Source: Polyangium sp. 15x6 (GTDB lineage: Bacteria > Myxococcota_A > Polyangia > Polyangiales > Polyangiaceae). Taken from it: a DNA stretch of 64,000 bases. A program made the position numbers and the translations under genes. Where the stretch lies: contig NZ_JASBQE010000016.1 in NCBI RefSeq assembly GCF_029960785.1, forward strand, positions 1 to 64,000, given 5' to 3'. The notes beneath the pieces are model-generated. The model made no database searches and was not told where the DNA came from. It saw nothing but the letters and a program-made list of their open reading frames with translations. Position 1 is the first letter of the stretch; each line of letters begins with the position of its first letter. Of the stretch, positions 1 to 64,000 are shown piece after piece.

Positions 1-112
1 GAGAAACTGCGCATCGCGCAGTTTCTCCGCCCTCGGTCCAGGCCGTGCCTGGTCCGGGGTGCAGGGGGCGGACAGCCCCCTGCTGGGGTGCGGGGCAAAG
101 CCCCGCCGCGCA
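1..112. repeat. Composite hairpin element, copy A (partial, right-hand module)
   Basis: The window opens exactly on the first stem of a module. In order: a 12-bp stem at 1-27, an imperfect 9-bp stem at 35-55 (ggtccaggc against gcctggtcc), a 9-bp G-run/C-run stem at 61-83 (gcagggggc/gccccctgc) and a 7-bp stem at 90-106 (gcggggc, loop aaa, gccccgc). It ends against the stop codon of the minus-strand gene at 116. The left partner module of a full copy would lie outside the window. Confidence 0.85.
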
Positions 113-115
113 TCC

Positions 116-2641
116 CTACGCCTTCGGCCGCGCGAGGTTTTCCTTCAGATCGATCCACCACACCGGCGCGCCCGCCGCGGGCTCGCCGCCGGGAGGCCCG
201 ACGCTCACCTCGACGCGGATCGGCCCGACCGCGCGCATGTAGATCCGCTGCCCGACGGCCGTCGCGCCGAGCTTGCAGATCGCCACCTCCACGCGCGGAT
301 CGTCTGCGGCGACTTCGCCGTCGTCCTCGGCGCGCATGTACAGCACCTCGACGTTCGGCTTCGTGCATGCGCCGACCTCGCGCCACACGTCGTACTCGAC
401 CGAGGGATCGAGCACATCGGCGAGCTGGCCGTGGCGATTGCGGCCCACGCGGTACTTGAAGGCGTCGCGCTTCTCGGCGCGCACGTTCGCGCCGATGCGT
501 TCGAACTTCATCGCGAGGGCGCCGAGCGCGCATGCCGTCTTCACCGTCGGCGCGCCGAGGTTCAGCCGATCGGGCTCGATGAAGCGGTGGATCTTCACGT
601 TCTTCGGGAGCGTCGCCGTGAGTTTGTCGAGCAGCGCCGGGTGCATGCTCATGCGACCGCCGAGCATCACGCGCAGGCCGTCGTAGGGATCCGGATCACG
701 CCCGATCTTCTCGAGCGCCTTCTCCAGGCCCACGCGCACCTCCTCGACCGCCTCGGAGAACCAGCCGTCGATCTCCGCGGCGATCGCTTGCCGATCCACC
801 TCGAGCGGGAAGTCGAAGAACGGACCGTCGAGCGTGGCGAGCTTGATCGACTTGGGCAGGCGCGCCTCGCCGCCTTCGAGCAGCGGCCGGATCGCGTCCT
901 TCAGCACCTCGGCGTTCGCGCGGCCCTCGGGGCTCGCGACGAGCAGGTGCTCGAGCGCGCCCACGGGCGTCTCCTCGCTCGGACGATCGAAGGGCACGCG
1001 CGCCGCGCCCACGCTCGCTTCCGCGGCGACGTAGAGCCGATACGCGAGCCGGTGCAGGAGCCGCTCCCCGCCGAACCACGGGATGCTCGTCGGCTCGAGG
1101 TACTCGATCATCCGCTCGTAGCCGCCCTCCATCTGCTCCTCGGGTTTGGCGTTGCGGAACAGACCGAACACCACGCCCGTCTCGCTCGCGCCCGCGTCGA
1201 GCGCCACGAACGGCACCGGATCGGGCTTCGGCTGCACGGCGAACGCGCGGAACGCGAAGGCTGCGAACGGGATCGCCGCGGGGCCCGCGTCGACCACGTT
1301 CAGCATGTCCATGTCGTGGAACTCGAGCATGCCGGCGGGCAGGCTGCGGAAGAGGCCGCGACGAAAGGCCACGAGCGCGCTCTTGCGCCGATCATCGTTC
1401 CAGCCCGAGGGCATCGCCACGAGGTAACGCGTGTGGATGCCGCGCGTCCTGTGGTTGACGTTCAGGCCGATGTAGTAGGCGTAGAGCTCGATCGGATCGA
1501 ACGGATCGTGCGCGCCGATCCCGTCCTCGTCGATGATCGGCGGAGCCGGCTTCTTGAGCGTCTCTTGCGTCTCGGGATCGCCGCGGCCGCGCAGTGAGAT
1601 CTTCTCCTTGCGATCCACGCGCTCGCGCAGCATCGGCAGGTGCGTGAGCGTCGCCGCGCCGAGCGCGATCGACTCCTCGCCGCCCTTCCTGCGCAGAGCG
1701 CGCGCCGCGTGTCCGATCGTCACCTCGCCCCAGCGCGTCATCGGCAGGATCACGCGATCGCGCCACGCCTTCAGCGTGCGTCCGAGCTGCTCGAACGAGA
1801 TCTCGCTCGGGTTCTCGTAGTCGGCCGAGACCACGGGCGCGCTCGTCGCGCCGATGCGCACGAGCTCCGGCGCGCTGCGATCGCCGCGCAGGGCGACGAC
1901 CGTCGTGCTCGATCCGAGATCGATCGACACCCACTCCTTGAGCACGTCGAGTTTCGGATCACGCCGCTTGATCTCCGGCGGCACCGCGTCCTTGTCCGTG
2001 CGCCCGATCCGCCGGTGGATGCCGACGACCTTGCCCTGGCGCAGGATCGCGATCGCCGTCTGCCCCACGTACCGCGCGCCGTTCCAGAGACCGGCCGAGG
2101 GATCGGTGAGCAGGTGCCCCTTCACGCAGGGCAGGTTCGCCACGACCGTCGGGAACAGATCGGCGAGGTGATCACTCGAGGCGGCCCCGTCGTAACGCTC
2201 CACCTTGATCGCGGGGCTGTAATAGTCCTGCGCGCCGGCGCCGTAGATGCGCGGCGTCGTCTGGATCAGCTTGAGGTAGGGGATGGGTGAGGTGTGTTCG
2301 TCGAGCCGGTATTCTTGGTACTGCTTCGTCCACCCGATCTGGTTTTCCATCTCGGGCCCGATGCGAGGCACGCTCGCGTTCATCTCGGTGCCGAAGTAGA
2401 GGAACTTCGTCGGCGCGCCGCCCACGAACGCCGCGATCCGCACCTCGATGAACGACTGCGAGGCTGGCAGCGGAGGCAGCGGGATCGTGTAATCGAGCAC
2501 CAGCGTCGTGGACCAGGGCTGATCGAACAGGCGCGACTCCCACCGTGTCACCAGCGTCGGAAAGCCCCTCCCCTCGAGCGAAGTGAGCCTCTCGGCCTCG
2601 CGAAGGTGGGCGTCGTCGATCGACAGCTCGTAGAGCGACAT
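116..2641 (-). CDS. Hsp70/actin-fold ATPase-like protein with long N-terminal extension
   Basis: 841 aa, ATG start with AAGG about 12 bases upstream. The C-terminal two thirds carry the actin/Hsp70 ATPase signatures: a phosphate-1 loop near residues 239-250 (SIDLGSSTTVVA), a phosphate-2-like motif near 490 (ALDAGASETGVVFG) and an adenosine-type motif near 690 (VMLGGRMSMHP). About 235 residues precede the ATPase core, unlike DnaK where the core starts at the N terminus, and no DnaK peptide-binding domain is recognisable. There is no signal peptide, so it is probably cytoplasmic. The fold family is well supported; partner and substrate are unknown. It is divergent from the Ser/Thr kinase at 2823, with 181 bp between the two starts. 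Confidence 0.8.
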   Translation of the reverse strand: MSLYELSIDDAHLREAERLTSLEGRGFPTLVTRWESRLFDQPWSTTLVLDYTIPLPPLPASQSFIEVRIAAFVGGAPTKFLYFGTEMNASVPRIGPEMENQIGWTKQYQEYRLDEHTSPIPYLKLIQTTPRIYGAGAQDYYSPAIKVERYDGAASSDHLADLFPTVVANLPCVKGHLLTDPSAGLWNGARYVGQTAIAILRQGKVVGIHRRIGRTDKDAVPPEIKRRDPKLDVLKEWVSIDLGSSTTVVALRGDRSAPELVRIGATSAPVVSADYENPSEISFEQLGRTLKAWRDRVILPMTRWGEVTIGHAARALRRKGGEESIALGAATLTHLPMLRERVDRKEKISLRGRGDPETQETLKKPAPPIIDEDGIGAHDPFDPIELYAYYIGLNVNHRTRGIHTRYLVAMPSGWNDDRRKSALVAFRRGLFRSLPAGMLEFHDMDMLNVVDAGPAAIPFAAFAFRAFAVQPKPDPVPFVALDAGASETGVVFGLFRNAKPEEQMEGGYERMIEYLEPTSIPWFGGERLLHRLAYRLYVAAEASVGAARVPFDRPSEETPVGALEHLLVASPEGRANAEVLKDAIRPLLEGGEARLPKSIKLATLDGPFFDFPLEVDRQAIAAEIDGWFSEAVEEVRVGLEKALEKIGRDPDPYDGLRVMLGGRMSMHPALLDKLTATLPKNVKIHRFIEPDRLNLGAPTVKTACALGALAMKFERIGANVRAEKRDAFKYRVGRNRHGQLADVLDPSVEYDVWREVGACTKPNVEVLYMRAEDDGEVAADDPRVEVAICKLGATAVGQRIYMRAVGPIRVEVSVGPPGGEPAAGAPVWWIDLKENLARPKA

Positions 2642-2822
2642 ACGGGGGCGACCTTAACACGAACACGCTTCCCGTCGGCAAAGGCCCTGTGGGGCATCCG
2701 TGACCCCCGCGTCCTGCCGGCGCCCCGCCTTTTCCCCCACCCGCCTCCTGGGCTCGCGCCCGGCACCCGTGGTAAGCTCGAGACGTGTTGGATTCCTTCC
2801 GCTTCTCGCGAGCGACGATCCG

Positions 2823-4313
2823 ATGACCCTCACCCCCGGCCAAGTCATCGACGACAAGTACCGCATCGTCCGCCTCCTCGGCACGGGGGGGATGGGCGCG
2901 GTCTTCGAGGGCGAGAACACGCGGATCAAGCGCCGCGTCGCCATCAAGGTCCTGCACGCGAGCGTCTCCGGCTCGGGCGAGACCGTCGCGCGCTTCGAGC
3001 GCGAGGCCCAGGCCGCAGGAAGGATTGGCTCGGAGCACATCTGTGAGGTGCTCGATCTCGGCGTTCTCCCCGACCAATCGCGCTACATGGTCATGGAGTA
3101 CCTCGACGGCGAGACCTTGAGCGCGCGGATCAAGCGCTCGGGCCGCCTCACGCCGGCGCAGAGCATCCCGCTCATGGCGCAGGTCCTCGACGCGCTCGGC
3201 GCCGCGCACGCCGCGGGGATCATCCATCGCGATCTCAAGCCCGACAACATCTTCATCCTGCCGAACAAGGCGGGCCGCGCCGACTTCATCAAGATCCTCG
3301 ACTTCGGCGTCTCGAAGTTCTCGCAGATCGGCGGCGAGGAGATGAACGTGACGCGGGCCGGCTCGGTCGTGGGCACGCCGTACTACATGTCGCCCGAGCA
3401 GGCCCGCGGCATGAACGTCGTCGACGCGCGCAGCGACATCTACGCGCTCGGCGTCGTGCTCTACCAGGCGACGACCGGACAAGTCCCCTTCCGCGCCGAG
3501 ACGTTCAACGAGCTGCTCTTCAAGATCGCGCTGGAGCTCCCGCCTCCGCCGCAGCAGTTCGTCCCGGATCTCGATCCCGAGTTCTCCCTGATCATCCAGC
3601 GCGCGATGGCTCGCGAGCAGGTGCACCGCTTCCAGTCCTGCGCCGAGTTCAAGGACGCGCTCTTCGCCTGGCAAGCGGCGCGTGGTGGGAGTCCGAGCAT
3701 CGTCCCCGGCGCGCGTCTGGCGACGCAGCCACCCGGCATGCTCATGGCGCCAGGGCCGCTGACGGCGACGCCGCTGCCCGGCGTGATCCCAGGCGTCGGG
3801 ATGGCAACGCCGCCGCCCGGCGCGCCCGGCATGGGCACGACGGGACAAACCGGTACATCACTCGACGGATCGCAGGGCACGGCGAACGCGTGGGGCCACA
3901 CCTCGGGCGCCGCCGCGCCGAAGCCTTCGCGCGCGAACGCAATCGTGGGCGGGCTCGTCGGGCTCGTGCTGCTCTCGGGTCTCGGCGTCGCCGGCTACCT
4001 GATGCTCGGCAAGAAAGATCCAGCGCCAGCCGGCGGATCGATCCCGAGCACGAGCGTCGCCCCGCCCATCCCAACGACCGCCGCCACACCAACGACGGCG
4101 CCAACGCCGAGCGCCGCAGAGGTCGTCAATCCCCCGTCGGAAGACACGAAGCCGACCGAGCCCACCGCGAGCGCAGCGCCAACCCCGACGACCTCGACCG
4201 CGCCGCTCGGCACGACATCGACGAAGCTCGGCGGTCCACTCCCCAAGCCCTCCGCGACGTCGACGAACAAGACGAACAAGGGCGGGACGACAGGCGGCGA
4301 CTTCGGCTACTAG
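2823..4313 (+). CDS. Membrane-anchored Hanks-type serine/threonine protein kinase
   Basis: 496 aa from the ATG at 2823, which begins directly before the kinase domain; an in-frame upstream extension looks non-coding. All catalytic elements are present: Gly-rich loop GTGGMGAVFEG (20-30), Lys42, HRDLKPDN (135-142, catalytic Asp137), DFG (160-162) and an activation segment ending in the SPEQ motif. A Pro/Gly/Thr-rich linker (290-370) leads to one membrane segment at about 373-395, then a Pro/Thr/Ala-rich tail of about 100 residues likely outside the membrane. This is the usual myxobacterial PknB-like layout but without PASTA repeats. It ends just before hairpin element copy B. Confidence 0.95.
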   Translation: MTLTPGQVIDDKYRIVRLLGTGGMGAVFEGENTRIKRRVAIKVLHASVSGSGETVARFEREAQAAGRIGSEHICEVLDLGVLPDQSRYMVMEYLDGETLSARIKRSGRLTPAQSIPLMAQVLDALGAAHAAGIIHRDLKPDNIFILPNKAGRADFIKILDFGVSKFSQIGGEEMNVTRAGSVVGTPYYMSPEQARGMNVVDARSDIYALGVVLYQATTGQVPFRAETFNELLFKIALELPPPPQQFVPDLDPEFSLIIQRAMAREQVHRFQSCAEFKDALFAWQAARGGSPSIVPGARLATQPPGMLMAPGPLTATPLPGVIPGVGMATPPPGAPGMGTTGQTGTSLDGSQGTANAWGHTSGAAAPKPSRANAIVGGLVGLVLLSGLGVAGYLMLGKKDPAPAGGSIPSTSVAPPIPTTAATPTTAPTPSAAEVVNPPSEDTKPTEPTASAAPTPTTSTAPLGTTSTKLGGPLPKPSATSTNKTNKGGTTGGDFGY

Positions 4314-4328
4314 CCAGGATGCGCGTGC

Positions 4329-4678
4329 GCGGGGCGTTGCCCCGCACCCCAGCAGGGGGCTGTCCGCCCCCTGCACCCCGGACCAGGCACGGCCTGGACC
4401 GAGGGCGGAAAAACCGCGCGATGCGCGGTTTTTCCGACGGGCCCCGGGCAAGACCACGAACGGCGTTGCCAGCTGAAACAGCAGCGCTGTCCCCCTCGTC
4501 GAGGGGACACGTCAACGCCACGGTTTTGACTGGCAACCTCGTCGCGGGTCTTGCCACGGCCCGTTCGATGAACTGCGCATCGCGCAGTTCATCGACCCCG
4601 AGTCCAGCGCTTGCGCTGGTCCGGGTCCAGGGGTGGACAACCCCTGGTCGGGGTCCGGGGTGAAAACCCCGGCGCTAC
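4329..4678. repeat. Composite hairpin element, copy B (full, two opposed modules)
   Basis: About 350 bp filling the gap between convergent stop codons at 4313 and 4686. Left module: 7-bp stem 4329-4345 (gcggggc, loop gtt, gccccgc), then the G5/C5 stem, then the ggaccaggc-type stem, then a 12-bp AT-containing stem around gcgcgatgcgc. The right module repeats the four stems in reverse order and ends at 4655-4672 (ccggggt/accccgg). The core of about 130 bp is an imperfect inverted repeat (ggcaagacc near its start, ggtcttgcc near its end). No ORF in it resembles a protein. Confidence 0.9.
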
Positions 4679-4685
4679 GCTGTGA

Positions 4686-5720
4686 TTAGAACCGACCGAC
4701 GAGCCCGGCGCCGTTCGGCGCGACGTACGGCATGACCATCGCGCCTGCTGGTTTGTCCTGCTTGCTCCCGATCAGGAACAACGCGACGCCTGCGCCGGCC
4801 AGCGCTGCGCCTGCTGCGAAGCCCACGATTGCGCCCGTCCCGCGCGAGGCGGACGCCTCGTCGAGCGCGGTGATCTCCGCCTGTTTGTCTGCGGGGCACG
4901 GCTTTGGGCAGGCGTTGAAGGCGTCGTCGGCTTCCTTCGACTTGTTCACGAACATGACTGTGAAGATCGTGCCGGCGATGATTCCTGCTCCGCCGAGGCC
5001 CATGCCGGCGATGCCGACGTACTTCAGCGGGCTCTTGCCCTGCGGCTTGTCCGGGGTCGGCCCGGCGGCCCCGCCGGTTTGTCCGCTCCCTTCCGGCGCT
5101 GCTGCGCCCTCCGTGGGCGCCTCCACTTCGAGCGACACTTCTTTCTTCTCGCCGTCGCCGAGCGAGACCTCCTGCGTGACGGCGTTGCGCCCCGCCGCGG
5201 TCGCGGTGACCACGTGTTTGCCTGGATCGATCGGGCGGTGCACACCGATGAGCGCGGACGTGACGCCTTGCTCGTCGAGCTTGACCGTCACCTTCGCGGG
5301 ATCCGCTGCGCCTGGGCCCGTGAGCACGATGCGCAGCGAGCCGATGCGCGGCTCGATCGCGGCAAGCTCGGTCTTCGCGTCCTCCTGGGCTCGCTTGAAT
5401 GCCGCGGGCGCGTTCGCGGGCAGCTCCTCGCGGATGATCTTGAGGAACGACTCGCGCGCGGCAACCAGCTTGCCGAGACCGACCTGCCCGCGCCCGATCA
5501 GCAACAGATGCGTCGGCGCGTGGATGATCGCCTCGGCGCGGCCGAGGAGATCGATCGCCTCTGCGTAGTTCTTGTTCTGGAGGGCCTCGGCGCCTTGCTG
5601 CGCAAGGGAGCGCGCGGCCGCCTTCTCCTCGGCCGTCTGCGAGGAAGCAGGCGTGGGCGAAAGGAGCGCGAGCGCGACGGTGGCGGCGGCGGCGAGTGGA
5701 GCGAGACGATGGAGGCGCAC
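4686..5720 (-). CDS. Exported TPR/PEGA-like protein with two membrane segments
   Basis: 344 aa, GTG start with a good GAGGAG ribosome site about nine bases upstream. Signal peptide at 1-28. Residues 30-110 are Ala-rich helices of TPR character (QQGAEALQNKNYAEAIDLLG). Residues 125-200 read as a PEGA-like beta domain (GKHVVTATAAGRN). A Pro/Gly linker follows, then hydrophobic segments at 233-258 and 295-318 separated by a loop holding two cysteines (CPKPC). This layout is common among uncharacterised secreted or envelope proteins of Polyangiales. No enzymatic motif was found; a structural or scaffolding envelope role is a guess. It is divergent from trehalose-6-phosphate synthase. Confidence 0.75.
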   Translation of the reverse strand: MRLHRLAPLAAAATVALALLSPTPASSQTAEEKAAARSLAQQGAEALQNKNYAEAIDLLGRAEAIIHAPTHLLLIGRGQVGLGKLVAARESFLKIIREELPANAPAAFKRAQEDAKTELAAIEPRIGSLRIVLTGPGAADPAKVTVKLDEQGVTSALIGVHRPIDPGKHVVTATAAGRNAVTQEVSLGDGEKKEVSLEVEAPTEGAAAPEGSGQTGGAAGPTPDKPQGKSPLKYVGIAGMGLGGAGIIAGTIFTVMFVNKSKEADDAFNACPKPCPADKQAEITALDEASASRGTGAIVGFAAGAALAGAGVALFLIGSKQDKPAGAMVMPYVAPNGAGLVGRF

Positions 5721-5823
5721 GGGACGTTATCTCCTCGATCTCCGACCCTACCACACGAGCAGGCGCATCGATCAAATCCGCGAGACCGCCCACGACGGCA
5801 TTGCTTTCGCATGGGCGGACCCC

Positions 5824-7275
5824 ATGAAAACCCGCTCCCCCCGCCTGGTCATCGTGAGCGCGCGCGCGCCGTTCGTGAGTACGGCGAGCGGCATCGTTCG
5901 CGCGCCGGGCGGACTCATCTCCGCGCTCCTGCCGCTCATGCGCAGATCGCGTGGCACCTGGATCGCGACGGGCGCGGATCGGGAGGCTTGCGACACGAGC
6001 GAGCTCCCTTTTCGCGTGCGTACCCTCTCCCTTCCCTCGGAGATCCGCTCGGCCTGGTATGCGGGCGCCTCGAACGGCGCGCTCTGGCCGCTTTCGCACG
6101 GCTTCGTCGAGATGTGTCGTTTCCGCGCCGAGCAAGCACGCGCCTACTTCGAGGTGTGTCGCGCGGCCGCGGATACCGCTGCCGAGCATGCGCCTCCGGG
6201 CGGCGTCGTCTGGGTCCACGACTACCAGCTCGCGCTCGTCCCTGCCCTGCTCCGGGCGCGCAGGCCCGACCTCACGATCGGCTTCTTCTGGCACATCCCC
6301 TGGCCCCCGAGCGAGAGCTTGCGCGTCTTGCCCTGGGCCTCCGAGCTCGTCGAGGGGGTGCTCGGCGCGGATCTCGTGGGCCTCCACGTCCCGCGGTACG
6401 TGCGCGCCTTCCGCGACGCGCTCGACGAGCTCGGCGTCGCGTACGCGAACGACGGCGGAAGCATCGTCGTCCCGCGCGGCGCGCGCCATGCGCGGATCGA
6501 GACGTGGCCGATCGGCGTCGACGTCGACGGCTGGGCCTCGCTCGGGCGCGACGAGAACGTGGCCGCGGAGGCCGCGCGCATCACCGCCGATCTCGGCGGC
6601 GGCCGCGTACTCCTCGCGGTCGATCGCATGGACTATGCGAAGGGCATCGTCGAGCGGCTCGAGGCGTTCGAGCGGCTGCTCGAACGGAACGCCGACGCCC
6701 GCGAGCGCGTCACGCTCGTGCAGATCGGCGTACCGAGCCGCGAGACGGTACCGGCGTATCGCGAGCTCCGGCAGCGGATCGAGGCCACGGTCGGCCGCAT
6801 CCAGGGGCGCTTCGGTGGACCGCGCCGCAAGCCCGTCCACCTCTTCGCGCGGACCTTCGACTCGACCGAGCTCGCCGCGTATTACCTCGCGGCCGACGCC
6901 GCGATCGTCACGCCCAAGCGCGACGGCATGAACCTCGTCGCCTTCGAGTACGTCGCGACCCGGCCGAGGCCGAACGGTCGACTCTTGCTGAGCACGACCG
7001 CGGGCGCGGCCGACGTCCTGCCCGAGGCGCACCTCGTCAACCCCTACGACGAAGAGGGCCTCGCGTCGGCGATCGAGGACGTCGCGCTCGCGCCGGAGAC
7101 GGCGAGCGACATCGCGCGCATGGCCGCGCTGAAGACCAGGGTCTCCCGACTCTCCGTCGAAACGTGGGCCTCGGGCTTCCTCGCCCGACTCGAACAGGTG
7201 ACGGAAGAGCGGCTGCCCGTGCGCGCAGAGCAGACGCGCCTCGCTGCGTCCGCACGTGTCACACGCGCGCGCTGA
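5824..7275 (+). CDS. otsA: Trehalose-6-phosphate synthase (GT20)
   Basis: 483 aa. Transfers glucose from UDP-glucose (or another NDP-glucose) to glucose-6-phosphate to give trehalose-6-phosphate, a stress and spore solute pathway. Start chosen at the ATG before [12 protein letters not shown]20 hallmarks are in order: N-terminal GGLISAL (29-35), HDYQL (132-136), HIPWP (157-161), IGVDVDGW (230-237), DRMDYAKGI (267-275, Arg and Lys for phosphate binding) and [13 protein letters not shown] near 361-373 for the nucleotide sugar. The usual VSNRLP motif reads VSARAP. No trehalose-phosphatase is adjacent. A 4-alpha-glucanotransferase lies 44 kb away in this window. Confidence 0.93.
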
Positions 7276-7369
7276 CGAGGACGCTCGCGCGCGTCACGCG
7301 CGGACGGAGCCGCCGTGATCGGGACGCACGAGGGCGGGTGGCACCGGACGTGCTGAACCTGCGGGTCTC

Positions 7370-7819
7370 ATGTCCAGCACTACACGCCCATCGAACCCGG
7401 AGCCGGAGGGCAAAGCCCCCGGACGAACTGCGCCTCGATCCCCCGTCGAGGCTCCGCCGATCCCCACGGTGGGGCACGTATTCCGTTGCCCCGCGTGCGG
7501 CCGCGTGTTTCTCGTCGTGGCTGCGGAGGGCGCGACGGCCGCGCCGCGGTGCGCGTGCGGCGTCGAGCTCGTCGTCGGCACGTTGCCCGCGGGCGCCCAC
7601 GAGATCCAGATGCGCGCGCATGCCAAGCGGCCTCGCGCATCGCGCCGCGCGCGCCCGCGCGGCGAGGAGATCGATCAAGGCTACGGCTCCTCGCATGGCT
7701 ACGGCCCTGGGCACGGCGGACCCACGAGCCCGGGCGACGCGCCTGCTTGCGGCACCGCGGGCACGCCCCCTTGCGAGCAGGCGACCTTGGACATCGCGGC
7801 CGATCCGGAAAAACCCTGA
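7370..7819 (+). CDS. Zinc-ribbon hypothetical protein
   Basis: 149 aa, not recognised. A short treble-clef or zinc-ribbon module near residues 39-65 has CPAC followed about 20 residues later by CACG, four cysteines fit to hold one metal. The flanks are low-complexity: a Pro-rich N-terminus and a His/Gly/Ser tail (GYGSSHGYGPGHGG). No membrane segment or signal peptide. It lies 94 bp after the trehalose synthase on the same strand and could be co-transcribed. The coding call rests on the clean zinc motif and the frame. Confidence 0.55.
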   Translation: MSSTTRPSNPEPEGKAPGRTAPRSPVEAPPIPTVGHVFRCPACGRVFLVVAAEGATAAPRCACGVELVVGTLPAGAHEIQMRAHAKRPRASRRARPRGEEIDQGYGSSHGYGPGHGGPTSPGDAPACGTAGTPPCEQATLDIAADPEKP

Positions 7820-7966
7820 GACTCGTGTTGCTCCGGCGGCGTGCACGCTCTGCCCGGCACGCAGGGTGCATTGGGTGAATGCGGGCGGACGTCCTCGCGG
7901 CGTAACCCCGCCTGCGCGGCACGACGAGTGCGCCGCGCGTGCCGCGCGAGAGGGAGGTAGGAGAGC

Positions 7967-8224
7967 ATGTCGATTCTGCTCTGGATTCTGTTCGGTCTCG
8001 TCGTTGGCGTCATCGCGAAGCTCTTGACGCCGGGTCGTGAGCCCGGAGGGTTCCTCATCACGGTGCTGCTCGGCATCGGCGGCGCGCTTCTGGGCGGCTT
8101 CCTCGGACGCGTGCTCGGGATCTACCCGACGTACCAGTCGACCGGCGGCTTCATCATGTCGATCATCGGCGCGATCCTGATCCTCGCGATCTACAACATC
8201 GCCACGAGTCGTCGCACCGCCTAG
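7967..8224 (+). CDS. GlsB/YeaQ/YmgE-family small membrane protein
   Basis: 85 aa with a strong purine-rich ribosome site (gagggaggtaggagag) just upstream. Three hydrophobic segments, roughly 1-20, 28-50 and 58-78, with the family's Gly-rich pattern (GLVVGVIAKLL, PGG, LLGIGGALLGGFLG). This family (transglycosylase-associated or stress-response membrane proteins) is induced by general stress in many bacteria, but its biochemical role is unknown. Its length matches the family. A perfect 11-bp hairpin after its stop fits a single-gene transcript. Confidence 0.9.
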   Translation: MSILLWILFGLVVGVIAKLLTPGREPGGFLITVLLGIGGALLGGFLGRVLGIYPTYQSTGGFIMSIIGAILILAIYNIATSRRTA

Positions 8225-8272
8225 AACAACCGCGCTCTAGAGCCGCGTACCACCTCGTACGTGGCTCGGAGG

Positions 8273-8313
8273 CGCGCCCCGCGGCGGGAGGAGTCCCGCG
8301 CGGGGCGCGTTTC
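8273..8313. terminator. Hairpin terminator between convergent genes
   Basis: Perfect 11-bp stem, cgcgccccgcg at 8273-8283 and cgcggggcgcg at 8299-8309, loop 15 nt, followed by gtttcgtt. It lies between the stop of the GlsB-like gene (+) and the stop of the kinase gene (-). The U-tract is weak, so rho-independent efficiency is uncertain. Confidence 0.6.
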
Positions 8314-8315
8314 GT

Positions 8316-9692
8316 TCATTCCTTCGAGCACGAACCTCGTGTGTCGTGATCGACCCGGGACGTCGGCAGTATCGACCTCGATCCCGCAGCCGCGTCGCGC
8401 GCCGGGCGGATTCCCTCCCGCAGCGTGCTGCCACGCGCGGCCGCGGCGACGAGCACGCCCACCACGAACGCCACCAGGAGCGGCACGACGCGCGGCGACG
8501 AGAAGCGACGCGGAAGCAGCGGCGGCGCCGCGATGATCGTCGCGGCCTCGTCGATGGGCAGAGACACCTCGGGACGGGTCGCGTCGTCGCGCGGCGGGCT
8601 CGCGTCCGCGATGCTCTCCCCGCCTTCGCGCAAGAGCGCACGCGCGCGGAACCCTTCGGGCCGCGTGTCCTCCGCGGCGGGATCCTCCACCGGCGCCGAC
8701 CTCGCGGGGGACGTCGACGGCCGCCACGACCTCGCCTCCGGCCACGTGTCCGGCGCGCATGCTTGCTCGCCCTCGTACACCTCGCGCGCGAGCTCCGCGA
8801 GCTCCGCGAGCGCCGCTGACCCGCCTTCGACCGAGAGCTCGGCCCCGACGGCGCGGAGCGCCTGCTCCATCGCCGCCGCGCTCTCGAACCGATCCCGCGG
8901 ATCCTGCGCCAGCGCGCGCCGCACCACCGCTTCGAGCGGCGGCGGGCAGTCCGATCGCAGCGTCACGAGCGGCGGGATCTCCGCGTCGAGCGCTTGCCGG
9001 ATCATCTCCACGTCCGCGCCGCGCCGGAAGAGCGGCCGCCCCGTCAGCATCTCGAAGAGCACCACGCCGAGCGCGTACACGTCTCCGCGCGCGTCGAGCG
9101 GCTGCCCGCGCAGATGTTCCGGCGCGATGTACCCCATTTTCCCCTTCACCAGCCCCGGCGCCGTGTCGCGCGGCACGTGCGCGCTCGTCGTCTTCGCCAC
9201 GCCGAAATCGATCAATTTGATCTCGCCGTCGACGGACACGAGGATGTTCTGCGGGCTCACGTCGCGATGGACGAGGCCGATCGGAACGCCGTCGTCGTCC
9301 TCGAGCGCGTGGGCGTGCGCGAGCGCGCGCGCGGCCGCGGCGCCGACCTCGATCACCGCGCGGAACGAAAACGATCGACCGCTCGCCTGCAGCGCACGTC
9401 CGAGCGTCGCGAGGTCGGGGCCGCGCACGTGCTCGAGCACCAGGTGATCACGCCCGCGGTGCGATACGAAGTCATAGAACCGCACGATGTTCGGGTGACA
9501 GAGGCGCGCCGAGATCCACGCCTCCCACGCGAACATCTTCACCACCGACGGCGCGGCGCGGAACTCGTCGCGCAGCCGCTTCACGACCACCGTGTGCTCG
9601 ATCGCGTAGAGACCTCGACGCCGCGCGAGGAACACCTCCGCCATGCCGCCGCTGCCGAGCTGCTCGACGAACTCGTAGCCCCCGGCGCCCAT
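8316..9692 (-). CDS. Serine/threonine protein kinase with C-terminal membrane segment
   Basis: 458 aa; start set at the ATG preceding GAGGYEFVEQLGSGG, because residues further upstream lose kinase similarity. Gly-rich loop 12-20 (LGSGGMAEV), Lys38, the helix-C Glu probably at 57, HRDVSPQN (142-149, Asp144), DFG at 162-164 and an APEHLRG activation-loop end near 190. The C-terminal 190 residues are Pro/Glu-rich with one hydrophobic segment near 405-425 (VVPLLVAFVVGVLVAAAA) and a short tail. HRDVSPQN in place of HRDLKPEN is common in myxobacterial kinases. It should be an active, membrane-tethered kinase; its substrate is unknown. Confidence 0.93.
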   Translation of the reverse strand: MGAGGYEFVEQLGSGGMAEVFLARRRGLYAIEHTVVVKRLRDEFRAAPSVVKMFAWEAWISARLCHPNIVRFYDFVSHRGRDHLVLEHVRGPDLATLGRALQASGRSFSFRAVIEVGAAAARALAHAHALEDDDGVPIGLVHRDVSPQNILVSVDGEIKLIDFGVAKTTSAHVPRDTAPGLVKGKMGYIAPEHLRGQPLDARGDVYALGVVLFEMLTGRPLFRRGADVEMIRQALDAEIPPLVTLRSDCPPPLEAVVRRALAQDPRDRFESAAAMEQALRAVGAELSVEGGSAALAELAELAREVYEGEQACAPDTWPEARSWRPSTSPARSAPVEDPAAEDTRPEGFRARALLREGGESIADASPPRDDATRPEVSLPIDEAATIIAAPPLLPRRFSSPRVVPLLVAFVVGVLVAAAARGSTLREGIRPARDAAAGSRSILPTSRVDHDTRGSCSKE

Positions 9693-10057
9693 CGGCAGCC
9701 GCTCCGGCAAGCTCCCGCGCGAACCAGGCAAAGACGCGGGGAACGGCCACCTCGCCGAGGTCGACGTCGCCGTGCGCGATCGCCGGTCCAGCGTGCGCGC
9801 TCGGCTCGGACCGCGATCGCGCCTCCGCCTTGGTCGCACCTTGAACTCACCCCCCTCCGCCACGAGACCATCATGGCGCAAGCTCCCTCGCTCGCCAGCG
9901 GCATTCGTTGGCTCGCTCGCTCGAACCACGGGCGAAGACGAAGCGGGACGGCGCGCGATGTTCGTGCTGATGCGCGCGCCGTCCGCGGAGCGCATCGCGC
10001 TTGCGTTGCACGCTTGTTCCACGCGAACGAACGAGGTCCGTCCGCGCCTCGGTGTCC
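9693..10057. other. Intergenic region without a supported gene
   Basis: 365 bp between the kinase start and the flippase stop, both on the minus strand. I see no gene with domain content, RNA fold or repeat here. It presumably holds the promoter of the kinase. Open frames on either strand have arginine-rich shadow composition. Confidence 0.5.
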
Positions 10058-11506
10058 TCATGTCACTGCGGCTTCGCGGCTCTTCTCCGGCCTGCGCCGC
10101 GCGAGCGCGCGGACCTCCGCGATCGTCACCACGCGCAGCGCGAGCAGCAGCGCCGCGTGCGTGATCGCGCCGGCGATCACCGCGGCCCAGAGCCCCACCG
10201 CCTTCAGCGCGACGAGCGCGACGACCGTCATGATCACCGTCGCGAGCGTGGCCGCGCCGAGCCGCCCGATCGGCGCCTCGCGCATGTACCGCAGCGCGAG
10301 GATCCCCGTCGCGACGAGCATGCCCACGGAGGCCAGGAGCGCCGCGAACGCGGCCCCGAGCGCGCCGTGCCGCGGCACGAGCCACATGTCGAGCGCCACG
10401 TTCGCCGCGAGCGTCGGCGCGAGCACCGCGCCGAGCTGCCGTTCGCGCTTCGAAGCGAGCAGAGGCAGCGCCGCGACCTGGAACGCGAACGTCGCCGGCA
10501 CGTGCCACGCGAGCACCCGGAGCACGTCCGACGTACCCGCGAAGTCGCGCCCCTCGTACACGAGCGCGACCACGTCCGGCGCGACGATGCTCACGCCCGC
10601 CGCGAGCGGCAGCCCGAGCGCCGTCGCCACCACGAGCGCCGTCCGGAAGAGCTTCACGAAGCCAGGCTGATCGTGCGCGTAGAGCCGCATGCCTGCTGCG
10701 AACGCGGCGCCGAGCACGAGATCGGAGATCAACTCGAGCTGCTCGACGAGCACCCACGCCGCGCTGAACACGCCGACCGCGGCCTCGCCGTCGAGCCAGC
10801 GCAGGATCACGCGATCGGCTTGCCGGATCACGCCGAGCAGCGCGCCGATGAGCCCGAGCGGGATGCTCTTCTTCGCGATGGCCAAGAGCTCGTGCAGGCC
10901 CACTTCGAGCCGCGGCTGGTAGAGCCGCTTGCGCAAGAAGTGGTACGTGAGCGCGAGCTCGATCGCGTTGCCGAGCGCGAGCGCGCCTGCCGCCGCGACC
11001 ACGCCGAGCCCCGACGCCACGAGCGCGACCGACAGAGCGATCACGAAGAGACGCGCGCCGAGCTCGACGTACAGGATGTACTGGAAGCGCTCGTGCGCCT
11101 CGAAGCTCAGCCACATCGTCGTGTAGAGGATCGTGGCGAGCTGTGACGCGGCTGCGATCACGACGAGCGTCGCGCCTTCTCCCGAGCGCGTCGCCACCGT
11201 GAACAGCGTCGCGCAGAGCAGCGTCGTCGCGCCCATCGCGCCGCGCGCGACGAGCGCCGATCCCAGGTGCCTCGGCCCGAGCTCCGGCGTCACCGCGATC
11301 TCGCGCGCGAGATAACCACGCACGCCGAGGCCTGCGATCACGGCGGCCATCGAGGTGATCGCCAGCGACGCCTGCAGCTCCCCCCACGCGGCCACGCCCA
11401 GCCGACGCGCCAGGTAGCCCACGTAGACGACGCTCAGGACGGCCATGATGGCCTGCTTCGCGATCATCAAGGCGGCGTTCCACGCCACCCTTTGTCCCTG
11501 GTGCAT
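10058..11506 (-). CDS. Oligosaccharide/lipid-linked flippase, MATE/MVF-type (Wzx-like)
   Basis: 482 aa, almost wholly hydrophobic with about 12-14 predicted membrane segments, beginning with an N-terminal amphipathic stretch then KQAIMAVLSVVYVGYLARRLG, the family's typical first helix followed by a conserved Arg and Gly. The family moves undecaprenyl-linked sugar repeat units, or other lipid-linked glycans, across the inner membrane. Length fits. No glycosyltransferase sits beside it, so it is either an orphan or serves the exopolysaccharide locus 16 kb away. Exact substrate not predictable. Confidence 0.85.
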   Translation of the reverse strand: MHQGQRVAWNAALMIAKQAIMAVLSVVYVGYLARRLGVAAWGELQASLAITSMAAVIAGLGVRGYLAREIAVTPELGPRHLGSALVARGAMGATTLLCATLFTVATRSGEGATLVVIAAASQLATILYTTMWLSFEAHERFQYILYVELGARLFVIALSVALVASGLGVVAAAGALALGNAIELALTYHFLRKRLYQPRLEVGLHELLAIAKKSIPLGLIGALLGVIRQADRVILRWLDGEAAVGVFSAAWVLVEQLELISDLVLGAAFAAGMRLYAHDQPGFVKLFRTALVVATALGLPLAAGVSIVAPDVVALVYEGRDFAGTSDVLRVLAWHVPATFAFQVAALPLLASKRERQLGAVLAPTLAANVALDMWLVPRHGALGAAFAALLASVGMLVATGILALRYMREAPIGRLGAATLATVIMTVVALVALKAVGLWAAVIAGAITHAALLLALRVVTIAEVRALARRRPEKSREAAVT

Positions 11507-11665
11507 CCTCCCGCGCCCCCGCTCCGCGACAGCGGACTGACGCTTGGATGCTCGATCCCTGCTCCGCGCGTCGGGCTCTTCAGGAGCACAAAAGCAGCGT
11601 GGCGGCTTTCGCCGCCACCTTCTCTGCTTGCGCGGCGTTTTCCCGGAACGCCGCGACTTCTGCTT

Positions 11666-11741
11666 TGGAGCGGGACACGAGGCTCGAACTCGCGACCCTC
11701 AGCTTGGGAAGCTGATGCTCTACCAACTGAGCTAGTCCCGC
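11666..11741 (-). tRNA. tRNA-Gly(CCC)
   Basis: 76 nt on the minus strand with 3-prime CCA encoded. Acceptor stem GCGGGAC/GTCCCGC with discriminator U; D arm CTAGCTCAGTTGGTAGAGC; anticodon stem TCAGC/GCTGA with 7-nt loop TTCCCAA, so the anticodon at positions 34-36 is CCC, reading GGG; T arm with GTTCGAGCC. It lies in the gap between the flippase and a divergently read lipoprotein gene. Confidence 0.97.
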
Positions 11742-11865
11742 GAACTGCGAACGCATGTCTAGCCAATTCCGCGGAGCTTGGCAAGGCCCTGCGCGCTCCC
11801 GAGGTTTCCGCCCCGGCCGACGACGATTCCCCGCGCCGTTCAGACCTGTATTACCTTCGCTCACC

Positions 11866-13206
11866 GTGCTTCCCGCTCGTCCCCGTTTCCTCGCGGCAGC
11901 GCTGTTCGTCCCTTCCCTCGCCCTCGCGACCGCGAGCTGCGGCGGACCTCAGACGAACGCCGGCGGTGCGCCCGCGCAGAGCCCCGAGATCGAGTGCCCG
12001 GATCCAATCGGCACGATCCCTCGCGAGAGCTGCGCCGAGATCGCCGACGACTTCGGCTCCTTCGACGTCTCGAGCTCGCTCAAGCTCGCGGGCGCGAGCC
12101 GCGGCGCCGAGCAACGCATCGAGGCGATCCGCGCCGCCGCCGATCTCGCCGCCAAGCTCAAAGAGCGCCGTGTCGCACTCTGCGAGTCGTACAACACGTG
12201 CAAGACGAAGCCCGCCGATCACGCCGCCGAGGATCAACGCCTCGCGGGCCTGATGAAGGAGCTCATCGATCTCTGGGACGCGCGCAAGTTCCTGAACGTG
12301 GATGACGTCGCTCGCTTCCGCGGAGGCGTCACGAAGATCGCCGCCAAGCTGGACGGGACGACCGCGGGCCCGAGCACCGACAGCGCGGAGCCTGCCGTGG
12401 GCAAACCCGGGAAGAAGACCGTGCGCGGCGAAGCGCTCGCGCGGATCGAGGGCGCAGGCCTCACGTTCGCCCCGTCCGGCGGCAACGTGACGATCACCTC
12501 GACGACCGCAGGCACGCACGACGCGCTCCGCGCCGCGGCGGAGGAGCTTCGCGGTACGGGTGGTCGCATGCGCGTGCGTATCTTCGGTTCGTACACGCCG
12601 TCGGCGCCTCCGCTCATCCCGGCCGGCGAGGATCTCATCATCCGCTTCAAGTACCGCGCGGCGCAGGCAGGCGAGATCCACGTCGCGCTGCGTTCGCTCG
12701 AGGATCCCGACGCAGTCGAGAGCACGATCGTCTTCCGCGTCGCCGCGGGCACCGGGACGGAGAGCACGACGCTCACGGCCACGCCCGGGTCGAGCGGGTT
12801 TTACGTGGGCATCAGCTCGCGCGGCGCCGGTAACGTGGAGTTCGACGATGTCGAGCTCGTTCGCCAGAACGCCGTGATCGCCGCAGCCCGCGCCGAGTCC
12901 GCGACCGAGGCGAACCTCGCGTCGAACTGCACGATCAGCAAGACGAAGCCCCTCGCCGGCAAGGCGTCGTTCCTCTGCGAGTCGGGCGACGGAGACAAAC
13001 TCGTTCTCGGTCAGCCCAAGGGCCACCTCTACCTCGCGCTCAAGACGCCCGCAGGCGAACGCGCGCGCATCCGCACCCTCTCACTCGAAGGCGGACGCAG
13101 TCTCGACCTGAACGGGAAGGAAGACACCGAGCTCGTCATCGGGCTCGAAGGACCGGGCTCAGCCACGATCCAGTCGATCGAGCTCCTGCCCGTCGGCGGC
13201 GAGTAG
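11866..13206 (+). CDS. Large lipoprotein of unknown function
   Basis: 446 aa from the GTG at 11866, chosen because it places a good signal peptide first (RPRFLAAALFVPSLALATASC) with a lipobox cysteine near residue 24; a longer frame starting at 11755 would add Arg/Pro-rich sequence. The mature protein has an acidic helical first half (PESCAEIADDFG-like and DLAAKLKERR segments) and a beta-rich second half from about residue 180 (GSYTPSAPPLIPAGEDLIIRF, SGFYVGISSRGAGNVEFDDVEL) resembling carbohydrate-binding-like jellyroll strands. No catalytic motif recognised. Probably outer-membrane or periplasm facing. It ends at hairpin element copy C. Confidence 0.75.
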   Translation: MLPARPRFLAAALFVPSLALATASCGGPQTNAGGAPAQSPEIECPDPIGTIPRESCAEIADDFGSFDVSSSLKLAGASRGAEQRIEAIRAAADLAAKLKERRVALCESYNTCKTKPADHAAEDQRLAGLMKELIDLWDARKFLNVDDVARFRGGVTKIAAKLDGTTAGPSTDSAEPAVGKPGKKTVRGEALARIEGAGLTFAPSGGNVTITSTTAGTHDALRAAAEELRGTGGRMRVRIFGSYTPSAPPLIPAGEDLIIRFKYRAAQAGEIHVALRSLEDPDAVESTIVFRVAAGTGTESTTLTATPGSSGFYVGISSRGAGNVEFDDVELVRQNAVIAAARAESATEANLASNCTISKTKPLAGKASFLCESGDGDKLVLGQPKGHLYLALKTPAGERARIRTLSLEGGRSLDLNGKEDTELVIGLEGPGSATIQSIELLPVGGE

Positions 13207-13223
13207 TCGTCTCATCGGGGGCC

Positions 13224-13535
13224 GCTGCGCTGGGGCTTCGCCCCAGGCCCCACCAGGGGCTGTCCGCCCCTGGACCCGGACCAGCCAGGGGCTGGACCCG
13301 GGGTCGATGAACTGCGCGATGCGCAGTTCATCGAACAGGCCGAGGCAAGACCGGCTACGACCCTGCCAGCCAAGACAGCCGCGCTGCCCTTTCGACGGGC
13401 GACGCGGTCCCACCGGGCCCGTTGGAAGAACTGCGCGGAGCGCAGTTCTTCCACCCTCGGTCCAGGCCGTGCCTGGTCCGGGTCGAGGGGCGGATAGCCC
13501 CCGCGGGGCCCGGGGCAGCGCCCCGGCGCGGCGGC
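13224..13535. repeat. Composite hairpin element, copy C (full)
   Basis: Between convergent stops at 13206 and 13550. Left terminal stem 13230-13246 (ctggggc, loop ttc, gccccag), right terminal stem 13510-13526 (ccggggc, loop agc, gccccgg). Both inner stems centre on aactgcgc...gcgcagtt. The core belongs to a second variant (gaccctgccagcc, ccgcgctgccc) shared with copy H rather than with B and E. Confidence 0.88.
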
Positions 13536-13549
13536 CCCAAGAAGAAACC

Positions 13550-14026
13550 CTAGGTCTCGTTCGCTGCGGGCCGCTCGCGCGCCGTTACCGGCGGAAGCGT
13601 CTTCGCGCGGGTGCGCGGCTGCGAAGAGACGGGCGCTGCTTCCTTCTGGAGGAACGCGAGCACGCTCGTTGGATCTGCCTCGGGCACGATCCACGGCAGC
13701 GCGCGCAGCTCCAGGTCCTCCGCTGGCAGCCACCGCAGGCTCCGCGTGATCAAGACGACCCGCTGGTTCCGCGCACAGAGCTCCTTTGCGAGCTTGGCTG
13801 CGCCGCGCGGTGCGGGCGGCAGATCTAGACAAACGAGACAGAGATCGAAGGGTTTGCCCTTCGCCCAGGAGCGCGCCGCCTCCACGGAGTATGCCTCGAC
13901 CAGCTCGACATCCTCGATCAGCGGCTCGAGCCCCTGGACGAGCGCGTCACACGTCGACAGGCGTGGATCTCGTGCCACCAGGATCCGGCGGCCCTGCGCC
14001 TCGACGTCCGTTCGTGTCTCGATCAT
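13550..14026 (-). CDS. Degenerate receiver-domain protein
   Basis: 158 aa from the ATG at 14026. Residues from about 12 follow the CheY-like fold: beta-1 GRRILVARDPR, beta-3 FDLCLVCLDLPP, beta-4 RVVLITRS, beta-5 LPWIVPEAD. Aligning beta-3 on its conserved Pro places Cys where the phosphoacceptor Asp should be; the acidic pair after beta-1 has only one Asp; and the beta-5 Lys is missing. It is therefore probably a phosphorylation-independent pseudo-receiver with a short Pro/Thr-rich tail. No output domain. Confidence 0.65.
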   Translation of the reverse strand: MIETRTDVEAQGRRILVARDPRLSTCDALVQGLEPLIEDVELVEAYSVEAARSWAKGKPFDLCLVCLDLPPAPRGAAKLAKELCARNQRVVLITRSLRWLPAEDLELRALPWIVPEADPTSVLAFLQKEAAPVSSQPRTRAKTLPPVTARERPAANET

Positions 14027-14206
14027 CGTCGCTCGGAACACCCCACTCGCCCCCATATTCCCGACCCTCCCGAGAAGCGATCGACTCCTGGGCCGAGCGT
14101 ATCCCTCTTGAGCCCGATCACTCCACGCTTTATAAGCGCCGCGAGCGAATCAGCGGCCGAGCCGAGGTCCCCCACGTCCGGGACGGCTCGCCCACGCGGG
14201 AGATCC

Positions 14207-14452
14207 ATGAGCCAGTTCAGCGTGCAGAGCCGATGCGAGTGCCAGGCGATCCTGTCTGCGACGCTCGACGAGAAACGTCACGTCGTCGCCGGGACGGCGT
14301 CGCGCGGGCGAGCGCGGGAGGTCGCGCCCGCCCATAGCATCGGGGCCTCGGGCGAGCGCTTCGACATCGGGTGGGCCTGCCCCTTCTGCGGCCGCAACAC
14401 CCTCCGCTCCTTCCACGTCGGCGCCCTGCGCCCCGTCCGTGTCGCGTCCTAA
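14207..14452 (+). CDS. Small zinc-ribbon-like hypothetical protein
   Basis: 81 aa from the ATG before SQFSVQSRCECQ; an in-frame extension to 14108 looks like upstream leader. Two cysteine pairs, CEC near residue 10 and CPFCGRNTLRSF near residue 58, could chelate zinc; the second is the familiar knuckle of rubredoxin-like ribbons. No signal peptide. Its last four bases overlap the end of the convergent gene at 14449, leaving no room for a terminator. Function unknown. Confidence 0.55.
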   Translation: MSQFSVQSRCECQAILSATLDEKRHVVAGTASRGRAREVAPAHSIGASGERFDIGWACPFCGRNTLRSFHVGALRPVRVAS

Positions 14453-14805
14453 CAGGACCGCAGCTCCGCCTCGAGCAGCCGTGCTGTCACCTCCGCGCGC
14501 GGCCCTTCGCCGGCCCTCTGCCTGAGCCAGCGCGCGTGCGCCAGCGCCACCGCCGCCTCGTCGTGGCGACCCACCTCCGACAGCAGCGCTCCGAGCAGCG
14601 TGAACGTCCGCGCGCGCCACTCGTCCTGCGAGCACGCCTGCCGCAGCAGCACGATCGCGCCCCGTGTATCGCCGCGCCGACGCAGCTTCCGCGCCCGGTA
14701 GATGAGCCCCTCGATTGGATCGAGCTCGCCTTCCGGCCGATGAACCGCCCGTTCCTCACGCACGCCCTGACTGGCGCGCACACTCCGCCCATCTCTCCGG
14801 CTCAT
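14449..14805 (-). CDS. Short TPR-type hypothetical protein
   Basis: 118 aa from the ATG before SRRDGRSVRAS. After a basic N-terminal 30 residues, two to three helical hairpins of TPR type follow (LIYRARKLRRRGDTRGAIVL, RTFTLLGALLSEVGRHDEAA with its Gly and Ala at TPR positions). No transmembrane segment. It is downstream of the fatty-acid hydroxylase on the same strand with a 44-bp gap, so likely co-transcribed. A protein-interaction role is the most one can say. Confidence 0.6.
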   Translation of the reverse strand: MSRRDGRSVRASQGVREERAVHRPEGELDPIEGLIYRARKLRRRGDTRGAIVLLRQACSQDEWRARTFTLLGALLSEVGRHDEAAVALAHARWLRQRAGEGPRAEVTARLLEAELRSC

Positions 14806-14849
14806 GACGGGCCTTCCAGCAGGGCCCGTTCCAGCCGGCGGCGCGGCGA

Positions 14850-15470
14850 TCAGTTCATCGTCCGGAACACGTAATCCCAGAGCGGCGAGGACACACCCCA
14901 GCGCGCGGGGGTGCCGGTGTGGTGGTGGATCATGTGGTGGCGCTTGATCCACTTGCCCCAGCGCGAGCTCATCCGGAAGTGGTGGATCGCGTAGTGCGTC
15001 CCGTCGTACGCGAGGTAGCCGAGCCCGAAGCCCGTGAAGAGCGGATCCACGAGCACCGGGCCGACGGTCGCGCGGAAGAGCAGGTAGAACGCCACGCCGA
15101 GCGGGATGCTCGCCCCGAGCGGAAACACGAGCCGATCCGCGTCCTGCGGGAAGTCGTGGTGAACGCCGTGCAGGACGAAATGCACCCGGCGCTGCCAGAG
15201 CCGCGGCCCCACGTAGTGGAAGACCCAGCGGTGCAGCACGTACTCGGCGAGCGTCCACAGGAACAGACCGAGAAAGCCGAGCCCCAAACCGGTGCCGAGC
15301 CCGACGCCGTTCTCGTAAGCACGGAACGCGAGGTAGCCGTAGATCGGGACCCAGAACACGAACGGGGTCGCGGGGTGGATGCGGGAAAACCGCTCGATGA
15401 GCGGGGTCTCGAACATCCGGCAGGTGGCAGGCTTCGACGATCCGACGCGATCCGGGGCCGTGGCTACCAT
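14850..15470 (-). CDS. Fatty-acid hydroxylase / sterol desaturase superfamily membrane protein
   Basis: 206 aa from the ATG at 15470 (an internal ATG at 15416 also fits). Four hydrophobic helices and the superfamily's di-iron histidine clusters: HRWVFHY, HFVLHGVHHDFPQD, HYAIHHF and KRHHMIHHH, eight or more conserved His in the expected order. These enzymes hydroxylate or desaturate lipid chains with O2. The size and the HGVHHDFPQD motif resemble the short fatty-acid 2-hydroxylase subgroup, which makes alpha-hydroxy acyl chains; hydroxy fatty acids are typical myxobacterial lipids. Substrate is inferred. Confidence 0.88.
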   Translation of the reverse strand: MVATAPDRVGSSKPATCRMFETPLIERFSRIHPATPFVFWVPIYGYLAFRAYENGVGLGTGLGLGFLGLFLWTLAEYVLHRWVFHYVGPRLWQRRVHFVLHGVHHDFPQDADRLVFPLGASIPLGVAFYLLFRATVGPVLVDPLFTGFGLGYLAYDGTHYAIHHFRMSSRWGKWIKRHHMIHHHTGTPARWGVSSPLWDYVFRTMN

Positions 15471-15713
15471 CGACCCGACTCCTAACGCATTCCGGGCAGA
15501 ATCGCCAGAGTACGCAAGGCGCGCAAACCCTGGCGAATGGCGAGGCTGGCCACCTCCGTGGCAGCGCGCGACAGGGTGCGAGACACGCGGACGTCGGGTG
15601 GACGATTCAGGGAACGATTTCGGGAGCTTGTGCTGCGGAGTCGAGGTGCGACGCGAGGGATGCGGTGAGCCGTGCATCCCTCGCGTCCTGCCTGAGGAGC
15701 GCCCGCCAAAGGC

Positions 15714-16856
15714 TCAGAAACACGCCTCGTAGAGCGCGCGGAGATCGTCCCGGGTGCAGGGCCGCGGGTTCGACTGGTGGCAGGCGTCCTGGAAGGCGAG
15801 GTCGGCGAGCCGATCGAGGTTCCCGCGCGGCACGCCCGCCTGCGCGAGCGTCCCCGGAAGACCGAGCCGCTCGCGCAGCCGGCGCACGGCCTCGACGCAG
15901 CCGGCCGGGCTCGCCTCGCCGCCGAGCAGGACCGAGACCTCCGCGAGACGCGCCCCCGCAGCCTCCGCGTTGAACGCGCACACCGCCGGCAGGCAGAGCG
16001 CGTTCGCCAGGCCGTGGTGCGTCCCGTGCTCGCTCGACAGCGGATGCGCGAGCGAGTGGCACGCGCCGAGCCCCTTCTGGAAGGCGACCGCGCCCATCAT
16101 CGCCGCCTTCATCATCCCGCCGCGCGCCTCGAGGTCGCCGCCGTTCTTCACGGCCCGCTCGAGGTAGCGCCCGACGTGCCGGATCCCTTCGAGCGCGATG
16201 CCGTCCGCCATCGGGTGATCGCCCTTCGCCACGTACGCTTCGAGGCAGTGCGTGAGCGCGTCCATGCCCGTCGCCGCCGTGAGGAACGCCGGCATCGAGC
16301 GCGTGAGCTCCGGATCGAGGATCGCCGCGTTCGCGAGCAGGTGCGGCGAGAAGATCACGGTTTTCCGGTGGTTCACGTCGAGCGTCACCACGCCCGATCG
16401 CCCGACCTCGCTGCCCGTGCCCGCCGTGGTGGGCAGCGCGAGCATCGGCGGCACGTTCGCCGTGATGTACCGATCGCCGCCGATCGCGTCGTCGTACTCG
16501 GCGAGCGGCCTGTGGTGGTGGATGCCGAGGCGCACGAGCTTGCCCACGTCGAGCGGCGAGCCGCCGCCGATCGCGATCACGAGGTCCGCGCCCGACTCCT
16601 GGAACGCGCGCACGCCGTCGTGCACGTTCGCCTCGATGGGGTTGCCGAGCACGCGGTCGAAGATCGTCCACGTGATCCCCGCCTCGCGCAGCGACGCCTC
16701 GATCGGCGCGAGGAGCCCCGCCCCCACGACGCCTTTGTCCGTCACGACGAGCGCGTGCTTGCTGCCGAGCCGCGCGGCCTCGGCGCCCGTCTGCTTCGCG
16801 GCCCCCACCCCGAACACGATGCGCGTCGGGAAGCTCCAGATCGACAGGTGTCCCAT
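15714..16856 (-). CDS. Iron-containing alcohol dehydrogenase
   Basis: 380 aa, ATG at 16856. NAD(P)-binding GGGSPLDVGK near residue 105, the PTTAGTGSEV motif, and iron ligands Asp and His in the D-x3-H motif (MDALTHCLEAY) plus His in CHSLAHPLSSEHGTHHG. Full length for the family; oxidises or reduces short-chain alcohols and aldehydes. It begins 20 bp after the glutamine-synthetase-like gene on the same strand, suggesting one transcript and a shared catabolic step, for example an amino-alcohol or polyamine route. The substrate is not fixed by sequence. Confidence 0.93.
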   Translation of the reverse strand: MGHLSIWSFPTRIVFGVGAAKQTGAEAARLGSKHALVVTDKGVVGAGLLAPIEASLREAGITWTIFDRVLGNPIEANVHDGVRAFQESGADLVIAIGGGSPLDVGKLVRLGIHHHRPLAEYDDAIGGDRYITANVPPMLALPTTAGTGSEVGRSGVVTLDVNHRKTVIFSPHLLANAAILDPELTRSMPAFLTAATGMDALTHCLEAYVAKGDHPMADGIALEGIRHVGRYLERAVKNGGDLEARGGMMKAAMMGAVAFQKGLGACHSLAHPLSSEHGTHHGLANALCLPAVCAFNAEAAGARLAEVSVLLGGEASPAGCVEAVRRLRERLGLPGTLAQAGVPRGNLDRLADLAFQDACHQSNPRPCTRDDLRALYEACF

Positions 16857-16876
16857 GCTCGTCCCCCCTCGCCCTC

Positions 16877-18238
16877 TCAGATCGCCTCGAAATACCGCGC
16901 GAGCTCCCAGTCCGTGACCGCGCGCTCGTACTGGCGCACCTCCCACTGCCGGGTGCGCACGTAGTGATCGACGAACCCCTCGCCGAGGATCTTCCGCATG
17001 CGCTGGCTCTCCGCGAGCAGCGCCGTCGCCTCGGCCAGCGTGTGCGGCAGCCGCTCGCGCCCCTCGCCGCCCTCGCCCGCGTCGCCCGTGATCGGCGCGC
17101 CCGGATCGATCGCGTTCTCGATGCCGTAGATCCCGGCGCCGAGCGTCGCGGCCATCGCGATGTACGGGTTGATGTCGGCCGCCCCTTGCCGCACCTCGAC
17201 CCGCGCGGACTTCGTCCCGGCGCCCACGATCCGGAGCGCCGCCGTGCGGTTCTCGAAGCCCCACGTCGCCGTGAGCGGCGCCCACACGCCGGGCACGTAC
17301 CGCTTGTAGGAGTTCACCGTCGGCGACACGAGCGCCGTCATCTCGCGCATGCACGCGAGCTGCCCGCCGATGTAGTGGCGCATCTGTCGTGAGATCCCGC
17401 CCTCCGACGGCGGCCCCTGGAACACGTTCTCCCCTTCCTTCCAGAGGCTCTGGTGCAGGTGACCGGACGAGCCCGGCAGCTTCGCGTTCCACTTCGCCAT
17501 GAACGTCACGCTGAGCCCGTGCTCGTAGGCGAGCTGCTTCATCGCGGCCTTGAAGAGCGCCGCCTTGTCGGCCGCGCGCAGGGCGTCGTCGTACCGGATC
17601 GCGACCTCGTACACGCCCGGCCCCGTCTCCGTGTGCAGCCCCTCGAGCTCGATGTCGAAGGCGCGCATGCCGTCGAAGATCGCGGCCATCAGCTCCTTGT
17701 GCTGGCCCTCGCGCACCCACGAGTAGCCGAACATCCCCGGCGAGAGCGACTCGAGCTTCTGGAACCGTTTTTCGTGAAGCGACGCCGGCGTCTCTTTGAA
17801 CAGAAAGAATTCGTACTCGGCCGAGAGCTTCGGGTGATACCCGAGTGACTCCGCGTGCGCGATGACGCGCTTCAGCGCCGAGCGTGGACACGCCGGATGC
17901 GCGCCGCCCTCCGCGTCGCGGAAGTCCGCGAGCATCGCGACGGTGCCGGGCTCCCACGGCACGAGCCGCCTCGTCGAGGGATCCAGCACGGCGTGCGCGT
18001 CCGGATACCCCGTGTGCCAGCCGGTCACGCGCGCGTTGTCGTAGAGGACGTCGCCGATGTCCCAGCCGAAGATGACGTCGCAAAAACCGAAGCCACAGGA
18101 GAGCGCCGAGCGCAGCTTCTCCATCGACACGTACTTCCCTCGAAGCACGCCATCGACGTCGAACCCGCCGATCTTCGCCCGCCTGACACCTCGCCCCTCG
18201 AGCTCGCCCAAGAGCTCGTCAAACGATGCCCCACCCAT
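16877..18238 (-). CDS. Glutamine synthetase family ligase (GlnA3/PuuA-like)
   Basis: 453 aa from the ATG at 18238; a GTG at 18268 would add ten residues. Catalytic-domain signatures: EYEFFLF (141-147), ETGPGVYEVA near 203, GSSGHLHQSLW near 260, NSYKRYVPG near 310, ENRTAALR near 335 and ADINPYIAMAATLGAG near 360. The adenylylation-site Tyr motif of housekeeping GlnA is not evident, and the N-terminal beta-grasp is divergent, so it is more likely a gamma-glutamyl-amine (polyamine, ethanolamine or monoamine) ligase than assimilatory GlnA. The adjacent iron alcohol dehydrogenase supports a catabolic job. Specificity is inference. Confidence 0.88.
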   Translation of the reverse strand: MGGASFDELLGELEGRGVRRAKIGGFDVDGVLRGKYVSMEKLRSALSCGFGFCDVIFGWDIGDVLYDNARVTGWHTGYPDAHAVLDPSTRRLVPWEPGTVAMLADFRDAEGGAHPACPRSALKRVIAHAESLGYHPKLSAEYEFFLFKETPASLHEKRFQKLESLSPGMFGYSWVREGQHKELMAAIFDGMRAFDIELEGLHTETGPGVYEVAIRYDDALRAADKAALFKAAMKQLAYEHGLSVTFMAKWNAKLPGSSGHLHQSLWKEGENVFQGPPSEGGISRQMRHYIGGQLACMREMTALVSPTVNSYKRYVPGVWAPLTATWGFENRTAALRIVGAGTKSARVEVRQGAADINPYIAMAATLGAGIYGIENAIDPGAPITGDAGEGGEGRERLPHTLAEATALLAESQRMRKILGEGFVDHYVRTRQWEVRQYERAVTDWELARYFEAI

Positions 18239-18286
18239 GCCCGAGTTCGTACCACGAGTTCGCGGCACGGGCGCGCGGCCACGAGC

Positions 18287-19249
18287 TTACTCGATGCGCT
18301 CGGGAGGTTCGTCCGCGGCGTGCTCGAGGTCGCTCTTGACGTTCGTCCTGCCGAGATCGACGAGGATCGCGCCGGGCTCTCGGCGCTTGGCTGCGTCGAG
18401 GGCGGCCGCGGCGCGGCCGAGCACGTCCGCGGCGCTGTCGGCCGAAGGCGGCCTCCAGACGGCCACGCCGGCGCGCAGCGTGATCACGTACCCCGCGTCT
18501 TTCGCCGCGGACGCCATGTGCGCCGTCGCGCGCGCGAGCACGCTCTTCACGGCGGCGTGGTCGACACACGGCAAGAGCAACACGAACTCGTCGTTCCCCC
18601 ACCGCGCGACCACGTCGTACTGACGCCGCGACGCGCGCAGCGCCTCGCCGATCAGCCTGAGGAGCGCGTCGCCCTTCTCTCTTCCGTGCGCCTCGTTCAG
18701 CGCGCCCATGCCGTCGACGTCGACGCGCGCCACGGCGTACGAGTCCCACACGCGTTGCGCGCGCCGATGCTCGCGCTCGCACTCCTCCTCGAAGCGACGC
18801 CGGTTCCAGAGCCCCGTCAGCGTGTCGACGAGCGACACCTCGTCGAGCTTGCGCGCCATCGCGGCGGACGCGCTCTGATCACGCACCACATCGATCCGCC
18901 CCACCACCACGCCGTCCTTCACGACGGGCGCGCTCGTCCACACGAACGAGCGCGGCGGCGTCCCCGGGATCTCCAGCGGGTCGATCTGCACGCGCTCTGG
19001 CGAGAACGCACAGGCATCGAGCGCCGCGAGCGGTTCTCGAAGCTCGGGCGCGGCGTGCGTGATCCGCGCGAGCAAACGCGCGCGATTTTCCCCCACGCAC
19101 GATCCCGGATCGAGGCCGAGCAGCGCGGCCGCGCGGCGTCCCGCGGCGCGGCACACGAGCCCTTCATCGAAGACGAGCACCGCCTCGTCGAGGACGTCGA
19201 GCAGCGTTTCGAGCGCGAGGTCGGAAGGGTGGGTCGGTCGCGACGACAT
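18287..19249 (-). CDS. PAS-like/GGDEF protein with GNDEF signature
   Basis: 320 aa. Residues 12-130 form a PAS-like sensor (VLDEAVLVFDEGLVCRAAGR). The GGDEF domain starts with LVDTLTGLWNRRRFEEE; metal site VDVDGMGALNEAHGREKGD is intact. The active-site loop reads RWGNDEF, with Asn for the second Gly. An inhibitory-site RxxD (RQYD) lies at the canonical place just before it. It may still make cyclic-di-GMP, or work as a c-di-GMP-binding effector. No membrane segment. It sits 48 bp upstream of the ligase gene on the same strand. Confidence 0.88.
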   Translation of the reverse strand: MSSRPTHPSDLALETLLDVLDEAVLVFDEGLVCRAAGRRAAALLGLDPGSCVGENRARLLARITHAAPELREPLAALDACAFSPERVQIDPLEIPGTPPRSFVWTSAPVVKDGVVVGRIDVVRDQSASAAMARKLDEVSLVDTLTGLWNRRRFEEECEREHRRAQRVWDSYAVARVDVDGMGALNEAHGREKGDALLRLIGEALRASRRQYDVVARWGNDEFVLLLPCVDHAAVKSVLARATAHMASAAKDAGYVITLRAGVAVWRPPSADSAADVLGRAAAALDAAKRREPGAILVDLGRTNVKSDLEHAADEPPERIE

Positions 19250-19303
19250 CGCGTTCGAAGGGTACCACCCGAGGCTCGCTCCGGACCAATTCGAGGCGCT
19301 GGA

Positions 19304-20407
19304 TCAGGGCGCGACGGAGAGCGTATGTCGCGACAGGAACCGGAGCAGGTCCTCCTCGCGCCCCTTGGGCCAGCGCCGGTGCAGCGCCGTTCCGACGATC
19401 TTCGTGCACTTCTTGTCGATCGCGCACGACGGCTCCTCGGCGTTCGCCGCGCCGAGCCGCATCCCCGTGGTCTCGGCCGCGATCGCGTCGCGCGACCTGA
19501 GCCAGCGCTCGACCGACGCGCAAGGCGAGATCTGATCACACGCGCGGTACATCACGAACGCGGGCGGCGGCGGACCCGGGCACGACCACGCGGCGCGCGG
19601 CGCGTCGCTGCCGTACGTGGCGAACGCCGCGATACGATCGGCGCGCATCATCGCGTACGTCGCGGCCATGTGCCCGCCGTGCCCGGCGCCGACGGCGTAG
19701 ATCCTGCGACGATCGACGTGTCCACGTGCCGTGAGCACCGACACGAAGTGATCCGCGGTGGCGACGTCGACGTTGTCCTCGCCGGTGTAGTCGACGTCGA
19801 ACATCGCGCCCTCGCGATTGCCGTGCAGCGCGCGGCCTTGCGGCGAGATCACGATGAAGCCTGCGTGCGCCGGGTCGCCGGTCAGATCGAAGCGCGCGGC
19901 GAGCTTGCGGAGCGAGGTCTCCTTGTCGACGCTGCGCGGGTTGTCGCCTGCGTCGTGGAAGAAGACGAGCAGCGGCACGGGAGCACGCGTCTCGATGCCT
20001 TTGGGCGTGATGACGCACGCGTAACGCGGCGCGCCCGCGGCGTCCTTCCACTCGAGGACCTCGGCGCCGGGACAAGGCGGCCTTCCGAGCGTGCGCTTGA
20101 TGTCGCGATCGGGCAGGCCGTCGACGGCGACGCAGCTCCCTTCGGTGGGCGGGCGCGTCACGGGCTTGGCCGCGGCGGACGCCGTCATCGCGGGGACCGG
20201 CGCGGCCCCGCCATCCTTGCGGCCAGCATCCCTGGCGCCCGCGTCGGTCGCGGCGGCGTCGGCGGCTGCCGCGTCGCGATCGAAGACGCCGAGCAGATCG
20301 CCGCCGTCGACATCGGAGGAAGGGAGCGAGCACCCCGCGCCGAAGAGCGTTGGGATGGCGAGCGGCGCGGCGAGAGCGAGCGCGCAGGCGAAAATCCGGA
20401 GCCGCAC
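19304..20407 (-). CDS. Lipoprotein, PHB-depolymerase/feruloyl-esterase-like fold lacking the serine nucleophile
   Basis: 367 aa from a GTG at 20407 (a second GTG at 20416 and a TTG at 20449 are alternatives). Signal peptide with lipobox ending FGAGC. An Asp/Ala-rich linker follows (RDAAAADAAATDAGARDAG). From about residue 95 it matches the secreted alpha/beta-hydrolase group of PHB depolymerase and feruloyl esterase: VPLLVFFHDAGDN oxyanion region, IYAVGAGHGGHMA elbow, RACDQISP acid turn and a late ALHRRWP His. The elbow, normally GxSxGG, has no Ser (GAGHGG). It is thus probably a binding protein or an unusual hydrolase. Confidence 0.75.
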   Translation of the reverse strand: MRLRIFACALALAAPLAIPTLFGAGCSLPSSDVDGGDLLGVFDRDAAAADAAATDAGARDAGRKDGGAAPVPAMTASAAAKPVTRPPTEGSCVAVDGLPDRDIKRTLGRPPCPGAEVLEWKDAAGAPRYACVITPKGIETRAPVPLLVFFHDAGDNPRSVDKETSLRKLAARFDLTGDPAHAGFIVISPQGRALHGNREGAMFDVDYTGEDNVDVATADHFVSVLTARGHVDRRRIYAVGAGHGGHMAATYAMMRADRIAAFATYGSDAPRAAWSCPGPPPPAFVMYRACDQISPCASVERWLRSRDAIAAETTGMRLGAANAEEPSCAIDKKCTKIVGTALHRRWPKGREEDLLRFLSRHTLSVAP

Positions 20408-20444
20408 GGGCGACACTCTAGCCAAGAAGGGCGCTTCGCGAAGC

Positions 20445-20765
20445 GTCAACGCACCGCGACGCGGGGAAACGGGCGTTGAGACGAAGGGGAACGTGCCGGG
20501 ATCGGGATCCGTGGGCGTTGCGAGGTGTGGGAATCGTTCGGGAACGGGATCCGCGGTCGTTGCGCGGCGGAGGAATCGTCCGAGATCGAGGATCCGCGGG
20601 CGTTGCGAGGGGTGGGAATCGTCCGGGATCGGGATCCGGGAGCGTTGAGAGGAAGGGGAACGCTCCAGGATGCGGATGCGGGGGCGTTGAGCGGAAGGGA
20701 AACGCTCGCGGATGCGGATGCGGGGGTCGTTGAGACAAAGGGGAATGCCCGTTGCGACGAAGCGG
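20445..20765. repeat. 42-bp tandem repeat array (minisatellite)
   Basis: Six near-full units of 42-43 bp, starting at about 20487, 20529, 20571, 20614, 20656 and 20698, with degenerate partial units on both sides. Each unit runs gggaa(t)cg...ggatc-ggatccg...gcgttg-gagg-. The period equals 14 codons, so open frames on both strands look like repeated 14-residue peptides, but neither has a signal or recognised domain. There are no unique spacers between units. It fills the gap upstream of the pseudo-esterase and downstream of the 98-aa gene. Confidence 0.85.
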
Positions 20766-20792
20766 GGTGCGTTTCTACGTCGGGGAGGCTGG

Positions 20793-21089
20793 TCAGGCGG
20801 GGGGCAGGGCTTCTAGCCACGCCATCGCCTCGTTCCAGGAGAGGACTTGCTTGGCTTCCCGGAGCGCGCGCCAATCTTCGCCGTCGTCATGGGTGACGAT
20901 CCGCGCGGAGGAATCGCTCGCGACGAGGAGGGAGATGAGCCAGTCCGTGGTCATGGGCATGTCGCCCGGGAGAACGGCGAATCCTCCCCGGAGCACACCG
21001 CCGAGCGTCCTCTGCTTCGCCCCTTCCCACGCTTCGATCGTCGGGTACCGCTCGTAAAGCGCGTCAGTCCAGGCGGCGGCGACAGGCAC
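20793..21089 (-). CDS. Small hypothetical protein overlapping the AAA ATPase gene
   Basis: 98 aa, GTG start. Not recognised. It has a plausible soluble alpha/beta composition rich in Trp (five residues) and acidic residues (TIEAWEGAKQRT, IVTHDDGEDWRALREAK), with no Arg-rich shadow bias. It overlaps the last 139 bp of the ATPase gene in another frame, so either it is translationally coupled to the ATPase or the two frames are one protein broken by a frameshift. A partner or C-terminal extension of the ATPase is the likely role. Confidence 0.6.
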   Translation of the reverse strand: MPVAAAWTDALYERYPTIEAWEGAKQRTLGGVLRGGFAVLPGDMPMTTDWLISLLVASDSSARIVTHDDGEDWRALREAKQVLSWNEAMAWLEALPPA

Positions 21090-22225
21090 TGATCCTCTGC
21101 CCCACGCGCTCGTGCACGCTCGCGGAGGTCGGCGCCGACGAGGTCGGACGGCTGCCGCACGACGGAGGTGACGCCTTCCGGCGATCGGCTGAAGCGAACG
21201 ACCTCGGGGCCATCGAAGATCGGGACGTGGCTCTCCAGGATGATCTGGTCGACGAGCCCGCTCCGTACTTGCTCGCGCAGCATGTCGCCAAGGAGTTCCT
21301 GGTAGCTCGGATCGAGGCTGATCTCCGGCTCCTCGATGGCCACGATGGCCGCGCGTGACGTGAGCACGGCGGCACAGAGAGCGACGACTTGCTGCTCGCC
21401 CGAGCTCAGCTCGGAGACGCGGAGGATCTGCTTACCGCGGATCTCGAAGCGGAGATCGGCGCTGCCGTCGGGCAGGCGCAGGACGTTGACCTCACGCCCT
21501 GCGAGCGTCTTGAAGCGCGAAATGAGCTGCGTGAAAGCGCGCCAGCGCTCCGTGTCGAGGGGTTCGAGGGAGGTCGCGAGATCAAGCAGGCGCGTAGCAA
21601 GCTCGGCGGAAAGAGGCGAAGCAGGAGCATCGGAACGGGGCTTGGTCTGCCCCGTGCGGTGTTCACGGCGGCGCGCGTCCAGGCGGAAGAGCGGCCGACT
21701 GCCGGGACCTAGCGGAGTTTCGACCTTGGCCCGGATGGTCCCGAGACGTTCCTGTTCCTGCGGCTGCAATTCGCCTGCATAGAATTGATTCCCATCGACG
21801 GATTGCCCCCAAACACCGTCCATGCCGATGAGCACCTCGTTCCCAGCGTGCGCGATGCTGACCATCGCCGTTCCCCCAAGGGCAAAGTGCACTCGTATGT
21901 GCATGAATTCACGGGTACTAGGGGGCCAGTCGCGAGGTGAGGCGATGACGCCCGCGTCGTCCGTGAGACGCTCCCAGTCAAGCGTGAAGTAGTCGCCACG
22001 CGCGTTGGCGCGCTGCCGCATCCACAGGCCAGCCAGCCGAAAGAACAACTCCAGCGCCGCCAGCGCGTTCGATTTGCCGCTCCCGTTCCCCCCGTGGAAC
22101 ACCGCGACCTCGTCCGCCACGCCTCCCGCGGATGCGAGCGGGATCTCGGTCGGGCCGTGGAACGTGCGGAAGTTCTGCACGACCAGCCGGGAGATGCGGA
22201 GCGACGGCGTGGCGCGGGGATTCAC
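20951..22225 (-). CDS. AAA/SMC-like ATPase (OLD/RecF-type, single gene)
   Basis: 424 aa from the GTG at 22225 that precedes LRISRLVVQNFRTF, the classic start of AAA_15/21 and RecF-like ATPases. Walker A GGNGSGKS (45-52), ABC signature LSSGEQQ (273-279), Walker B AIVAIEEPEIS (294-303, Glu298/Glu299) and switch His333 in LESHVPIF. No nuclease or TOPRIM domain is present in the chain. The last 46 residues, overlapping the 98-aa gene, turn into Arg/Ser/Gly-rich sequence typical of an out-of-frame read. Such ATPases occur in DNA repair and in many phage-defence operons; which applies here is open. Confidence 0.8.
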   Translation of the reverse strand: MNPRATPSLRISRLVVQNFRTFHGPTEIPLASAGGVADEVAVFHGGNGSGKSNALAALELFFRLAGLWMRQRANARGDYFTLDWERLTDDAGVIASPRDWPPSTREFMHIRVHFALGGTAMVSIAHAGNEVLIGMDGVWGQSVDGNQFYAGELQPQEQERLGTIRAKVETPLGPGSRPLFRLDARRREHRTGQTKPRSDAPASPLSAELATRLLDLATSLEPLDTERWRAFTQLISRFKTLAGREVNVLRLPDGSADLRFEIRGKQILRVSELSSGEQQVVALCAAVLTSRAAIVAIEEPEISLDPSYQELLGDMLREQVRSGLVDQIILESHVPIFDGPEVVRFSRSPEGVTSVVRQPSDLVGADLRERARARGAEDQCLSPPPGLTRFTSGTRRSKRGKGRSRGRSAVCSGEDSPFSRATCP

Positions 22226-22366
22226 GCGCGAAGCAGAGCAACGGCCCGAAACCGGGTCAAGACGGTACCCCCCGCCGTTTCCACCTCCGTCCCCGCCCTC
22301 GCGCCTGAAATCGCCCACCCCCCTCCTTGAAAGACCAGCCTGACTGGCTAGGTTCCACCGACCCTC

Positions 22367-22591
22367 ATGGACCTCTTCGACGGCATCCTCGGCGCCTTGC
22401 TCCTTGCTCTCGCGGCTTTCCAGACCTGGCTCACGGTTCGCGTCTGGAAGAGCCGCCTCTTCGAGCGCAAGCAGAAGATCCTCCAGTCCCAGCTCATCTG
22501 GCTCCTGCCCATCCTCGGCGCCGGGCTCGTCTTCACCATCCTCATCGAGGAAGAGCGCTCCAACAAGACGCCCCCCTCCCAGCTCTCCTGA
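22367..22591 (+). CDS. Small two-helix membrane protein
   Basis: 74 aa, ATG start. An N-terminal hydrophobic helix (about 6-25, GILGALLLALAAFQTWLTV), a basic stretch with Lys/Arg/Gln, a second helix (44-60, IWLLPILGAGLVFTILI) and an acidic/polar tail. No known family recognised. It precedes the pseudokinase gene by about 127 bp on the same strand and is divergent from the ATPase. Confidence 0.6.
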   Translation: MDLFDGILGALLLALAAFQTWLTVRVWKSRLFERKQKILQSQLIWLLPILGAGLVFTILIEEERSNKTPPSQLS

Positions 22592-22717
22592 GCTGGCTGG
22601 AAAGTTCTGCGACCACTCTCCCCCGCGCCGCGTGATCCTCCGTCGGATCCGCCCAACGTCCCCACCACCTCCGGCTCATGTTGAGTGCCGCTGGCCTTCG
22701 GCGCTAAGGTGGCGCCG

Positions 22718-24274
22718 ATGTCCATCACGCCCGGTACACTCCGAGCCGAGATGGAGGCGCGTCGAGCCTCCGGACGGACCTTCGATCTGAAAGAGTCGCT
22801 CTCCGTCCTCGTGCCGCTCTGCACCGAGATCGGGGAGCTGCATCGCGAGGGCAAAGCGCTCTTCGTCCACCCCTCCGCCATCCTCTACACGGGCTCCGCC
22901 GTCAGCCTGCTCGAGGACAAGGCCGAGGCGCTCCCCGTACTGCCGGCCGATCGCGCCTGCATCGCGCCCGAATGTCGCAAGGGCACGCCCGGCGACGCGC
23001 GCGCGACCGTCTTCAGCATCGGCTCCATCCTCTACGAGATGCTCACCGGCGGCAGCGTTGGTCCGGGCATGAAGCGGCCCACGGACGTCGTGCCCGACCT
23101 GCCCGCCGCGTTCGAGATGATCCTCGGCAAGGCCCTCGTCGCCGACGCGAAGCATCGCCCCGCCGACCTCGCCGCGCTCGCGCAGGCCCTCCACAACGTC
23201 GCGCCCGGCGCCTCGGTCGCGCCGCCGCCCACGGATGCAGGCCTCGATGACGGCGTCGAGGTCGACGTCGCCATGTCCCTCATCCCGCCGGCCACCGCGA
23301 CCGGCGGCGTCGCCATTCCCGCCGCGCCGAGGGCACCGAACATCCCCGGCGCTACCGCCGTGGCCGCCGCGCCCGCGCACGATGGCCCCTTCCCCATCGC
23401 CGTCGTCCAGGCGCCCCAGGTCCGCAACGCGAACGATCCCACCCAGCGCCTCGCTGACCTCAAGGCCGCGCTCGAGTCCGATCCTCGCCCTCGTTACGTC
23501 GTCATCAAGGACGGCATGGATCACGGCCCGTTCTCCGCGGTCGAGGTCCTGCAGCAGATCGCCACGGGCAACTTCACCGGCGACAACCCCCTGCGTGACT
23601 CCATCCTCAACGAGGAGAAGTTCATCAAGGACTGGGAGCAGTTCGCCCCGTACGCCGAGCAGGCGAAGCTGAACCGCGACATCAAGCAGGAGAAGAAGAA
23701 CCTCGAGGCCGTCGTCGTCGCCGAGCGCAAGGGCACGCAGTACAAGGCGCTCATCGGCGTCGCCGTGACCCTGTTCCTCGGCGCGGGCTTCGCGGGCTGG
23801 CTCCTCAGCGTGCGCGGCAGCAAGAAGGACGACAAAGAGGTCCAGGGCGACACGGTCGTCGCGGTCGAGGTCGACGCCGGGCTCGGCAAGGGCAAGTCGG
23901 GCCCCGCGGGCGGCGGTGCCATCGGCGGCGGTGGTGGCGGCAAGTACCCCGTGCTCGGCGGCGGCATGAGCTGCGAGGGCGCGCGCTCCAAGTACATCGA
24001 GGACTACAGCAAGGATGCGCCGCCCGATCTCAGCGCGGGCTCGTTCGGCAACGTGCTGAACCGCGGCAACTACCTCAACTCGTGCAGCGTGCCTCCCTCG
24101 ACCGAGGTGAGCATCTGCGCGGCCATCCAGAACGGCCGCGCGGTCGGCGTGACGGTCTCGACGAGGCCTTCGAACCCGGGCATCAACTCCTGTGTCGCTG
24201 GCCAGGTGCGCGCGCTCTCCTTCCCGGCGCATCCTCGTCTCGACGTCACCACCACGACGTTCGCCGCGAACTAG
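22718..24274 (+). CDS. Pseudokinase-GYF_2 membrane protein
   Basis: 518 aa from the ATG before SITPGTLRAEM. Residues 30-175 align by eye to the C-lobe of Hanks kinases: LHREGKALFVHPSAILYT at the catalytic loop (no Asp), ECRKG at the activation-loop end, ATVFSIGSILYEMLTGG for helix F, and HRPADLAALAQAL at the end. The N-lobe with Gly loop and Lys is missing, so no kinase activity is expected. Residues 260-315 are a GYF_2-type module (YVVIKDGMDHGPFSAVEVLQ). A helix near 346-365 crosses the membrane, followed by a Gly-rich linker and a C-terminal domain with four Cys. It is likely a signalling adaptor. The ABC ATPase gene starts 17 bp after it. Confidence 0.78.
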   Translation: MSITPGTLRAEMEARRASGRTFDLKESLSVLVPLCTEIGELHREGKALFVHPSAILYTGSAVSLLEDKAEALPVLPADRACIAPECRKGTPGDARATVFSIGSILYEMLTGGSVGPGMKRPTDVVPDLPAAFEMILGKALVADAKHRPADLAALAQALHNVAPGASVAPPPTDAGLDDGVEVDVAMSLIPPATATGGVAIPAAPRAPNIPGATAVAAAPAHDGPFPIAVVQAPQVRNANDPTQRLADLKAALESDPRPRYVVIKDGMDHGPFSAVEVLQQIATGNFTGDNPLRDSILNEEKFIKDWEQFAPYAEQAKLNRDIKQEKKNLEAVVVAERKGTQYKALIGVAVTLFLGAGFAGWLLSVRGSKKDDKEVQGDTVVAVEVDAGLGKGKSGPAGGGAIGGGGGGKYPVLGGGMSCEGARSKYIEDYSKDAPPDLSAGSFGNVLNRGNYLNSCSVPPSTEVSICAAIQNGRAVGVTVSTRPSNPGINSCVAGQVRALSFPAHPRLDVTTTTFAAN

Positions 24275-24291
24275 CCCTCTGCGGCCGTCCC

Positions 24292-25041
24292 ATGACCGAG
24301 CCGCTCATCCGCATCGAAGACATCACGAAGAGCTTCGGCGCGCGGACGGTGCTGCGCGGCGTGAACCTCTCCATTCCGCGCGGCTGCTTGTACGGCCTCA
24401 TCGGGCCTGGCGCGTCGGGCAAGAGTGTCTTGCTCAAGCTCATCACGGGCCTCTATCGGCCCGACGCGGGGCGCATCCTCGTCGAGGGGCAGGACGTGCA
24501 CGGGATGAGCGAGCTCGAGCTGCAGAAGTTCCGGCTGCGCTTCGGCATGTTGTTCCAGAACAACGCGCTGTTCGACTACATGACCGTGGGCGAGAACATC
24601 GCGTTCCCGCTGCGCCGGCTCTTCGATCTGCGCGAGGACGAGATCGTCGAGCGGGTGTCGGAGCGGCTCCGCGTGGTGTCGCTGCCCGGCTTCGAGGATC
24701 GTTTGCCGGCGGGGCTCTCGGGCGGGCAGAAGAAGCGCGTGGGCGTGGCGCGGGCGACGATCACCAAGGCGGAGATCGTGCTCTACGACGAGCCCGCGGC
24801 GGGCCTCGATCCCGTGACGTCGCAGCGCATCTTCGAGCTGCTCCGCGACGAGCAGCGCGCCGCGGGGGCGACCGTGGTGATGGTCTCGAGTGACCTCGAT
24901 CGTCTCCTCACCGTGACCGATCGTGTCGGCATGCTCTACCGTGGCCGCCTCGTGTTCGACGGCACGACCGAAGAAGCGAAGACGAGCGACGACCCCTACG
25001 TCCGCCAGTTCGTCCACGGGCTCACGGAAGGCCCCCTCTGA
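24292..25041 (+). CDS. ABC transporter ATP-binding protein, MlaF-like
   Basis: 249 aa. Walker A GPGASGKS (38-45), Q-loop FQNNALF near 89, signature LSGGQKKR (142-149), Walker B IVLYDEPAAGLD (162-173, Glu167). The FRLRFGMLFQNNALFDYMTV and GGQKKRVGVARA stretches resemble the MlaF/Ttg2A subgroup, which powers retrograde phospholipid transport with MlaE and MlaD. The H-loop, normally SHD, reads SSD at 199-201, so the switch His is missing. No permease or MCE protein is adjacent. The ATPase may be weak, or serve a permease encoded elsewhere. Confidence 0.88.
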   Translation: MTEPLIRIEDITKSFGARTVLRGVNLSIPRGCLYGLIGPGASGKSVLLKLITGLYRPDAGRILVEGQDVHGMSELELQKFRLRFGMLFQNNALFDYMTVGENIAFPLRRLFDLREDEIVERVSERLRVVSLPGFEDRLPAGLSGGQKKRVGVARATITKAEIVLYDEPAAGLDPVTSQRIFELLRDEQRAAGATVVMVSSDLDRLLTVTDRVGMLYRGRLVFDGTTEEAKTSDDPYVRQFVHGLTEGPL

Positions 25042-25049
25042 TCTCCTTT

Positions 25050-25155
25050 GCATCGACCGCACCGCGGTCGATGCACCAGCGGTCCAGGGCTTGCCCTGGT
25101 CCGGGTGCAGGGGCGGACAGCCCCTGCTCGGGTCCGGGGTGAAACCCCGGCACTA
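25050..25155. repeat. Composite hairpin element, copy D (single module)
   Basis: A one-module form between convergent stops at 25041 and 25161. Its first stem differs from the long copies: gcatcgaccgc / gcggtcgatgc (25050-25060 and 25064-25074, perfect 11 bp). The ggtccaggg, gcagggg and ccggggt/accccgg stems follow in the standard order. Confidence 0.88.
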
Positions 25156-25160
25156 ACGCT

Positions 25161-26054
25161 TCACACGAAGTGAAACCACTGCGTGGGGTTGTCCCGCAGG
25201 AACGCGCCGAGATCGTCCATCAGGCGTTGCGCCGCCTCGTCGAGGTCGCTCGCTTTCGGGCGGCGGGGGACGTGGATCGGGGGGAGGACGTGGGCTTCGT
25301 AGTGCATGAAGCCGAGCCTCCGCGTGAAGACGGGCATGATGGGCGCTCCGCTCAGCGCGGCGATCATCAGCGGGCCTTCGGGCACCTGAAAGGGCTCGCC
25401 ACAGAGTGCGACCGTGCGCGCGCGCATTCCGGGCGGCACGCGGTCGATCTGCATCGCCACGACGTCGTCTTGCTGCAGGTGCCTGAGGAGCGGCAGTGCG
25501 TCGAGCGCCGTCTCGCCGATGTGCACGACCTTGACGCCCGAGCGCTCGCGCAGCTCGTCTTGCATCGCGCGGGCTCGCTCGTCGCGCTCGCGGGCCATCA
25601 CCACGACCACGTTCTTTGCGTGCACCCGGCTCAGCATCGGGCCCGCCACTTCCCAGCCGCCGAGGTGCGCGGTGGCGATGACGATTCCCTTCCCCTCGGC
25701 GGCGCACGCCTCGTAGTTCGCGACGCCGATCGCGTTCGAGAGCAGCCCGAGCTCCCGCCCGCGCGGCGTCCCGAGCAGCATCGCTTCGGTCATGCAGCTC
25801 GCGTAGTTCGTGAAGACGGCCGCGACGTCGGCGACCTCTTCGAGCGGGGGGCGCGGGCCGAGCACGCGGCGCAGGTTCTGGCGCACGCAGGCGCGCTTTT
25901 CGTGCAGGCCTGCGGCGAAGGCGGGGCCGAAGAGCAGCGGGCCGTAGCGGAGCAGCGCTTCGGGGCCGTGCGTCACGGCCTTCACCATCAGCCGACGGAG
26001 GAACGCGGAGTCGGAGCGGAGCCCCTCCGCGATGTGCCGGATGCCGCTCTGCAT
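25161..26054 (-). CDS. LpxL/HtrB-type lipid A acyltransferase
   Basis: 297 aa, ATG start. The catalytic H-x4-E motif is present as AHLGGWE near residues 128-134; downstream VALCGEPFQVPEGPLMIAALSGAPIMPVF matches the family's second half. Acyl chains are transferred from acyl-ACP to Kdo2-lipid IVA or a related glycolipid at the inner membrane face. No classic N-terminal transmembrane helix is obvious, though residues 40-50 are hydrophobic. It is a monocistronic minus-strand gene, divergent from the response regulator at 26353. Confidence 0.88.
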   Translation of the reverse strand: MQSGIRHIAEGLRSDSAFLRRLMVKAVTHGPEALLRYGPLLFGPAFAAGLHEKRACVRQNLRRVLGPRPPLEEVADVAAVFTNYASCMTEAMLLGTPRGRELGLLSNAIGVANYEACAAEGKGIVIATAHLGGWEVAGPMLSRVHAKNVVVVMARERDERARAMQDELRERSGVKVVHIGETALDALPLLRHLQQDDVVAMQIDRVPPGMRARTVALCGEPFQVPEGPLMIAALSGAPIMPVFTRRLGFMHYEAHVLPPIHVPRRPKASDLDEAAQRLMDDLGAFLRDNPTQWFHFV

Positions 26055-26148
26055 GGGGAGCTCGCCCCCTGCATTAGCAGCTCGCCGGGAGATGTCAGGG
26101 GGAACGGAGGCAGGCGCGGCAGCCGGAGCGGAACGTCCCTCCGGAGCG

Positions 26149-26217
26149 GCGCATGTGTACAGGTGAAACCGGCGCAGGTGTGCAGGTGGAACCGGCGCAG
26201 GTGTACAGGGAAAAGGG
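26149..26217. promoter_or_regulatory. Three 23-bp direct repeats in a divergent promoter region
   Basis: Three tandem units with gcgca(t/g)gtgt(a/g)caggtg(a/g)aaccg at 26149-26171, 26172-26194 and 26195-26217. The first and third units contain GTGTAC; the second has GTGTGC. They lie between divergent starts at 26054 (acyltransferase) and 26353 (NarL-type regulator), about 136 bp upstream of the latter. Spacing near two helical turns fits an array of protein binding sites. Which regulator binds is unknown; the adjacent NarL-type protein is one candidate. Confidence 0.6.
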
Positions 26218-26352
26218 TTTGCCCGGTGGTTCGTCCGGGCGTTCCGTCACGCTCGGATGGCGTTTTTCCCTCCTGACGGGGCAAACCCGACCCTAAAAGC
26301 GGGTTCATTTCGAGGGGGATCTCACGGTAATGGTGGGGCGAGGGGGAAAACC

Positions 26353-26988
26353 ATGAAGCTCTTGCTGGTCGATGATCAGAATGTCGTACGGGAATCGCTG
26401 GCCAAGGCCCTGCGGGACGAGCCCGATGTCACGCTCGTCGTGGAGGCGGAGAGCGCGCGTGACGCGCTCTCGCAAAAGAACCGGCAGCCCTTCGACGTCG
26501 TCGTGATCGAGCTGTCGCTCGCGGACCGTTGCGGGACGGAGCTCATCCGGCAGCTCAAGTCGTTCGGCGAGACGCGCGTGCTCGTGCTCTCCACCTTCCG
26601 TGACGAGTTCCGCGTAGGCGAAGCGATGCGCGCCGGCGCCGACGGGTATCTGTCAAAGCGCTGCCGCATGAAGGAGCTCATCGACGCGATACGCACCGTG
26701 GCCAAGGGCCGCACCGCGGTCTCACCCGACGTGAGCGCAGCCATGGTGCGCGCTCTCCAGCGGCGCGACGCCGCCCGCGGAGACGTGCTCGCCTCACTCA
26801 GCGAGCGCGAACGTCAGGTGTTACGCCTGCTCGCGATGGGCAGCAGCGCGAAGGAAGTCGCCGCCCACCTCGCCATCAGCGTAAAAACAGTCGAGACGCA
26901 TCGCGCGCGCCTCTGCGCGAAGGTCGCGACCCACAGCGTCGCCGACCTGACCCGCCTCGCCGTCCGCGCCGGCCTCATCGATATTTGA
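26353..26988 (+). CDS. NarL/FixJ-type response regulator with Glu at the phosphoacceptor position
   Basis: 211 aa, ATG at 26353. Receiver 1-115: acidic pair Asp7/Asp8, beta-3 FDVVVIELSL putting Glu53 where the phosphorylatable Asp is expected (the following Pro is Ala), Ser80 and Lys102 intact. The LuxR-type helix-turn-helix is at about 148-207 (LSERERQVLRLLAMG, KEVAAHLAISVKTVETHRARLCAKV). Asp-to-Glu at this site often mimics phosphorylation, so the protein may be constitutively active. No histidine kinase is adjacent. Hairpin element copy E starts 12 bp after its stop. Confidence 0.9.
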   Translation: MKLLLVDDQNVVRESLAKALRDEPDVTLVVEAESARDALSQKNRQPFDVVVIELSLADRCGTELIRQLKSFGETRVLVLSTFRDEFRVGEAMRAGADGYLSKRCRMKELIDAIRTVAKGRTAVSPDVSAAMVRALQRRDAARGDVLASLSERERQVLRLLAMGSSAKEVAAHLAISVKTVETHRARLCAKVATHSVADLTRLAVRAGLIDI

Positions 26989-26999
26989 GAGGAGACGGA

Positions 27000-27345
27000 G
27001 CGGGGCGTTGCCCCGCACCCCAGCAGGGGGCTGTCCGCCCCCTGCACCCCGGACCAGGCACGGCCTGGACCGAAGGCCGAGAAACCGCGCGATGCGCGGT
27101 TTCTCGGACGGGCCCGTGGCAAGACCACAGACCACGTTGCCAGCCGAGACGGCAGCGCGCCCGTCATCGCGTCGACACGTTACCGCTGCGGTTTGACTGG
27201 CAAGCCCGTCGCCGGTCTTGACCTGGCCGTTCGATGAACTGCGCATCGCGCAGTTCATCGACCCCGGGTCCAGCGCTTGCGCTGGTCCGGGTCCAGGGGT
27301 GGACAACCCCTGGTGGGGCCTGGGGCAACGCCCCAGCGCAGCGGC
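27000..27345. repeat. Composite hairpin element, copy E (full)
   Basis: About 346 bp between convergent stops at 26988 and 27360. Terminal stems 27000-27016 (gcggggc, loop gtt, gccccgc) and 27320-27336 (ctggggc, loop aac, gccccag). The inner stems are the aaccgcgc/gcgcggtt type on the left and the aactgcgc/gcgcagtt type on the right. The core matches copy B over most of its length, with its own inverted ggcaagacc/ggtcttgacc ends. Confidence 0.9.
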
Positions 27346-27359
27346 GTCGACATGAGACC

Positions 27360-28535
27360 TCAGGCCTGACAGGCGCGCGCTGCCGGCGGGATCTCGTAGT
27401 CGCGGAATTCGAATGGGTCGCCGAGGCGGCCATCCATGGCGGCGCGGGCGATGTTGTACATCTCCCGCGCGGTCACGTAATGCACCCGGAAACCTTCTCG
27501 CTTTCCCAGCCAGGCCAGTGCCTCGTGAAAGCGGCGCTGTGGGGCTCCGAGTAGGCTGTCTGCTTCGCGCTCGGGCGCGCCGTGCGTCGAGAGTTTTACG
27601 AATGCCCATTCGGGCTTGCCTCGTACGGACACGCCCTGGTCGATCCAGCGCTCGAGTCGCGGCAGCGTTGCTGGATCTCGCGCCGTCAACGCGCCGGCGT
27701 CGATCCTGAGTGGCAGCCCTGGTCCTTGCCGGAGTGACAGCGCCAGCGGACCCTGCATGCAGAGCACTCGCTCCATCCGCCCGTCGCCTACGCTCGCTGG
27801 CCGCCCGCGCTCGTGCGCTTTGCGCCGCTTCACGTCGCCGGACGGATAATAGATGCTGTTCACGATCCGCGGCTGCGTCCGGTCTGGCGCCGATGGGAAC
27901 GTGAAATCGGCGTAACAGCCTAGCTCGTGCAGCAGGTCCAGCTCGTCGTCCACGCCGCAATGGGCGCCGTCGGCGCGCGAATTTGCCAGACACCAGTTTC
28001 CGTGGATGAACGCCCATCGATCCACGCCCCGCACCCGCGGCACGAGACTGTGACGACCGAGCGATGCGAGTGTCCCCTCGAATTTCTCTCGCAGCGTGCT
28101 CCGCGTGTCCTGGTCGTGGTGCAGGTGCACCTCCACCTCGCCGAGGCCCATCGCCACGAGCTCGGCGATCGGCTCGACCAGCGCCGGATCGTACTGGTCG
28201 CCCGGATAAAAAAACGTGTGCCGCGGCGGCCTGCCGTTCGAATCACGGAAGCACGCGGCGAGCGCGGGATAGCCGCGCCGCCACGTCGCCACCCGCGTGA
28301 GACCGCGCGAGAGTGGGGCTCGACCCGGGGCCTTCGCGTCGCCCGTCCAGAGCGGCTCGAAGTGATCGCAGATCGCCACGAGCACGTGCTTCGGCCGCGT
28401 CACCTCGCCGAAAACGAACCGCTCGACGCCGCGGACGAGCCGCGCCTCGGCCCAGCTCCCCATCCATGGCGCGAACTTCTCGGCCCACGGCGCGATTCGC
28501 CCCGCCACCGCTCTCTGCGCGGCCTCCACCTTCAT
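27360..28535 (-). CDS. Polysaccharide-deacetylase-like protein of the exopolysaccharide locus
   Basis: 391 aa, ATG at 28535 inside the stop codon of the upstream Wzz/BY-kinase-like gene (ATGA overlap), so translation is likely coupled. The N-terminal 40 residues are basic and amphipathic. From residue 60 a TIM-like barrel pattern holds metal-site candidates: CDHFEPLW, HTFFYPGDQY, EVHLHHDQDT with an H-x-H-H cluster, and FVKLSTHG near the C terminus. No export signal was seen. It resembles proteins annotated as putative polysaccharide deacetylase in gliding bacteria. Deacetylation of the exported glycan is plausible but not shown. Confidence 0.6.
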   Translation of the reverse strand: MKVEAAQRAVAGRIAPWAEKFAPWMGSWAEARLVRGVERFVFGEVTRPKHVLVAICDHFEPLWTGDAKAPGRAPLSRGLTRVATWRRGYPALAACFRDSNGRPPRHTFFYPGDQYDPALVEPIAELVAMGLGEVEVHLHHDQDTRSTLREKFEGTLASLGRHSLVPRVRGVDRWAFIHGNWCLANSRADGAHCGVDDELDLLHELGCYADFTFPSAPDRTQPRIVNSIYYPSGDVKRRKAHERGRPASVGDGRMERVLCMQGPLALSLRQGPGLPLRIDAGALTARDPATLPRLERWIDQGVSVRGKPEWAFVKLSTHGAPEREADSLLGAPQRRFHEALAWLGKREGFRVHYVTAREMYNIARAAMDGRLGDPFEFRDYEIPPAARACQA

Positions 28536-31264
28536 GCAATCGCCCTCCCCTTCGGCGCCCCGCCCACCACGTGCACATCGTTCAGCACGACCCCGAACAT
28601 GCGCCGGTCGCCGAGCTGCTTTGCTGCGCGCGAGAGCTCGCTGCCCTTCGTCATCCCCGCCCGCGCGAGGAGCAGGCACACGTCGCTCACGTCCTCCAGC
28701 ACGTTCGCGTCGCCCGAGCCGAGCACCGCGCAGCCGTCGATGACCACGTAATCGTAGCTCTCCTTCAGCGCCCGCACCGCGCCCTCGAACCACGTCGAAT
28801 GCAGCGCCGTCGGGAAGGCCGCCTCCGTCGCCGGCTCGGCGAGCACGTACAGCGAGGCGCCGATTCGCAGGACGCTCCACGGCTCCCAGCGGCCGCTCAT
28901 GTGCCGCCGGAGCTGCGCCGAAAAACCCATTTCCTCGGGCACGTGCAGGCCCAGCATCGAGGCGAGACGCGGCCGACCGAGGTTGCCCTCGACCAGCACG
29001 ACCCGCGCGCGCTCGGCCTCGGCCAGGGTCATTGCGAGCCGCGCCGCGACGGCGCTCTTCCCCTCACCGACCCCCGGGCTCAGCACGCTCACCACGAGCG
29101 GACCCTCGCCGCGCCTCTGCTCCAGCCTGTGCCGCAGCACGCGCAGCGCCCCGAGCACCGCGGGAGGCGCCCCGCGCACGAGCTCGAGCGCGCCCTCGTT
29201 TTCGGGGTCGAAGGGCGTCCCCACGACCTCGACCTCCGGCGCGAGCATCATCGCGCCCGCGTTTGGATCCCGCAACGAAAGCGCGGTCGGCTCCTCGTCC
29301 GCCGACGGCACGTCCGCGAAGTCGTCCGCGATGGACTCGTCCTTCGGCTCCTCGGCGGGCGGCTCCTCGATCGGCGGCGGTTCGCTCTGCGCCTTCGCCA
29401 GGTAATCCGCCAGCGTCGCGCCGTAGGGCAGCGTCTCCATGCGGATCCGCTTGGGCGGCAGAGGATCCTCCTCGACCTCCGGGGCGGACGGCGGCGCGCC
29501 GAGCGGCATCACGCAGGGTTCGTCGGAGAGCGGCGCGTCCGCCGCCTCCATTCGAACCTCAATCGATCCGCTGTCCGGCGGCCGGCTCTTTGGACCCGTG
29601 TCTTCGTGTCTTCGGGACGATGGCGGCGGCGACCCCCACGAATCCCGCGTGGTGAGCGCCGTGCTCGTCTTCGGCTCCGGGATATGCGGCACCGACACGA
29701 GCAGCGGCGGCTCGCCGAGCGCTTCGACGTCACCTTCGTCGAGAATCGTCTCGCACAAGAGCACGCGCGTGCCCGCATACCCGAGCGCGAGGAACAGCGC
29801 GACGAACGATCCCGCGAAGAACACGCGCCCGCGCCCACGATCCGGCCTCACCGGCAGATAGGCCGGATCCGCGATGACGAGCGCCGCTTCGGCCTCCTCT
29901 TCCGCGGCCGTCGCGCTCAGGCTCGCGCCGCGCTCCTTCTCCTGCACCTTGCGGAAATTCTCCCGCGCCCGCTCCAGATCGAGCCGCAGCTTGTGCCACT
30001 CGGTCTCGAGCTCCACGATTTCGGGATCGCTCGGGACCTCGGGAGCCGCCTGCGTCCCCACGCTCGTGCCCGTCGTCGTCCCGGTGTTCGGCGTCGGATT
30101 CGTGGCCGCGCCCCTCCCGCGCGACGCGCCCGTCCTGTTGCGCGCCGAGATCTGCGCGGCAATCGAGCGACGCTCCTCCTCCAGCGCCGCGCGCCGGCCC
30201 GGATCGATTCCTTCCGCGTCGACCGCCGGCGGCGGGGCCCCGCCCGTTCGCAGGAGATCGAGCGTCTTTTCCGCCGTGGCGAGCGCGGCCCTCGCCCGCG
30301 CCACCTTCGATTGCGCGGAGATCGCGTCCGGGTGCACCGGCGTGACCTTCTGCAATTTCGTGGCGAGATCCGTCTCCGCCGCGGCGAGCGCCGCTGCGGC
30401 CGCGTCCCTTTGCTTCTGCGCGTCGCTCACGTTCACCGGCAGCGGCGGCGGCGCGCCCGGCTTTCCCGGACCGGCGAGCTCGGCGTCGATCTGCGCGAGC
30501 CTCTGGAGCAGCCGCGCGAGCACGGGATCCGCGGGCGCTCGTTCCCGGCTCGCCTGGGGCGCGCGATTCGCGGGATTCGACTGCGCGAACGGGGCCGCCG
30601 CGCCCGGCTGCGGCGCCGTCGGGGCGTAAGGCGAGTCGTTGATGCCCCAGGTGAATTGCGGGTGCTTGGCGAGGAAGCGCGCGAGCGCCCGGCTCGCGTC
30701 CTCGACCGTGCGATTGGCCTCGTCGAGCTCGCGGCGCAAAACATCGTAGTTCAGCGCGGCCGTCGTGAGGTTGTCCTTGCTGTAGTCCGCGATCATCACC
30801 TCGGCGATCCGCTTCGTGACGGCTTGCGCCATGGCCGGATCGTGGTGCGAGAACGACAGGGCGAACGTGTCCTGCGTGCGCGCGCGGAAGGAGACGTTCT
30901 TCTGCATCTCCGCCACGGCCTCGAGCATCGATTTTTCCGCCAGCTCGGGATAAAGATCGAATTCCTGGATGATCGAGGAGAGCGTGCCACGCGCGAGGAC
31001 GATCTCCTTCAATCGTGGGCCGAGCCGCGCCGCGCGTTGCGCCGGGCTCTCGCCTTCCCTGCCCGCCCGGACGACCTCGCGGTACACGATCGTCGTCTCG
31101 CTCCGGTAAATGCGCTTCGTCGAGAGCGCGAGCAAGAGCGACGCGAGGACGAGCGCCGCGGCAATGGCGATCGTGCCCCGCGCATACCTGCGCGTTCGTT
31201 TCATGAGGACGACGATCCGCGCGAGTCGCTCGCGCGGTGTGCTCTCGGTGCTCAGGCGGACCAT
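28532..31264 (-). CDS. Wzz-type chain-length protein fused to BY-kinase-like ATPase
   Basis: 910 aa from the ATG before VRLSTEST. The N-terminal Wzz domain has membrane helix 1 at about 30-50, a long coiled-coil periplasmic region rich in Ala/Glu/Arg, the Pro-rich motif DPAYLPVRPDRGR and helix 2 near 500. After an acidic, Pro-rich linker the cytoplasmic ATPase begins: Walker A SPGVGEGKSAVAA, Walker B YVVIDG. Walker A-prime, normally DxD, reads VLVEGNLGRP, and the C-terminus has no Tyr cluster. This is a polysaccharide co-polymerase whose kinase function is doubtful. Downstream overlap with the deacetylase-like gene; the polymerase gene is 91 bp upstream. Confidence 0.88.
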   Translation of the reverse strand: MVRLSTESTPRERLARIVVLMKRTRRYARGTIAIAAALVLASLLLALSTKRIYRSETTIVYREVVRAGREGESPAQRAARLGPRLKEIVLARGTLSSIIQEFDLYPELAEKSMLEAVAEMQKNVSFRARTQDTFALSFSHHDPAMAQAVTKRIAEVMIADYSKDNLTTAALNYDVLRRELDEANRTVEDASRALARFLAKHPQFTWGINDSPYAPTAPQPGAAAPFAQSNPANRAPQASRERAPADPVLARLLQRLAQIDAELAGPGKPGAPPPLPVNVSDAQKQRDAAAAALAAAETDLATKLQKVTPVHPDAISAQSKVARARAALATAEKTLDLLRTGGAPPPAVDAEGIDPGRRAALEEERRSIAAQISARNRTGASRGRGAATNPTPNTGTTTGTSVGTQAAPEVPSDPEIVELETEWHKLRLDLERARENFRKVQEKERGASLSATAAEEEAEAALVIADPAYLPVRPDRGRGRVFFAGSFVALFLALGYAGTRVLLCETILDEGDVEALGEPPLLVSVPHIPEPKTSTALTTRDSWGSPPPSSRRHEDTGPKSRPPDSGSIEVRMEAADAPLSDEPCVMPLGAPPSAPEVEEDPLPPKRIRMETLPYGATLADYLAKAQSEPPPIEEPPAEEPKDESIADDFADVPSADEEPTALSLRDPNAGAMMLAPEVEVVGTPFDPENEGALELVRGAPPAVLGALRVLRHRLEQRRGEGPLVVSVLSPGVGEGKSAVAARLAMTLAEAERARVVLVEGNLGRPRLASMLGLHVPEEMGFSAQLRRHMSGRWEPWSVLRIGASLYVLAEPATEAAFPTALHSTWFEGAVRALKESYDYVVIDGCAVLGSGDANVLEDVSDVCLLLARAGMTKGSELSRAAKQLGDRRMFGVVLNDVHVVGGAPKGRAIA

Positions 31265-31355
31265 GTGCTCCCTCCGCGCTCGGGCGCGAGGAGCCTTCCG
31301 GCAATGATTATGCTCGGCGCCTCCTCGGGCCACTTGGTTGTCGAGAACATACAAT

Positions 31356-32891
31356 TCAGCCCATCACGTGCAGCACGATCCACACGATCGGGAAGAGCAA
31401 GAGACAAGCCGCGCAGACGGTCGCGGCTTCGCGCAGGTCGATGCGCACCGAGAAGCGCGGATCCTCTGCGCGCGCCGCCTGGTAGAGCGCCGCGGAGGCG
31501 CCGAGCTGCATGTAAAGAAACTCCTTGTACGACCACGACAGGAAAAAGATCCCGACGTACGCCCCGACGAGCGAGATCGCGAGCGCCGGCGCGATGCGGC
31601 GGAGCTCCGCGTCCACGTCGTACGAGCCGAACCACAATTTCACGGGCACCTTGATCGCGCCGTAGAGCAAGAGCGAAAAGAGGCAAGCCCCGATGATCCC
31701 CGTCTCCGCCGCGGCGAGCAGGTAGCTGTTGTGCGCCGTGAGCCCGCGCGTCGATTCGTCGGCGAATTGACCGACCCCGAAGCCGATCCCCTTCGATCGC
31801 CGGATCATCGTGAGCGCCTCGGCCACGAGATCGAGACGTTCGTCGGCGGACGCCTCCGCTTCCGCCCCGCTCCGACCGCCGAGCAGGAGCACGGGCGGAA
31901 ATGCGATGCACCCAATGACGACGCCGAAGATCCCCGCGCGCCGTATGAAGGCGAGGCCCATCACGACGAGGAAAACGAGCACGCCCATGCGTGACTGGGA
32001 AAAGACGATCATCACCGCGAATGCGGCCGCGACGACGAGCGCCGGGACGACGCGGAAGATCGACCCGATGCTTGCGAGAAGCCGGTCGGTGAGCAGGATC
32101 GGGAGCCTCAGCGACGCGGCGCTCGGCTTCTGGTTCGGATCCCGCGACGAACGTTTTCGTTCGGCGAACGCGAGCGCGAAGGGCAGCGCCATCACGGCGG
32201 CGAGCGAGAGCTCGTTCGGATCGGCAAGCGTGCCGCGATAACGTACGCGGCCCCCGATCGTGGCCGTGCCGAACGGCCCGACCCGCTCGCAACGGTAATT
32301 CACGTCCGGCAGCCCGTCCTTGCGGCAATCGAGCGCGGTCTCGCAGCCGCGCCCGTCGTACTGGAGCTCGCCTTTGCCCTCCCAGTCGCCCTTTTCCGCG
32401 ATCATGCAGCCATACGGGCTCTGGGACTGGACGAGCGCGACCGTCGTGGCGAAAATCATGCAAACGAGCAGCGTCCAGCAAAAGCGCCGGAGCCCCTTCG
32501 TCGTGCCCAGGCCGAGCGCGATCACGCCGAAGATGCAGAGCACGATGGCGAGATCGATTCCCTCTTTTTGCAGGACCGCGGGCCTGCGCACGAGCGTGAC
32601 GAGCGCCCCCCACAGGAAAAACGCGAGGACGAAGGGAGCGTGCGGCGGCAGATCGACCCGGGCGCGACCGCGCAAAACGTCCGCGGCGAATGCCACGGTG
32701 AAGAGCGCGAACACGATGTAGAGGAGCGGCAGCCCGGCGAGGGCCGGCACGAACTCCTGGGGCTTCAAGACGACGAGCGCGCAGAGCACGCACACGATGA
32801 TCGCGGCCATGTCCCCCGAAGGCGCGCGTTCGAGATGGCTCTCCGCGGCGCGCGTGGCCTCTTTCGTAGCAGGGGACGGCGCTCCGAGCAT
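31356..32891 (-). CDS. O-antigen polymerase/ligase-like membrane protein (Wzy_C)
   Basis: 511 aa with about 12 hydrophobic helices. The Wzy_C region shows RLDLVAEALTMIRR followed by GFGVGQFA and the conserved TAHNSYLLAAAETGIIG, where His/Asn sit in the periplasmic loop used by polymerases and WaaL ligases. A large Cys-containing loop near 150-210 is unusual (CETALDCRKD). It is likely the polymerase of this exopolysaccharide cluster, as the Wzz-like protein is encoded next and a Wza-like exporter is divergent. Start at the first ATG; an internal ATG at 32810 would remove a polar N-terminus. Confidence 0.85.
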   Translation of the reverse strand: MLGAPSPATKEATRAAESHLERAPSGDMAAIIVCVLCALVVLKPQEFVPALAGLPLLYIVFALFTVAFAADVLRGRARVDLPPHAPFVLAFFLWGALVTLVRRPAVLQKEGIDLAIVLCIFGVIALGLGTTKGLRRFCWTLLVCMIFATTVALVQSQSPYGCMIAEKGDWEGKGELQYDGRGCETALDCRKDGLPDVNYRCERVGPFGTATIGGRVRYRGTLADPNELSLAAVMALPFALAFAERKRSSRDPNQKPSAASLRLPILLTDRLLASIGSIFRVVPALVVAAAFAVMIVFSQSRMGVLVFLVVMGLAFIRRAGIFGVVIGCIAFPPVLLLGGRSGAEAEASADERLDLVAEALTMIRRSKGIGFGVGQFADESTRGLTAHNSYLLAAAETGIIGACLFSLLLYGAIKVPVKLWFGSYDVDAELRRIAPALAISLVGAYVGIFFLSWSYKEFLYMQLGASAALYQAARAEDPRFSVRIDLREAATVCAACLLLFPIVWIVLHVMG

Positions 32892-32939
32892 TCGGGATCA
32901 CCCTTTGCCATGGGTGAACCTGCTCGTCGGAGGAAAGCC

Positions 32940-33572
32940 ATGGATGTGCACCAAAAGAAGAGAATCGCCCGGGGCGTGAAAGGACGATTCGCGCGGGGAT
33001 GCCTGCTCCTTCTTGGGCTCGCGGCCTCGGCGAGCTGCGGCGGCGCGCGCCCGAATTACGATTACACGACGGAGCTGCGCGTCATGCGGACGTACACCGT
33101 CGGCGCCGGGGACGTGCTCGAGGTGCGCGTCTGGCACAACGATCAATTGAGCCGAAGGGTCACGGTGCGCCCCGACGGATTCGTGACGCTCCCGCTCGTC
33201 GGCGACATCGTCTGCGGCGGAAAGACCGTGGAGCAGATCGGCAAGGAGATCACCCAAAAGGGCCAGCAGTTCTACACGGAGCCGCTGGTCGTGTCCGTCG
33301 AGGTCGCGGAGCTCCACAGCTATCGCATTTACGTGCTGGGCGAGGTCACGCGTCCGGGCGAGTTCACGCCGACGGGACAGGTCACGGTGCTGCAGGCGAT
33401 CGCGCTCGCCGGTGGATTCACGCGTTTTGCCGCGCCGAACGAGATCGTCATCGTGCGCAAGGACGCGCATGGCGAGCGGCGGATCCCGTTCGCGTTCTCG
33501 GCCGTGGTGAAGGGCGGAGATCTACGCGAGAATTTGCCGCTCCTGACGAATGACACCGTGGTCGTTCCATAG
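32940..33572 (+). CDS. Polysaccharide export outer-membrane lipoprotein (Wza-like)
   Basis: 210 aa, ATG with ribosome site GGAGGAAAG seven bases upstream. Signal peptide ending LAASASC (lipobox Cys33). Poly_export domain about 50-130 (YTVGAGDVLEVRVWHND, VRPDGFVTLPLVGDI), then one SLBB domain from about 135 (YRIYVLGEVTRPGEFTP, VLQAIALAGGFT). It is shorter than E. coli Wza, lacking repeated SLBB domains and the C-terminal helix. It forms the outer-membrane exit of Wzx/Wzy-type exopolysaccharide. Divergent from the polymerase gene with only 48 bp between starts. Confidence 0.93.
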   Translation: MDVHQKKRIARGVKGRFARGCLLLLGLAASASCGGARPNYDYTTELRVMRTYTVGAGDVLEVRVWHNDQLSRRVTVRPDGFVTLPLVGDIVCGGKTVEQIGKEITQKGQQFYTEPLVVSVEVAELHSYRIYVLGEVTRPGEFTPTGQVTVLQAIALAGGFTRFAAPNEIVIVRKDAHGERRIPFAFSAVVKGGDLRENLPLLTNDTVVVP

Positions 33573-33645
33573 GGCACACCTGGTAACTCCAGCGTGCACC
33601 CTGGGCGTTCCAGTTGGGATGCACGATTCCCACGAAATTAGCAGA

Positions 33646-33660
33646 TGCAACGCCGTTGCA
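33646..33660. promoter_or_regulatory. Perfect palindrome upstream of the M4 protease gene
   Basis: TGCAACG-C-CGTTGCA, 15 bp, in an AT-richer stretch (33640-33745) about 150 bp upstream of the protease start. A TTGACA-like hexamer lies at 33720-33725 without a clear partner. It could be an operator or part of a terminator after the Wza-like gene; the missing T-tract favours an operator. Confidence 0.35.
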
Positions 33661-33810
33661 CTGATTCGTAGTAAAATTCACCCATTACGGATGATTTTCG
33701 GCTGCGACGCAGATCGGTATTGACATCAATCGAGAAAAAAAGGAAGGTCCGCATTCTCCGGACCACCGGATCCGTCCGCTCCCACCTTTTTCTCGTCGAG
33801 GTGTCAGCCC

Positions 33811-35643
33811 ATGCGTAATCGTCGCCTTGCCACGCTCGCTCCCCTGACGTTTCTCCTCGCGGCCTGCGCCGTCGACGGCCAGGACGTCGACAATCAGGCC
33901 GCTCCGCAGGATGAGGGAGATTTGTTCGTCGCCAGGGACGATCAGGCCACCAAGCTCGCGGGGGACCTCAGCCTCGAGAAGATCGTCGCGGAGCGGCCCG
34001 ATGTCGTGCGCGGGGCCGGCGATCTGGAAGTCCGGCGCGTGCGCATCAACGATGAGGGCGAGGCGATCAACCGCCTCGCGCAGTCGATCCGCGGCGTCCC
34101 GGTCTTCGGCGGCGAGGCGATCGTGCGCCTCGATCGGCGCGGCCAGCTCCAGACGGTGCGCGACTACTTGCACCGGAACCTCAAGGTCGAGACGAGGCCG
34201 GCCCTCGCCGAGATCGACGCACGCAAGGCCGCGTACAACGCGGTCGACGGCGTGGTCTCGCGCGAGATCGGCACGGATCTCCAGATCGTGCCCCGCCCGA
34301 TGCTCGGCGCGGCGCTCACGTACCGCGTGCAGCTCGAGGGCACGCTGAACGACGGCTCGCCCACGATGCCGGTCGTCTTCGTCGACGCGCAGACGGGCGA
34401 GATCGTCGATCAGTACGACAACCTCCAGACGGGCAAGAGCCTCCAGACCTACACGCTGAACAACGGGACGTCCTTCAACAGCGCCACGCTGAAGCTGACC
34501 ACGACGGGGACGACCACGACGGGCTCCGGTGACGCCGTCGTGACCCAGGCGCACGAGAACGCCGGTCGCACGTACGACTTCTACTTCAACAACTTCGGCC
34601 GCGACAGCTACACCGGCACGGGCTCGACCATCAAGTCGTACGCGCACTACAGCACGGGCTACGTGAACGCGTACTGGGACGGGACGCGGATGGTTTACGG
34701 CGACGGCGATAACGTCAATTCGTCGGCGCTCACGGTGCTCGACGTCGTGGCCCACGAGCTCACGCACGCCGTCACCTCGAGCGAGTCGAACCTGACCTAC
34801 AGCTACGAGTCCGGCGCGCTGAACGAGGCGATGAGCGACATCTTCGGCGCCGCGGTCGAGGCGGCCCGCGACGGCGCCGTCTCGGGCAACACCTGGAAGA
34901 TCGGCGAGGAGTGCTGGACGCCGGGCACGGCGGGCGACGCGCTCCGCTACATGAACGATCCGGCGATCGCGGGCGATTACGACTACTACCCGACCCGCTA
35001 CACCGGCTCGCAGGACAACGGCGGCGTGCACTGGAACTCGGGCATCGCGAACCTCGCGTTTTACCTCGCGGTCGCCGGCGGCGTGCACCCGCGCGGCAAG
35101 ACGTCGAACCAGGTCCCGGCGCTCCATGCGGACGGGTTGACCAGCATCCAGATGGGCGCGGCGATCTTCTACCGCGCCAACACGGACTGCCTCGGCGCAA
35201 GCTCGAACTTCGCGGCCGCGCGCACCTGCACGGTCGACGCCGCGACGGCCCTCTACGGCGCGGCCGCGGCCACGTCGATCTCCGAGGCCTGGACGGCCGT
35301 GGGCGTGGGCGGCAGCAGCGGCGGCGGCGGCGGCGGGACGTACACGTCGCTCGGCGAGGTGACCGGCATCTCGGTCGGGAAGAGCAAGTGGAGCACGACG
35401 TACACGCAGGCGACGCCGGCCGGCGCGGCGACGCTGAAGGTCGAGATCTCCGGTGGCACGGGCGACGCGGATCTCTACGTCCGCCAGGGCTCCGCGCCGA
35501 CGGCCTCGCTCTACACCTGCCGCCCGTACCTCGAAGGCAACAACGAGGTCTGCGAGATCGCTGCCCCGAGCGGCACGTACTACATCAGGCTGTACGGCTA
35601 CGCGGCGTCGTCGGGTATCACGCTGAAGACGAGCTACAAGTGA
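33811..35643 (+). CDS. Secreted thermolysin-like M4 metalloprotease with PPC domain
   Basis: 610 aa. Signal peptide 1-20 with a Cys (LLAACAVDG), so possibly lipidated. FTP/PepSY-type propeptide about 40-200. The M4 catalytic domain carries the zinc site HELTH (His315, Glu316, His319), the third-ligand Glu in GALNEAMSDIFG, and catalytic-site GGVHWNSGIANLAFYL. After a Gly/Ser linker (GGSSGGGGGG) a C-terminal pre-peptidase (PPC) beta domain has the DADLYVRQGSAPT signature. It would be exported, self-processed and act on external protein, fitting a predatory, proteolytic lifestyle. Confidence 0.95.
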   Translation: MRNRRLATLAPLTFLLAACAVDGQDVDNQAAPQDEGDLFVARDDQATKLAGDLSLEKIVAERPDVVRGAGDLEVRRVRINDEGEAINRLAQSIRGVPVFGGEAIVRLDRRGQLQTVRDYLHRNLKVETRPALAEIDARKAAYNAVDGVVSREIGTDLQIVPRPMLGAALTYRVQLEGTLNDGSPTMPVVFVDAQTGEIVDQYDNLQTGKSLQTYTLNNGTSFNSATLKLTTTGTTTTGSGDAVVTQAHENAGRTYDFYFNNFGRDSYTGTGSTIKSYAHYSTGYVNAYWDGTRMVYGDGDNVNSSALTVLDVVAHELTHAVTSSESNLTYSYESGALNEAMSDIFGAAVEAARDGAVSGNTWKIGEECWTPGTAGDALRYMNDPAIAGDYDYYPTRYTGSQDNGGVHWNSGIANLAFYLAVAGGVHPRGKTSNQVPALHADGLTSIQMGAAIFYRANTDCLGASSNFAAARTCTVDAATALYGAAAATSISEAWTAVGVGGSSGGGGGGTYTSLGEVTGISVGKSKWSTTYTQATPAGAATLKVEISGGTGDADLYVRQGSAPTASLYTCRPYLEGNNEVCEIAAPSGTYYIRLYGYAASSGITLKTSYK

Positions 35644-35659
35644 TCGAGCGGTAGGCGAG

Positions 35660-35691
35660 GCGCGCCGCGCGGCAAACCCTGCGCGGCGCGC
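35660..35691. terminator. Bidirectional hairpin terminator
   Basis: Perfect 11-bp stem gcgcgccgcgc (35660-35670) and gcgcggcgcgc (35681-35691), 10-nt loop, between the convergent protease (+) and deformylase (-) stops. There is no clear T-run on either side. Confidence 0.6.
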
Positions 35692-35699
35692 GCCCTCCC

Positions 35700-36293
35700 T
35701 CATTCCACGCCAAACACCTTCTTCACCTCGTCGACGGGCGTCTCCAGCCAGCGCGCGCCCATCTCGTCGTTGCACGAGAGCGTCCGCGAGATCATGCGAT
35801 CCACGTAGAGCGTGCCGCGCAGGTGATCCACCTCGTGCTGCAGGATGCGCGCGGGCCAGCCCCGCGCCTCCCAGCGCAGCGGCTCGCCTTTCTCGTCGAA
35901 GCCCGTCACCTCCACGGCAAAGTGCCGCTCGACGAGCGCCATGTAGCCCGCGACGGACAGGCAGCCCTCGAAGTACGTCGCCGTCTCCTCGCCGATCACG
36001 CGCAGCTCGGGGTTGAAGATGACCGTGAGCGGAAACGGGGCGCGGCCGCGTTCTTCGCGTTGCTCTTTCGTGAGGCGCGCCATGCGGGTGTTATCGTCCT
36101 CGAGCACGATCACCTGCAGGCCCACGCCGATCTGCGGGGCGGCGAGGCCCACGCCGGGCGCCTGGCGCATCGCCTCGACCATTTTCTTCACGAGCAGGCG
36201 GGAGTCCCGGCTCTTGATCTGATCCCTCGCGACGGGCGCGGCGGCGGCGCGGAGGACGGGGTTACCGGCTTGTACGATCCTGGGCTTCGACAT
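35700..36293 (-). CDS. def: Peptide deformylase
   Basis: 197 aa, ATG at 36293. Removes the N-formyl group from nascent proteins. Motif 1 GVGLAAPQ (47-54), motif 2 EGCLS (109-113; Cys111 metal ligand), motif 3 HEVDH (153-157). Slightly longer than the typical 170 aa, with an insertion of charged residues near 70-88 (RMARLTKEQREERGRA). It is transcribed just after the TIM-barrel gene at 36314 (20-bp gap), so probably co-transcribed with it. Another copy for housekeeping may exist outside the window. Confidence 0.96.
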   Translation of the reverse strand: MSKPRIVQAGNPVLRAAAAPVARDQIKSRDSRLLVKKMVEAMRQAPGVGLAAPQIGVGLQVIVLEDDNTRMARLTKEQREERGRAPFPLTVIFNPELRVIGEETATYFEGCLSVAGYMALVERHFAVEVTGFDEKGEPLRWEARGWPARILQHEVDHLRGTLYVDRMISRTLSCNDEMGARWLETPVDEVKKVFGVE

Positions 36294-36313
36294 CGGGGCG
36301 CGGCATCGTGCCC

Positions 36314-37306
36314 TCACCCGCGCGTCCGGCGCAAGGAACCGGCCGCGCCGAGCAAACGTGACGCGCCGCGGACGAGCTTTTCCGTCGCGCGGCTCTTCCA
36401 CGTCGCTTCGGGCAAACACGGCGCGGGCTCGGTCCAGGCGAACGCGTCGAGCCACGCCTCCCAGGGCGGCCGCCGCAGCACGCCGCCGAGGTCGAAGAGC
36501 GTGAGATCCGAGAGGCCCGCCGCGCGCGCGATGGCCACGTCGTCGGCGAGATCGGCCGCCGAGCGGTACGTCGCCTCGTCCCCGAGCGCCCCCTTCCCCA
36601 CCGCGCCGAGCGACACGCCCGCCCGCGCCCCGAAGCGCGCCGCGGCGAGGCGGCACGAGGACGCGAGCAGGGGCCGTACATCGTTGCGGGTCAAAAGACC
36701 CCGCGAATAACCTTCGAGCAGCGTGGTGTAGACCATCACGCTCGCGTGATCCCAGGCGATGGATCCGATCGGCGTGCCGAGCCATCGTTCGAATCCCAAT
36801 CTTTCGTCGTCAAAAAGAACGAGTGGGATGACCGCGGCCGAGACGCGGATCGACGTGGGGACACGCGCGCCGAGGTCCCGCGCGAGGGCGCCGAGGATCG
36901 CCGCGCCGTCCTCGGGATGAGGCGCGCTCCTCGCGGGCGGGTCGAGCCCGAGGAGGCGGCGGAGGCGATCGATCGGCGGTTCGAGATCGAGGGCAATTTC
37001 CTCGGGCAGGGCACAGGCCGCGTCGAGCTCGTCGACGAGCGTCCGGACGTACGCGGCGAAGCGGGCCGCGTTGTCCACGCTCGCCCAGCGCCCGGCCGCG
37101 TCCGCGAGCATCGGCCAGACGGCGAACGGGAGCCCCACGTCCCTCGCGGCCTGGGCGAGCCGCACGAGATCGGCGCGCGGGCCCGGCTGTGCCGCGACGA
37201 TGAGGCCGATCTTCCGCTCCGCGAGGGCCGCGAGCACGGCCGGCGCCGCGATCTCGGCGTGCGTGACCATCTCGCACCAGATGCGAAGGCCGCGCGGGGC
37301 CGTCAT
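36314..37306 (-). CDS. Uncharacterised TIM-barrel-like protein
   Basis: 330 aa from the ATG at 37306, chosen over a GTG at 37330. Not recognised with certainty. The alternating pattern of strands and Ala-rich helices suggests a TIM barrel: RIWCEMVTH, IGLIVAAQPG, PFAVWPMLAD, EIALDLEPPID (acidic strand end), IRVSAAVIPLVLF, SVMVYTTLLEGYSRG, AGVSLGAVGKG and DLTLFDLGGVLRR. Acidic residues at strand ends recall glycoside-hydrolase-like barrels, but no family is named. It sits upstream of peptide deformylase on the same strand and is divergent from the glycosyltransferase. Confidence 0.7.
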   Translation of the reverse strand: MTAPRGLRIWCEMVTHAEIAAPAVLAALAERKIGLIVAAQPGPRADLVRLAQAARDVGLPFAVWPMLADAAGRWASVDNAARFAAYVRTLVDELDAACALPEEIALDLEPPIDRLRRLLGLDPPARSAPHPEDGAAILGALARDLGARVPTSIRVSAAVIPLVLFDDERLGFERWLGTPIGSIAWDHASVMVYTTLLEGYSRGLLTRNDVRPLLASSCRLAAARFGARAGVSLGAVGKGALGDEATYRSAADLADDVAIARAAGLSDLTLFDLGGVLRRPPWEAWLDAFAWTEPAPCLPEATWKSRATEKLVRGASRLLGAAGSLRRTRG

Positions 37307-37356
37307 GCGCGCCGGATCCTCGACCCCCACGGCGCGGATCGATAAACTCTTCGCCC

Positions 37357-38436
37357 ATGAAGATCCTCTACGGGGTGGTGGGCGAGGGCATGGGGCACGC
37401 GATGCGCTCGCGCGTGGTGCTCGAGCACCTGGTCGGCCAGGGGCACGAGATCGAGATCATGGCCTCCGGGCGGGCGGCCGAGTTCCTCACCAAGCGATTC
37501 GAGGGCGTGAACAAGATTCACGGCTTCCACATGATCTACGAGGAGAACCGCGTCCGTCGGGGCAAGACGTTGTTCTCGAACGTGACGCAGGGCGCGGCCG
37601 GGCTGCCCAAGAACATCGCGGCGTACTTCGAGCTCATCCAGGCGTTCCGCCCCGAGGTCGTGATCAGCGATTTCGAGTCGTGGACCTACCTGTTCGCCAA
37701 GACGCATGGACTGCCCATCCTGTCCATCGACAACATGCAGATCATCAACCGGTGCACGCACGGGCCCGACATCATCCGCGGGGACGAGGCGGACTTTACC
37801 GTGGCGCGCCTGTTCATCAAAGGAAAACTCCCGTTCTGCGACCATTATCTCGTCACGAGCTTTTTCCGCCCCCCGATCCGCAAGCCCCGCACGACGCTCT
37901 ACCCGCCGATCCTGCGCCCCGAGATCCTCCGCGCGAACCGGCGCGAGGGCGAGCACTTGCTCGTCTACCAGACCGCCGAAGGGAACGACGCGCTCGCCGA
38001 TACGCTGCGGAAGACGGGCCTCGAATGCCGCATCTACGGCATGCGCCGCGGGATCCAGGAGGAAGAGGTCGAGGGCAACCTGCGGTATCGGCCCTTCAGC
38101 GAGGACGGGTTCATCGACGACCTCGCCTCGGCCCGCGCCGTCATCGCGGGCGGCGGCTTCACGCTCATGGGGGAGGCGGTTTTCCTCCACAAACCCATGC
38201 TCGCCGTCCCCATCCGCCACCAGTTCGAGCAGGTCCTGAACGCGCGATACTTGGAGCGCGAAGGGTTTGGCCGGGCAGCGGACTCCCTCGCGGATCCGGC
38301 CACGATCCTCGATTTCGTGAAGGTCGTCCCCGAATGCGCGGAGAAGCTCGCCGCGTATTCCCAGAACGGGAACCAGGATCTCTTCGACGGCATCGACGGG
38401 CTGCTCGATCGGGCCGCGGCGGGCGTGCTGTCCTGA
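37357..38436 (+). CDS. MurG/GT28-like glycosyltransferase
   Basis: 359 aa, ATG start. N-terminal GEGMGHAMRS (9-18) is the donor/acceptor loop of the UGT/MurG group; the middle has a DFESWTYLFAK segment; the C-terminal half has GFIDDLASARAVIAGGGFTLMGEAVFLHKPMLAVPIRHQFEQVLNA-like order, with the GGGFT nucleotide-sugar loop and Glu/Gln ligands. It matches the conserved-hypothetical glycosyltransferase group related to MJ1255/VC2487. Its stop abuts the stop of the convergent gene with zero gap. Acceptor unknown; a glycolipid or surface glycan is likely. Confidence 0.85.
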   Translation: MKILYGVVGEGMGHAMRSRVVLEHLVGQGHEIEIMASGRAAEFLTKRFEGVNKIHGFHMIYEENRVRRGKTLFSNVTQGAAGLPKNIAAYFELIQAFRPEVVISDFESWTYLFAKTHGLPILSIDNMQIINRCTHGPDIIRGDEADFTVARLFIKGKLPFCDHYLVTSFFRPPIRKPRTTLYPPILRPEILRANRREGEHLLVYQTAEGNDALADTLRKTGLECRIYGMRRGIQEEEVEGNLRYRPFSEDGFIDDLASARAVIAGGGFTLMGEAVFLHKPMLAVPIRHQFEQVLNARYLEREGFGRAADSLADPATILDFVKVVPECAEKLAAYSQNGNQDLFDGIDGLLDRAAAGVLS

Positions 38437-39534
38437 TCAGAAGAAATAGCGGAGGGCCAGGCGTCCGCCGAGCGCGCGGGTCGGCGGGCCGGGCGAGATC
38501 GTGTCTCCGGCGGCGCGCCGTGCTTGGGTAAAACCGTACGTCCCGACGAACCCCAGCGTGAGCGCGTCGCGCCCCGTGTAATACACGCCCGCCGCGACGC
38601 GCTCCGTCGTGTAGGCCATGGGCGCGCCGCCGAGGATCTCCGCGTTGCGACGATCGAGGCCTCGGTTTTCGCCGCGCTCGAGCCCCGCTTCGAGCATCGC
38701 GCCGAGCGGCGCGAGGGGCGCGAGGTCGACCGAGGCGGCGACGGACGCCGCATACGAGCGCGGTGACATGTGGGAATCGAGGCCCGGGCCGCCGTGCAGC
38801 CTCGTATCGAGCGCCTCGCCGCCGAACGAGGCCTGAAGCCCCACGTGCCGGCCGAACGATTTCGCCGCGCTCGCGTACACGTGCACGCCGAACGAGCGCT
38901 CGTCCACGCGCATCGCCCCGGCCCCGTCGAACGTCTTGAATGCGCAGCCGAGGTCCCCGGCGATCAGGCAGACAATGCGCGCCCTGTCCCGCATCGCCGC
39001 GTCCGCCTCGCGCATCATGGCGTCCACGAGCCCGGAGGGACGCGCGCGCACCCCGCCGGCCATGATCAGGCCCGCGCGCAGGCCGACCGAGATGCCGAGC
39101 GATTCACTGTGCAGGACCTCGAAGCCGAGGTGCGGGCGGACCTCGTAGCCCATGCGGCCTCCATAATAATAGGTCGACGCCGCGTCGCCCCCGACGCCCA
39201 TTTGAAAGGCCGCGCGCGCCCCGATCTCCGCGCCGCGCACCGGCGCGATTCCGAAGGCGAGCCGCTCCTCGAACAGGAAAAGCTTCTGGCCGTCGCGGGC
39301 GGGGAGCGGCAAGCGCATCGGCCCCGCGGGGGGCGCGCCCGCGCCGTCCTGGACGCGCAGGCCCATCGAGGTGTCGATTCCGACGTGGGTGGTGGTGAAT
39401 GGACCTTCCAGCAGCACGGGCGGCTGGAAGGTGTGGCCCTCGAGGGTACGCGCCGCGGCCGCTCCGTACTGCATCTCGGCGCGCCCGGACGGAGCGGCGA
39501 GGAGCACGGCGAGGGCCGCGGCGCAGGCGATCAC
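38437..39534 (-). CDS. Outer-membrane beta-barrel-type protein
   Basis: 365 aa from a GTG at 39534 that overlaps the stop codon of the small lipoprotein gene upstream (GTGA). Signal peptide IACAAALAVLLAAPSGRA. The mature chain alternates polar and aromatic residues, with many short amphipathic strands and Gly turns, ending LGGRLALRYFF; the terminal Phe is typical of barrels inserted by BamA. No porin or receptor family recognised. Coupling to the Cys-rich lipoprotein suggests that they act together at the cell surface. Confidence 0.72.
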   Translation of the reverse strand: MIACAAALAVLLAAPSGRAEMQYGAAAARTLEGHTFQPPVLLEGPFTTTHVGIDTSMGLRVQDGAGAPPAGPMRLPLPARDGQKLFLFEERLAFGIAPVRGAEIGARAAFQMGVGGDAASTYYYGGRMGYEVRPHLGFEVLHSESLGISVGLRAGLIMAGGVRARPSGLVDAMMREADAAMRDRARIVCLIAGDLGCAFKTFDGAGAMRVDERSFGVHVYASAAKSFGRHVGLQASFGGEALDTRLHGGPGLDSHMSPRSYAASVAASVDLAPLAPLGAMLEAGLERGENRGLDRRNAEILGGAPMAYTTERVAAGVYYTGRDALTLGFVGTYGFTQARRAAGDTISPGPPTRALGGRLALRYFF

Positions 39535-39794
39535 TTGATGCGGCAGGCCTTGGTGCTGGTGCCGGTCACGCCGTTGCAGGACTCGCTCGCGGCGCAATCC
39601 GCGTCTTGCGTGCAGACCTTGAGGCACTGCGGCTCCGTGGCCGTGTCGCTCGGCTTCCCGCAGATTGCGTCGTCGACACATTCGTCCGCCGCGCCCTCGG
39701 TCTCGCATGGCTCCCCCACCTCTGCCGCGGAACATGCAAGCAGAACGGTGGTGAAGGAAGCGAGCGCCAGCGCGACGAGGCTATTTTTGAGCAT
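39531..39794 (-). CDS. Cys-rich small lipoprotein
   Basis: 87 aa, ATG with strong AAAGGAG ribosome site. Lipobox VLLAC (Cys21). The mature part has eight further cysteines in an EB/EGF-like spacing (CETEG, CVDDAICGK, CLKVCTQDADCAASESCNG), likely disulfide-bonded outside the cytoplasm. This type is common in Myxococcota surface proteins. Its TGA stop overlaps the GTG of the barrel gene. Confidence 0.8.
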   Translation of the reverse strand: MLKNSLVALALASFTTVLLACSAAEVGEPCETEGAADECVDDAICGKPSDTATEPQCLKVCTQDADCAASESCNGVTGTSTKACRIK

Positions 39795-40248
39795 GAATGT
39801 CTCCTTTCGACAGGGGCGTCAGACTATCGCTCGGGCACGGGCGCACGCTCTCCTTTTCTGCCACGAACGGCCATTTTTCTGGTCACGCGGGTGACCATCA
39901 TGGAGGCCCGCCATCGAAACGAAACACGCGGTCGACACGGAAATGGTTCAATGGCCGGCGCGCCCGTGCGTCATCCCGCATGTCCTCGCAATGGGCGCGC
40001 GACTGTGCGGCCCGTCGCGGCCCGCGGGGCGTCCCCTTCGGGTACGACGGATCGTGGGCCGCCGGGCGTGCCCGGGGGTGGGACGGGAGAAACGGCGAGT
40101 CGGGGCAGTATGGACGGACCGCCCTTCCGCCAATGGGTTGTCACACGCGCCGGCGGTCGGTCCCGGCTGCATTCGGCCCGACGCACCGCAGCGTCTCGCG
40201 CCGCACTCGCGTCCGCTGGATCGGGCAAATCCCACGTTGCGCCGCAAT

Positions 40249-40264
40249 TGTGACAATTGTCACA
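40249..40264. promoter_or_regulatory. Perfect 16-bp palindrome matching the CRP/FNR-family operator
   Basis: TGTGACAATTGTCACA, i.e. TGTGA-N6-TCACA, identical in its half-sites to the consensus of cAMP receptor protein. The centre is AT-rich in an otherwise GC-rich region. It lies 96 bp upstream of the DUF2169 start codon, and could also affect the divergent lipoprotein gene about 450 bp away. A Crp/Fnr-type regulator is inferred; none is encoded in the window. Confidence 0.7.
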
Positions 40265-40293
40265 GTCGATGGAGCGGAAGAGCTCGAGGGCAC

Positions 40294-40326
40294 GAAAGAT
40301 TCGGGGATCCCGCGAGGAAATCTTTC
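40294..40326. promoter_or_regulatory. Stem-loop in the leader before the DUF2169 gene
   Basis: Perfect 8-bp inverted repeat gaaagatt (40294-40301) and aatctttc (40319-40326) with a 17-nt GC-rich middle, 34 bp upstream of the TTG start. AT-rich arms in a GC-rich genome make chance less likely. It could be an operator or leader hairpin. Confidence 0.4.
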
Positions 40327-40359
40327 CCAACCTGCTCGCGTTAAGCTACCCTCCCCGCA

Positions 40360-42789
40360 TTGGAGATCGTCCGACTCTGCCCATTCAGCGTCGCCACCGT
40401 GGTGTGGGAAGAGCACCCCGGAGGCTATCGCCTCACGATCGGGGTGAAGGCGACGTTCACGCTGGTCCACGGCGAGACGGCCCTTCTGGCGCCGAAGCAA
40501 GACACGGCGCACGGCGATATCTCCTGGGATCACAACCCGCAAGCGGCGCTCTTCGCGCCGAGTGACTTCGTCCCCTACAAGCCGAAGGTCGACGTCGCGT
40601 TCTCGGGCCGCGCGTTCGCCCCGGGCGGCGTGCCGACGGAGATGCTCGTGCCGCGCCTGCGCGTGGGGCATTTCGAGAAGTCGCTGCGCGTCTGCGGGCC
40701 ACGCGTATGGATGCCCGGGCACACCGGCAGCCTGCGTCCGAGCGCCCCCGAGCGGTTCTCCGCGATCCCGCTCCGTTACGAGCTCGCCGCGATGCAAGGC
40801 GAGAACATGAGCGGCATCCCCAGCGGCGCCGGGAGCGCAGGCTGGCCCTTGCCGCGCATCGAGACGAGCGAGACGTGTCCGCCCAACGCGACGCCGGGCT
40901 TCGGCCCGCTGCCGATCCGCTGGCGCGCCGAGCACCGCGGCGCCCCGGATGATGCCGTCATGTTCGCGCGTCGCATCCGCACCGAGCACGCGATGGCCCC
41001 CGAGTCGCTCCCCTTCTCGCTCTTCAATTGCGCCCCGATCGAGCAGCAGATCGACGAGCTCGAGCCCGCGCCCGTGATCGTGCTCGAACACCTGACCCGC
41101 AAGGCCTCGCGCTTCGAGTCGAAGCTGCCGAACATCCGCCCGCGCGTGTTTTACGCGCACCAGGGTTCGCTGCGGCCGTTCGAGGTCGACGTGCGTCTCG
41201 ACACGATCTGGATCGACGGCGTGCGTCTCGTGGCCGTCGTGTCCTGGCGTGGATCGACGCCGGTGCACGAGCCCGACGAGCACGCGCTCGGCCGGATCAT
41301 CGTGGCCTCCGAGAGCCCCGAGATGACCGTGAGCCTCGAAGACGTGGAGTCGCCCCCCGTCCCGCCCGAGGACTCGAGCCCCAGGCCCATCCTGCCCCGC
41401 CCCTTCGAGGGCGAGATCGCCGAGGACGAGGGGTACACGCTCCTGCCGAGCGCGCCCGTGCAGCACACGCCGGAAGAGCCGGCCTCGCTCCCCGTCGAGC
41501 CGCTCGCGCTCGCGAGCGGCGGTGGCCTTCCCGCGCGCCCGCGCGACAGCTCGGTGCCGATCCCGCCGTCGGGAGAGCGCCTCATCGAGGATCGCGCGTC
41601 GTCGAGGTTCGTCGTGGACGCGGCCTTCCCCGGGCCAGCCGAGCTCGTCGAGCGCGCCACGCGCGGAGAGGTCGGGGACGAGCGGCCCGCGCACGTCGAG
41701 ACGTCCTGGGAGACGGACGTTTGGCCGGGCGACGCGGCCGCGATGCGGCTGCCACCGCCCCCCACGCCGACGAGCGTTTCGCAGGGCGAGCACACGCCAG
41801 ACGAAGAGGAAGAAGATCCGGCCGATCGCGCGCCCGCGACCGCGCGCACGGGAACGACGAGCCCGCCGCCGGCGGAGAGCTTCGGCGTGATCACGGAGCG
41901 CGATACGCTCGCGCCGCCGACGCTGGTGCCGAGCACGCGAAAGACGGGGACGCTCGCGCCGCCTCCCACGTTGCCCGGCGGGGCCGCCGCCGCGAGTGGT
42001 CGGCTGCTCGACGCGCCGCCCACGACCCAGCGCGCCCCCGCGCTCCTCACGTGGACCGATTCGAAGGGCCCGTCCGTCGCGACGCCCGTGAGCGCAGCGC
42101 CCGTCTCGCCGGCGGAGAACGCAGCCTTCTTCGCGGCGTCGGCCGTGGCCTCGTCCGGCCCCGCCCTGCCCTCCGCGCCGGTGACGCCGTCGCCGAAGCC
42201 TTCGGTCGTCGCGGTCGAGACCCCGCGCCCGTCGGGTGATCGTCGCCGTCCCTCGACGGCGAGCATGGCCGCGCCGCTGCTCATGGCCGCGGAGCTACCG
42301 CTCGAACAATGCGCGACCGTGGCCGCTCGGATCGATCGCCGCCCGGAGGACCGCGCTCGCATCCTGTCGGAGATGGGTTTGTCGGAGCAGCGCTGGGTGT
42401 CGACCGAGCGGACGTGGATAGGCGCGATCCGCGCCGAGACCGAGCAAGGTCGGTCCGAGCTCCGGCTCGCCTACGATCGGGCGTACGTGCAGCAGCTCGA
42501 GATCGAGCGAGGCGCGCTGGAGATCGCCGACTACGCGCGGCTGATGTTCTCGGTCGAGCACAGCGACGCCGACGTGGTGCTCGCGGAGCTCGGCCTCGCG
42601 CGCATCTGCCTCGTGCGGATCGAGCGCGTCTGGCAGGAGCGCATGGAGGCCGATCCGGCCTTCCGAGCGCGCGTGCGGGAGGCGCTGGCCTCGGCGCGCC
42701 GGGCCTACGCGCGGGTGCACCCCGACGGCCGCGGCGCGACGTTCGCCGAGGCGGCCACGCCCTCGCGGCCACGGTCGAGTGATCGATGA
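40360..42789 (+). CDS. DUF2169-domain protein with C-terminal tandem helical domains
   Basis: 809 aa, TTG start directly before EIVRLCPFSVATVVWEE. Residues 5-320 match DUF2169, a domain often encoded beside type VI secretion effectors and VgrG proteins. The middle 330-610 is a Pro/Glu/Ala-rich, presumably disordered linker. The C-terminal 170 residues hold two copies of a roughly 60-residue helical unit (RILSEMGLSEQRWVSTERTW and VVLAELGLARICLVRIERVW share L-x-x-x-GL-x(6)-ER-x-W). No secretion signal. No type VI genes are in the window, so the partner is unknown. Confidence 0.82.
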   Translation: MEIVRLCPFSVATVVWEEHPGGYRLTIGVKATFTLVHGETALLAPKQDTAHGDISWDHNPQAALFAPSDFVPYKPKVDVAFSGRAFAPGGVPTEMLVPRLRVGHFEKSLRVCGPRVWMPGHTGSLRPSAPERFSAIPLRYELAAMQGENMSGIPSGAGSAGWPLPRIETSETCPPNATPGFGPLPIRWRAEHRGAPDDAVMFARRIRTEHAMAPESLPFSLFNCAPIEQQIDELEPAPVIVLEHLTRKASRFESKLPNIRPRVFYAHQGSLRPFEVDVRLDTIWIDGVRLVAVVSWRGSTPVHEPDEHALGRIIVASESPEMTVSLEDVESPPVPPEDSSPRPILPRPFEGEIAEDEGYTLLPSAPVQHTPEEPASLPVEPLALASGGGLPARPRDSSVPIPPSGERLIEDRASSRFVVDAAFPGPAELVERATRGEVGDERPAHVETSWETDVWPGDAAAMRLPPPPTPTSVSQGEHTPDEEEEDPADRAPATARTGTTSPPPAESFGVITERDTLAPPTLVPSTRKTGTLAPPPTLPGGAAAASGRLLDAPPTTQRAPALLTWTDSKGPSVATPVSAAPVSPAENAAFFAASAVASSGPALPSAPVTPSPKPSVVAVETPRPSGDRRRPSTASMAAPLLMAAELPLEQCATVAARIDRRPEDRARILSEMGLSEQRWVSTERTWIGAIRAETEQGRSELRLAYDRAYVQQLEIERGALEIADYARLMFSVEHSDADVVLAELGLARICLVRIERVWQERMEADPAFRARVREALASARRAYARVHPDGRGATFAEAATPSRPRSSDR

Positions 42790-42866
42790 CGTGATCGATG
42801 ACGTGACCGCGGCGTGAAGAATTGACGCCTCGCCCGCCGGCCCAACGTGCGCGGTGGGAGGCGAAG

Positions 42867-43040
42867 ATGAACGCACCGACCGCGATCCTCGTCGCCGCGA
42901 ACCTCTTCGCGGCGCAGATGGCAGAGACGAACGAGGCCGTCAGGACCCGAACGCCGTGGTTCTGGGTGGTGCTCCTGGTGATCGCCGTGCTCGCGCTCGC
43001 CTGGTACTTCCGGGCCGGGACGATCGGACGGAGGCCGTAA
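42867..43040 (+). CDS. Small single-pass membrane protein
   Basis: 57 aa, ATG with GGGAGG ribosome site. The first 28 residues are mildly hydrophobic and polar; one membrane helix at about 31-48 (WFWVVLLVIAVLALAWYF) ends in a basic tail (RAGTIGRRP), so the C-terminus is probably inside. No family recognised. Three bases separate its stop from the stop of the convergent PP2C gene. Confidence 0.5.
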   Translation: MNAPTAILVAANLFAAQMAETNEAVRTRTPWFWVVLLVIAVLALAWYFRAGTIGRRP

Positions 43041-43043
43041 TCC

Positions 43044-43820
43044 TCAGGCGCGCGCGAAGTTCGCGCGGCGGCCGGCCCAGGGCGGATCGTCCGGCTCGAT
43101 GCGGATCAGCACGACCGTGATGTTGTCGCGTCCGCCGTTCGCGTTCGCCGCCTCGACGAGGCGCGTGCACGCCTCGGTGAGGATCGCGTTGTCGTGCACG
43201 ATGGTTGCGATCTCTTCGTCGGACACGAGCCCGTGCAGGCCGTCGGAGCAGAGGACGAAGACGTCGTGCGGCTCGACGCGCTCGGCGCGCAGGTCGACGT
43301 CGACCGTCGGGCTGATGCCGAGCGCGCGCGTGATGACGTTCCTCGGCAGGTACTTGAGATCGAGCTCGGTGAGATCGGGCCGCTCGAGCAGCGCGTCCGA
43401 GATGAGCGAGTGGTCGCGCGTGAGCTGCTTGATCTCGTCGCCGCGCAGTCGGTAGCAACGGCTGTCGCCCGCGTGGGCCACGAAGAAGGTGCGATCGTCC
43501 GGCGCGTACGCGCCCGCGACGACGGTCGTGCCCATGCCGCGGTGCAAGCGCGAGTCGTCGGCGCGAGCGTAGATCTTCGCGTTCGCCTCGAGCACGGCGG
43601 CGCGGAGGCGCTGGCCGACGGTCACGTCGGGCTTGCACTCGTTGCGGAAGTACTTGGCGATAGAGCTCGCGGCCATGCGGCTCGCCACCTCTCCGGACTG
43701 ATGTCCACCCATGCCGTCCGCGACGACGAACACGTTGAACTCAGGCAGAAGGATGAAGCGATCCTCGTTGTGGTGCCGCTGTCTGCCCACGTCGGATAGG
43801 CCTGCCGCGACTGCTCGCAT
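43044..43820 (-). CDS. PP2C-family serine/threonine phosphatase
   Basis: 258 aa from the ATG before RAVAAGLSDVG. All PPM motifs are present: RHHNEDRF, the metal-site VADGMGGHQSGEVAS, GTTVVAGAY, HAGDSRCYRLR, TRDHS, LCSDGLHGLV and GGRDNITVVL. A soluble bacterial Stp-type enzyme that reverses Hanks-kinase phosphorylation using Mn2+. Two active-looking kinases are in the same window (2823 and 8316) but not adjacent. The PP2C start is 62 bp from the divergent aldehyde dehydrogenase start. Confidence 0.95.
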   Translation of the reverse strand: MRAVAAGLSDVGRQRHHNEDRFILLPEFNVFVVADGMGGHQSGEVASRMAASSIAKYFRNECKPDVTVGQRLRAAVLEANAKIYARADDSRLHRGMGTTVVAGAYAPDDRTFFVAHAGDSRCYRLRGDEIKQLTRDHSLISDALLERPDLTELDLKYLPRNVITRALGISPTVDVDLRAERVEPHDVFVLCSDGLHGLVSDEEIATIVHDNAILTEACTRLVEAANANGGRDNITVVLIRIEPDDPPWAGRRANFARA

Positions 43821-43882
43821 CCGCCGGGCATTGTACGAACATTTTCTGGCCGACGAACAGGTCCTAAACAAGCTTGCTCCTC

Positions 43883-45265
43883 ATGCTGGAGCTCGTCGTC
43901 GACAACCCCTACACCCTCGATGTAGCCGTCAGACGCCCCCTCGCCGAAGCGGGAGAGGTCGATCAGGCCCTGGATGCCGCCCGCGCGGCCGCCCGGGCCT
44001 TCGCCCCCACGCCGGTGAAGGACCGCGTGGCCCTGTGCCTCGCGGCCGTTTCACGCATGGAAGAGCGGGCAGAGGCGATCGCGGCCGACATCACGGCCAT
44101 GATGGGCAAGCCCCTGCGTCAGGCGCGTGGCGAGGTGGGCGGGATGGCCAAGCGCGCCCGGTACATGGCGAGCATCGCGGAGGCGTCGCTCGCGGACACG
44201 GTGTTGCCGTCCCAGGAGGGCTTCGAGCGGCGGATCGCCCGGGCCCCACTGGGGGTGGTGTTCAACCTGCCTGCATGGAACTACCCGCTGCTCACGGCCG
44301 TGAACGTGGTGATCCCGGCCGTTCTCGCGGGGAACGCGGTGATCCTGAAGCACTCGCCGCGGTCGCCGCTCTGCGGGGAGCACTTCGCCGACGCACTGCG
44401 TGATGCGGGGGCGCCGGCCGGGCTCGTCCAGGCGCTGCACTGCGATCACGAGATGGCAGGGCGCATCGTGGCCGATCCGCGCGTGGATCACGTGGCGTTC
44501 ACAGGCTCGGTGGCGGGGGGGCACAAGGTGTACGCCGCGGCGGCGGCCGCGCGCTTCGTGGACGTGGGGCTCGAGCTCGGCGGCAAGGACGCGGCCTACG
44601 TGGCGGCGGACGCCGATCTCGAGAAGGCGATCGAGAACATCGTCGACGGCGCTTGCTACAACGCGGGCCAGAGCTGCTGCGCGGTCGAGCGCGTCTACGT
44701 GCACCGGAGCTTGTACGAGAAGTTCGTCGAGGGGTGTCTCGCGCTCATGAAGACCTACCGTCTCGGCGATCCGATGGTCGCCGAGACGAACATGGGTCCG
44801 ATCGCGCAGCCACATCACCCAGCGTTCATCCAGGCGCAGATCGATCGCGCGATCGCCGCAGGCGCGAAGGTTCTCTTGGGAGGCAAACGAACGCAGGTGG
44901 ACGGGCGCGGGCGTTTCTTCGAGCCCACGCTGCTCGTGAACGTCGATCCACGCATGGACGTGATGCGAGTCGAGACGTTCGGTCCCGTGCTGCCGATCGC
45001 GGCCGTGGGCTCGGACGAGGAGGCCGTGGCGCTGGCGAACGACAGCGATCTCGGTCTCACAGCGAGCATCTGGACGCAGGACCGAGAGCGCGCAGTGCGG
45101 CTCGCAAAGCAGCTCGATGTAGGCACTGTCTACATGAACCAGTGCGACACGCTCGACCCAGCCCTGCCATGGACCGGCGTGAAGGACAGCGGCAAAGGCT
45201 CGACCCTGTCCACGCTCGGCTTCCTGCACCTCACACGGCCAAAGGCGCTGAACTTCAAGCTCTGA
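43883..45265 (+). CDS. NAD(P)-dependent aldehyde dehydrogenase
   Basis: 460 aa from the ATG at 43883. Catalytic Cys265 in NAGQSCC, general base Glu231 in LELGGKD, Asn133 in PAWNYPLL, cofactor Lys156 in ILKHSP and FTGSVAGG for the Rossmann turn. It is shorter than the usual 480-500 aa, in the range of succinate-semialdehyde and related dehydrogenases of the Sad/YneI type. The aldehyde is not identifiable. Its stop codon is immediately followed by hairpin element copy F at the next base. Confidence 0.93.
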   Translation: MLELVVDNPYTLDVAVRRPLAEAGEVDQALDAARAAARAFAPTPVKDRVALCLAAVSRMEERAEAIAADITAMMGKPLRQARGEVGGMAKRARYMASIAEASLADTVLPSQEGFERRIARAPLGVVFNLPAWNYPLLTAVNVVIPAVLAGNAVILKHSPRSPLCGEHFADALRDAGAPAGLVQALHCDHEMAGRIVADPRVDHVAFTGSVAGGHKVYAAAAAARFVDVGLELGGKDAAYVAADADLEKAIENIVDGACYNAGQSCCAVERVYVHRSLYEKFVEGCLALMKTYRLGDPMVAETNMGPIAQPHHPAFIQAQIDRAIAAGAKVLLGGKRTQVDGRGRFFEPTLLVNVDPRMDVMRVETFGPVLPIAAVGSDEEAVALANDSDLGLTASIWTQDRERAVRLAKQLDVGTVYMNQCDTLDPALPWTGVKDSGKGSTLSTLGFLHLTRPKALNFKL

Positions 45266-45524
45266 GCGGGGCGTTGCCCCGCACCCCAGCAGGGGGCTGT
45301 CCGCCCCCTGCACCCCGGACCAGGCACGGCCTGGACCGAGGGCGGATGAACCGCGCGATGCGCGGTTCATCCGACGGGCCCGAACGTCGCCGGTCTTGAC
45401 CTGGCCCGTTCGATGAACTGCGCATCGCGCAGTTCATCGACCCCGAGTCCAGCGCTTGCGCTGGTCCCGGGTCCAGGGGTGGACAACCCCTGGTCGGGGT
45501 CCGGGGTGAAACCCCGGCGCTGCG
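45266..45524. repeat. Composite hairpin element, copy F (core-shortened)
   Basis: About 259 bp, exactly filling the gap between convergent stops (45265 and 45526). Terminal stems 45266-45282 (gcggggc/gccccgc) and 45501-45517 (ccggggt/accccgg). Both modules are complete, but the core is reduced to about 40 bp that keeps only gacgggcccg and gccggtcttgacctggccc. It appears to be a B/E-type copy that lost its core centre. Confidence 0.9.
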
Positions 45525-45525
45525 C

Positions 45526-46335
45526 CTACGCTTCGAACTGGTAGGTCGCGCGCTCTGCGCCTTCGACCTTCACGACGATGCGGTTTGGCTCGAGGTGCAC
45601 GACGGCGTGTGCGGCGGCGGGGCGACCGGGCGCGTCGTCGTCGAGGTTCTCGATGAGGCTCTGCAGCGTGACGAACGGGATGCCGTCGATCACGTCGAGG
45701 TGGTTCCAGTGCAGGTGACCGTTGAAGACGGCGCGCACGATGCCGCTCTCGCGCAGGATTGCGCGGAGCGCGCGACGCTCCTCGACGAGACAGATGTGAG
45801 GCGAGCCTTCGAACCAGCGGTTGCCGCGGAGGTCCTGATCGGCTGCGCTGTGGTGCATGAGGACGATGGTCGGCGCGTGGGTCGCGGCGAGATCCTCGCG
45901 CAGCCAGCGGAGCTGCTCTTCGCCCACGGTGACGTCGCGATCCTTGCGCTCGCGCGTGTGGAGCACGACGAAGTGGAAGCTGCCGCGATCGAACGAGTGG
46001 TAGAGCCGATCGAGGTCGGGGCGTTGCCAGACCGAGAGGAGCTCCGAAGGCGCGAGGTGCGCGGTGTCGTGGTTGCCTGCGACGTTCACGAGCTCGGCGC
46101 GCGCGCCTCGTAGAAGGTTCACGCATGCGGCGTAGCGGGCGAGATCGGCGTCGTGCCCTTCGTCCTCGATGTCGTCGCCGAGGTTCACGACGAGGTCGGG
46201 CTTCACGACGTCGTTCATGCGGGCGACGAAGGCCTTCGCGAGGCTGGGGGCGCTGCGCGTCAACTTGCGCAGCTTGCCCGCGAATCCAGCTTCGGGGCCG
46301 AAGTGGAGATCCGTGATCAGGCCGAGCGTGAGCAT
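45526..46335 (-). CDS. Calcineurin-like metallophosphoesterase
   Basis: 269 aa, ATG start. Two-metal phosphoesterase motifs: D-L-H (Asp9, His11), GDD at 53-55, GNHD at 87-90, MHHS near 165 and GHLHWN near 215. No signal peptide, so probably cytoplasmic, acting on nucleotides or small phosphodiesters (CpdA-like class, known to include cAMP phosphodiesterases). The BolA gene lies 7 bp upstream on the same strand, so the two are likely one transcript. Confidence 0.93.
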   Translation of the reverse strand: MLTLGLITDLHFGPEAGFAGKLRKLTRSAPSLAKAFVARMNDVVKPDLVVNLGDDIEDEGHDADLARYAACVNLLRGARAELVNVAGNHDTAHLAPSELLSVWQRPDLDRLYHSFDRGSFHFVVLHTRERKDRDVTVGEEQLRWLREDLAATHAPTIVLMHHSAADQDLRGNRWFEGSPHICLVEERRALRAILRESGIVRAVFNGHLHWNHLDVIDGIPFVTLQSLIENLDDDAPGRPAAAHAVVHLEPNRIVVKVEGAERATYQFEA

Positions 46336-46342
46336 GCGGATC

Positions 46343-46684
46343 TCACTTCTTGTCGTGCTTCGAGCCGCCGAGACAGGGCGGCGACTGGAAGCCCTGGCTG
46401 CCTTCGGCCTCGTACTGCGCGGGCGTGAGCGCGCGGAGTGTGAGCGCGTGCAGGCCCGAGCGCAGCTCGGTCGCGAGGGCCGTGTGCACCTTGCGATGCC
46501 TGTCGATCGTGCCGAGGCCCTCGAAGGCGGGGCTCACGACGAGCACCTTGAAGTGCGTCTCGGAGCCCGCGGGCACGTTGTGGTTCTTGCTCTCGTTCTC
46601 GACCGCGAGGAACACGGGCGCGAGGGCCTCGGTGAGCTTCTGCTCGATTCTCTCCTGGCGTGACACGCGGCGAGGATAGCGCAT
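46343..46684 (-). CDS. bolA: BolA-family protein
   Basis: 113 aa from the ATG at 46684 (a GTG at 46666 is a shorter option). Core SKNHNVPAGSETHFKVLVVS, then FEGL and HRKVHTAL, carry the class II KH-like fold and the conserved His used with monothiol glutaredoxins in Fe-S trafficking. A 20-residue Cys/Gly/Lys tail (SPPCLGGSKHDKK) extends beyond the usual end. Seven bases upstream of the metallophosphoesterase gene. Divergent from the lipoprotein at 46723. Confidence 0.9.
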   Translation of the reverse strand: MRYPRRVSRQERIEQKLTEALAPVFLAVENESKNHNVPAGSETHFKVLVVSPAFEGLGTIDRHRKVHTALATELRSGLHALTLRALTPAQYEAEGSQGFQSPPCLGGSKHDKK

Positions 46685-46722
46685 CCCTCCCATCCTGCTC
46701 GGGCCTGGGTTACAAAGGCGCG

Positions 46723-47223
46723 ATGACACGCTTTCCGCATGCTTTCTTGCGCTCCTTGCGCGCCTCGGGGCCCTCGCTCGTCCTCTGCGCGGCCCTGCTC
46801 GCCGGCTGCACCGAGGAGAGCGACGACACCACCACGGAGACGATCGAGACCGACCCGCCCACGATCTCCATCAAGAGCCCCGCGGAAGGTGCCTGCGTCT
46901 CGATCGGCGAGGCGCCGGACGTGCGGATTCCCTTCGTGCTCGAAGTAAAAGCGCTCTTCCTCAGGCCGCCCGGGTACTGCGGGGACACGACGGCGTGCGG
47001 ACACCTCGAGCTGTCGGCGAACGGCAAGGTCGTGAGCCGCGGCTCGGGGACGGTCGTGGAGTTCCCGATGATCGGCGTGGCGGATCGGTACGACACGTTC
47101 AACGTGGAGATCGTCGCGGTGGACGACGAGGGCGATCCGCTGCAAGGCGGCGAAGGGAGCGTGCTCCGCGCGACGCGGACGATCACGACCGCGCCCTCGT
47201 GCGACACGGGCGGAGGTGCGTGA
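46723..47223 (+). CDS. Lipoprotein of unknown function, Ig-like
   Basis: 166 aa from the ATG at 46723. Signal peptide with lipobox LLAGC. A Thr/Glu/Asp-rich stretch follows, then a beta-rich domain (PPTISIKSPAEGACVSIG, VRIPFVLEV, HLELSANGKVVSRG, NVEIVAVDDEGDPL) resembling a bacterial Ig-like fold, with four Cys. Its TGA stop shares a base with the ATG of the 1450-aa gene (TGATG), so the two are probably translated together. Confidence 0.75.
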   Translation: MTRFPHAFLRSLRASGPSLVLCAALLAGCTEESDDTTTETIETDPPTISIKSPAEGACVSIGEAPDVRIPFVLEVKALFLRPPGYCGDTTACGHLELSANGKVVSRGSGTVVEFPMIGVADRYDTFNVEIVAVDDEGDPLQGGEGSVLRATRTITTAPSCDTGGGA

Positions 47224-50200
47224 TGCTGGCGCGACGCTCGAGCCGCGGGAAACAGGCTGCACGCGCGATCGTCTCCGCGATGGCCTTGCTCCTGGCCGCG
47301 GGGAGCTGCGTCGCGCCGCCGCCGCCGAAGACAACGCCGACGTCGGAGGTCCGCTGCGACAAGGCCGCGCTCTCGACGTGCGAAGGCGCGATCGCCGCGG
47401 CCGCGCGGGAAGAGCGAGATCCGACGGCGTTGCTCGATGCGTACGCCGCCGCGCGAGCCGAGCGCGACACGGCCGACCGATGGGCGTCGCTCTGGCGCGC
47501 CGTGAAGTCCGAGCCGAAGGCGCGCGGCGCGAAGTCCGTCGTCCTGCGCGAGCACGACGACAGCTCCTCGCCGCGGGTCTCCGAGCGCAGAGGAGGCGTG
47601 GAGATCCGGACCGCGCCGCTGCCTCGGCTGGAGTCGATCGACGAGGCGCTTCTGCTCGCCGCGATGGGGACGTCGCTCGGCTGGGAGACGATCGCGCGCG
47701 TCCGTGTCGACGCCGGGATGCTGGCGGAGATCTTTCCGAACGATCCGCTCCGCCCGTTCATGGGCGGTTTGCCGCCCGTCGTGAAGGACGTGATCGCGCG
47801 GGATCTCGATGCCTTGATCGAGCTCGACCTCGACATCGCGCAAGCGGCGAGGCGCGCCGCGGAGCACGCCGCGAGCTTCCGCTACGTCGACGCGGCCAGC
47901 GAGGCCGAGCGCCTGTACGAGCTGCTCGATCGGCGCCGAACGCGAAGCCAGCGCCAGCCGTCGCACCCTTCGGAAGAAGCCGAACCCGTGCTCCGTGGCA
48001 GGTACCTGCTCACGCTCCTCGAGAGCGCGGGCATCGCGCTCGAACCTCCGCCGGGCCCGTGGATCTCGCCTTATCCGAATGCTCGTTCGAGCGGGCCCAC
48101 CGGCCCGGACACGCTCCGCGACGGCACGCCGTACGGGCACCTCCTGCGCGTCCGGGCCGCCGAGGACGACGGCGCGACCTGGAAGGTGCTCGGTGACGCC
48201 ATCCTCGCGGCCGTGCCGGAGGGCAAACGCGAGGGGATCCGCGCGCTCTTCGGCCCCCAGGAGGCGTGCGTCACCGCGGCGCCGCCGAGCTTCCAGGGGC
48301 CCGACGATCTCGTCTTCGCGTACGCGATGGGCCGCGCGCTCACGCCCTCGCTCACGCTCGACGCGACCCGGAAGAACCTGCTTCCGCTCGCGGAGTGGCT
48401 CCCCCGGTACGACACCTTCGTTCGCGCCGTGGACGACGCCCGTACGACGTGGGCCCACGCCTTCGCGCTCACGCAGCAGCGCGGCGAGCTCTCGGGGATC
48501 TCGCTTGCGCAGACACCCTCGTACCGGCGTGTCTCCACGCTCGTCTCCGCCCACCTCGCTGCGCTCTCGCAGCTCCACCAGGCCCACCCCGATCGCCTGC
48601 GCTCGATGAGCGTGGTCACGCTCGCGTACGCCCCCGGCCTCGTCTCCGACGCGCCGCTGCGGGACGCGCTCGTCGATCTGCTGCGGCGCACGATCGAGGA
48701 GCGGCTCGCCCGCGCGAAGGACGCGGCCGAGGTCTTCGAGGCCGCCTTCACCGGAGCCCTGGCCGCGACGGCGTATCCGGCGGCGATCCAGAGCGCGTTC
48801 TACACGGGCCTGCTCGGCGCGTTTCGCACGAAGCTCGACGGGGATCTCGCCAAGCAGAGCGGCTGGGGCGTGGCCGGGCTCTTCACCGCCGACGTGCTCG
48901 TGCGCCTGCTCCTCGGTGATCGACCCGATCTCGACGCGGCCGCGGCGCGGATCGGGCAGGCCCTCGCCGATCCGTCCGTCGCGCGGCGCCCGCTCGCGCG
49001 CCTCGCCGCGAGCGTGGCCCGTTATCTCGCGCTCGGGAGCGCCGGCAAGCTCGACCCCGAGGCCGCGGACCCCGCCCGCTTCCCCGCCGATCGCAAGGCC
49101 GCGCGGGATGCTCTGCGCGAGGCGATCGCCGGCCTCGGCGACGGCGCGGAGCCCATGCCCGCGGGCCTGCTCGAGGACGTGGTGACCCTTGGGGATCAAA
49201 CGATCTCCGCGCTCGCCACGATCCTCCTCGACAAGCCCTCCGGATCCGAGCCGAAGTGTGGCGGCGCGAAGAGCGGGCCGAGCCCCGCGGCCAGGCGCGT
49301 GCTCGCGCGGCTCGGTGACGTGCGGAGGCGCATCCTCGCGAGCCCTTCGTACGCCAAGGGGGATGGCGCGACGATCCGCCGCGCGCGGTTCGTCGTGACG
49401 ATCCTGTCGGACGCGATCGACCTCGCGTCGCCGCGCAAGAGCAAGGCGACGCCGTTCGCGTTCGTGATCCCTACGGCGGACGCCGAGCGCGCCGTGCAGG
49501 CCGGGCTCGCCGAGTGGGACGAGCGCGCGTTCGCCGACGCGATCACGTCGATCTACGGCCTCGTCCGGACGTACCTCGCAGAGCCGAAGGCGTCGTCGAT
49601 CGACCCGACGCGCGTGAAGCGCCTGCTCGGCGCGCTCGCCGCGATCTTCCGCGACGAACACGCGGGCACGACGGTCGGCCTCCTCGACGAGCTCGCTCGC
49701 GCCGCCGCCGTGGAGAACACGCAAGGCGGGCTCGATGCGCTGCTCGTCTCGCTCTCCAGCACCTTGCGAGCGCAGGGGAAGCGTGATCAGGCCGATTTTT
49801 GTCTGCTCGGCGGCGTGCTCGTCTCGGTCGCCACGGACAAACCGCCGCCCGACACCGCGATCGCCGCGGCGTCCGACGGCGCCTCCGAGCTCGGCTGGGC
49901 CCTGCGGTTCGCGCGTGAGGTCTTCCGGGCGCGCCATGGAGAGCCGCCGCGCCCGAGCGAGTACGCCGAGGGCATGCGCGGAGCGGTCGCGCGCGCCTGC
50001 GAGGATCCCGCGGCCGCGGATGCCGTGGTCTCCGTGATGGACGCGATGAAGCTCGCGAACACCGGCGACCGCACGAAGGCGCGCGAAAAACTCGACGCGT
50101 TCCTCGCGAAGGCCGAGTCGAGCGGGCTCGTGATGCCCCGCATGTCGTACCGCTACGAGGAGAAGACCGTCTCCAAGGTCTTCAACGTGAGCTTCGACGT

Positions 50201-51575
50201 CTCCTTCGGCGCGGGCCTGGTCGAAGGCTCGTCCACGTTCCAGATGGGCCTCGGCGTGCGCTCGCCCGGCAAGCCCGAGGGTTCGTTCGTCGCGCGTCTC
50301 GCGCCGATCGCCGGCCCCGAGCGCGACACCGAAGCCGCGCGCTACTACGTGCACGCCGCGGCGATCGACGCCGCTTACCACTTCCTCGACGGCGACGTCG
50401 AGCGCGGCGCCTCCGCCGCCTCCCGCGCGATCGACGCCGCGATCTTCGGCGTTCGCCTCGGCGGCCGCTCCCTCGGCCCGCCCGACCCGAAGACCATCGC
50501 CGCCGACGCGCGCGCGGTCCTCGCCGTCACGGCCGTCCTCGCCGCCGACGCTGGCATGCCCTTGCTCGCCGGCGACCTCTGGTCCCTCGTCCGCGCCACG
50601 CTCGAAGGCGACACCGACGACGCCGCGCTGCGGGACATCCTCTCCACGCCCCCCGTCGCCTTCGCCGGCATGCCAGCGGCAAAACCCGTGCTCGATCGCG
50701 CGGCGCGCGCCCTCGCCGTGCTCGGCGAACCCCTCGCCTGCACCGAGGACAAGGTCGAGCTCGGCGGCTACGAAGCGCCCGCGTGTGACGCCTACTCCCT
50801 CGCCCTCTCGCTCCGCGCCGGCGGCGCGCTCCGCAAGCTCCCGCGGATCCGCCGCGGCGACACCGGCAAGGCCTGCGCCGGCCCCCTGCCCGCCCTCGAC
50901 GCGTTCCTCGGCGGCATGGAACAGAAGAACTACGACCCCGACGCGTTCACACGCGCCACACTCGAGCTCTCCTCGGCCGGCCGCGTCTACGACGCCGCCG
51001 TCCTGCTTGCCCGCCAGCGCCAGCCGACCCACTGCAACCCGAGCCTCGTCACGGCCGCCCGCTCGATCGGCCGGTCGAAGCTCCTCGGACCGAGCCTCCG
51101 CGCCGACACGCTCAGCGTCGCCGTCAACTGCGCCACGCTCGACGACGCCGCGCTCGATGATCTCGCCGCGCTCGACGCGGACACGGCGGCCCTCTCCGAT
51201 CGCAACCGCAACCTCTCGGTGCTCGTCTTCGCGACCGAGCTCGGCCTCGCGCGGAGCCGTTGGGACGTGCTGGCCAAGCTCGCGAGGAGCCCCACGTTCG
51301 TCTCGCGATGGCTCGACACCACCCCGCAGGCGTCGCTCTTCGCCCTCGTCCTCGCGCACGCCGCGGCCATCCTCGTGAAGGAGCCCGCCCTCGCCGAGCC
51401 CGCTTCGCGCTCGTACGATCTCTTCTGCGTCACGCTCCCGCCCGCGGACAAGGCCGCCTGCGAGGCGGTCCGGGCCATGCAGAAGCCCGAGACGGATCCC
51501 GAGGCCCGGGAAAAACTCGCGCGGGAGGCGGTCTCGGCCGCGCTGCAAAGGATCACGCAGAAGGCCCGGCGATGA
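47223..51575 (+). CDS. Very large lipoprotein (1450 aa), no known domain
   Basis: 1450 aa from the ATG at 47223 that overlaps the previous stop by one base. Signal peptide with lipobox AAGSC. The chain is strongly helical with Ala/Arg/Asp-rich amphipathic helices throughout (DLDIAQAARRAAEHAASF, FEAAFTGALAATAYPAAI), with a beta-rich break near 980-1020 (KVFNVSFDVSFGAGLVEG). No catalytic motif, TPR consensus or transmembrane segment recognised. A periplasmic or outer-membrane solenoid scaffold is plausible. The 4-alpha-glucanotransferase gene begins 44 bp later. Confidence 0.78.
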   Translation: MLARRSSRGKQAARAIVSAMALLLAAGSCVAPPPPKTTPTSEVRCDKAALSTCEGAIAAAAREERDPTALLDAYAAARAERDTADRWASLWRAVKSEPKARGAKSVVLREHDDSSSPRVSERRGGVEIRTAPLPRLESIDEALLLAAMGTSLGWETIARVRVDAGMLAEIFPNDPLRPFMGGLPPVVKDVIARDLDALIELDLDIAQAARRAAEHAASFRYVDAASEAERLYELLDRRRTRSQRQPSHPSEEAEPVLRGRYLLTLLESAGIALEPPPGPWISPYPNARSSGPTGPDTLRDGTPYGHLLRVRAAEDDGATWKVLGDAILAAVPEGKREGIRALFGPQEACVTAAPPSFQGPDDLVFAYAMGRALTPSLTLDATRKNLLPLAEWLPRYDTFVRAVDDARTTWAHAFALTQQRGELSGISLAQTPSYRRVSTLVSAHLAALSQLHQAHPDRLRSMSVVTLAYAPGLVSDAPLRDALVDLLRRTIEERLARAKDAAEVFEAAFTGALAATAYPAAIQSAFYTGLLGAFRTKLDGDLAKQSGWGVAGLFTADVLVRLLLGDRPDLDAAAARIGQALADPSVARRPLARLAASVARYLALGSAGKLDPEAADPARFPADRKAARDALREAIAGLGDGAEPMPAGLLEDVVTLGDQTISALATILLDKPSGSEPKCGGAKSGPSPAARRVLARLGDVRRRILASPSYAKGDGATIRRARFVVTILSDAIDLASPRKSKATPFAFVIPTADAERAVQAGLAEWDERAFADAITSIYGLVRTYLAEPKASSIDPTRVKRLLGALAAIFRDEHAGTTVGLLDELARAAAVENTQGGLDALLVSLSSTLRAQGKRDQADFCLLGGVLVSVATDKPPPDTAIAAASDGASELGWALRFAREVFRARHGEPPRPSEYAEGMRGAVARACEDPAAADAVVSVMDAMKLANTGDRTKAREKLDAFLAKAESSGLVMPRMSYRYEEKTVSKVFNVSFDVSFGAGLVEGSSTFQMGLGVRSPGKPEGSFVARLAPIAGPERDTEAARYYVHAAAIDAAYHFLDGDVERGASAASRAIDAAIFGVRLGGRSLGPPDPKTIAADARAVLAVTAVLAADAGMPLLAGDLWSLVRATLEGDTDDAALRDILSTPPVAFAGMPAAKPVLDRAARALAVLGEPLACTEDKVELGGYEAPACDAYSLALSLRAGGALRKLPRIRRGDTGKACAGPLPALDAFLGGMEQKNYDPDAFTRATLELSSAGRVYDAAVLLARQRQPTHCNPSLVTAARSIGRSKLLGPSLRADTLSVAVNCATLDDAALDDLAALDADTAALSDRNRNLSVLVFATELGLARSRWDVLAKLARSPTFVSRWLDTTPQASLFALVLAHAAAILVKEPALAEPASRSYDLFCVTLPPADKAACEAVRAMQKPETDPEAREKLAREAVSAALQRITQKARR

Positions 51576-51619
51576 TATCGTCCGCCCGCTTTTCGGCCCG
51601 CCGATGAGGAGACGTTCGC

Positions 51620-53140
51620 ATGACCCAGGCCCCTGACAAACCCCGCCGCGAGGCGGGCATCCTCCTGCACCCGACCTCCCTGCCCGGCCCTTACGGCATG
51701 GGGGATCTCGGCGCCTCTGCGCGGCGCTTCCTCGACTGGCTGGCCCAGGCCGGGCTCGGCCTCTGGCAGGTCCTGCCCCTCAACCCGACCAGCAACAACT
51801 GCCCCTACGTCTGCTGGTCCGCCTTCGCCGGCAACCCGCTGCTCGTCGACCTCGTCCGGCTGCACGAGGTCGGCCTGCTCGACGCCTCGGAGCTCGTGCA
51901 CGACTTCAAGCCGGCGAGCGTCGTCGACTTCGACGCCGTCCGCGCCTTCAAGGAGCCGCGCCTCGATCGCGCTGCCGAGCGCCTCCTCGCGAGCCCCGAT
52001 CACCCGCTGCGCAAGCCCCTCGCCGCCTTCCGCGAGGCCGAGGCCTCGTGGCTCGAGGACTCTGCGCTCTTCTGGCTGCTCTCGCGCAAGAACGGCGGCA
52101 AGGCCTGGTGGGACTGGGAGCCCGCCCTGCGCGACCGCGAGCCCGCCGCCCTCGAGAAGGCGCGGGCCGAGCACGCGAAGGAGATCGAGCGCGAGATCGC
52201 CATCCTGTTTTTCTTCGAGCACCAATGGAGCGAGCTCCGCGCCTACGCACATTCGCGCGGCGTGCGGATCGTCGGCGACCTGCCGATCTACGTCGATCGC
52301 AACAGCGTCGACGTCTGGGCGCACCGAAACCTCTTCCACCTCGACGAGCTCGGCACGCCGCAGAGCGTGTCGGGCGTGCCGCCGGACTACTTCAGCGAGA
52401 CCGGCCAGCTCTGGGGCAACCCCATCTACCGCTGGGATCGCATGGCCGAGGATAACTTCGCCTGGTGGCGCGCGCGCCTCCGCCGCGTCCTCGCGCACAC
52501 GGACATCGCCCGCATCGATCACTTCCGCGCGTTCGCCGCGTACTGGGAGATCCCGTTCGGCGCTCCCGACGCGCGCGGCGGCCGCTGGGTGAAGGGCCCC
52601 GGGCTCGCGTTTTTCCAGGCGCTCGAGCGTCACGGCAAGATGCCGCTCGTCGCCGAGGATCTCGGCATGATCGACGAGGCCGTCCACGAGCTGCGCCGCG
52701 CCGCGGGCCTGCCCGGCATGCGCGTGCTGCAGTTCGCGTTCGGCGGCGACGCGGACAACACGCACCTGCCCCACAACCACGAGCCGGACAACGTCGTCTA
52801 CCCGGGCACGCACGACAACGACACCACCGTGGGCTTCTGGAACGCGGCGCCGCCGCACGTGCGCCACCACGTGCAGCGCTACCTCCGCGTGAGCGGCCAG
52901 GACATCGCCTGGGACTTCATCCTCGTCGCGTTCGCCTCCACGGCGAACACCGCGATCATCCCCATGCAGGACGTGCTCTCGCGCGGCAGCGAGGCGCGCA
53001 TGAACAACCCCGCCACGACCCGCGACAACTGGCGCTTCCTGCTCCACGGCGACGTCTTCCGTCGCGAGACGGCCATGCGCCTGCGCGAGCTCGCCGATCT
53101 CTACGGACGCCTCGCAGAGCCACCTGGAGCCGCGCGATGA
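51620..53140 (+). CDS. malQ: 4-alpha-glucanotransferase (GH77)
   Basis: 506 aa, ATG start. GH77 enzyme that transfers maltodextrin segments in glycogen/maltodextrin turnover. N-terminal GILLHPTSLPGPYGMGDLG and WQVLPLNPT match the family; DLPIYVDRNSVDVW follows; catalytic residues lie in RIDHFR (nucleophile Asp), VAEDLG (acid/base Glu) and THDNDT (transition-state Asp). Full length. Its TGA overlaps the ATG of the next gene. With the trehalose synthase in this window it points to glycogen-to-trehalose flow, though they are far apart. Confidence 0.95.
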   Translation: MTQAPDKPRREAGILLHPTSLPGPYGMGDLGASARRFLDWLAQAGLGLWQVLPLNPTSNNCPYVCWSAFAGNPLLVDLVRLHEVGLLDASELVHDFKPASVVDFDAVRAFKEPRLDRAAERLLASPDHPLRKPLAAFREAEASWLEDSALFWLLSRKNGGKAWWDWEPALRDREPAALEKARAEHAKEIEREIAILFFFEHQWSELRAYAHSRGVRIVGDLPIYVDRNSVDVWAHRNLFHLDELGTPQSVSGVPPDYFSETGQLWGNPIYRWDRMAEDNFAWWRARLRRVLAHTDIARIDHFRAFAAYWEIPFGAPDARGGRWVKGPGLAFFQALERHGKMPLVAEDLGMIDEAVHELRRAAGLPGMRVLQFAFGGDADNTHLPHNHEPDNVVYPGTHDNDTTVGFWNAAPPHVRHHVQRYLRVSGQDIAWDFILVAFASTANTAIIPMQDVLSRGSEARMNNPATTRDNWRFLLHGDVFRRETAMRLRELADLYGRLAEPPGAAR

Positions 53141-53556
53141 GCGAGCAGTACCGCCTCGCGTCCCCGCAGTGCCCGCTCTGCGGCGGCCTGCTCCAGGAAC
53201 GAGTGACCCCCGGCGCGGTCGTCGACGTCTGCGCCGACTGCCATGCCGTATGGATCGACTGGTTCGACGGCGACGTCTCCAGCGTCGCCGCCGCCGTCGA
53301 TGTTCGCCCTGCGATCCCGCAGTCGCACCCCGGCGCGCGGATCTGCCCGCGCTGCCGGCACGCGCTCGCGCCCGAGCATCTGCGTGGCCACGGCCCCGAG
53401 ATCCTCCGCTGCCCCGGCTGCGCCGGCGTCCTCGTCCCCTCGACCAAACTCGCCGAGGTCGTGGCCCTCGGCCCCGTCGACGACACGACGCCCCCCACGC
53501 CGGAGGAAGGCCTCTTCCGACGCATGCTCAACGCAATACGCTCCCTCGGCGCCTGA
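53137..53556 (+). CDS. Double zinc-ribbon (TFIIB-type) protein
   Basis: 139 aa, ATG overlapping the malQ stop (ATGA), so coupled. Two zinc ribbons: CPLCGG...CADCHAVW (residues 12-40) and CPRCRHAL...CPGCAGVL (near 69-97). The GAVVDVCADCHAVWID stretch matches zf-TFIIB small proteins. Found singly or in pairs in many Proteobacteria; function unknown, maybe nucleic-acid or protein binding. It ends just before hairpin element copy G. Confidence 0.8.
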   Translation: MSEQYRLASPQCPLCGGLLQERVTPGAVVDVCADCHAVWIDWFDGDVSSVAAAVDVRPAIPQSHPGARICPRCRHALAPEHLRGHGPEILRCPGCAGVLVPSTKLAEVVALGPVDDTTPPTPEEGLFRRMLNAIRSLGA

Positions 53557-53566
53557 GAGCTCCTTT

Positions 53567-53678
53567 GCATCGACCGCATCGCGGCCTTTGCACCAGCGGT
53601 CCAGGGCTTGCCCTGGTCCGGGTGCAGGGGCGGATAGCCCCTGCTCGGGCCCGGGGTGAAACCCCGGCGCTACGCTGT
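53567..53678. repeat. Composite hairpin element, copy G (single module)
   Basis: One-module form between convergent stops 53556 and 53690, nearly identical to copy D. First stem 53567-53591 is imperfect here (gcatcgaccgc against gcggcctttgc), while the other three stems, including 53651-53667 (ccggggt, loop gaa, accccgg), are intact. Confidence 0.85.
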
Positions 53679-53689
53679 CGATCAAAAGC

Positions 53690-54610
53690 CTACTTCGGCG
53701 GCGGTTCGACGGGCGCGAACGTCGTCGAGCCGGCGCCCCAGAACACGAGGCTCGCGGAGCCGCCTGGGATCGGGATGTCCTTCGTCGTGATCCCGGTCCC
53801 GTTCGGGTTGAACGTCACTTCGAAGAGCTGGCCCGAGTCACTGAAGCCGTAGACGCTGCCGGCCCAGAACGCGATCCCGAAGACGTCCTCGTACGGCACG
53901 GAGCCCCAGTTCTTGATGAGCGCGCCCGTCTTCGGGTTCACCTCGACCAGGCAGTCGTTGCAGCTGTTGCCCTTCACCGTGAGGTACGTCCCGCCGCCTT
54001 TCACCGACACGATGTCGCCGCTCGACGAGTACCCGCCGCCGATCGAGCCGACCGTCGTCATCTGCCCGGTCGTCGTGTCGATCCGCACGTACGTCGAGTT
54101 CTGGTAACCGACGAGCACCTCGTTGTTCGGATCGAGCGTCCCTGCCGGCACGAACGAGAGCGAGTTCGGGTAGCTGCCGCTCGCGATCTCCGTGCACTTC
54201 GCGGTCGTCTTGTCGATCCAGTAAAGCCCGCTGAAGCTCGTCCCGACGATCTTCGAATCCTTGTCGATCGCGATGTCGATGACCTCCCCGCAACCCTGGA
54301 AGTAGTCCACGACCGACACCTGCTTCGTGTAGGGCTCGAGTTTGTAGAGCCGATCGGGGCTGTGCCCGAACACCTCGCCCGGCAGCTCCGGGTCGGGCGT
54401 CCCGCCGTCGGTCGGGAAGTCGAACCCGCCCGCGCCGCCCTGCCCTGCCGATCCTCCCTGCCCTCCCGACCCGGCCGAGCCGCCCTGCCCCGCCTCGCCT
54501 CCTTCGCCGCCGGCGCCGAAAGTACCGCTCGTCTTTGCGGCGCAACCGAACACCAGCGCCGAGACGGCGATCAAGGCGAACCAGGAAGGACGCAAGGAAG
54601 CTCTTCGCAT
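53690..54610 (-). CDS. Lipoprotein with Gly-rich linker and beta-propeller-like domain
   Basis: 306 aa from the ATG at 54610. Signal peptide and lipobox LVFGC. Residues 27-65 are a Gly/Ser/Gln/Glu linker (GGEGGEAGQGGSAGSGGQGG). The remaining 240 residues show about six repeated beta segments with Asp/Gly turns (LYKLEPYTKQVSVVD, GLYWIDKTTAKCTEIASG, STYVRIDTTTGQMTTVG, LVEVNPKTGALIKNWG), as in beta-propellers. Surface exposed and possibly ligand binding. It is divergent from a second lipoprotein with a similar linker. Confidence 0.75.
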   Translation of the reverse strand: MRRASLRPSWFALIAVSALVFGCAAKTSGTFGAGGEGGEAGQGGSAGSGGQGGSAGQGGAGGFDFPTDGGTPDPELPGEVFGHSPDRLYKLEPYTKQVSVVDYFQGCGEVIDIAIDKDSKIVGTSFSGLYWIDKTTAKCTEIASGSYPNSLSFVPAGTLDPNNEVLVGYQNSTYVRIDTTTGQMTTVGSIGGGYSSSGDIVSVKGGGTYLTVKGNSCNDCLVEVNPKTGALIKNWGSVPYEDVFGIAFWAGSVYGFSDSGQLFEVTFNPNGTGITTKDIPIPGGSASLVFWGAGSTTFAPVEPPPK

Positions 54611-54834
54611 GGGGAAAACTCCACGAAATCGGCGTCTTCTCGAACGCCGATGCTGGAACGTAGGAGACCAGACCCCCTTCCGGGCGTCAAGGAGCGCCCC
54701 CGGCCACGGTTTCCGCTGCGATTCCAGCCCGAACCGGCGGGAAGCGGCCGGGGTATTGTGCATGGTCTTGCATTCGGTAATGTGACGGAAACTCGGGATC
54801 ACTCCCCTCGGTCCACGCCGGAGGCTTCACCATC

Positions 54835-56994
54835 ATGCTTCGCCGATCGCGACTCCTTTCTCTTTCTTTCCCCACGATCACGCTCGCCCTGCTCAGCGCC
54901 GTCGCCGGCTGCGGCGAACCCACCCCGAACACGACGGGCGGCGCGCAGGGCGGCGCCGGCGGCACCGGCGGTCAAGGCGGCCAGGGTGGCCAAGGCGGCC
55001 AAGGTGGCCAGGGCGGCGGCGGCCAGGGCGGCCAGGGCGGCCAGGGCGGCGGCGGGACGGGCGGCACCGGCGGCATGGCTGGCTGCACCATCGGCACGAC
55101 GCAGACCTGTTACTCCGGGCCCGACGGCACCGAGGGCGTCGGCTCCTGCAAGGCCGGCGTGCAGACCTGCGAGCCGAACGGCGAGTGGGGCGCGTGCGTC
55201 GACGAGGTCCTGCCCGCGGCCGAGACCTGCAACGCCGCCGACGACGACTGCAACGGCGCGGTCGACGACAGCCCGAGCTGCGTCTGCCAGCCGGGCGACA
55301 TGATGGACTGCTACGACGGCCCGCCGGGCACGGCCGGCATGGGCGTCTGCGTCATGGGCAAGGCCACCTGCGCGCCCGACGGCCAGTCCTACGGCGCGTG
55401 CCAGGGCCAGGTCATGCCCTCGGCCGAGGTCTGCAACATGCTCGACGACGACTGCGACGGCGTGGTCGACGACGGCATCGGCTGCGCCTGCACGCCGAAC
55501 ACGACCGAGACCTGTTACACCGGCCCGAACAACACGGCCGGCGTTGGCCTGTGCAAGGCCGGCAACCACACCTGCCTCCCCGATGGCTCGGGCTACGGCG
55601 CCTGCATGGGCGAGGTCCTCCCCTCGCTCGACAACTGCGCCTCGCCGGCGGACGAGGACTGCAGCGGCGCGGCGCTCGCCTGCACGGGCAACCACGTCGC
55701 GAGCAAGGCGTTCGGCGACGCCTCGAACCAGATCGGCCTGGACGTCGCGGTCGACCCCCAGGGCAACGTCTACACGATCGGCAACTTCGAGGGCACGATC
55801 AACTTCGGCGGCGCCATCGGCGCGCTCACGAGCGCAGGCAGCACGGACGTCATCGTCGTGAAGTACGATCCGACGGGCACCGTCCTCTGGGCAAAGCAGT
55901 ACGGCAATTCCGCGGCCCAGGTCGGCAACGGCATCGCCGTCGACGGCGCGGGCAACGTGTACGTCACGGGCGCCTTCCAGGGCACGATCAGCTTCGGCCA
56001 AGGCACCTTCACGAGCGCGGGCGGCGACGATCTCTTCGTCGCCAAGCTCGACACGAACGGCGCCCACGTCTGGACGAAGACGCTCGGCAACACCGTGACC
56101 CAGCAGGGCATGGACATCGGGGTCGACGCCCAGGGCGCGGTCTACGTGACGGGCCACTACTCGGGCAGCCTCAACTTCGTCGGGGTCATCGCCAACCAGG
56201 GGGGCTTCGACGTGTTGCTCCTCAAGTACTCGAGCACCGGCAACGCGGTCTGGGGCAAGGGCTTCGGCGGCACGGGCACGCAGTTCGGCACCGAGATCGC
56301 GGTGACCCCCGCGGGTCAGGTGACGCTCGTCGGCTCCTTCCAGGACAGCGCCAACTTCGGCGGCGGCAATCTCACGAGCGCGGGCGACTACGACATCGTG
56401 GTGGCTCAGTACGACAGCACCGGCGGGCACCTGTGGAGCAAGGGCCTCGGCGACGCCTCGGAGCAGCGCGGGCTCGCCGTGGCCGTCGATCCCAGCGATG
56501 GCGACGTGGTCGTCACGGGCGAGTTTGCCGGTTCGGTTTCGTTCGACGGCGGCGCCACCACGCTCACGAGCGCGGACGGCACGGGCAACGTCGACGGGTT
56601 CTTGGCCAAGTTCGACGCTGCGGGCAACCACGCCTGGAGCAAGAGGTTCGGCAACCCGGGCGCACAGCGCGGCAAGGGCCTCGCGATCGACGTCTTCGGA
56701 AACATCGTGATCACGGGCGAGTTCTTCAACCAGATCGATCTTGGCGGCGGCGCGGTCCTGAGCACGGGCGGGCGTGACGCCTTCGTGGGCAAGCTCAACC
56801 CGGACGGCGCGCAGCTTTGGCTCAAACGGTACGGCAGCGGCATGATGACGAGCCAGGCGGGCGAGGCCGTCGCGATCGACCCGCAGACGAACACCTGGGT
56901 GACGGGCTTCTTCGAAAACCTCATCGACTTCGGCGGCGGCCCCTTCACCTCCGCCGGCGGAACCGACATGTTCCTCGCGAAGCTCGCGCCCTGA
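54835..56994 (+). CDS. Surface lipoprotein: Gly-Gln linker, MopE-like Cys repeats, SBBP beta-propeller
   Basis: 719 aa. Lipobox ends SAVAGC. A long linker of GGQ/GGG repeats (about 32-80) follows. Then three copies of a Cys-rich module of about 65 residues (TCYSGPDGTEGVGSCKAG, DCYDGPPGTAGMGVCVMG and TCYTGPNNTAGVGLCKAG), each with a DDDC(N/D)G-type acidic loop resembling MopE/calcium-binding repeats. From about 285 to the end: roughly eight SBBP repeats (ASNQIGLDVAVDPQGNVYTIG and FGG-N-TSAG patterns) forming a propeller. Function unknown; adhesion or sensing suggested. Confidence 0.82.
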   Translation: MLRRSRLLSLSFPTITLALLSAVAGCGEPTPNTTGGAQGGAGGTGGQGGQGGQGGQGGQGGGGQGGQGGQGGGGTGGTGGMAGCTIGTTQTCYSGPDGTEGVGSCKAGVQTCEPNGEWGACVDEVLPAAETCNAADDDCNGAVDDSPSCVCQPGDMMDCYDGPPGTAGMGVCVMGKATCAPDGQSYGACQGQVMPSAEVCNMLDDDCDGVVDDGIGCACTPNTTETCYTGPNNTAGVGLCKAGNHTCLPDGSGYGACMGEVLPSLDNCASPADEDCSGAALACTGNHVASKAFGDASNQIGLDVAVDPQGNVYTIGNFEGTINFGGAIGALTSAGSTDVIVVKYDPTGTVLWAKQYGNSAAQVGNGIAVDGAGNVYVTGAFQGTISFGQGTFTSAGGDDLFVAKLDTNGAHVWTKTLGNTVTQQGMDIGVDAQGAVYVTGHYSGSLNFVGVIANQGGFDVLLLKYSSTGNAVWGKGFGGTGTQFGTEIAVTPAGQVTLVGSFQDSANFGGGNLTSAGDYDIVVAQYDSTGGHLWSKGLGDASEQRGLAVAVDPSDGDVVVTGEFAGSVSFDGGATTLTSADGTGNVDGFLAKFDAAGNHAWSKRFGNPGAQRGKGLAIDVFGNIVITGEFFNQIDLGGGAVLSTGGRDAFVGKLNPDGAQLWLKRYGSGMMTSQAGEAVAIDPQTNTWVTGFFENLIDFGGGPFTSAGGTDMFLAKLAP
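54970..55053. repeat. 9-bp coding repeats in the Gly-Gln linker
   Basis: Tandem ggccagggc-type units encoding Gly-Gln-Gly, about nine copies with two interrupting ggcggc hexamers. They lie inside the linker of the surface lipoprotein gene. Such in-frame repeats can change length by slippage without breaking the frame. Confidence 0.8.
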
Positions 56995-57088
56995 TTCCTC
57001 CTCCCGGGGGGTTCGCTCCGGCGAACCCCTCCTTTTCCGCTCGGGGCTACGCTCGGACGAGCCGAGCTACGCCCCAAACCCCGAGACC

Positions 57089-57631
57089 ATGCACCCTCTT
57101 CACGATATCCACGTCGTCCCGTCCACCATCGCCGAGTTCGTCCCTGCGGTCATCGAGATCCCGCGTGGATCCAAGCTCAAGTACGAGCTCGACAAGCGCA
57201 CGGGCCTGCTCATGCTCGACCGTGTCCTCTACTCGTCGGTCCATTACCCTGCGAATTACGGGTTCATCCCGCAGACGCACGCCGGCGACGGCGATCCGCT
57301 CGACATCCTCGTCTTGATGCAGGAGCCCGTGCATCCCCTGACCATCGTGCGCGCCCGGCCGGTCGGCGGGTTTCGCATGCGGGACGACAAGGGCGTCGAC
57401 GACAAGATCGTCGCCGTGGCCATCGACGATCCTGCGTATGCCCATTACGAGGATGCGACGGCGCTCCCGCCGCACGTCCTCGCCGAGATCCGGCGGTTCT
57501 TTCAGGACTACAAGATCCTCGAGGGCAAGATCAGCGAGGTCGACGACCTCTACGATCGCAAGCGCGGCCTCGAGGTGATCGCCGAATCCATCGCGACCTA
57601 CCGGAAGGACGCGGCCTGGGGCAAACCCTGA
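57089..57631 (+). CDS. ppa: Inorganic pyrophosphatase, family I
   Basis: 180 aa, ATG start. Hydrolyses PPi to phosphate, pulling biosynthetic reactions. Metal site GDGDPLD (Asp67, Asp69, Asp72) with upstream EIPRGSKLKYELDK and YPANYGFIPQT. Full length for bacterial hexameric enzymes. An intrinsic terminator follows directly, so it is probably monocistronic. 94 bp separate it from the lipoprotein gene upstream. Confidence 0.97.
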   Translation: MHPLHDIHVVPSTIAEFVPAVIEIPRGSKLKYELDKRTGLLMLDRVLYSSVHYPANYGFIPQTHAGDGDPLDILVLMQEPVHPLTIVRARPVGGFRMRDDKGVDDKIVAVAIDDPAYAHYEDATALPPHVLAEIRRFFQDYKILEGKISEVDDLYDRKRGLEVIAESIATYRKDAAWGKP

Positions 57632-57637
57632 AATGAA

Positions 57638-57669
57638 AAAGGGGTCCCGGCGCGGGCCAGGACCCCTTT
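57638..57669. terminator. Bidirectional intrinsic terminator after ppa
   Basis: 10-bp perfect stem aaaggggtcc (57638-57647) and ggacccctttc start (57660-57669), loop of 12 nt, preceded by aaatgaa and followed by cccattctctt. It serves the convergent ppa (+) and metzincin (-) genes. Confidence 0.85.
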
Positions 57670-57697
57670 CCCATTCTCTTCGATCTCTCTCAGCCGA

Positions 57698-58528
57698 TCA
57701 CTTGCCGCCGCTGCCCGGGGCGCCGTAGAGCGAGGCCGCGCCCGCCTTGTCCTGGCTCGTCAGGTTGAGCGCCCACGAGTTCGTCCCATTGCACTGCGGG
57801 TAGTGCATGACGGAGCCCGAGTCGTAGGGCGTGAGGCCGCGCCAGTTGTTGTCCTCGAAGCAGGCGCCGGCCTCGGGCCGCGTGTGCTCGTGCCGGAAGC
57901 CGAGCGCGTGGCCGAGCTCGTGGCGCAGCACGCCGTCGAGCGAGATGCCCTGCGACGTGAAGGCCGTGTTGTCGATGAGCACGTTGCGGCCGTTGCGTTT
58001 CGTGTTCGGGAAGAATGCGCGCGCGAGGTATTGCCCGCCCACGTTCACCGGACGAACGTCGAAGATCACGTTCTTGTTCTGCGCCGAGCAGTTCGCGTCC
58101 TGATCACTCTTGTGGACGAAGTTCACGTTTGCGGCGCCTTCCCAGGCGCCCGTGGCCGTGTTCATCGCATTCACGACGGCGCTGTAGCGGCTGCCGAAGC
58201 TCGTGCTGATGCAATACGTGATGTTCAGCGCCGTCGCCGAATCCCACTTCACGTCGCTGCCGCCCTGCGTCATGACCGCGAGCGCGCCCTGTTGCACGTG
58301 CTCGAGGTAAAACGCTTCGAGCTCGGCTTCGCTGAACATCGGCGTGTCGCCGTCGACGATGTAAACGCCCGTATCCGGCTCCTGATAGGCGTTCGCCTTG
58401 AACTCCTCCCAGGTGATGCCCATTCCGACGTTCTCGAGGTCCTCCGGCTCGCCGGTTTCGGCGACGCAGCCGCCGGCAAACACAGCGGAGAGGACGAGCA
58501 ATCCGTGAACGAGGCCAAGCTTCTTCAT
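57698..58528 (-). CDS. Metzincin zinc protease, lipoprotein (M12A/M57-like)
   Basis: 276 aa from the ATG at 58528. Signal peptide with possible lipobox FAGGC. The zinc motif HELGHALGFRHEH fits HExxHxxGxxH, and the Met-turn is SVMHYPQC. Between signal and catalytic domain is a short propeptide of about 70 residues with Glu-rich segments. The size and the HELGHALGFRHEHTRP motif resemble small myxobacterial HEIGH proteases (M57) or astacin-like M12A enzymes. Exported; substrate unknown, probably proteins of prey or self. Confidence 0.87.
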   Translation of the reverse strand: MKKLGLVHGLLVLSAVFAGGCVAETGEPEDLENVGMGITWEEFKANAYQEPDTGVYIVDGDTPMFSEAELEAFYLEHVQQGALAVMTQGGSDVKWDSATALNITYCISTSFGSRYSAVVNAMNTATGAWEGAANVNFVHKSDQDANCSAQNKNVIFDVRPVNVGGQYLARAFFPNTKRNGRNVLIDNTAFTSQGISLDGVLRHELGHALGFRHEHTRPEAGACFEDNNWRGLTPYDSGSVMHYPQCNGTNSWALNLTSQDKAGAASLYGAPGSGGK

Positions 58529-58790
58529 GGGCGACGACTCCTTGTTCCGATTCGTGACCATCCCGGACAGCGCGAATGTCTACCAGGATCGGAAAGACAC
58601 GTCGATATGGTAATTTTTGTGACCGGTGCTTGAAAATGTCCGGTCGGAGCGTCGTAATGGTGCGGAGGAAGTGGCACGGCGAGTGACCAGGCTTGCCACC
58701 TTGTCTCCTCGAACCCTGCACCCTAACTCCTCGAAGGCCACGGAACGTTCGGCGCTCCTCGCGCGTCCATCGATCGAGGCCGAGGTCACG

Positions 58791-59438
58791 ATGGAGATCG
58801 TCATTCTGGTTGTGGGGTTCCTGCTCCTCCCGTCGCTGCTGTACGTGGTGGGCCGTATCGCTGGGCGCGACGTGTGGGGGCTCGTCCTCTCGCGTTACGA
58901 GAAGCGCGGCGGCAGCGCATACCGCGCCGCCGAGGTGCCCGTCTGGGTCGCCGGCAAGGCGCCACGCTCGGTGAAGGCCGCCGCGATCACGAGCTTCCTG
59001 CTCGGACAGATGGTCATTCCGGGGGCGCTCGCGGCGCTCGTCGGGCTCGTCATCAGCTTGGAGATGCTCGGCAGGCCCCTCGAGGCCATGGAGCCCATGG
59101 TCCTCATCCTCACGCTCTCGGCGCCGAGCGGGCTTTTCGTGGCGGGCTGGCTGCTCGGGCTCGGCATCCTCCTGCTTCGCCGCAGCCCGGACGCGGCCGC
59201 GCAGGCCCGCCGCGTCGGTCGCTGGTCGGTGATTCACAACGTTCTTCTGATCGCGACGCTCCTCGTCGCGTGTGGCCCGAAGCGCGATCTCGTGCCGATC
59301 GTCGCGTATGCATTCGTCTCGCTCGCGCACGCGGCGCTGCTGTTCGTCGCGGCCCGGGCGCTCGACGCCCACGACGTCGCGCAGGCCGGGGAAAACCTGC
59401 CCTCGCCGGGCGAGACGGCCACCGCGTCCGCCGGTTAA
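58791..59438 (+). CDS. Four-helix membrane protein of unknown function
   Basis: 215 aa from the ATG at 58791; a TTG 165 bp earlier would add an implausible Arg-rich start. Hydrophobic helices at about 4-22, 63-85, 105-130 and 150-185 (ILVVGFLLLPSLLYVVG, FLLGQMVIPGALAALVGLVIS, LSAPSGLFVAGWLLGLGILLL). No family recognised. Its final four bases overlap the stop of the convergent gene at 59435. Confidence 0.6.
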   Translation: MEIVILVVGFLLLPSLLYVVGRIAGRDVWGLVLSRYEKRGGSAYRAAEVPVWVAGKAPRSVKAAAITSFLLGQMVIPGALAALVGLVISLEMLGRPLEAMEPMVLILTLSAPSGLFVAGWLLGLGILLLRRSPDAAAQARRVGRWSVIHNVLLIATLLVACGPKRDLVPIVAYAFVSLAHAALLFVAARALDAHDVAQAGENLPSPGETATASAG

Positions 59439-60673
59439 AGCTCGATCCCCGCCGTTCCCTCGGGCAGGATCGAAAACCGGAGCGTATCCGAGCCCTGCAC
59501 CGCCATCGCCACCCCGCCCCCGACGAACGGCACGAGCCGTTTGGCAATCTCGAACGAAAAGAGCACGCGCGCCTTGTACAGCTCGTCGTGCGTCGTGAGC
59601 GGCACGCCCTCCGCGAAGAGCCGGTTTCCGCCGAGATCCCCGGCCACCGCGAATCCCTCCGCGATCGGCACGCGCGCGCCCAGCGTGAGCCCCGCCGTGA
59701 ACGCCGCTTGCCGTTTTCCCTCCGGCAGCGGTCGATTGTGGAGGCCGACACCGAGGATCGAGTACGCATAGGCGCTCGCGAATTTGACCCCGATGTTCGC
59801 GAAGATCGAATTCGAGCCCCAGAGCACGGGGTGCACCCCGCCGCGCCGCGGGATCGGCACGAGGCCGAGCGACTCGCCTTCGAGCTTGTCCGTGACGTTG
59901 AGGACCCCCACCTGCAGGCCCTTGATCCGCCGCGCCACGTTGATGAGCCCGATCTGCACGCCGCGCACCTCGGCCGAGACGTTCACGATTCCGAGCTGCA
60001 AGCCGTCGACCCGCCCGATGTTCGTCCCGCCCGCGAACTGCAGCCCGCGGACCCTTCCGCGCGCGACCGAGACGAGCCCGCCGGCGAGGACGCCGTCGAC
60101 GTCGGCGTACACGTAACTCGCCATTCCTGCGAGCGCGACGCCGGTCATCCGCCCGCTCGTCCACCCCATGAGCCCCGCGACCTGCGCGCCCGCGAAGTCT
60201 CCTTGCGCAATGGAAAAGATGCCATCGATCTCGAGCCCCTCGGCGCGGCCCTCGACGACGTGCGCGAGCCCGATCTGCGCGCCCCGCATATCGTATCCGA
60301 CCCAGCCGACGGGCCCGATCTGCAAGCCGCCGAGATAGCCGATCCGGCCGAGCATGAGCGCGATGTCGAGGTGCGTGAAGACGTCCGGCGCCCCGATGTT
60401 GGTGCTCATCGGATACAAGAACCCGACGTTGACGGGGCGATACGGGACGGTCTCGGGCGACGGCGGCGGAGGCTCTTCGACGACGACGGGGGGCGGATAC
60501 GCCGGGTCGGGAATGGGCGCGGGCGCGGGCGCGGGAATGGCGACGGGAGCGGGATCGGATGCGGACGCGGGTTCGTCCGCGGCCGCGGGGGCGCCGAGCA
60601 GGCCGAGGGCGAGCGCGGCGGTCGCGGCGAGCATTCTCCTCGGAGGCGCGGTGGGGGCGGGACGCGGCGTCAT
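59435..60673 (-). CDS. Surface-repeat protein (LA_2272-like)
   Basis: 412 aa with a signal peptide (about 14-33, AATAALALGLLGAPAAA) and a Pro/Ala-rich stretch at 34-75. From about 100 to 290 it has repeated units of the form GLQ(I/V)G-x-x-NV-x(2)-(V/R)-x-G (GGLQIGPVGWVG, GLQLGIVNVSAE, GVQIGLINVARR, GLQVGVLNVTDK), matching the LA_2272-type surface repeats found in spirochaetes and Deltaproteobacteria. The C-terminal 120 residues look like amphipathic barrel strands. Likely outer-membrane or surface protein; no known ligand. Confidence 0.8.
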   Translation of the reverse strand: MTPRPAPTAPPRRMLAATAALALGLLGAPAAADEPASASDPAPVAIPAPAPAPIPDPAYPPPVVVEEPPPPSPETVPYRPVNVGFLYPMSTNIGAPDVFTHLDIALMLGRIGYLGGLQIGPVGWVGYDMRGAQIGLAHVVEGRAEGLEIDGIFSIAQGDFAGAQVAGLMGWTSGRMTGVALAGMASYVYADVDGVLAGGLVSVARGRVRGLQFAGGTNIGRVDGLQLGIVNVSAEVRGVQIGLINVARRIKGLQVGVLNVTDKLEGESLGLVPIPRRGGVHPVLWGSNSIFANIGVKFASAYAYSILGVGLHNRPLPEGKRQAAFTAGLTLGARVPIAEGFAVAGDLGGNRLFAEGVPLTTHDELYKARVLFSFEIAKRLVPFVGGGVAMAVQGSDTLRFSILPEGTAGIEL

Positions 60674-60774
60674 GGCGCGTCCTCGAGCCTAGCTGGTTTC
60701 GAGCGTGTCGCGAAGGTGCTGTGTCGCGCTCGAAGTCGTCGATCCGCGTCTCGCTCTCGTGTTACGTCCATCAG

Positions 60775-61149
60775 GTGATCCGAAACATCTGCCTCGGCGC
60801 GCTCTTTTCCCTCTTGCTCGCTGCGTGCGACCCCGCCGGTCAGCTTCGGGTGGTGGTGGTGCGCGACGGCGCCGGGCCCGTCCGTGAGCCCGTCGCGGAT
60901 GCTTCGGTATGGCTGAAGTGCCCGGTCGGCGAGAGGACGAAGCTCTCTCCGATGAGGGCCGCGGGGCAGTTTTACGCGATCCACATCCCGGCCATCGATC
61001 TCGACTGCGTCGTCACCATCGAGACGCCCGACGGCGGAGGCGATCATTATCGCGTGCGTGATCTCTGCGTGGACGAGACGCTGCATGAAGGCTACGGCTG
61101 CAGGGAGGCGTTTCTCTACGTCCCGGTCGCGCGCGGCCCCGGGAACTGA
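60775..61149 (+). CDS. Small lipoprotein
   Basis: 124 aa from the GTG at 60775, giving VIRNICLGALFSLLLAAC with lipobox LLAAC; a GTG at 60721 would add 18 residues. The mature protein is about 105 aa and beta-rich (LRVVVVRDGAGPV, ASVWLKCPVGERTKL, DCVVTIETPDGGGDHYRV) with Cys pairs, like a carboxypeptidase-regulatory or transthyretin-like fold. Divergent from the surface-repeat gene; not otherwise recognised. Confidence 0.65.
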   Translation: MIRNICLGALFSLLLAACDPAGQLRVVVVRDGAGPVREPVADASVWLKCPVGERTKLSPMRAAGQFYAIHIPAIDLDCVVTIETPDGGGDHYRVRDLCVDETLHEGYGCREAFLYVPVARGPGN

Positions 61150-61154
61150 GGGCG

Positions 61155-61277
61155 CCTCGCCCGCCGAGGGATGCCTCGGCGCGCCGGCGGAAGCGCGCCT
61201 CGGGCGCCCGGAAGCGCACCCGAGCACGATCGCAGGTACACCTCGCCCGCCGAGGGATGCCTCGGCCCGCCGGCGGA
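61155..61277. repeat. Pair of direct repeats between small genes
   Basis: Two copies of cctcgcccgccgagggatgc followed by ctcggc(g/c)(c)gccggcgga at 61155-61191 and 61241-61277 (about 37 bp, two mismatches, 86 bp apart). Each copy has internal inverted symmetry (cctcg...cgagg). They lie in the gap between two co-directional genes. Confidence 0.6.
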
Positions 61278-61353
61278 GCGGCGACTTGCCACGGGCGTCG
61301 ATCCTCGTGCAGGATGGCCCATCCGGACTCCCTTGCCGGGACGTGGAGGCGCG

Positions 61354-61743
61354 ATGAGCGGGGACGCGACGACGGAATCGGAGAACGGCAGACCGGCGAA
61401 GCACGGCCAAGGGCTCGTCCTCGACCTCTGCGCGGTCTGCGTCCCGATTGCCGCCATCGTCGTCTACGTCCTCTTCTTCAAGCCGCCCGCCGAGGTCCCG
61501 CGATATCTCGAAGGCGCGTCGCTCGTCACCCGAAAGGAACACACGCTCGCAGCGGCGACGCGCGCCGCCGAAGAAGCGGAGAAGGCGAAGGACGATGAGC
61601 TGCGGGCCGCGCTGCAGAAGGCGCTCGACGAACTGAAGGCGGAACGAAAGGCCGGAAGGGGATACGTGTGCATTCTACCAGACCGGTCGGGGGGCAAGCC
61701 CTGCGACTGCGAGCTGGGTGATCCGCTCTGCTCGTGCTTGTGA
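61354..61743 (+). CDS. Small membrane protein with Cys-rich tail
   Basis: 129 aa, ATG preceded by gtggaggcg. One membrane helix at about 23-43 (VLDLCAVCVPIAAIVVYVLFF), then a charged helical stretch of Glu/Lys/Ala (AAATRAAEEAEKAKDDELRAAL) likely a coiled coil, and a short C-terminal tail with five Cys (CDCELGDPLCSCL). Not recognised. It may be an envelope protein with a disulfide or metal-binding tail. Confidence 0.6.
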   Translation: MSGDATTESENGRPAKHGQGLVLDLCAVCVPIAAIVVYVLFFKPPAEVPRYLEGASLVTRKEHTLAAATRAAEEAEKAKDDELRAALQKALDELKAERKAGRGYVCILPDRSGGKPCDCELGDPLCSCL

Positions 61744-61785
61744 ACGCAGCCTGCTAAACGCCTGAGCGTTGGTCTCATGTGGGAG

Positions 61786-62098
61786 CCGCTGCGCTGGGGC
61801 GTTGCCCCAGGCCCCACCGGGGCTATCCGCCCCTGGACCCGGACCAGCGCAAGCGCTGGACCTTTTGTCGATGAACTGCGCTCCGCGCAGTTCATCGAGC
61901 AGGCCGAGTCGAGACCGGCGACGACCCTGCCAACCGAGACCGCCGCGCTGCCCTCTCGACTGGCAACGCGGTCCAACGGGCCCGTTGGAAGAACTGCGCA
62001 TCGCGCAGTTCTTCCACCCCGAGTCCAGCGCTTGCGCTGGTTCGGGTCGAGGGGCGAACAGCCCCCGCGGGGTCCGGGGCAGCGCCCCGGCGCGGCGC
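61786..62098. repeat. Composite hairpin element, copy H (full, between co-directional genes)
   Basis: About 313 bp. Left terminal stem 61794-61810 (ctggggc, loop gtt, gccccag), right 62074-62090 (ccggggc, loop agc, gccccgg). The inner stems are aactgcgc/gcgcagtt types. The core matches copy C (gaccctgccaacc, ccgcgctgccct). Unlike every other internal copy, both flanking genes read the same way, and the P450 start is only 38 bp downstream. Confidence 0.88.
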
Positions 62099-62135
62099 CC
62101 CCACCGCCGCCGTTTTTCCAGTTACGATACCGCCC

Positions 62136-63515
62136 ATGTCCGCGCCCGCCCCTCTCCCGCCCCTCGCCCCCGGCGCCCTGCCCCTCGCCGGTCACTTCAT
62201 CGCCTACCGCGCCGATCCCCTCGCCTTCCTGATGTCCCTCGCCGCGCGCGGGCCCATCGTCGGCATGCGCCTCGGCCCCATCGACGCCTTCCTCGTCCGC
62301 GAACCCGAGGACATCGAGCGCGTCCTCGTCTCCGAGCATCGTCGCTTCTGGAAAGACCGCATGACCCGCGGCCTCGGCCGCATCCTCGGCGATGGCCTCC
62401 TCACGAGCGAAGGCGACATATGGCTCCGCCACCGCCGCCTCCTCGCCCCCGCGTTCCACCGCGAGCGCATTGCCACGTATGGGAACGACATGGCCCTCGC
62501 CGCCGAGCGCTTCGCCCTCGCGCGCGAGCCCGGCGAGGTCCGCGACCTCCACGCCGACATGATGCGACTCACCCTCGAAATCGTCGCCAAGGCCCTCTTC
62601 GCCAGCGACGTCGGCCCGCGCGCCGCCGACGTCGCCCGTGCCCTCGACGTCGTCGTCGATCGATTCGGCGACGGCTTGATCACCCTCTTCCCCTGGATGG
62701 AGCACCTCCCGCTGCCCGACAATCGCCGCACCCGCGAGGCCATTGCCACCCTCGACGACGTCCTGCTCGGCGTCGTCCGTGCCCGGCGTGCGCGCGGCGG
62801 CGGCGGCTCCGATTTGCTCTCCATGCTCCTCGCCGCCGAGGACGACGCGGGCCGCGGCCTCTCCGATCGCGAGATGCGCGACGAGCTCATGACCCTCTTC
62901 CTCGCGGGCCACGAGACCACCGCCCTCGCCCTCTCCTACGCGTTCGTCCTGCTCTCGAAACATCCCGACGTGGAGGCCCGCCTCCGCGCCGAGATCGACG
63001 AGACCCTCGGCGACGCGCTCCCCACCACGGAGAACCTCGCGCGTTTGCCCTTTGCGCGGGCCACGATCCTCGAAACCTTGCGCCTGTATCCGCCCGCGTG
63101 GGCCATCGGCCGCGAGGCCATCGAGGAGACCTCTCTCGGCGGCTATCGCATCCCCAAGGGCACCCAGCTCTGGATCAGCCAGTGGGTCAACCACCGCGAC
63201 GCCCGTTATTTCCCCGAGCCCGAGCGCTTCCTCCCCGAACGCTGGCTCAACGGCCTCGAGCGCGCCTTGCCACGCTTCGCCTATTATCCCTTCGGCGGCG
63301 GGCCTCGCATCTGCATTGGCAACCAGTTCTCCCTGCTCGAAGCCACCATCGTCCTCGCCACGATCCTCCGCCGCGTCCGCGTTCGCCTCCTCGAACGGCG
63401 CCCGCCCGCGCTCAGCCCGATGATCACCCTCCGCCCCACGGGCCCGATCGTCGTCGCCTACGAGCCCGCGCGGAAGACCGCGCTACTTCGCGCGCCCGCT
63501 CCGCTCGTGCCCTGA
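62136..63515 (+). CDS. Cytochrome P450
   Basis: 459 aa, no membrane anchor, soluble bacterial class. I-helix oxygen-activation motif AGHETT near 257-262, K-helix ETLR, and heme-binding FGGGPRICIGNQ with Cys393 as thiolate ligand. The proline-rich N-terminus (PAPLPPLAPGALPLAGH) and general order resemble the CYP102/CYP4-like fatty-acid hydroxylase clan rather than steroid-type bacterial P450s. No ferredoxin or reductase is adjacent. Its last 33 bases overlap the convergent receiver gene. Confidence 0.95.
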   Translation: MSAPAPLPPLAPGALPLAGHFIAYRADPLAFLMSLAARGPIVGMRLGPIDAFLVREPEDIERVLVSEHRRFWKDRMTRGLGRILGDGLLTSEGDIWLRHRRLLAPAFHRERIATYGNDMALAAERFALAREPGEVRDLHADMMRLTLEIVAKALFASDVGPRAADVARALDVVVDRFGDGLITLFPWMEHLPLPDNRRTREAIATLDDVLLGVVRARRARGGGGSDLLSMLLAAEDDAGRGLSDREMRDELMTLFLAGHETTALALSYAFVLLSKHPDVEARLRAEIDETLGDALPTTENLARLPFARATILETLRLYPPAWAIGREAIEETSLGGYRIPKGTQLWISQWVNHRDARYFPEPERFLPERWLNGLERALPRFAYYPFGGGPRICIGNQFSLLEATIVLATILRRVRVRLLERRPPALSPMITLRPTGPIVVAYEPARKTALLRAPAPLVP

Positions 63516-63884
63516 CGCGACCTCGTCCACCGCCGAAAGCAGCGGTTCGAGCCCCACCGGCTTGTGCAAGACGCGCGTCGGCCCGAGCGCCGCGATCGCC
63601 TCGACCGCCCGCGATCCCGCCGCCGTCATCACCACGACCGGCACCTCCGAGAGCGACGGATCGGCCCGCTGCGCCCTGCGGAATTGCTCTCCGTTCATCA
63701 CCGGCATCATCAGGTCGAGCAGGATCACGTCCGGCAGCGGGCCATCGTGCAGCCGCGTGAGCGCGTCCGCGCCGTTGGCCGCCTGGAGAACACGATATCC
63801 CTCTTCCGCGAGGACCATCGTCACGGTTCGGCGAAGATCCTCGTCGTCGTCCACCACCAGCACGCAGCGGCTAGCTCCCGCCAA
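63483..63884 (-). CDS. Single-domain response regulator (CheY-like)
   Basis: 133 aa. Full set of receiver residues: VDDDED acidic pocket, phosphoacceptor in LLDLMMP, MTAAG Thr, HKPVG Lys. No output domain. The start at 63884 is a TTG; a GTG at 63863 would remove the leader. It overlaps the stop of the histidine kinase at 63871 by 14 bases, so the two are translationally coupled and probably form a cognate pair. Confidence 0.9.
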   Translation of the reverse strand: MAGASRCVLVVDDDEDLRRTVTMVLAEEGYRVLQAANGADALTRLHDGPLPDVILLDLMMPVMNGEQFRRAQRADPSLSEVPVVVMTAAGSRAVEAIAALGPTRVLHKPVGLEPLLSAVDEVASGHERSGRAK

Positions 63885-64000
63885 CGTCCTTTCCCTTCCC
63901 CGCGGGCGCCGCGCCGCGGACGAGCGGCAGGCACACCGTGAACGTCGCGCCTTGCCCCTCGGTCGAGGCCACGCTCACGTGGCCCCCCATCTGCTCCACG
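63871..64000 (-). CDS. Histidine kinase, C-terminal end (partial)
   Basis: 43 codons before the stop at 63871-63873, running off the window. The reading VEQMGGHVSVAST-EGQGATFTVCLPL is the G2-box region of an HATPase_c domain (G-x-G-x-x-F-x-x-x-LP), followed by a short tail. Only the end is visible, so sensor type is unknown. It is coupled to the downstream receiver. Confidence 0.85.
   Translation of the reverse strand, partial: VEQMGGHVSVASTEGQGATFTVCLPLVRGAAPAGKGKDVGGS

Follow-up and report, generated by a model that had tools for sequence, protein, structure and literature searches.

What kind of element is the large hairpin repeat at positions 4329-4678 of this Polyangium sp. 15x6 DNA, and how has it come to recur so often nearby? 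A first-pass annotation of the window (the whole 64,000-nt stretch analysed, which is contig C77 from base 1) had listed eight copies, the long ones holding two modules that face each other. We found repeated, mutually inverted sequence at every one of these places (direct repeat families D1, D3-D7, D11, D16 and D17; inverted pairs such as I1-I14), amounting to 13 modules. Two facing modules were identified in the copies at 4329, 13224, 27000, 45266 and 61786, and single modules in those at 25050 and 53567; the copy at 1-112, which the contig end truncates, shows one module in its preserved part. The search model R1 was built from these 13 modules, which match it by construction. The features are as follows.

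1-117, minus strand: single module m1, cut by the contig end (110.7 bits)
4318-4445, plus strand: module m2a, left half of a facing pair, next to the stop codon of the plus-strand gene ending at 4313 (114.6 bits)
4446-4555, no strand: middle segment of pair m2, an imperfect inverted repeat (repeat analysis and fold)
4556-4683, minus strand: module m2b, next to the stop codon of the minus-strand gene at 4686-5720 (135.1 bits)
13199-13217, plus strand: possible degenerate end repeat of m3a, overlapping the end of the plus-strand gene (13 of 19 bases)
13219-13343, plus strand: module m3a (128.1 bits)
13414-13537, minus strand: module m3b (110.0 bits)
25040-25161, minus strand: single module m4, occupying the space from one stop codon to another (111.0 bits)
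26989-27116, plus strand: module m5a (115.5 bits)
27222-27347, minus strand: module m5b (139.5 bits)
27350-27368, minus strand: possible degenerate end repeat of m5b (12 of 19 bases)
45255-45382, plus strand: module m6a (116.6 bits)
45401-45528, minus strand: module m6b (135.2 bits)
53557-53678, minus strand: single module m7, between two stop codons (102.4 bits)
61762-61780, plus strand: end repeat of m8a, better kept than at any other of the 13 module ends in the window (17 of 19 bases of CTGAGCATTGGTCTCATCT)
61783-61907, plus strand: module m8a (123.2 bits)
61977-62101, minus strand: module m8b (123.5 bits)

Three other repeats were seen in the window: a 42-nt tandem repeat in five copies at 20463-20673 (D10), six diverged 82-nt copies spaced 180-201 nt apart inside a coding region at 55677-56694 (D2), and two 46-nt copies, 86 nt apart and 89% identical, at 61155-61286 (D15).

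Fold, copy number and range of the module

At all eight loci each module, ~125 nt long, consists of four stems in a fixed order. Read from the adjoining stop codon, stem D (GGGG..CCCC) comes first, followed by C (CAGGGG, with a loop that is mostly TGTCC or TATCC), B (GGACCAG..CTGGACC) and A (AACTGCGC); the truncated m1 also runs D, C, B, A. A typical facing copy of ~320-370 nt is built of outer 19-bp repeats, a D-C-B-A module running inwards, a middle and the mirror-image module. The middle is mostly 62-110 nt, with longer spacers in some copies; measured over the model, the 32 facing pairs are 214-366 nt long. GTAG is present at some ends only, and there is no constant tag. The 13 modules gave an alignment of 136 columns with a mean column identity of 75%, on which RNAalifold placed 32 pairs, 11 of them with at least one pair-keeping change on both sides. 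The four-stem series of the first-pass annotation was thus confirmed in its order and its stem sequences, and the ambiguity that it had written as CTGG(A/T)CC proved to be a conserved A·A mismatch in stem B (T·T on the opposite strand), kept in 239 of 240 modules.

We extended the covariation analysis to 258 module matches, 250 of them distinct, from six genomes; among the 250, stems D, C, B and A were parsed in 246, 243, 240 and 235, respectively. The search anchors fix or nearly fix pairs 3-6 of D, 4-7 of C and 4-6 of B, and only the remaining pairs carry weight. Pair 2 of D was paired in 99% (76% when shuffled), pairs 8 and 9 of B in 99% each (51% and 54% when shuffled), and pair 5 of A, a stem whose positions were picked by best pairing, in 99% (45% when shuffled). 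The outer C pairs were weakly conserved, being paired in 56% and 62%. The locus at 4314-4685 (372 nt) folded at -251.2 kcal/mol with a z-score of -12.75, and one module folded as DNA had a z-score of -6.93. The A·A mismatch together with the covariation suggests that the folded strand itself may be recognised by some factor. Upkeep of the palindromes by template-switch correction alone was considered and is doubted, by argument only, since such correction should erase the A·A mismatch too.

Strong covariation is also what speaks for a structured non-coding RNA family or a cis-regulatory RNA. However, no Rfam family other than a tRNA reached its gathering threshold in the window, and the best sub-threshold match at 4300-4700 was RNAI at 28.6 bits (cut-off 47); we ruled against a structured RNA by this absence. 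Moreover, facing pairs are nearly identical when read on either strand, and the element is present or absent across orthologous sites. We find the RNA reading hardly credible.

The first-pass annotation had proposed a search for further copies in the genome and in other Polyangiales. In the genome (13.38 Mb in 275 contigs) all 150 candidates scored matched R1, so that it holds at least 150 matches, the true number probably being higher. We scored 864 kb of it, namely the window plus 800 kb from contigs with known matches, in which the density is too high to stand for the whole genome. This sample gave 77 matches with a G+C content of 65-79%, 75 of which were strong (at least 98 bits) and two near 44 bits. 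They form 45 loci, comprising 13 singles and 32 facing pairs, all with D outwards; one pair (C22:85382) depends on an overlapping 44-bit match. Modules were also seen within ~160 bases of the starts of contigs C77, C115, C173, C184, C201 and C256, so that the repeats probably break assemblies.

R1 matched all six Polyangium genomes searched. Among 38 relatives, all 5 of the same genus matched, including Polyangium fumosum DSM 14668, P. sp. 6x1 and P. sp. y55x31, and none of the 33 others did. A search of 102 family genomes outside the genus, with stricter filters and 32 candidates scored per genome, returned one genome with a single borderline match (E 7.3e-4). Across the relatives and family genomes searched, the repeat family is thus genus-wide and not Polyangiales-wide. 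A search of 72,556 plasmid and 50,697 phage records found nothing matching the copy at 4329-4678.

Gene context and occupancy of orthologous sites

The first-pass annotation had missed where the element lies among genes, that it moves, its end repeats and its distribution along the chromosome. With home-made gene calls, we found elements 30 times in 122 convergent gaps, 9 times in 389 same-strand gaps and 5 times in 120 divergent gaps. Relative to the intergenic DNA outside the elements, the densities are 3.04, 0.18 and 0.14 elements per kb, a ~17-fold enrichment per base of convergent over same-strand gaps. The model edge lies a median of 10 nt from the stop codon, and on 53 of the 69 sides that face a stop codon the distance is at most 20 nt. 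Of the window's convergent gaps, six hold an element; the other eight, each of at most 91 nt, do not.

This enrichment and the closeness to stop codons would be expected if selection kept the element as a bidirectional 3'-end structure (a terminator or an mRNA 3' stabiliser), mobility being only the means of spread. Both transcripts receive the same hairpins from facing modules, and one gap can carry differing architectures in different species. However, in the alignment of the 13 modules the stems are not followed by a T-run, none of the modules showing a G+C hairpin with a U-tract directly behind it as in an intrinsic terminator, and some of the element-free convergent gaps contain an ordinary hairpin and T-tract. 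Five-base runs of T or A, counted across the whole gap, barely distinguish the two classes (6 of 29 gaps with an element, 8 of 27 element-free gaps of at least 50 nt). Purging of insertions elsewhere would give the identical pattern, and the convergent gaps of contigs carrying dnaA are nearly element-free. We judge selection for a 3'-end structure unlikely as the explanation; a terminator role, like any other function in transcription, is putative.

Comparison of orthologous sites in six species showed 68 of 152 comparisons empty and 84 filled; they cover 44 of 54 loci and are not mutually independent. The first comparison took seven window loci, m1 being omitted, and m8 gave no usable comparison. 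At 35 of the 68 empty sites the aligned flanks were at most 14 nt apart; a further 5 had 17-24 nt, 21 had 52-86 nt and 2 had 129 and 175 nt, and the remaining 5 were rearranged gaps of more than 1 kb (locus G003:30795). At the m4 site, genomes G001 and G004 share an identical 5-nt empty gap, and G000, G002 and G005 carry elements of differing architecture, a pattern that we read as probable repeated insertion. There were 42 filled orthologous pairs, 24 of them with two modules on both sides. Median identity among these 24 was 0.871, compared with 0.822 for 115 random cross-species pairs; nearest-neighbour identity within the window's own genome was 0.85-0.94 (32 pairs), a maximum over 31 and so not directly comparable. 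Given the 68 empty sites in 152 comparisons, mobility of the element is well supported.

Element ends, target duplications and a Tn5-like insertion sequence

A 19-bp end repeat, CTGAGCATTGGTCTCATCT, lies ~34 nt outside stem D in a minority of ends. Initial scoring took in 253 of the 258 module ends and 105 of the 109 pairs; a few had been entered twice, which leaves 246 distinct ends and 102 distinct pairs. At least 12 of the 19 bases were matched by 41 of the 246 ends, 27 of the 41 being exactly 34 nt before stem D, and at least 15 by 22; the other 205 fell below 12. Shuffled flanks reached 12 in 23 of 3,000 cases, spread over a wider position range. Some ends at 12-13 of 19, for example at m4, are coding sequence and may be chance matches.

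We then identified 9-bp target duplications at two of the 102 pairs, both with well-kept ends. Copy L178 (1,011 bp, with a long spacer) has a duplication of 9/9 and ends at 17 and 17 of 19; copy C77:84518-84884 of the window's own genome has 8/9 and ends at 17 and 13 of 19. By their weaker end, they rank first and joint third. Random pairings reached 8/9 in 9 of 20,000 cases and 9/9 in none. In the other 100 pairs no duplication of 8/9 or better was recognisable, the next best being three pairs at 6/9, and L019 has both ends at 15/19, yet a duplication of only 5/9. When L178 was closed, a 9-bp stem was restored, with the duplication centred on the stem's loop. Closing C77:84518-84884 gave no clear hairpin and many empty sites are too short for one, indicating that hairpin targeting is not general.

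The ends of an insertion sequence match the outer flank of some modules. This sequence, 1,504 bp in the widely spaced copy L182 of genome G005, encodes a 475-residue transposase that matched the IS4-family model NF033590 of NCBIfam (254.9 bits, cut-off 160), the Pfam Tn5 dimerisation domain and the Tn5 transposase in the PDB (E 4.5e-36). It is flanked by a 9-bp duplication inside a B stem, centred on the hairpin loop. A second, identical transposase gene in L167 also lies within the element, with one side lost. Both full insertion-sequence copies (L182:496-1999 and L167 ~10185-11688) sit inside modules, as if the element were a landing site, and the link may therefore consist partly of the insertion sequence jumping into the element. 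In the 2.9 Mb examined, only G005 had the transposase, as two full copies and one fragment, and the insertion sequence was not found in the examined parts of the window's own genome.

Among the wide-set G005 copies, none had a transposase between two intact modules. L182 was tried as an autonomous copy and rejected, as it contains the whole insertion sequence but inserted into a module. L181 holds a C-terminal transposase fragment, and L178, L179, L180, L183 and L185 had no match to the transposase. L178, L180 and L183 have related spacers with 21-bp tandem repeats, and L185 has a different 21-bp repeat; overall, spacers of ~0.5-0.75 kb with 21-nt or 43-nt tandem repeats were observed in L178, L180, L183, L185 and L067:15535-16076. 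In L184, which has a partial left module, we identified, between the partial and the full module, a tyrosine recombinase gene at 473-1477 (PF00589, 47.5 bits) and a 512-codon frame without a Pfam match (1395-2933). We take this to be a probable nested insertion, although the recombinase may be another mobiliser; it counts against a single mobiliser and slightly lowered our confidence in the reading given next. A beta-propeller gene between the wide-set modules C198:296936 and C198:300234 may be cargo or chance.

Taken together, we consider the element probably a family of miniature inverted-repeat transposable elements (MITEs) moved in trans by a Tn5-like transposase of the IS4 family. The placement among MITEs is made because outer ends, a minority of them, match Tn5-like insertion-sequence ends and because 9-bp duplications occur at two copies. 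The element is short and numerous, with no room for a transposase gene; terminal inverted repeats common with an autonomous element are found in a minority of ends and a target-site duplication at 2 of 102 pairs, and orthologous sites are empty as described above. Ends and duplications of the MITE type were thus seen in a minority of copies, and from these the Tn5-like transposase is inferred as the actual mover. A transposase whose own insertion sequence has the same 19-bp ends would move the element in trans, and insertion would make 9-bp target duplications. Judging by two sites only, hairpins such as terminators may be favoured targets. Copies would be tolerated between convergent genes, where a structured non-coding insert is presumably least harmful.

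A REP/BIME-type element moved as single-stranded DNA by a RAYT (Y1 tyrosine transposase) would account for some of the same observations. The 3'-end location in convergent and same-strand gaps is REP/BIME-like; the part of PMC3733652 drawn on here describes the same gene context, near both flanking 3' ends, for conv-REPs, and inverted pairs with structured spacers and a conserved mismatch would fit. However, PF01797 had no match in G002, G004 or G005 (the last in 2 contigs), matching elsewhere once in G000 (partial), once in G003 and twice in G001, and the one match checked for flanking repeats, that in G000, had no module in the 3,174 bases around it. The module has four hairpins and not one, and no single palindrome of 20-40 bp with a GTAG or CGTC tag was found. 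Y1 transposition is not expected to yield 9-bp target duplications, and these are present at two copies. With no Y1 match in three genomes we rejected a RAYT origin, which we regard as decidedly improbable.

Distribution along the chromosome and relation to known systems

On the 13.24-Mb contig C1 of G005, the 150 R1 matches listed (108 loci) all lie at 2.3-10.0 Mb and are densest at 5-7.5 Mb. Exact patterns, which are unranked by score, agree with this map: all 38 matches of GGGGCTATCCGCCCC fall between 2.93 and 9.46 Mb, and of the first 100 by coordinate among the 151 matches of GGGGCTGTCCGCCCC, 2 lie below 2.6 Mb and the remaining 98 between 2.65 and 6.95 Mb. Among 40 sampled 20-kb windows of G005, compared within arc limits set after the map was seen, the 19 starting at 2.31-8.58 Mb contain 19 modules, compared with 2 in the remaining 21, both of these at 13.2 Mb, indicating that the origin side is poor, not empty. 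The dnaA gene of G005 is at 11.65 Mb, and the dnaA contigs of four species carried 2 modules in 400 kb. Cumulative GC skew and the skew of GGGNAGGG, a motif known from E. coli FtsK work, both peak in windows at 6.6-7.3 Mb, the GC curve being noisy; we place the terminus provisionally there. It was also observed that GGGNAGGG is strand-skewed on the two chromosome halves, with the switch between the 6.6 and 7.3 Mb windows. Copies thus concentrate around the terminus, the late-copied part, in the single near-complete genome mapped. The final 20 kb of the window correspond to ~6.90-6.93 Mb in G005, near the terminus, a place that may explain the window's element density.

Convergent gene pairs numbered 16.5 per 100 kb on dnaA contigs versus 14.1 on element-bearing contigs. 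Within G005 they numbered 11.1 per 100 kb outside 2.6-9.3 Mb versus 16.4 inside, a difference too small to explain the map. A second palindromic repeat of ~125 nt with the ends AGCAGCCTGTGGA..TCCACAGGCTGCT was also seen in convergent gaps, at C242:65251-65373 in the window's own genome and at G005:C1 ~6923530-6923680; its core has 8 exact matches in G005, 2 of them outside the element arc.

The terminus-centred map, the presence of convergent gaps on dnaA contigs and the near invariance of unpaired features would suit a chromosome-organising site of the terminus half, bound by a nucleoid or segregation protein. However, site occupancy varies among species, the same map would arise if insertion were biased or purging weaker close to the terminus, and that map comes from one near-complete genome whose origin-side samples have fewer convergent pairs. 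We hold such a site to be very improbable as the explanation of the element; chromosome organisation is a candidate role. It is likewise unlikely, to about the degree given for the 3'-end structure, that the mobile family was drafted as a terminus-half feature. In that case the B hairpin with its A·A mismatch would be a folded-strand binding site, copies between convergent genes would mark or buffer (terminate, insulate or anchor) the late-replicating part of the 13-Mb chromosome, and origin-side copies would have been removed or never made. We return to the MITE family as the preferred reading: multi-hairpin modules, linked by their ends to a Tn5-like transposase, found in a genus whose genomes are very large. 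Narrow convergent gaps can be filled differently across species, and copies crowd towards the terminus though dnaA contigs have convergent gaps. The family is a natural system for asking how insertions are directed to, or cleared from, parts of a chromosome, and whether mobile repeats with a strong fold turn into 3'-end elements.

The first-pass annotation had known of no named REP, BIME, MITE or attenuator family with this layout. No described match was found in the literature searched, most subscription journals lying outside its coverage, but the kind is known, and the ends and duplications place the element among MITEs. One close likeness is to the R0 and R2 repeats of Pseudomonas fluorescens, which the portion of Silby et al. 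2009 (PMC2718517) used here describes as MITE-like, with inverted repeats common with insertion sequences of the same genome, a tail-to-tail (convergent) bias, more than 500 copies each and large repeat-free regions; its authors proposed a 'least worst' location and a transposase acting in trans. The Polyangium element resembles them in its MITE-like nature, its convergent bias and inverted repeats that it has in common with an insertion sequence. In contrast, R0 and R2 are 89 and 110 bp with inverted repeats of 24 and 43 bp, compared with a four-hairpin module of ~125 nt, and their deserts are 60 blocks of 16-176 kb, whereas the poor zone in G005 is the whole origin-side arc.

Similarly, the consulted sections of Di Nocera et al. 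2013 (PMC3733652) place most conv-REPs no more than 20 bp from both flanking 3' ends, with REP ends often supplying the stop codon, and describe REP dimers as inverted pairs with structured spacers. The paired inverted layout, the convergent 3'-end place and ends able to supply a stop codon are common to the Polyangium element. However, a REP in that account is a single hairpin of 20-40 bp with a GTAG or CGTC tag and, for GTAG, a RAYT link; the Polyangium element has four hairpins, lacks PF01797 in three of six genomes, and has Tn5-like ends and 9-bp duplications at two copies. With Tn5-like insertion sequences of the IS4 family it shares the matching 19-bp ends, a 9-bp duplication also being present at one insertion-sequence copy with its Tn5-related transposase; unlike them it has no transposase, only the ends being in common. 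Like the SPRITE, BOX, RUP and QMITE2 MITEs, as covered in the main text of a review (PMC10969869), it is small, intergenic and strongly structured and would be moved in trans. That main text, in which neither 'IS4' nor 'convergent' appears, gives MITEs as typically AT-rich, unlike the G+C-rich Polyangium modules. Altogether, the gene context and the dimer layout are already known, on the parts of these sources cited, from REPs and from Pseudomonas R0/R2; the Polyangium element departs from the known systems in its module of four hairpins, in having Tn5-like ends together with 9-bp duplications, in its G+C-rich composition and in its terminus-centred map.
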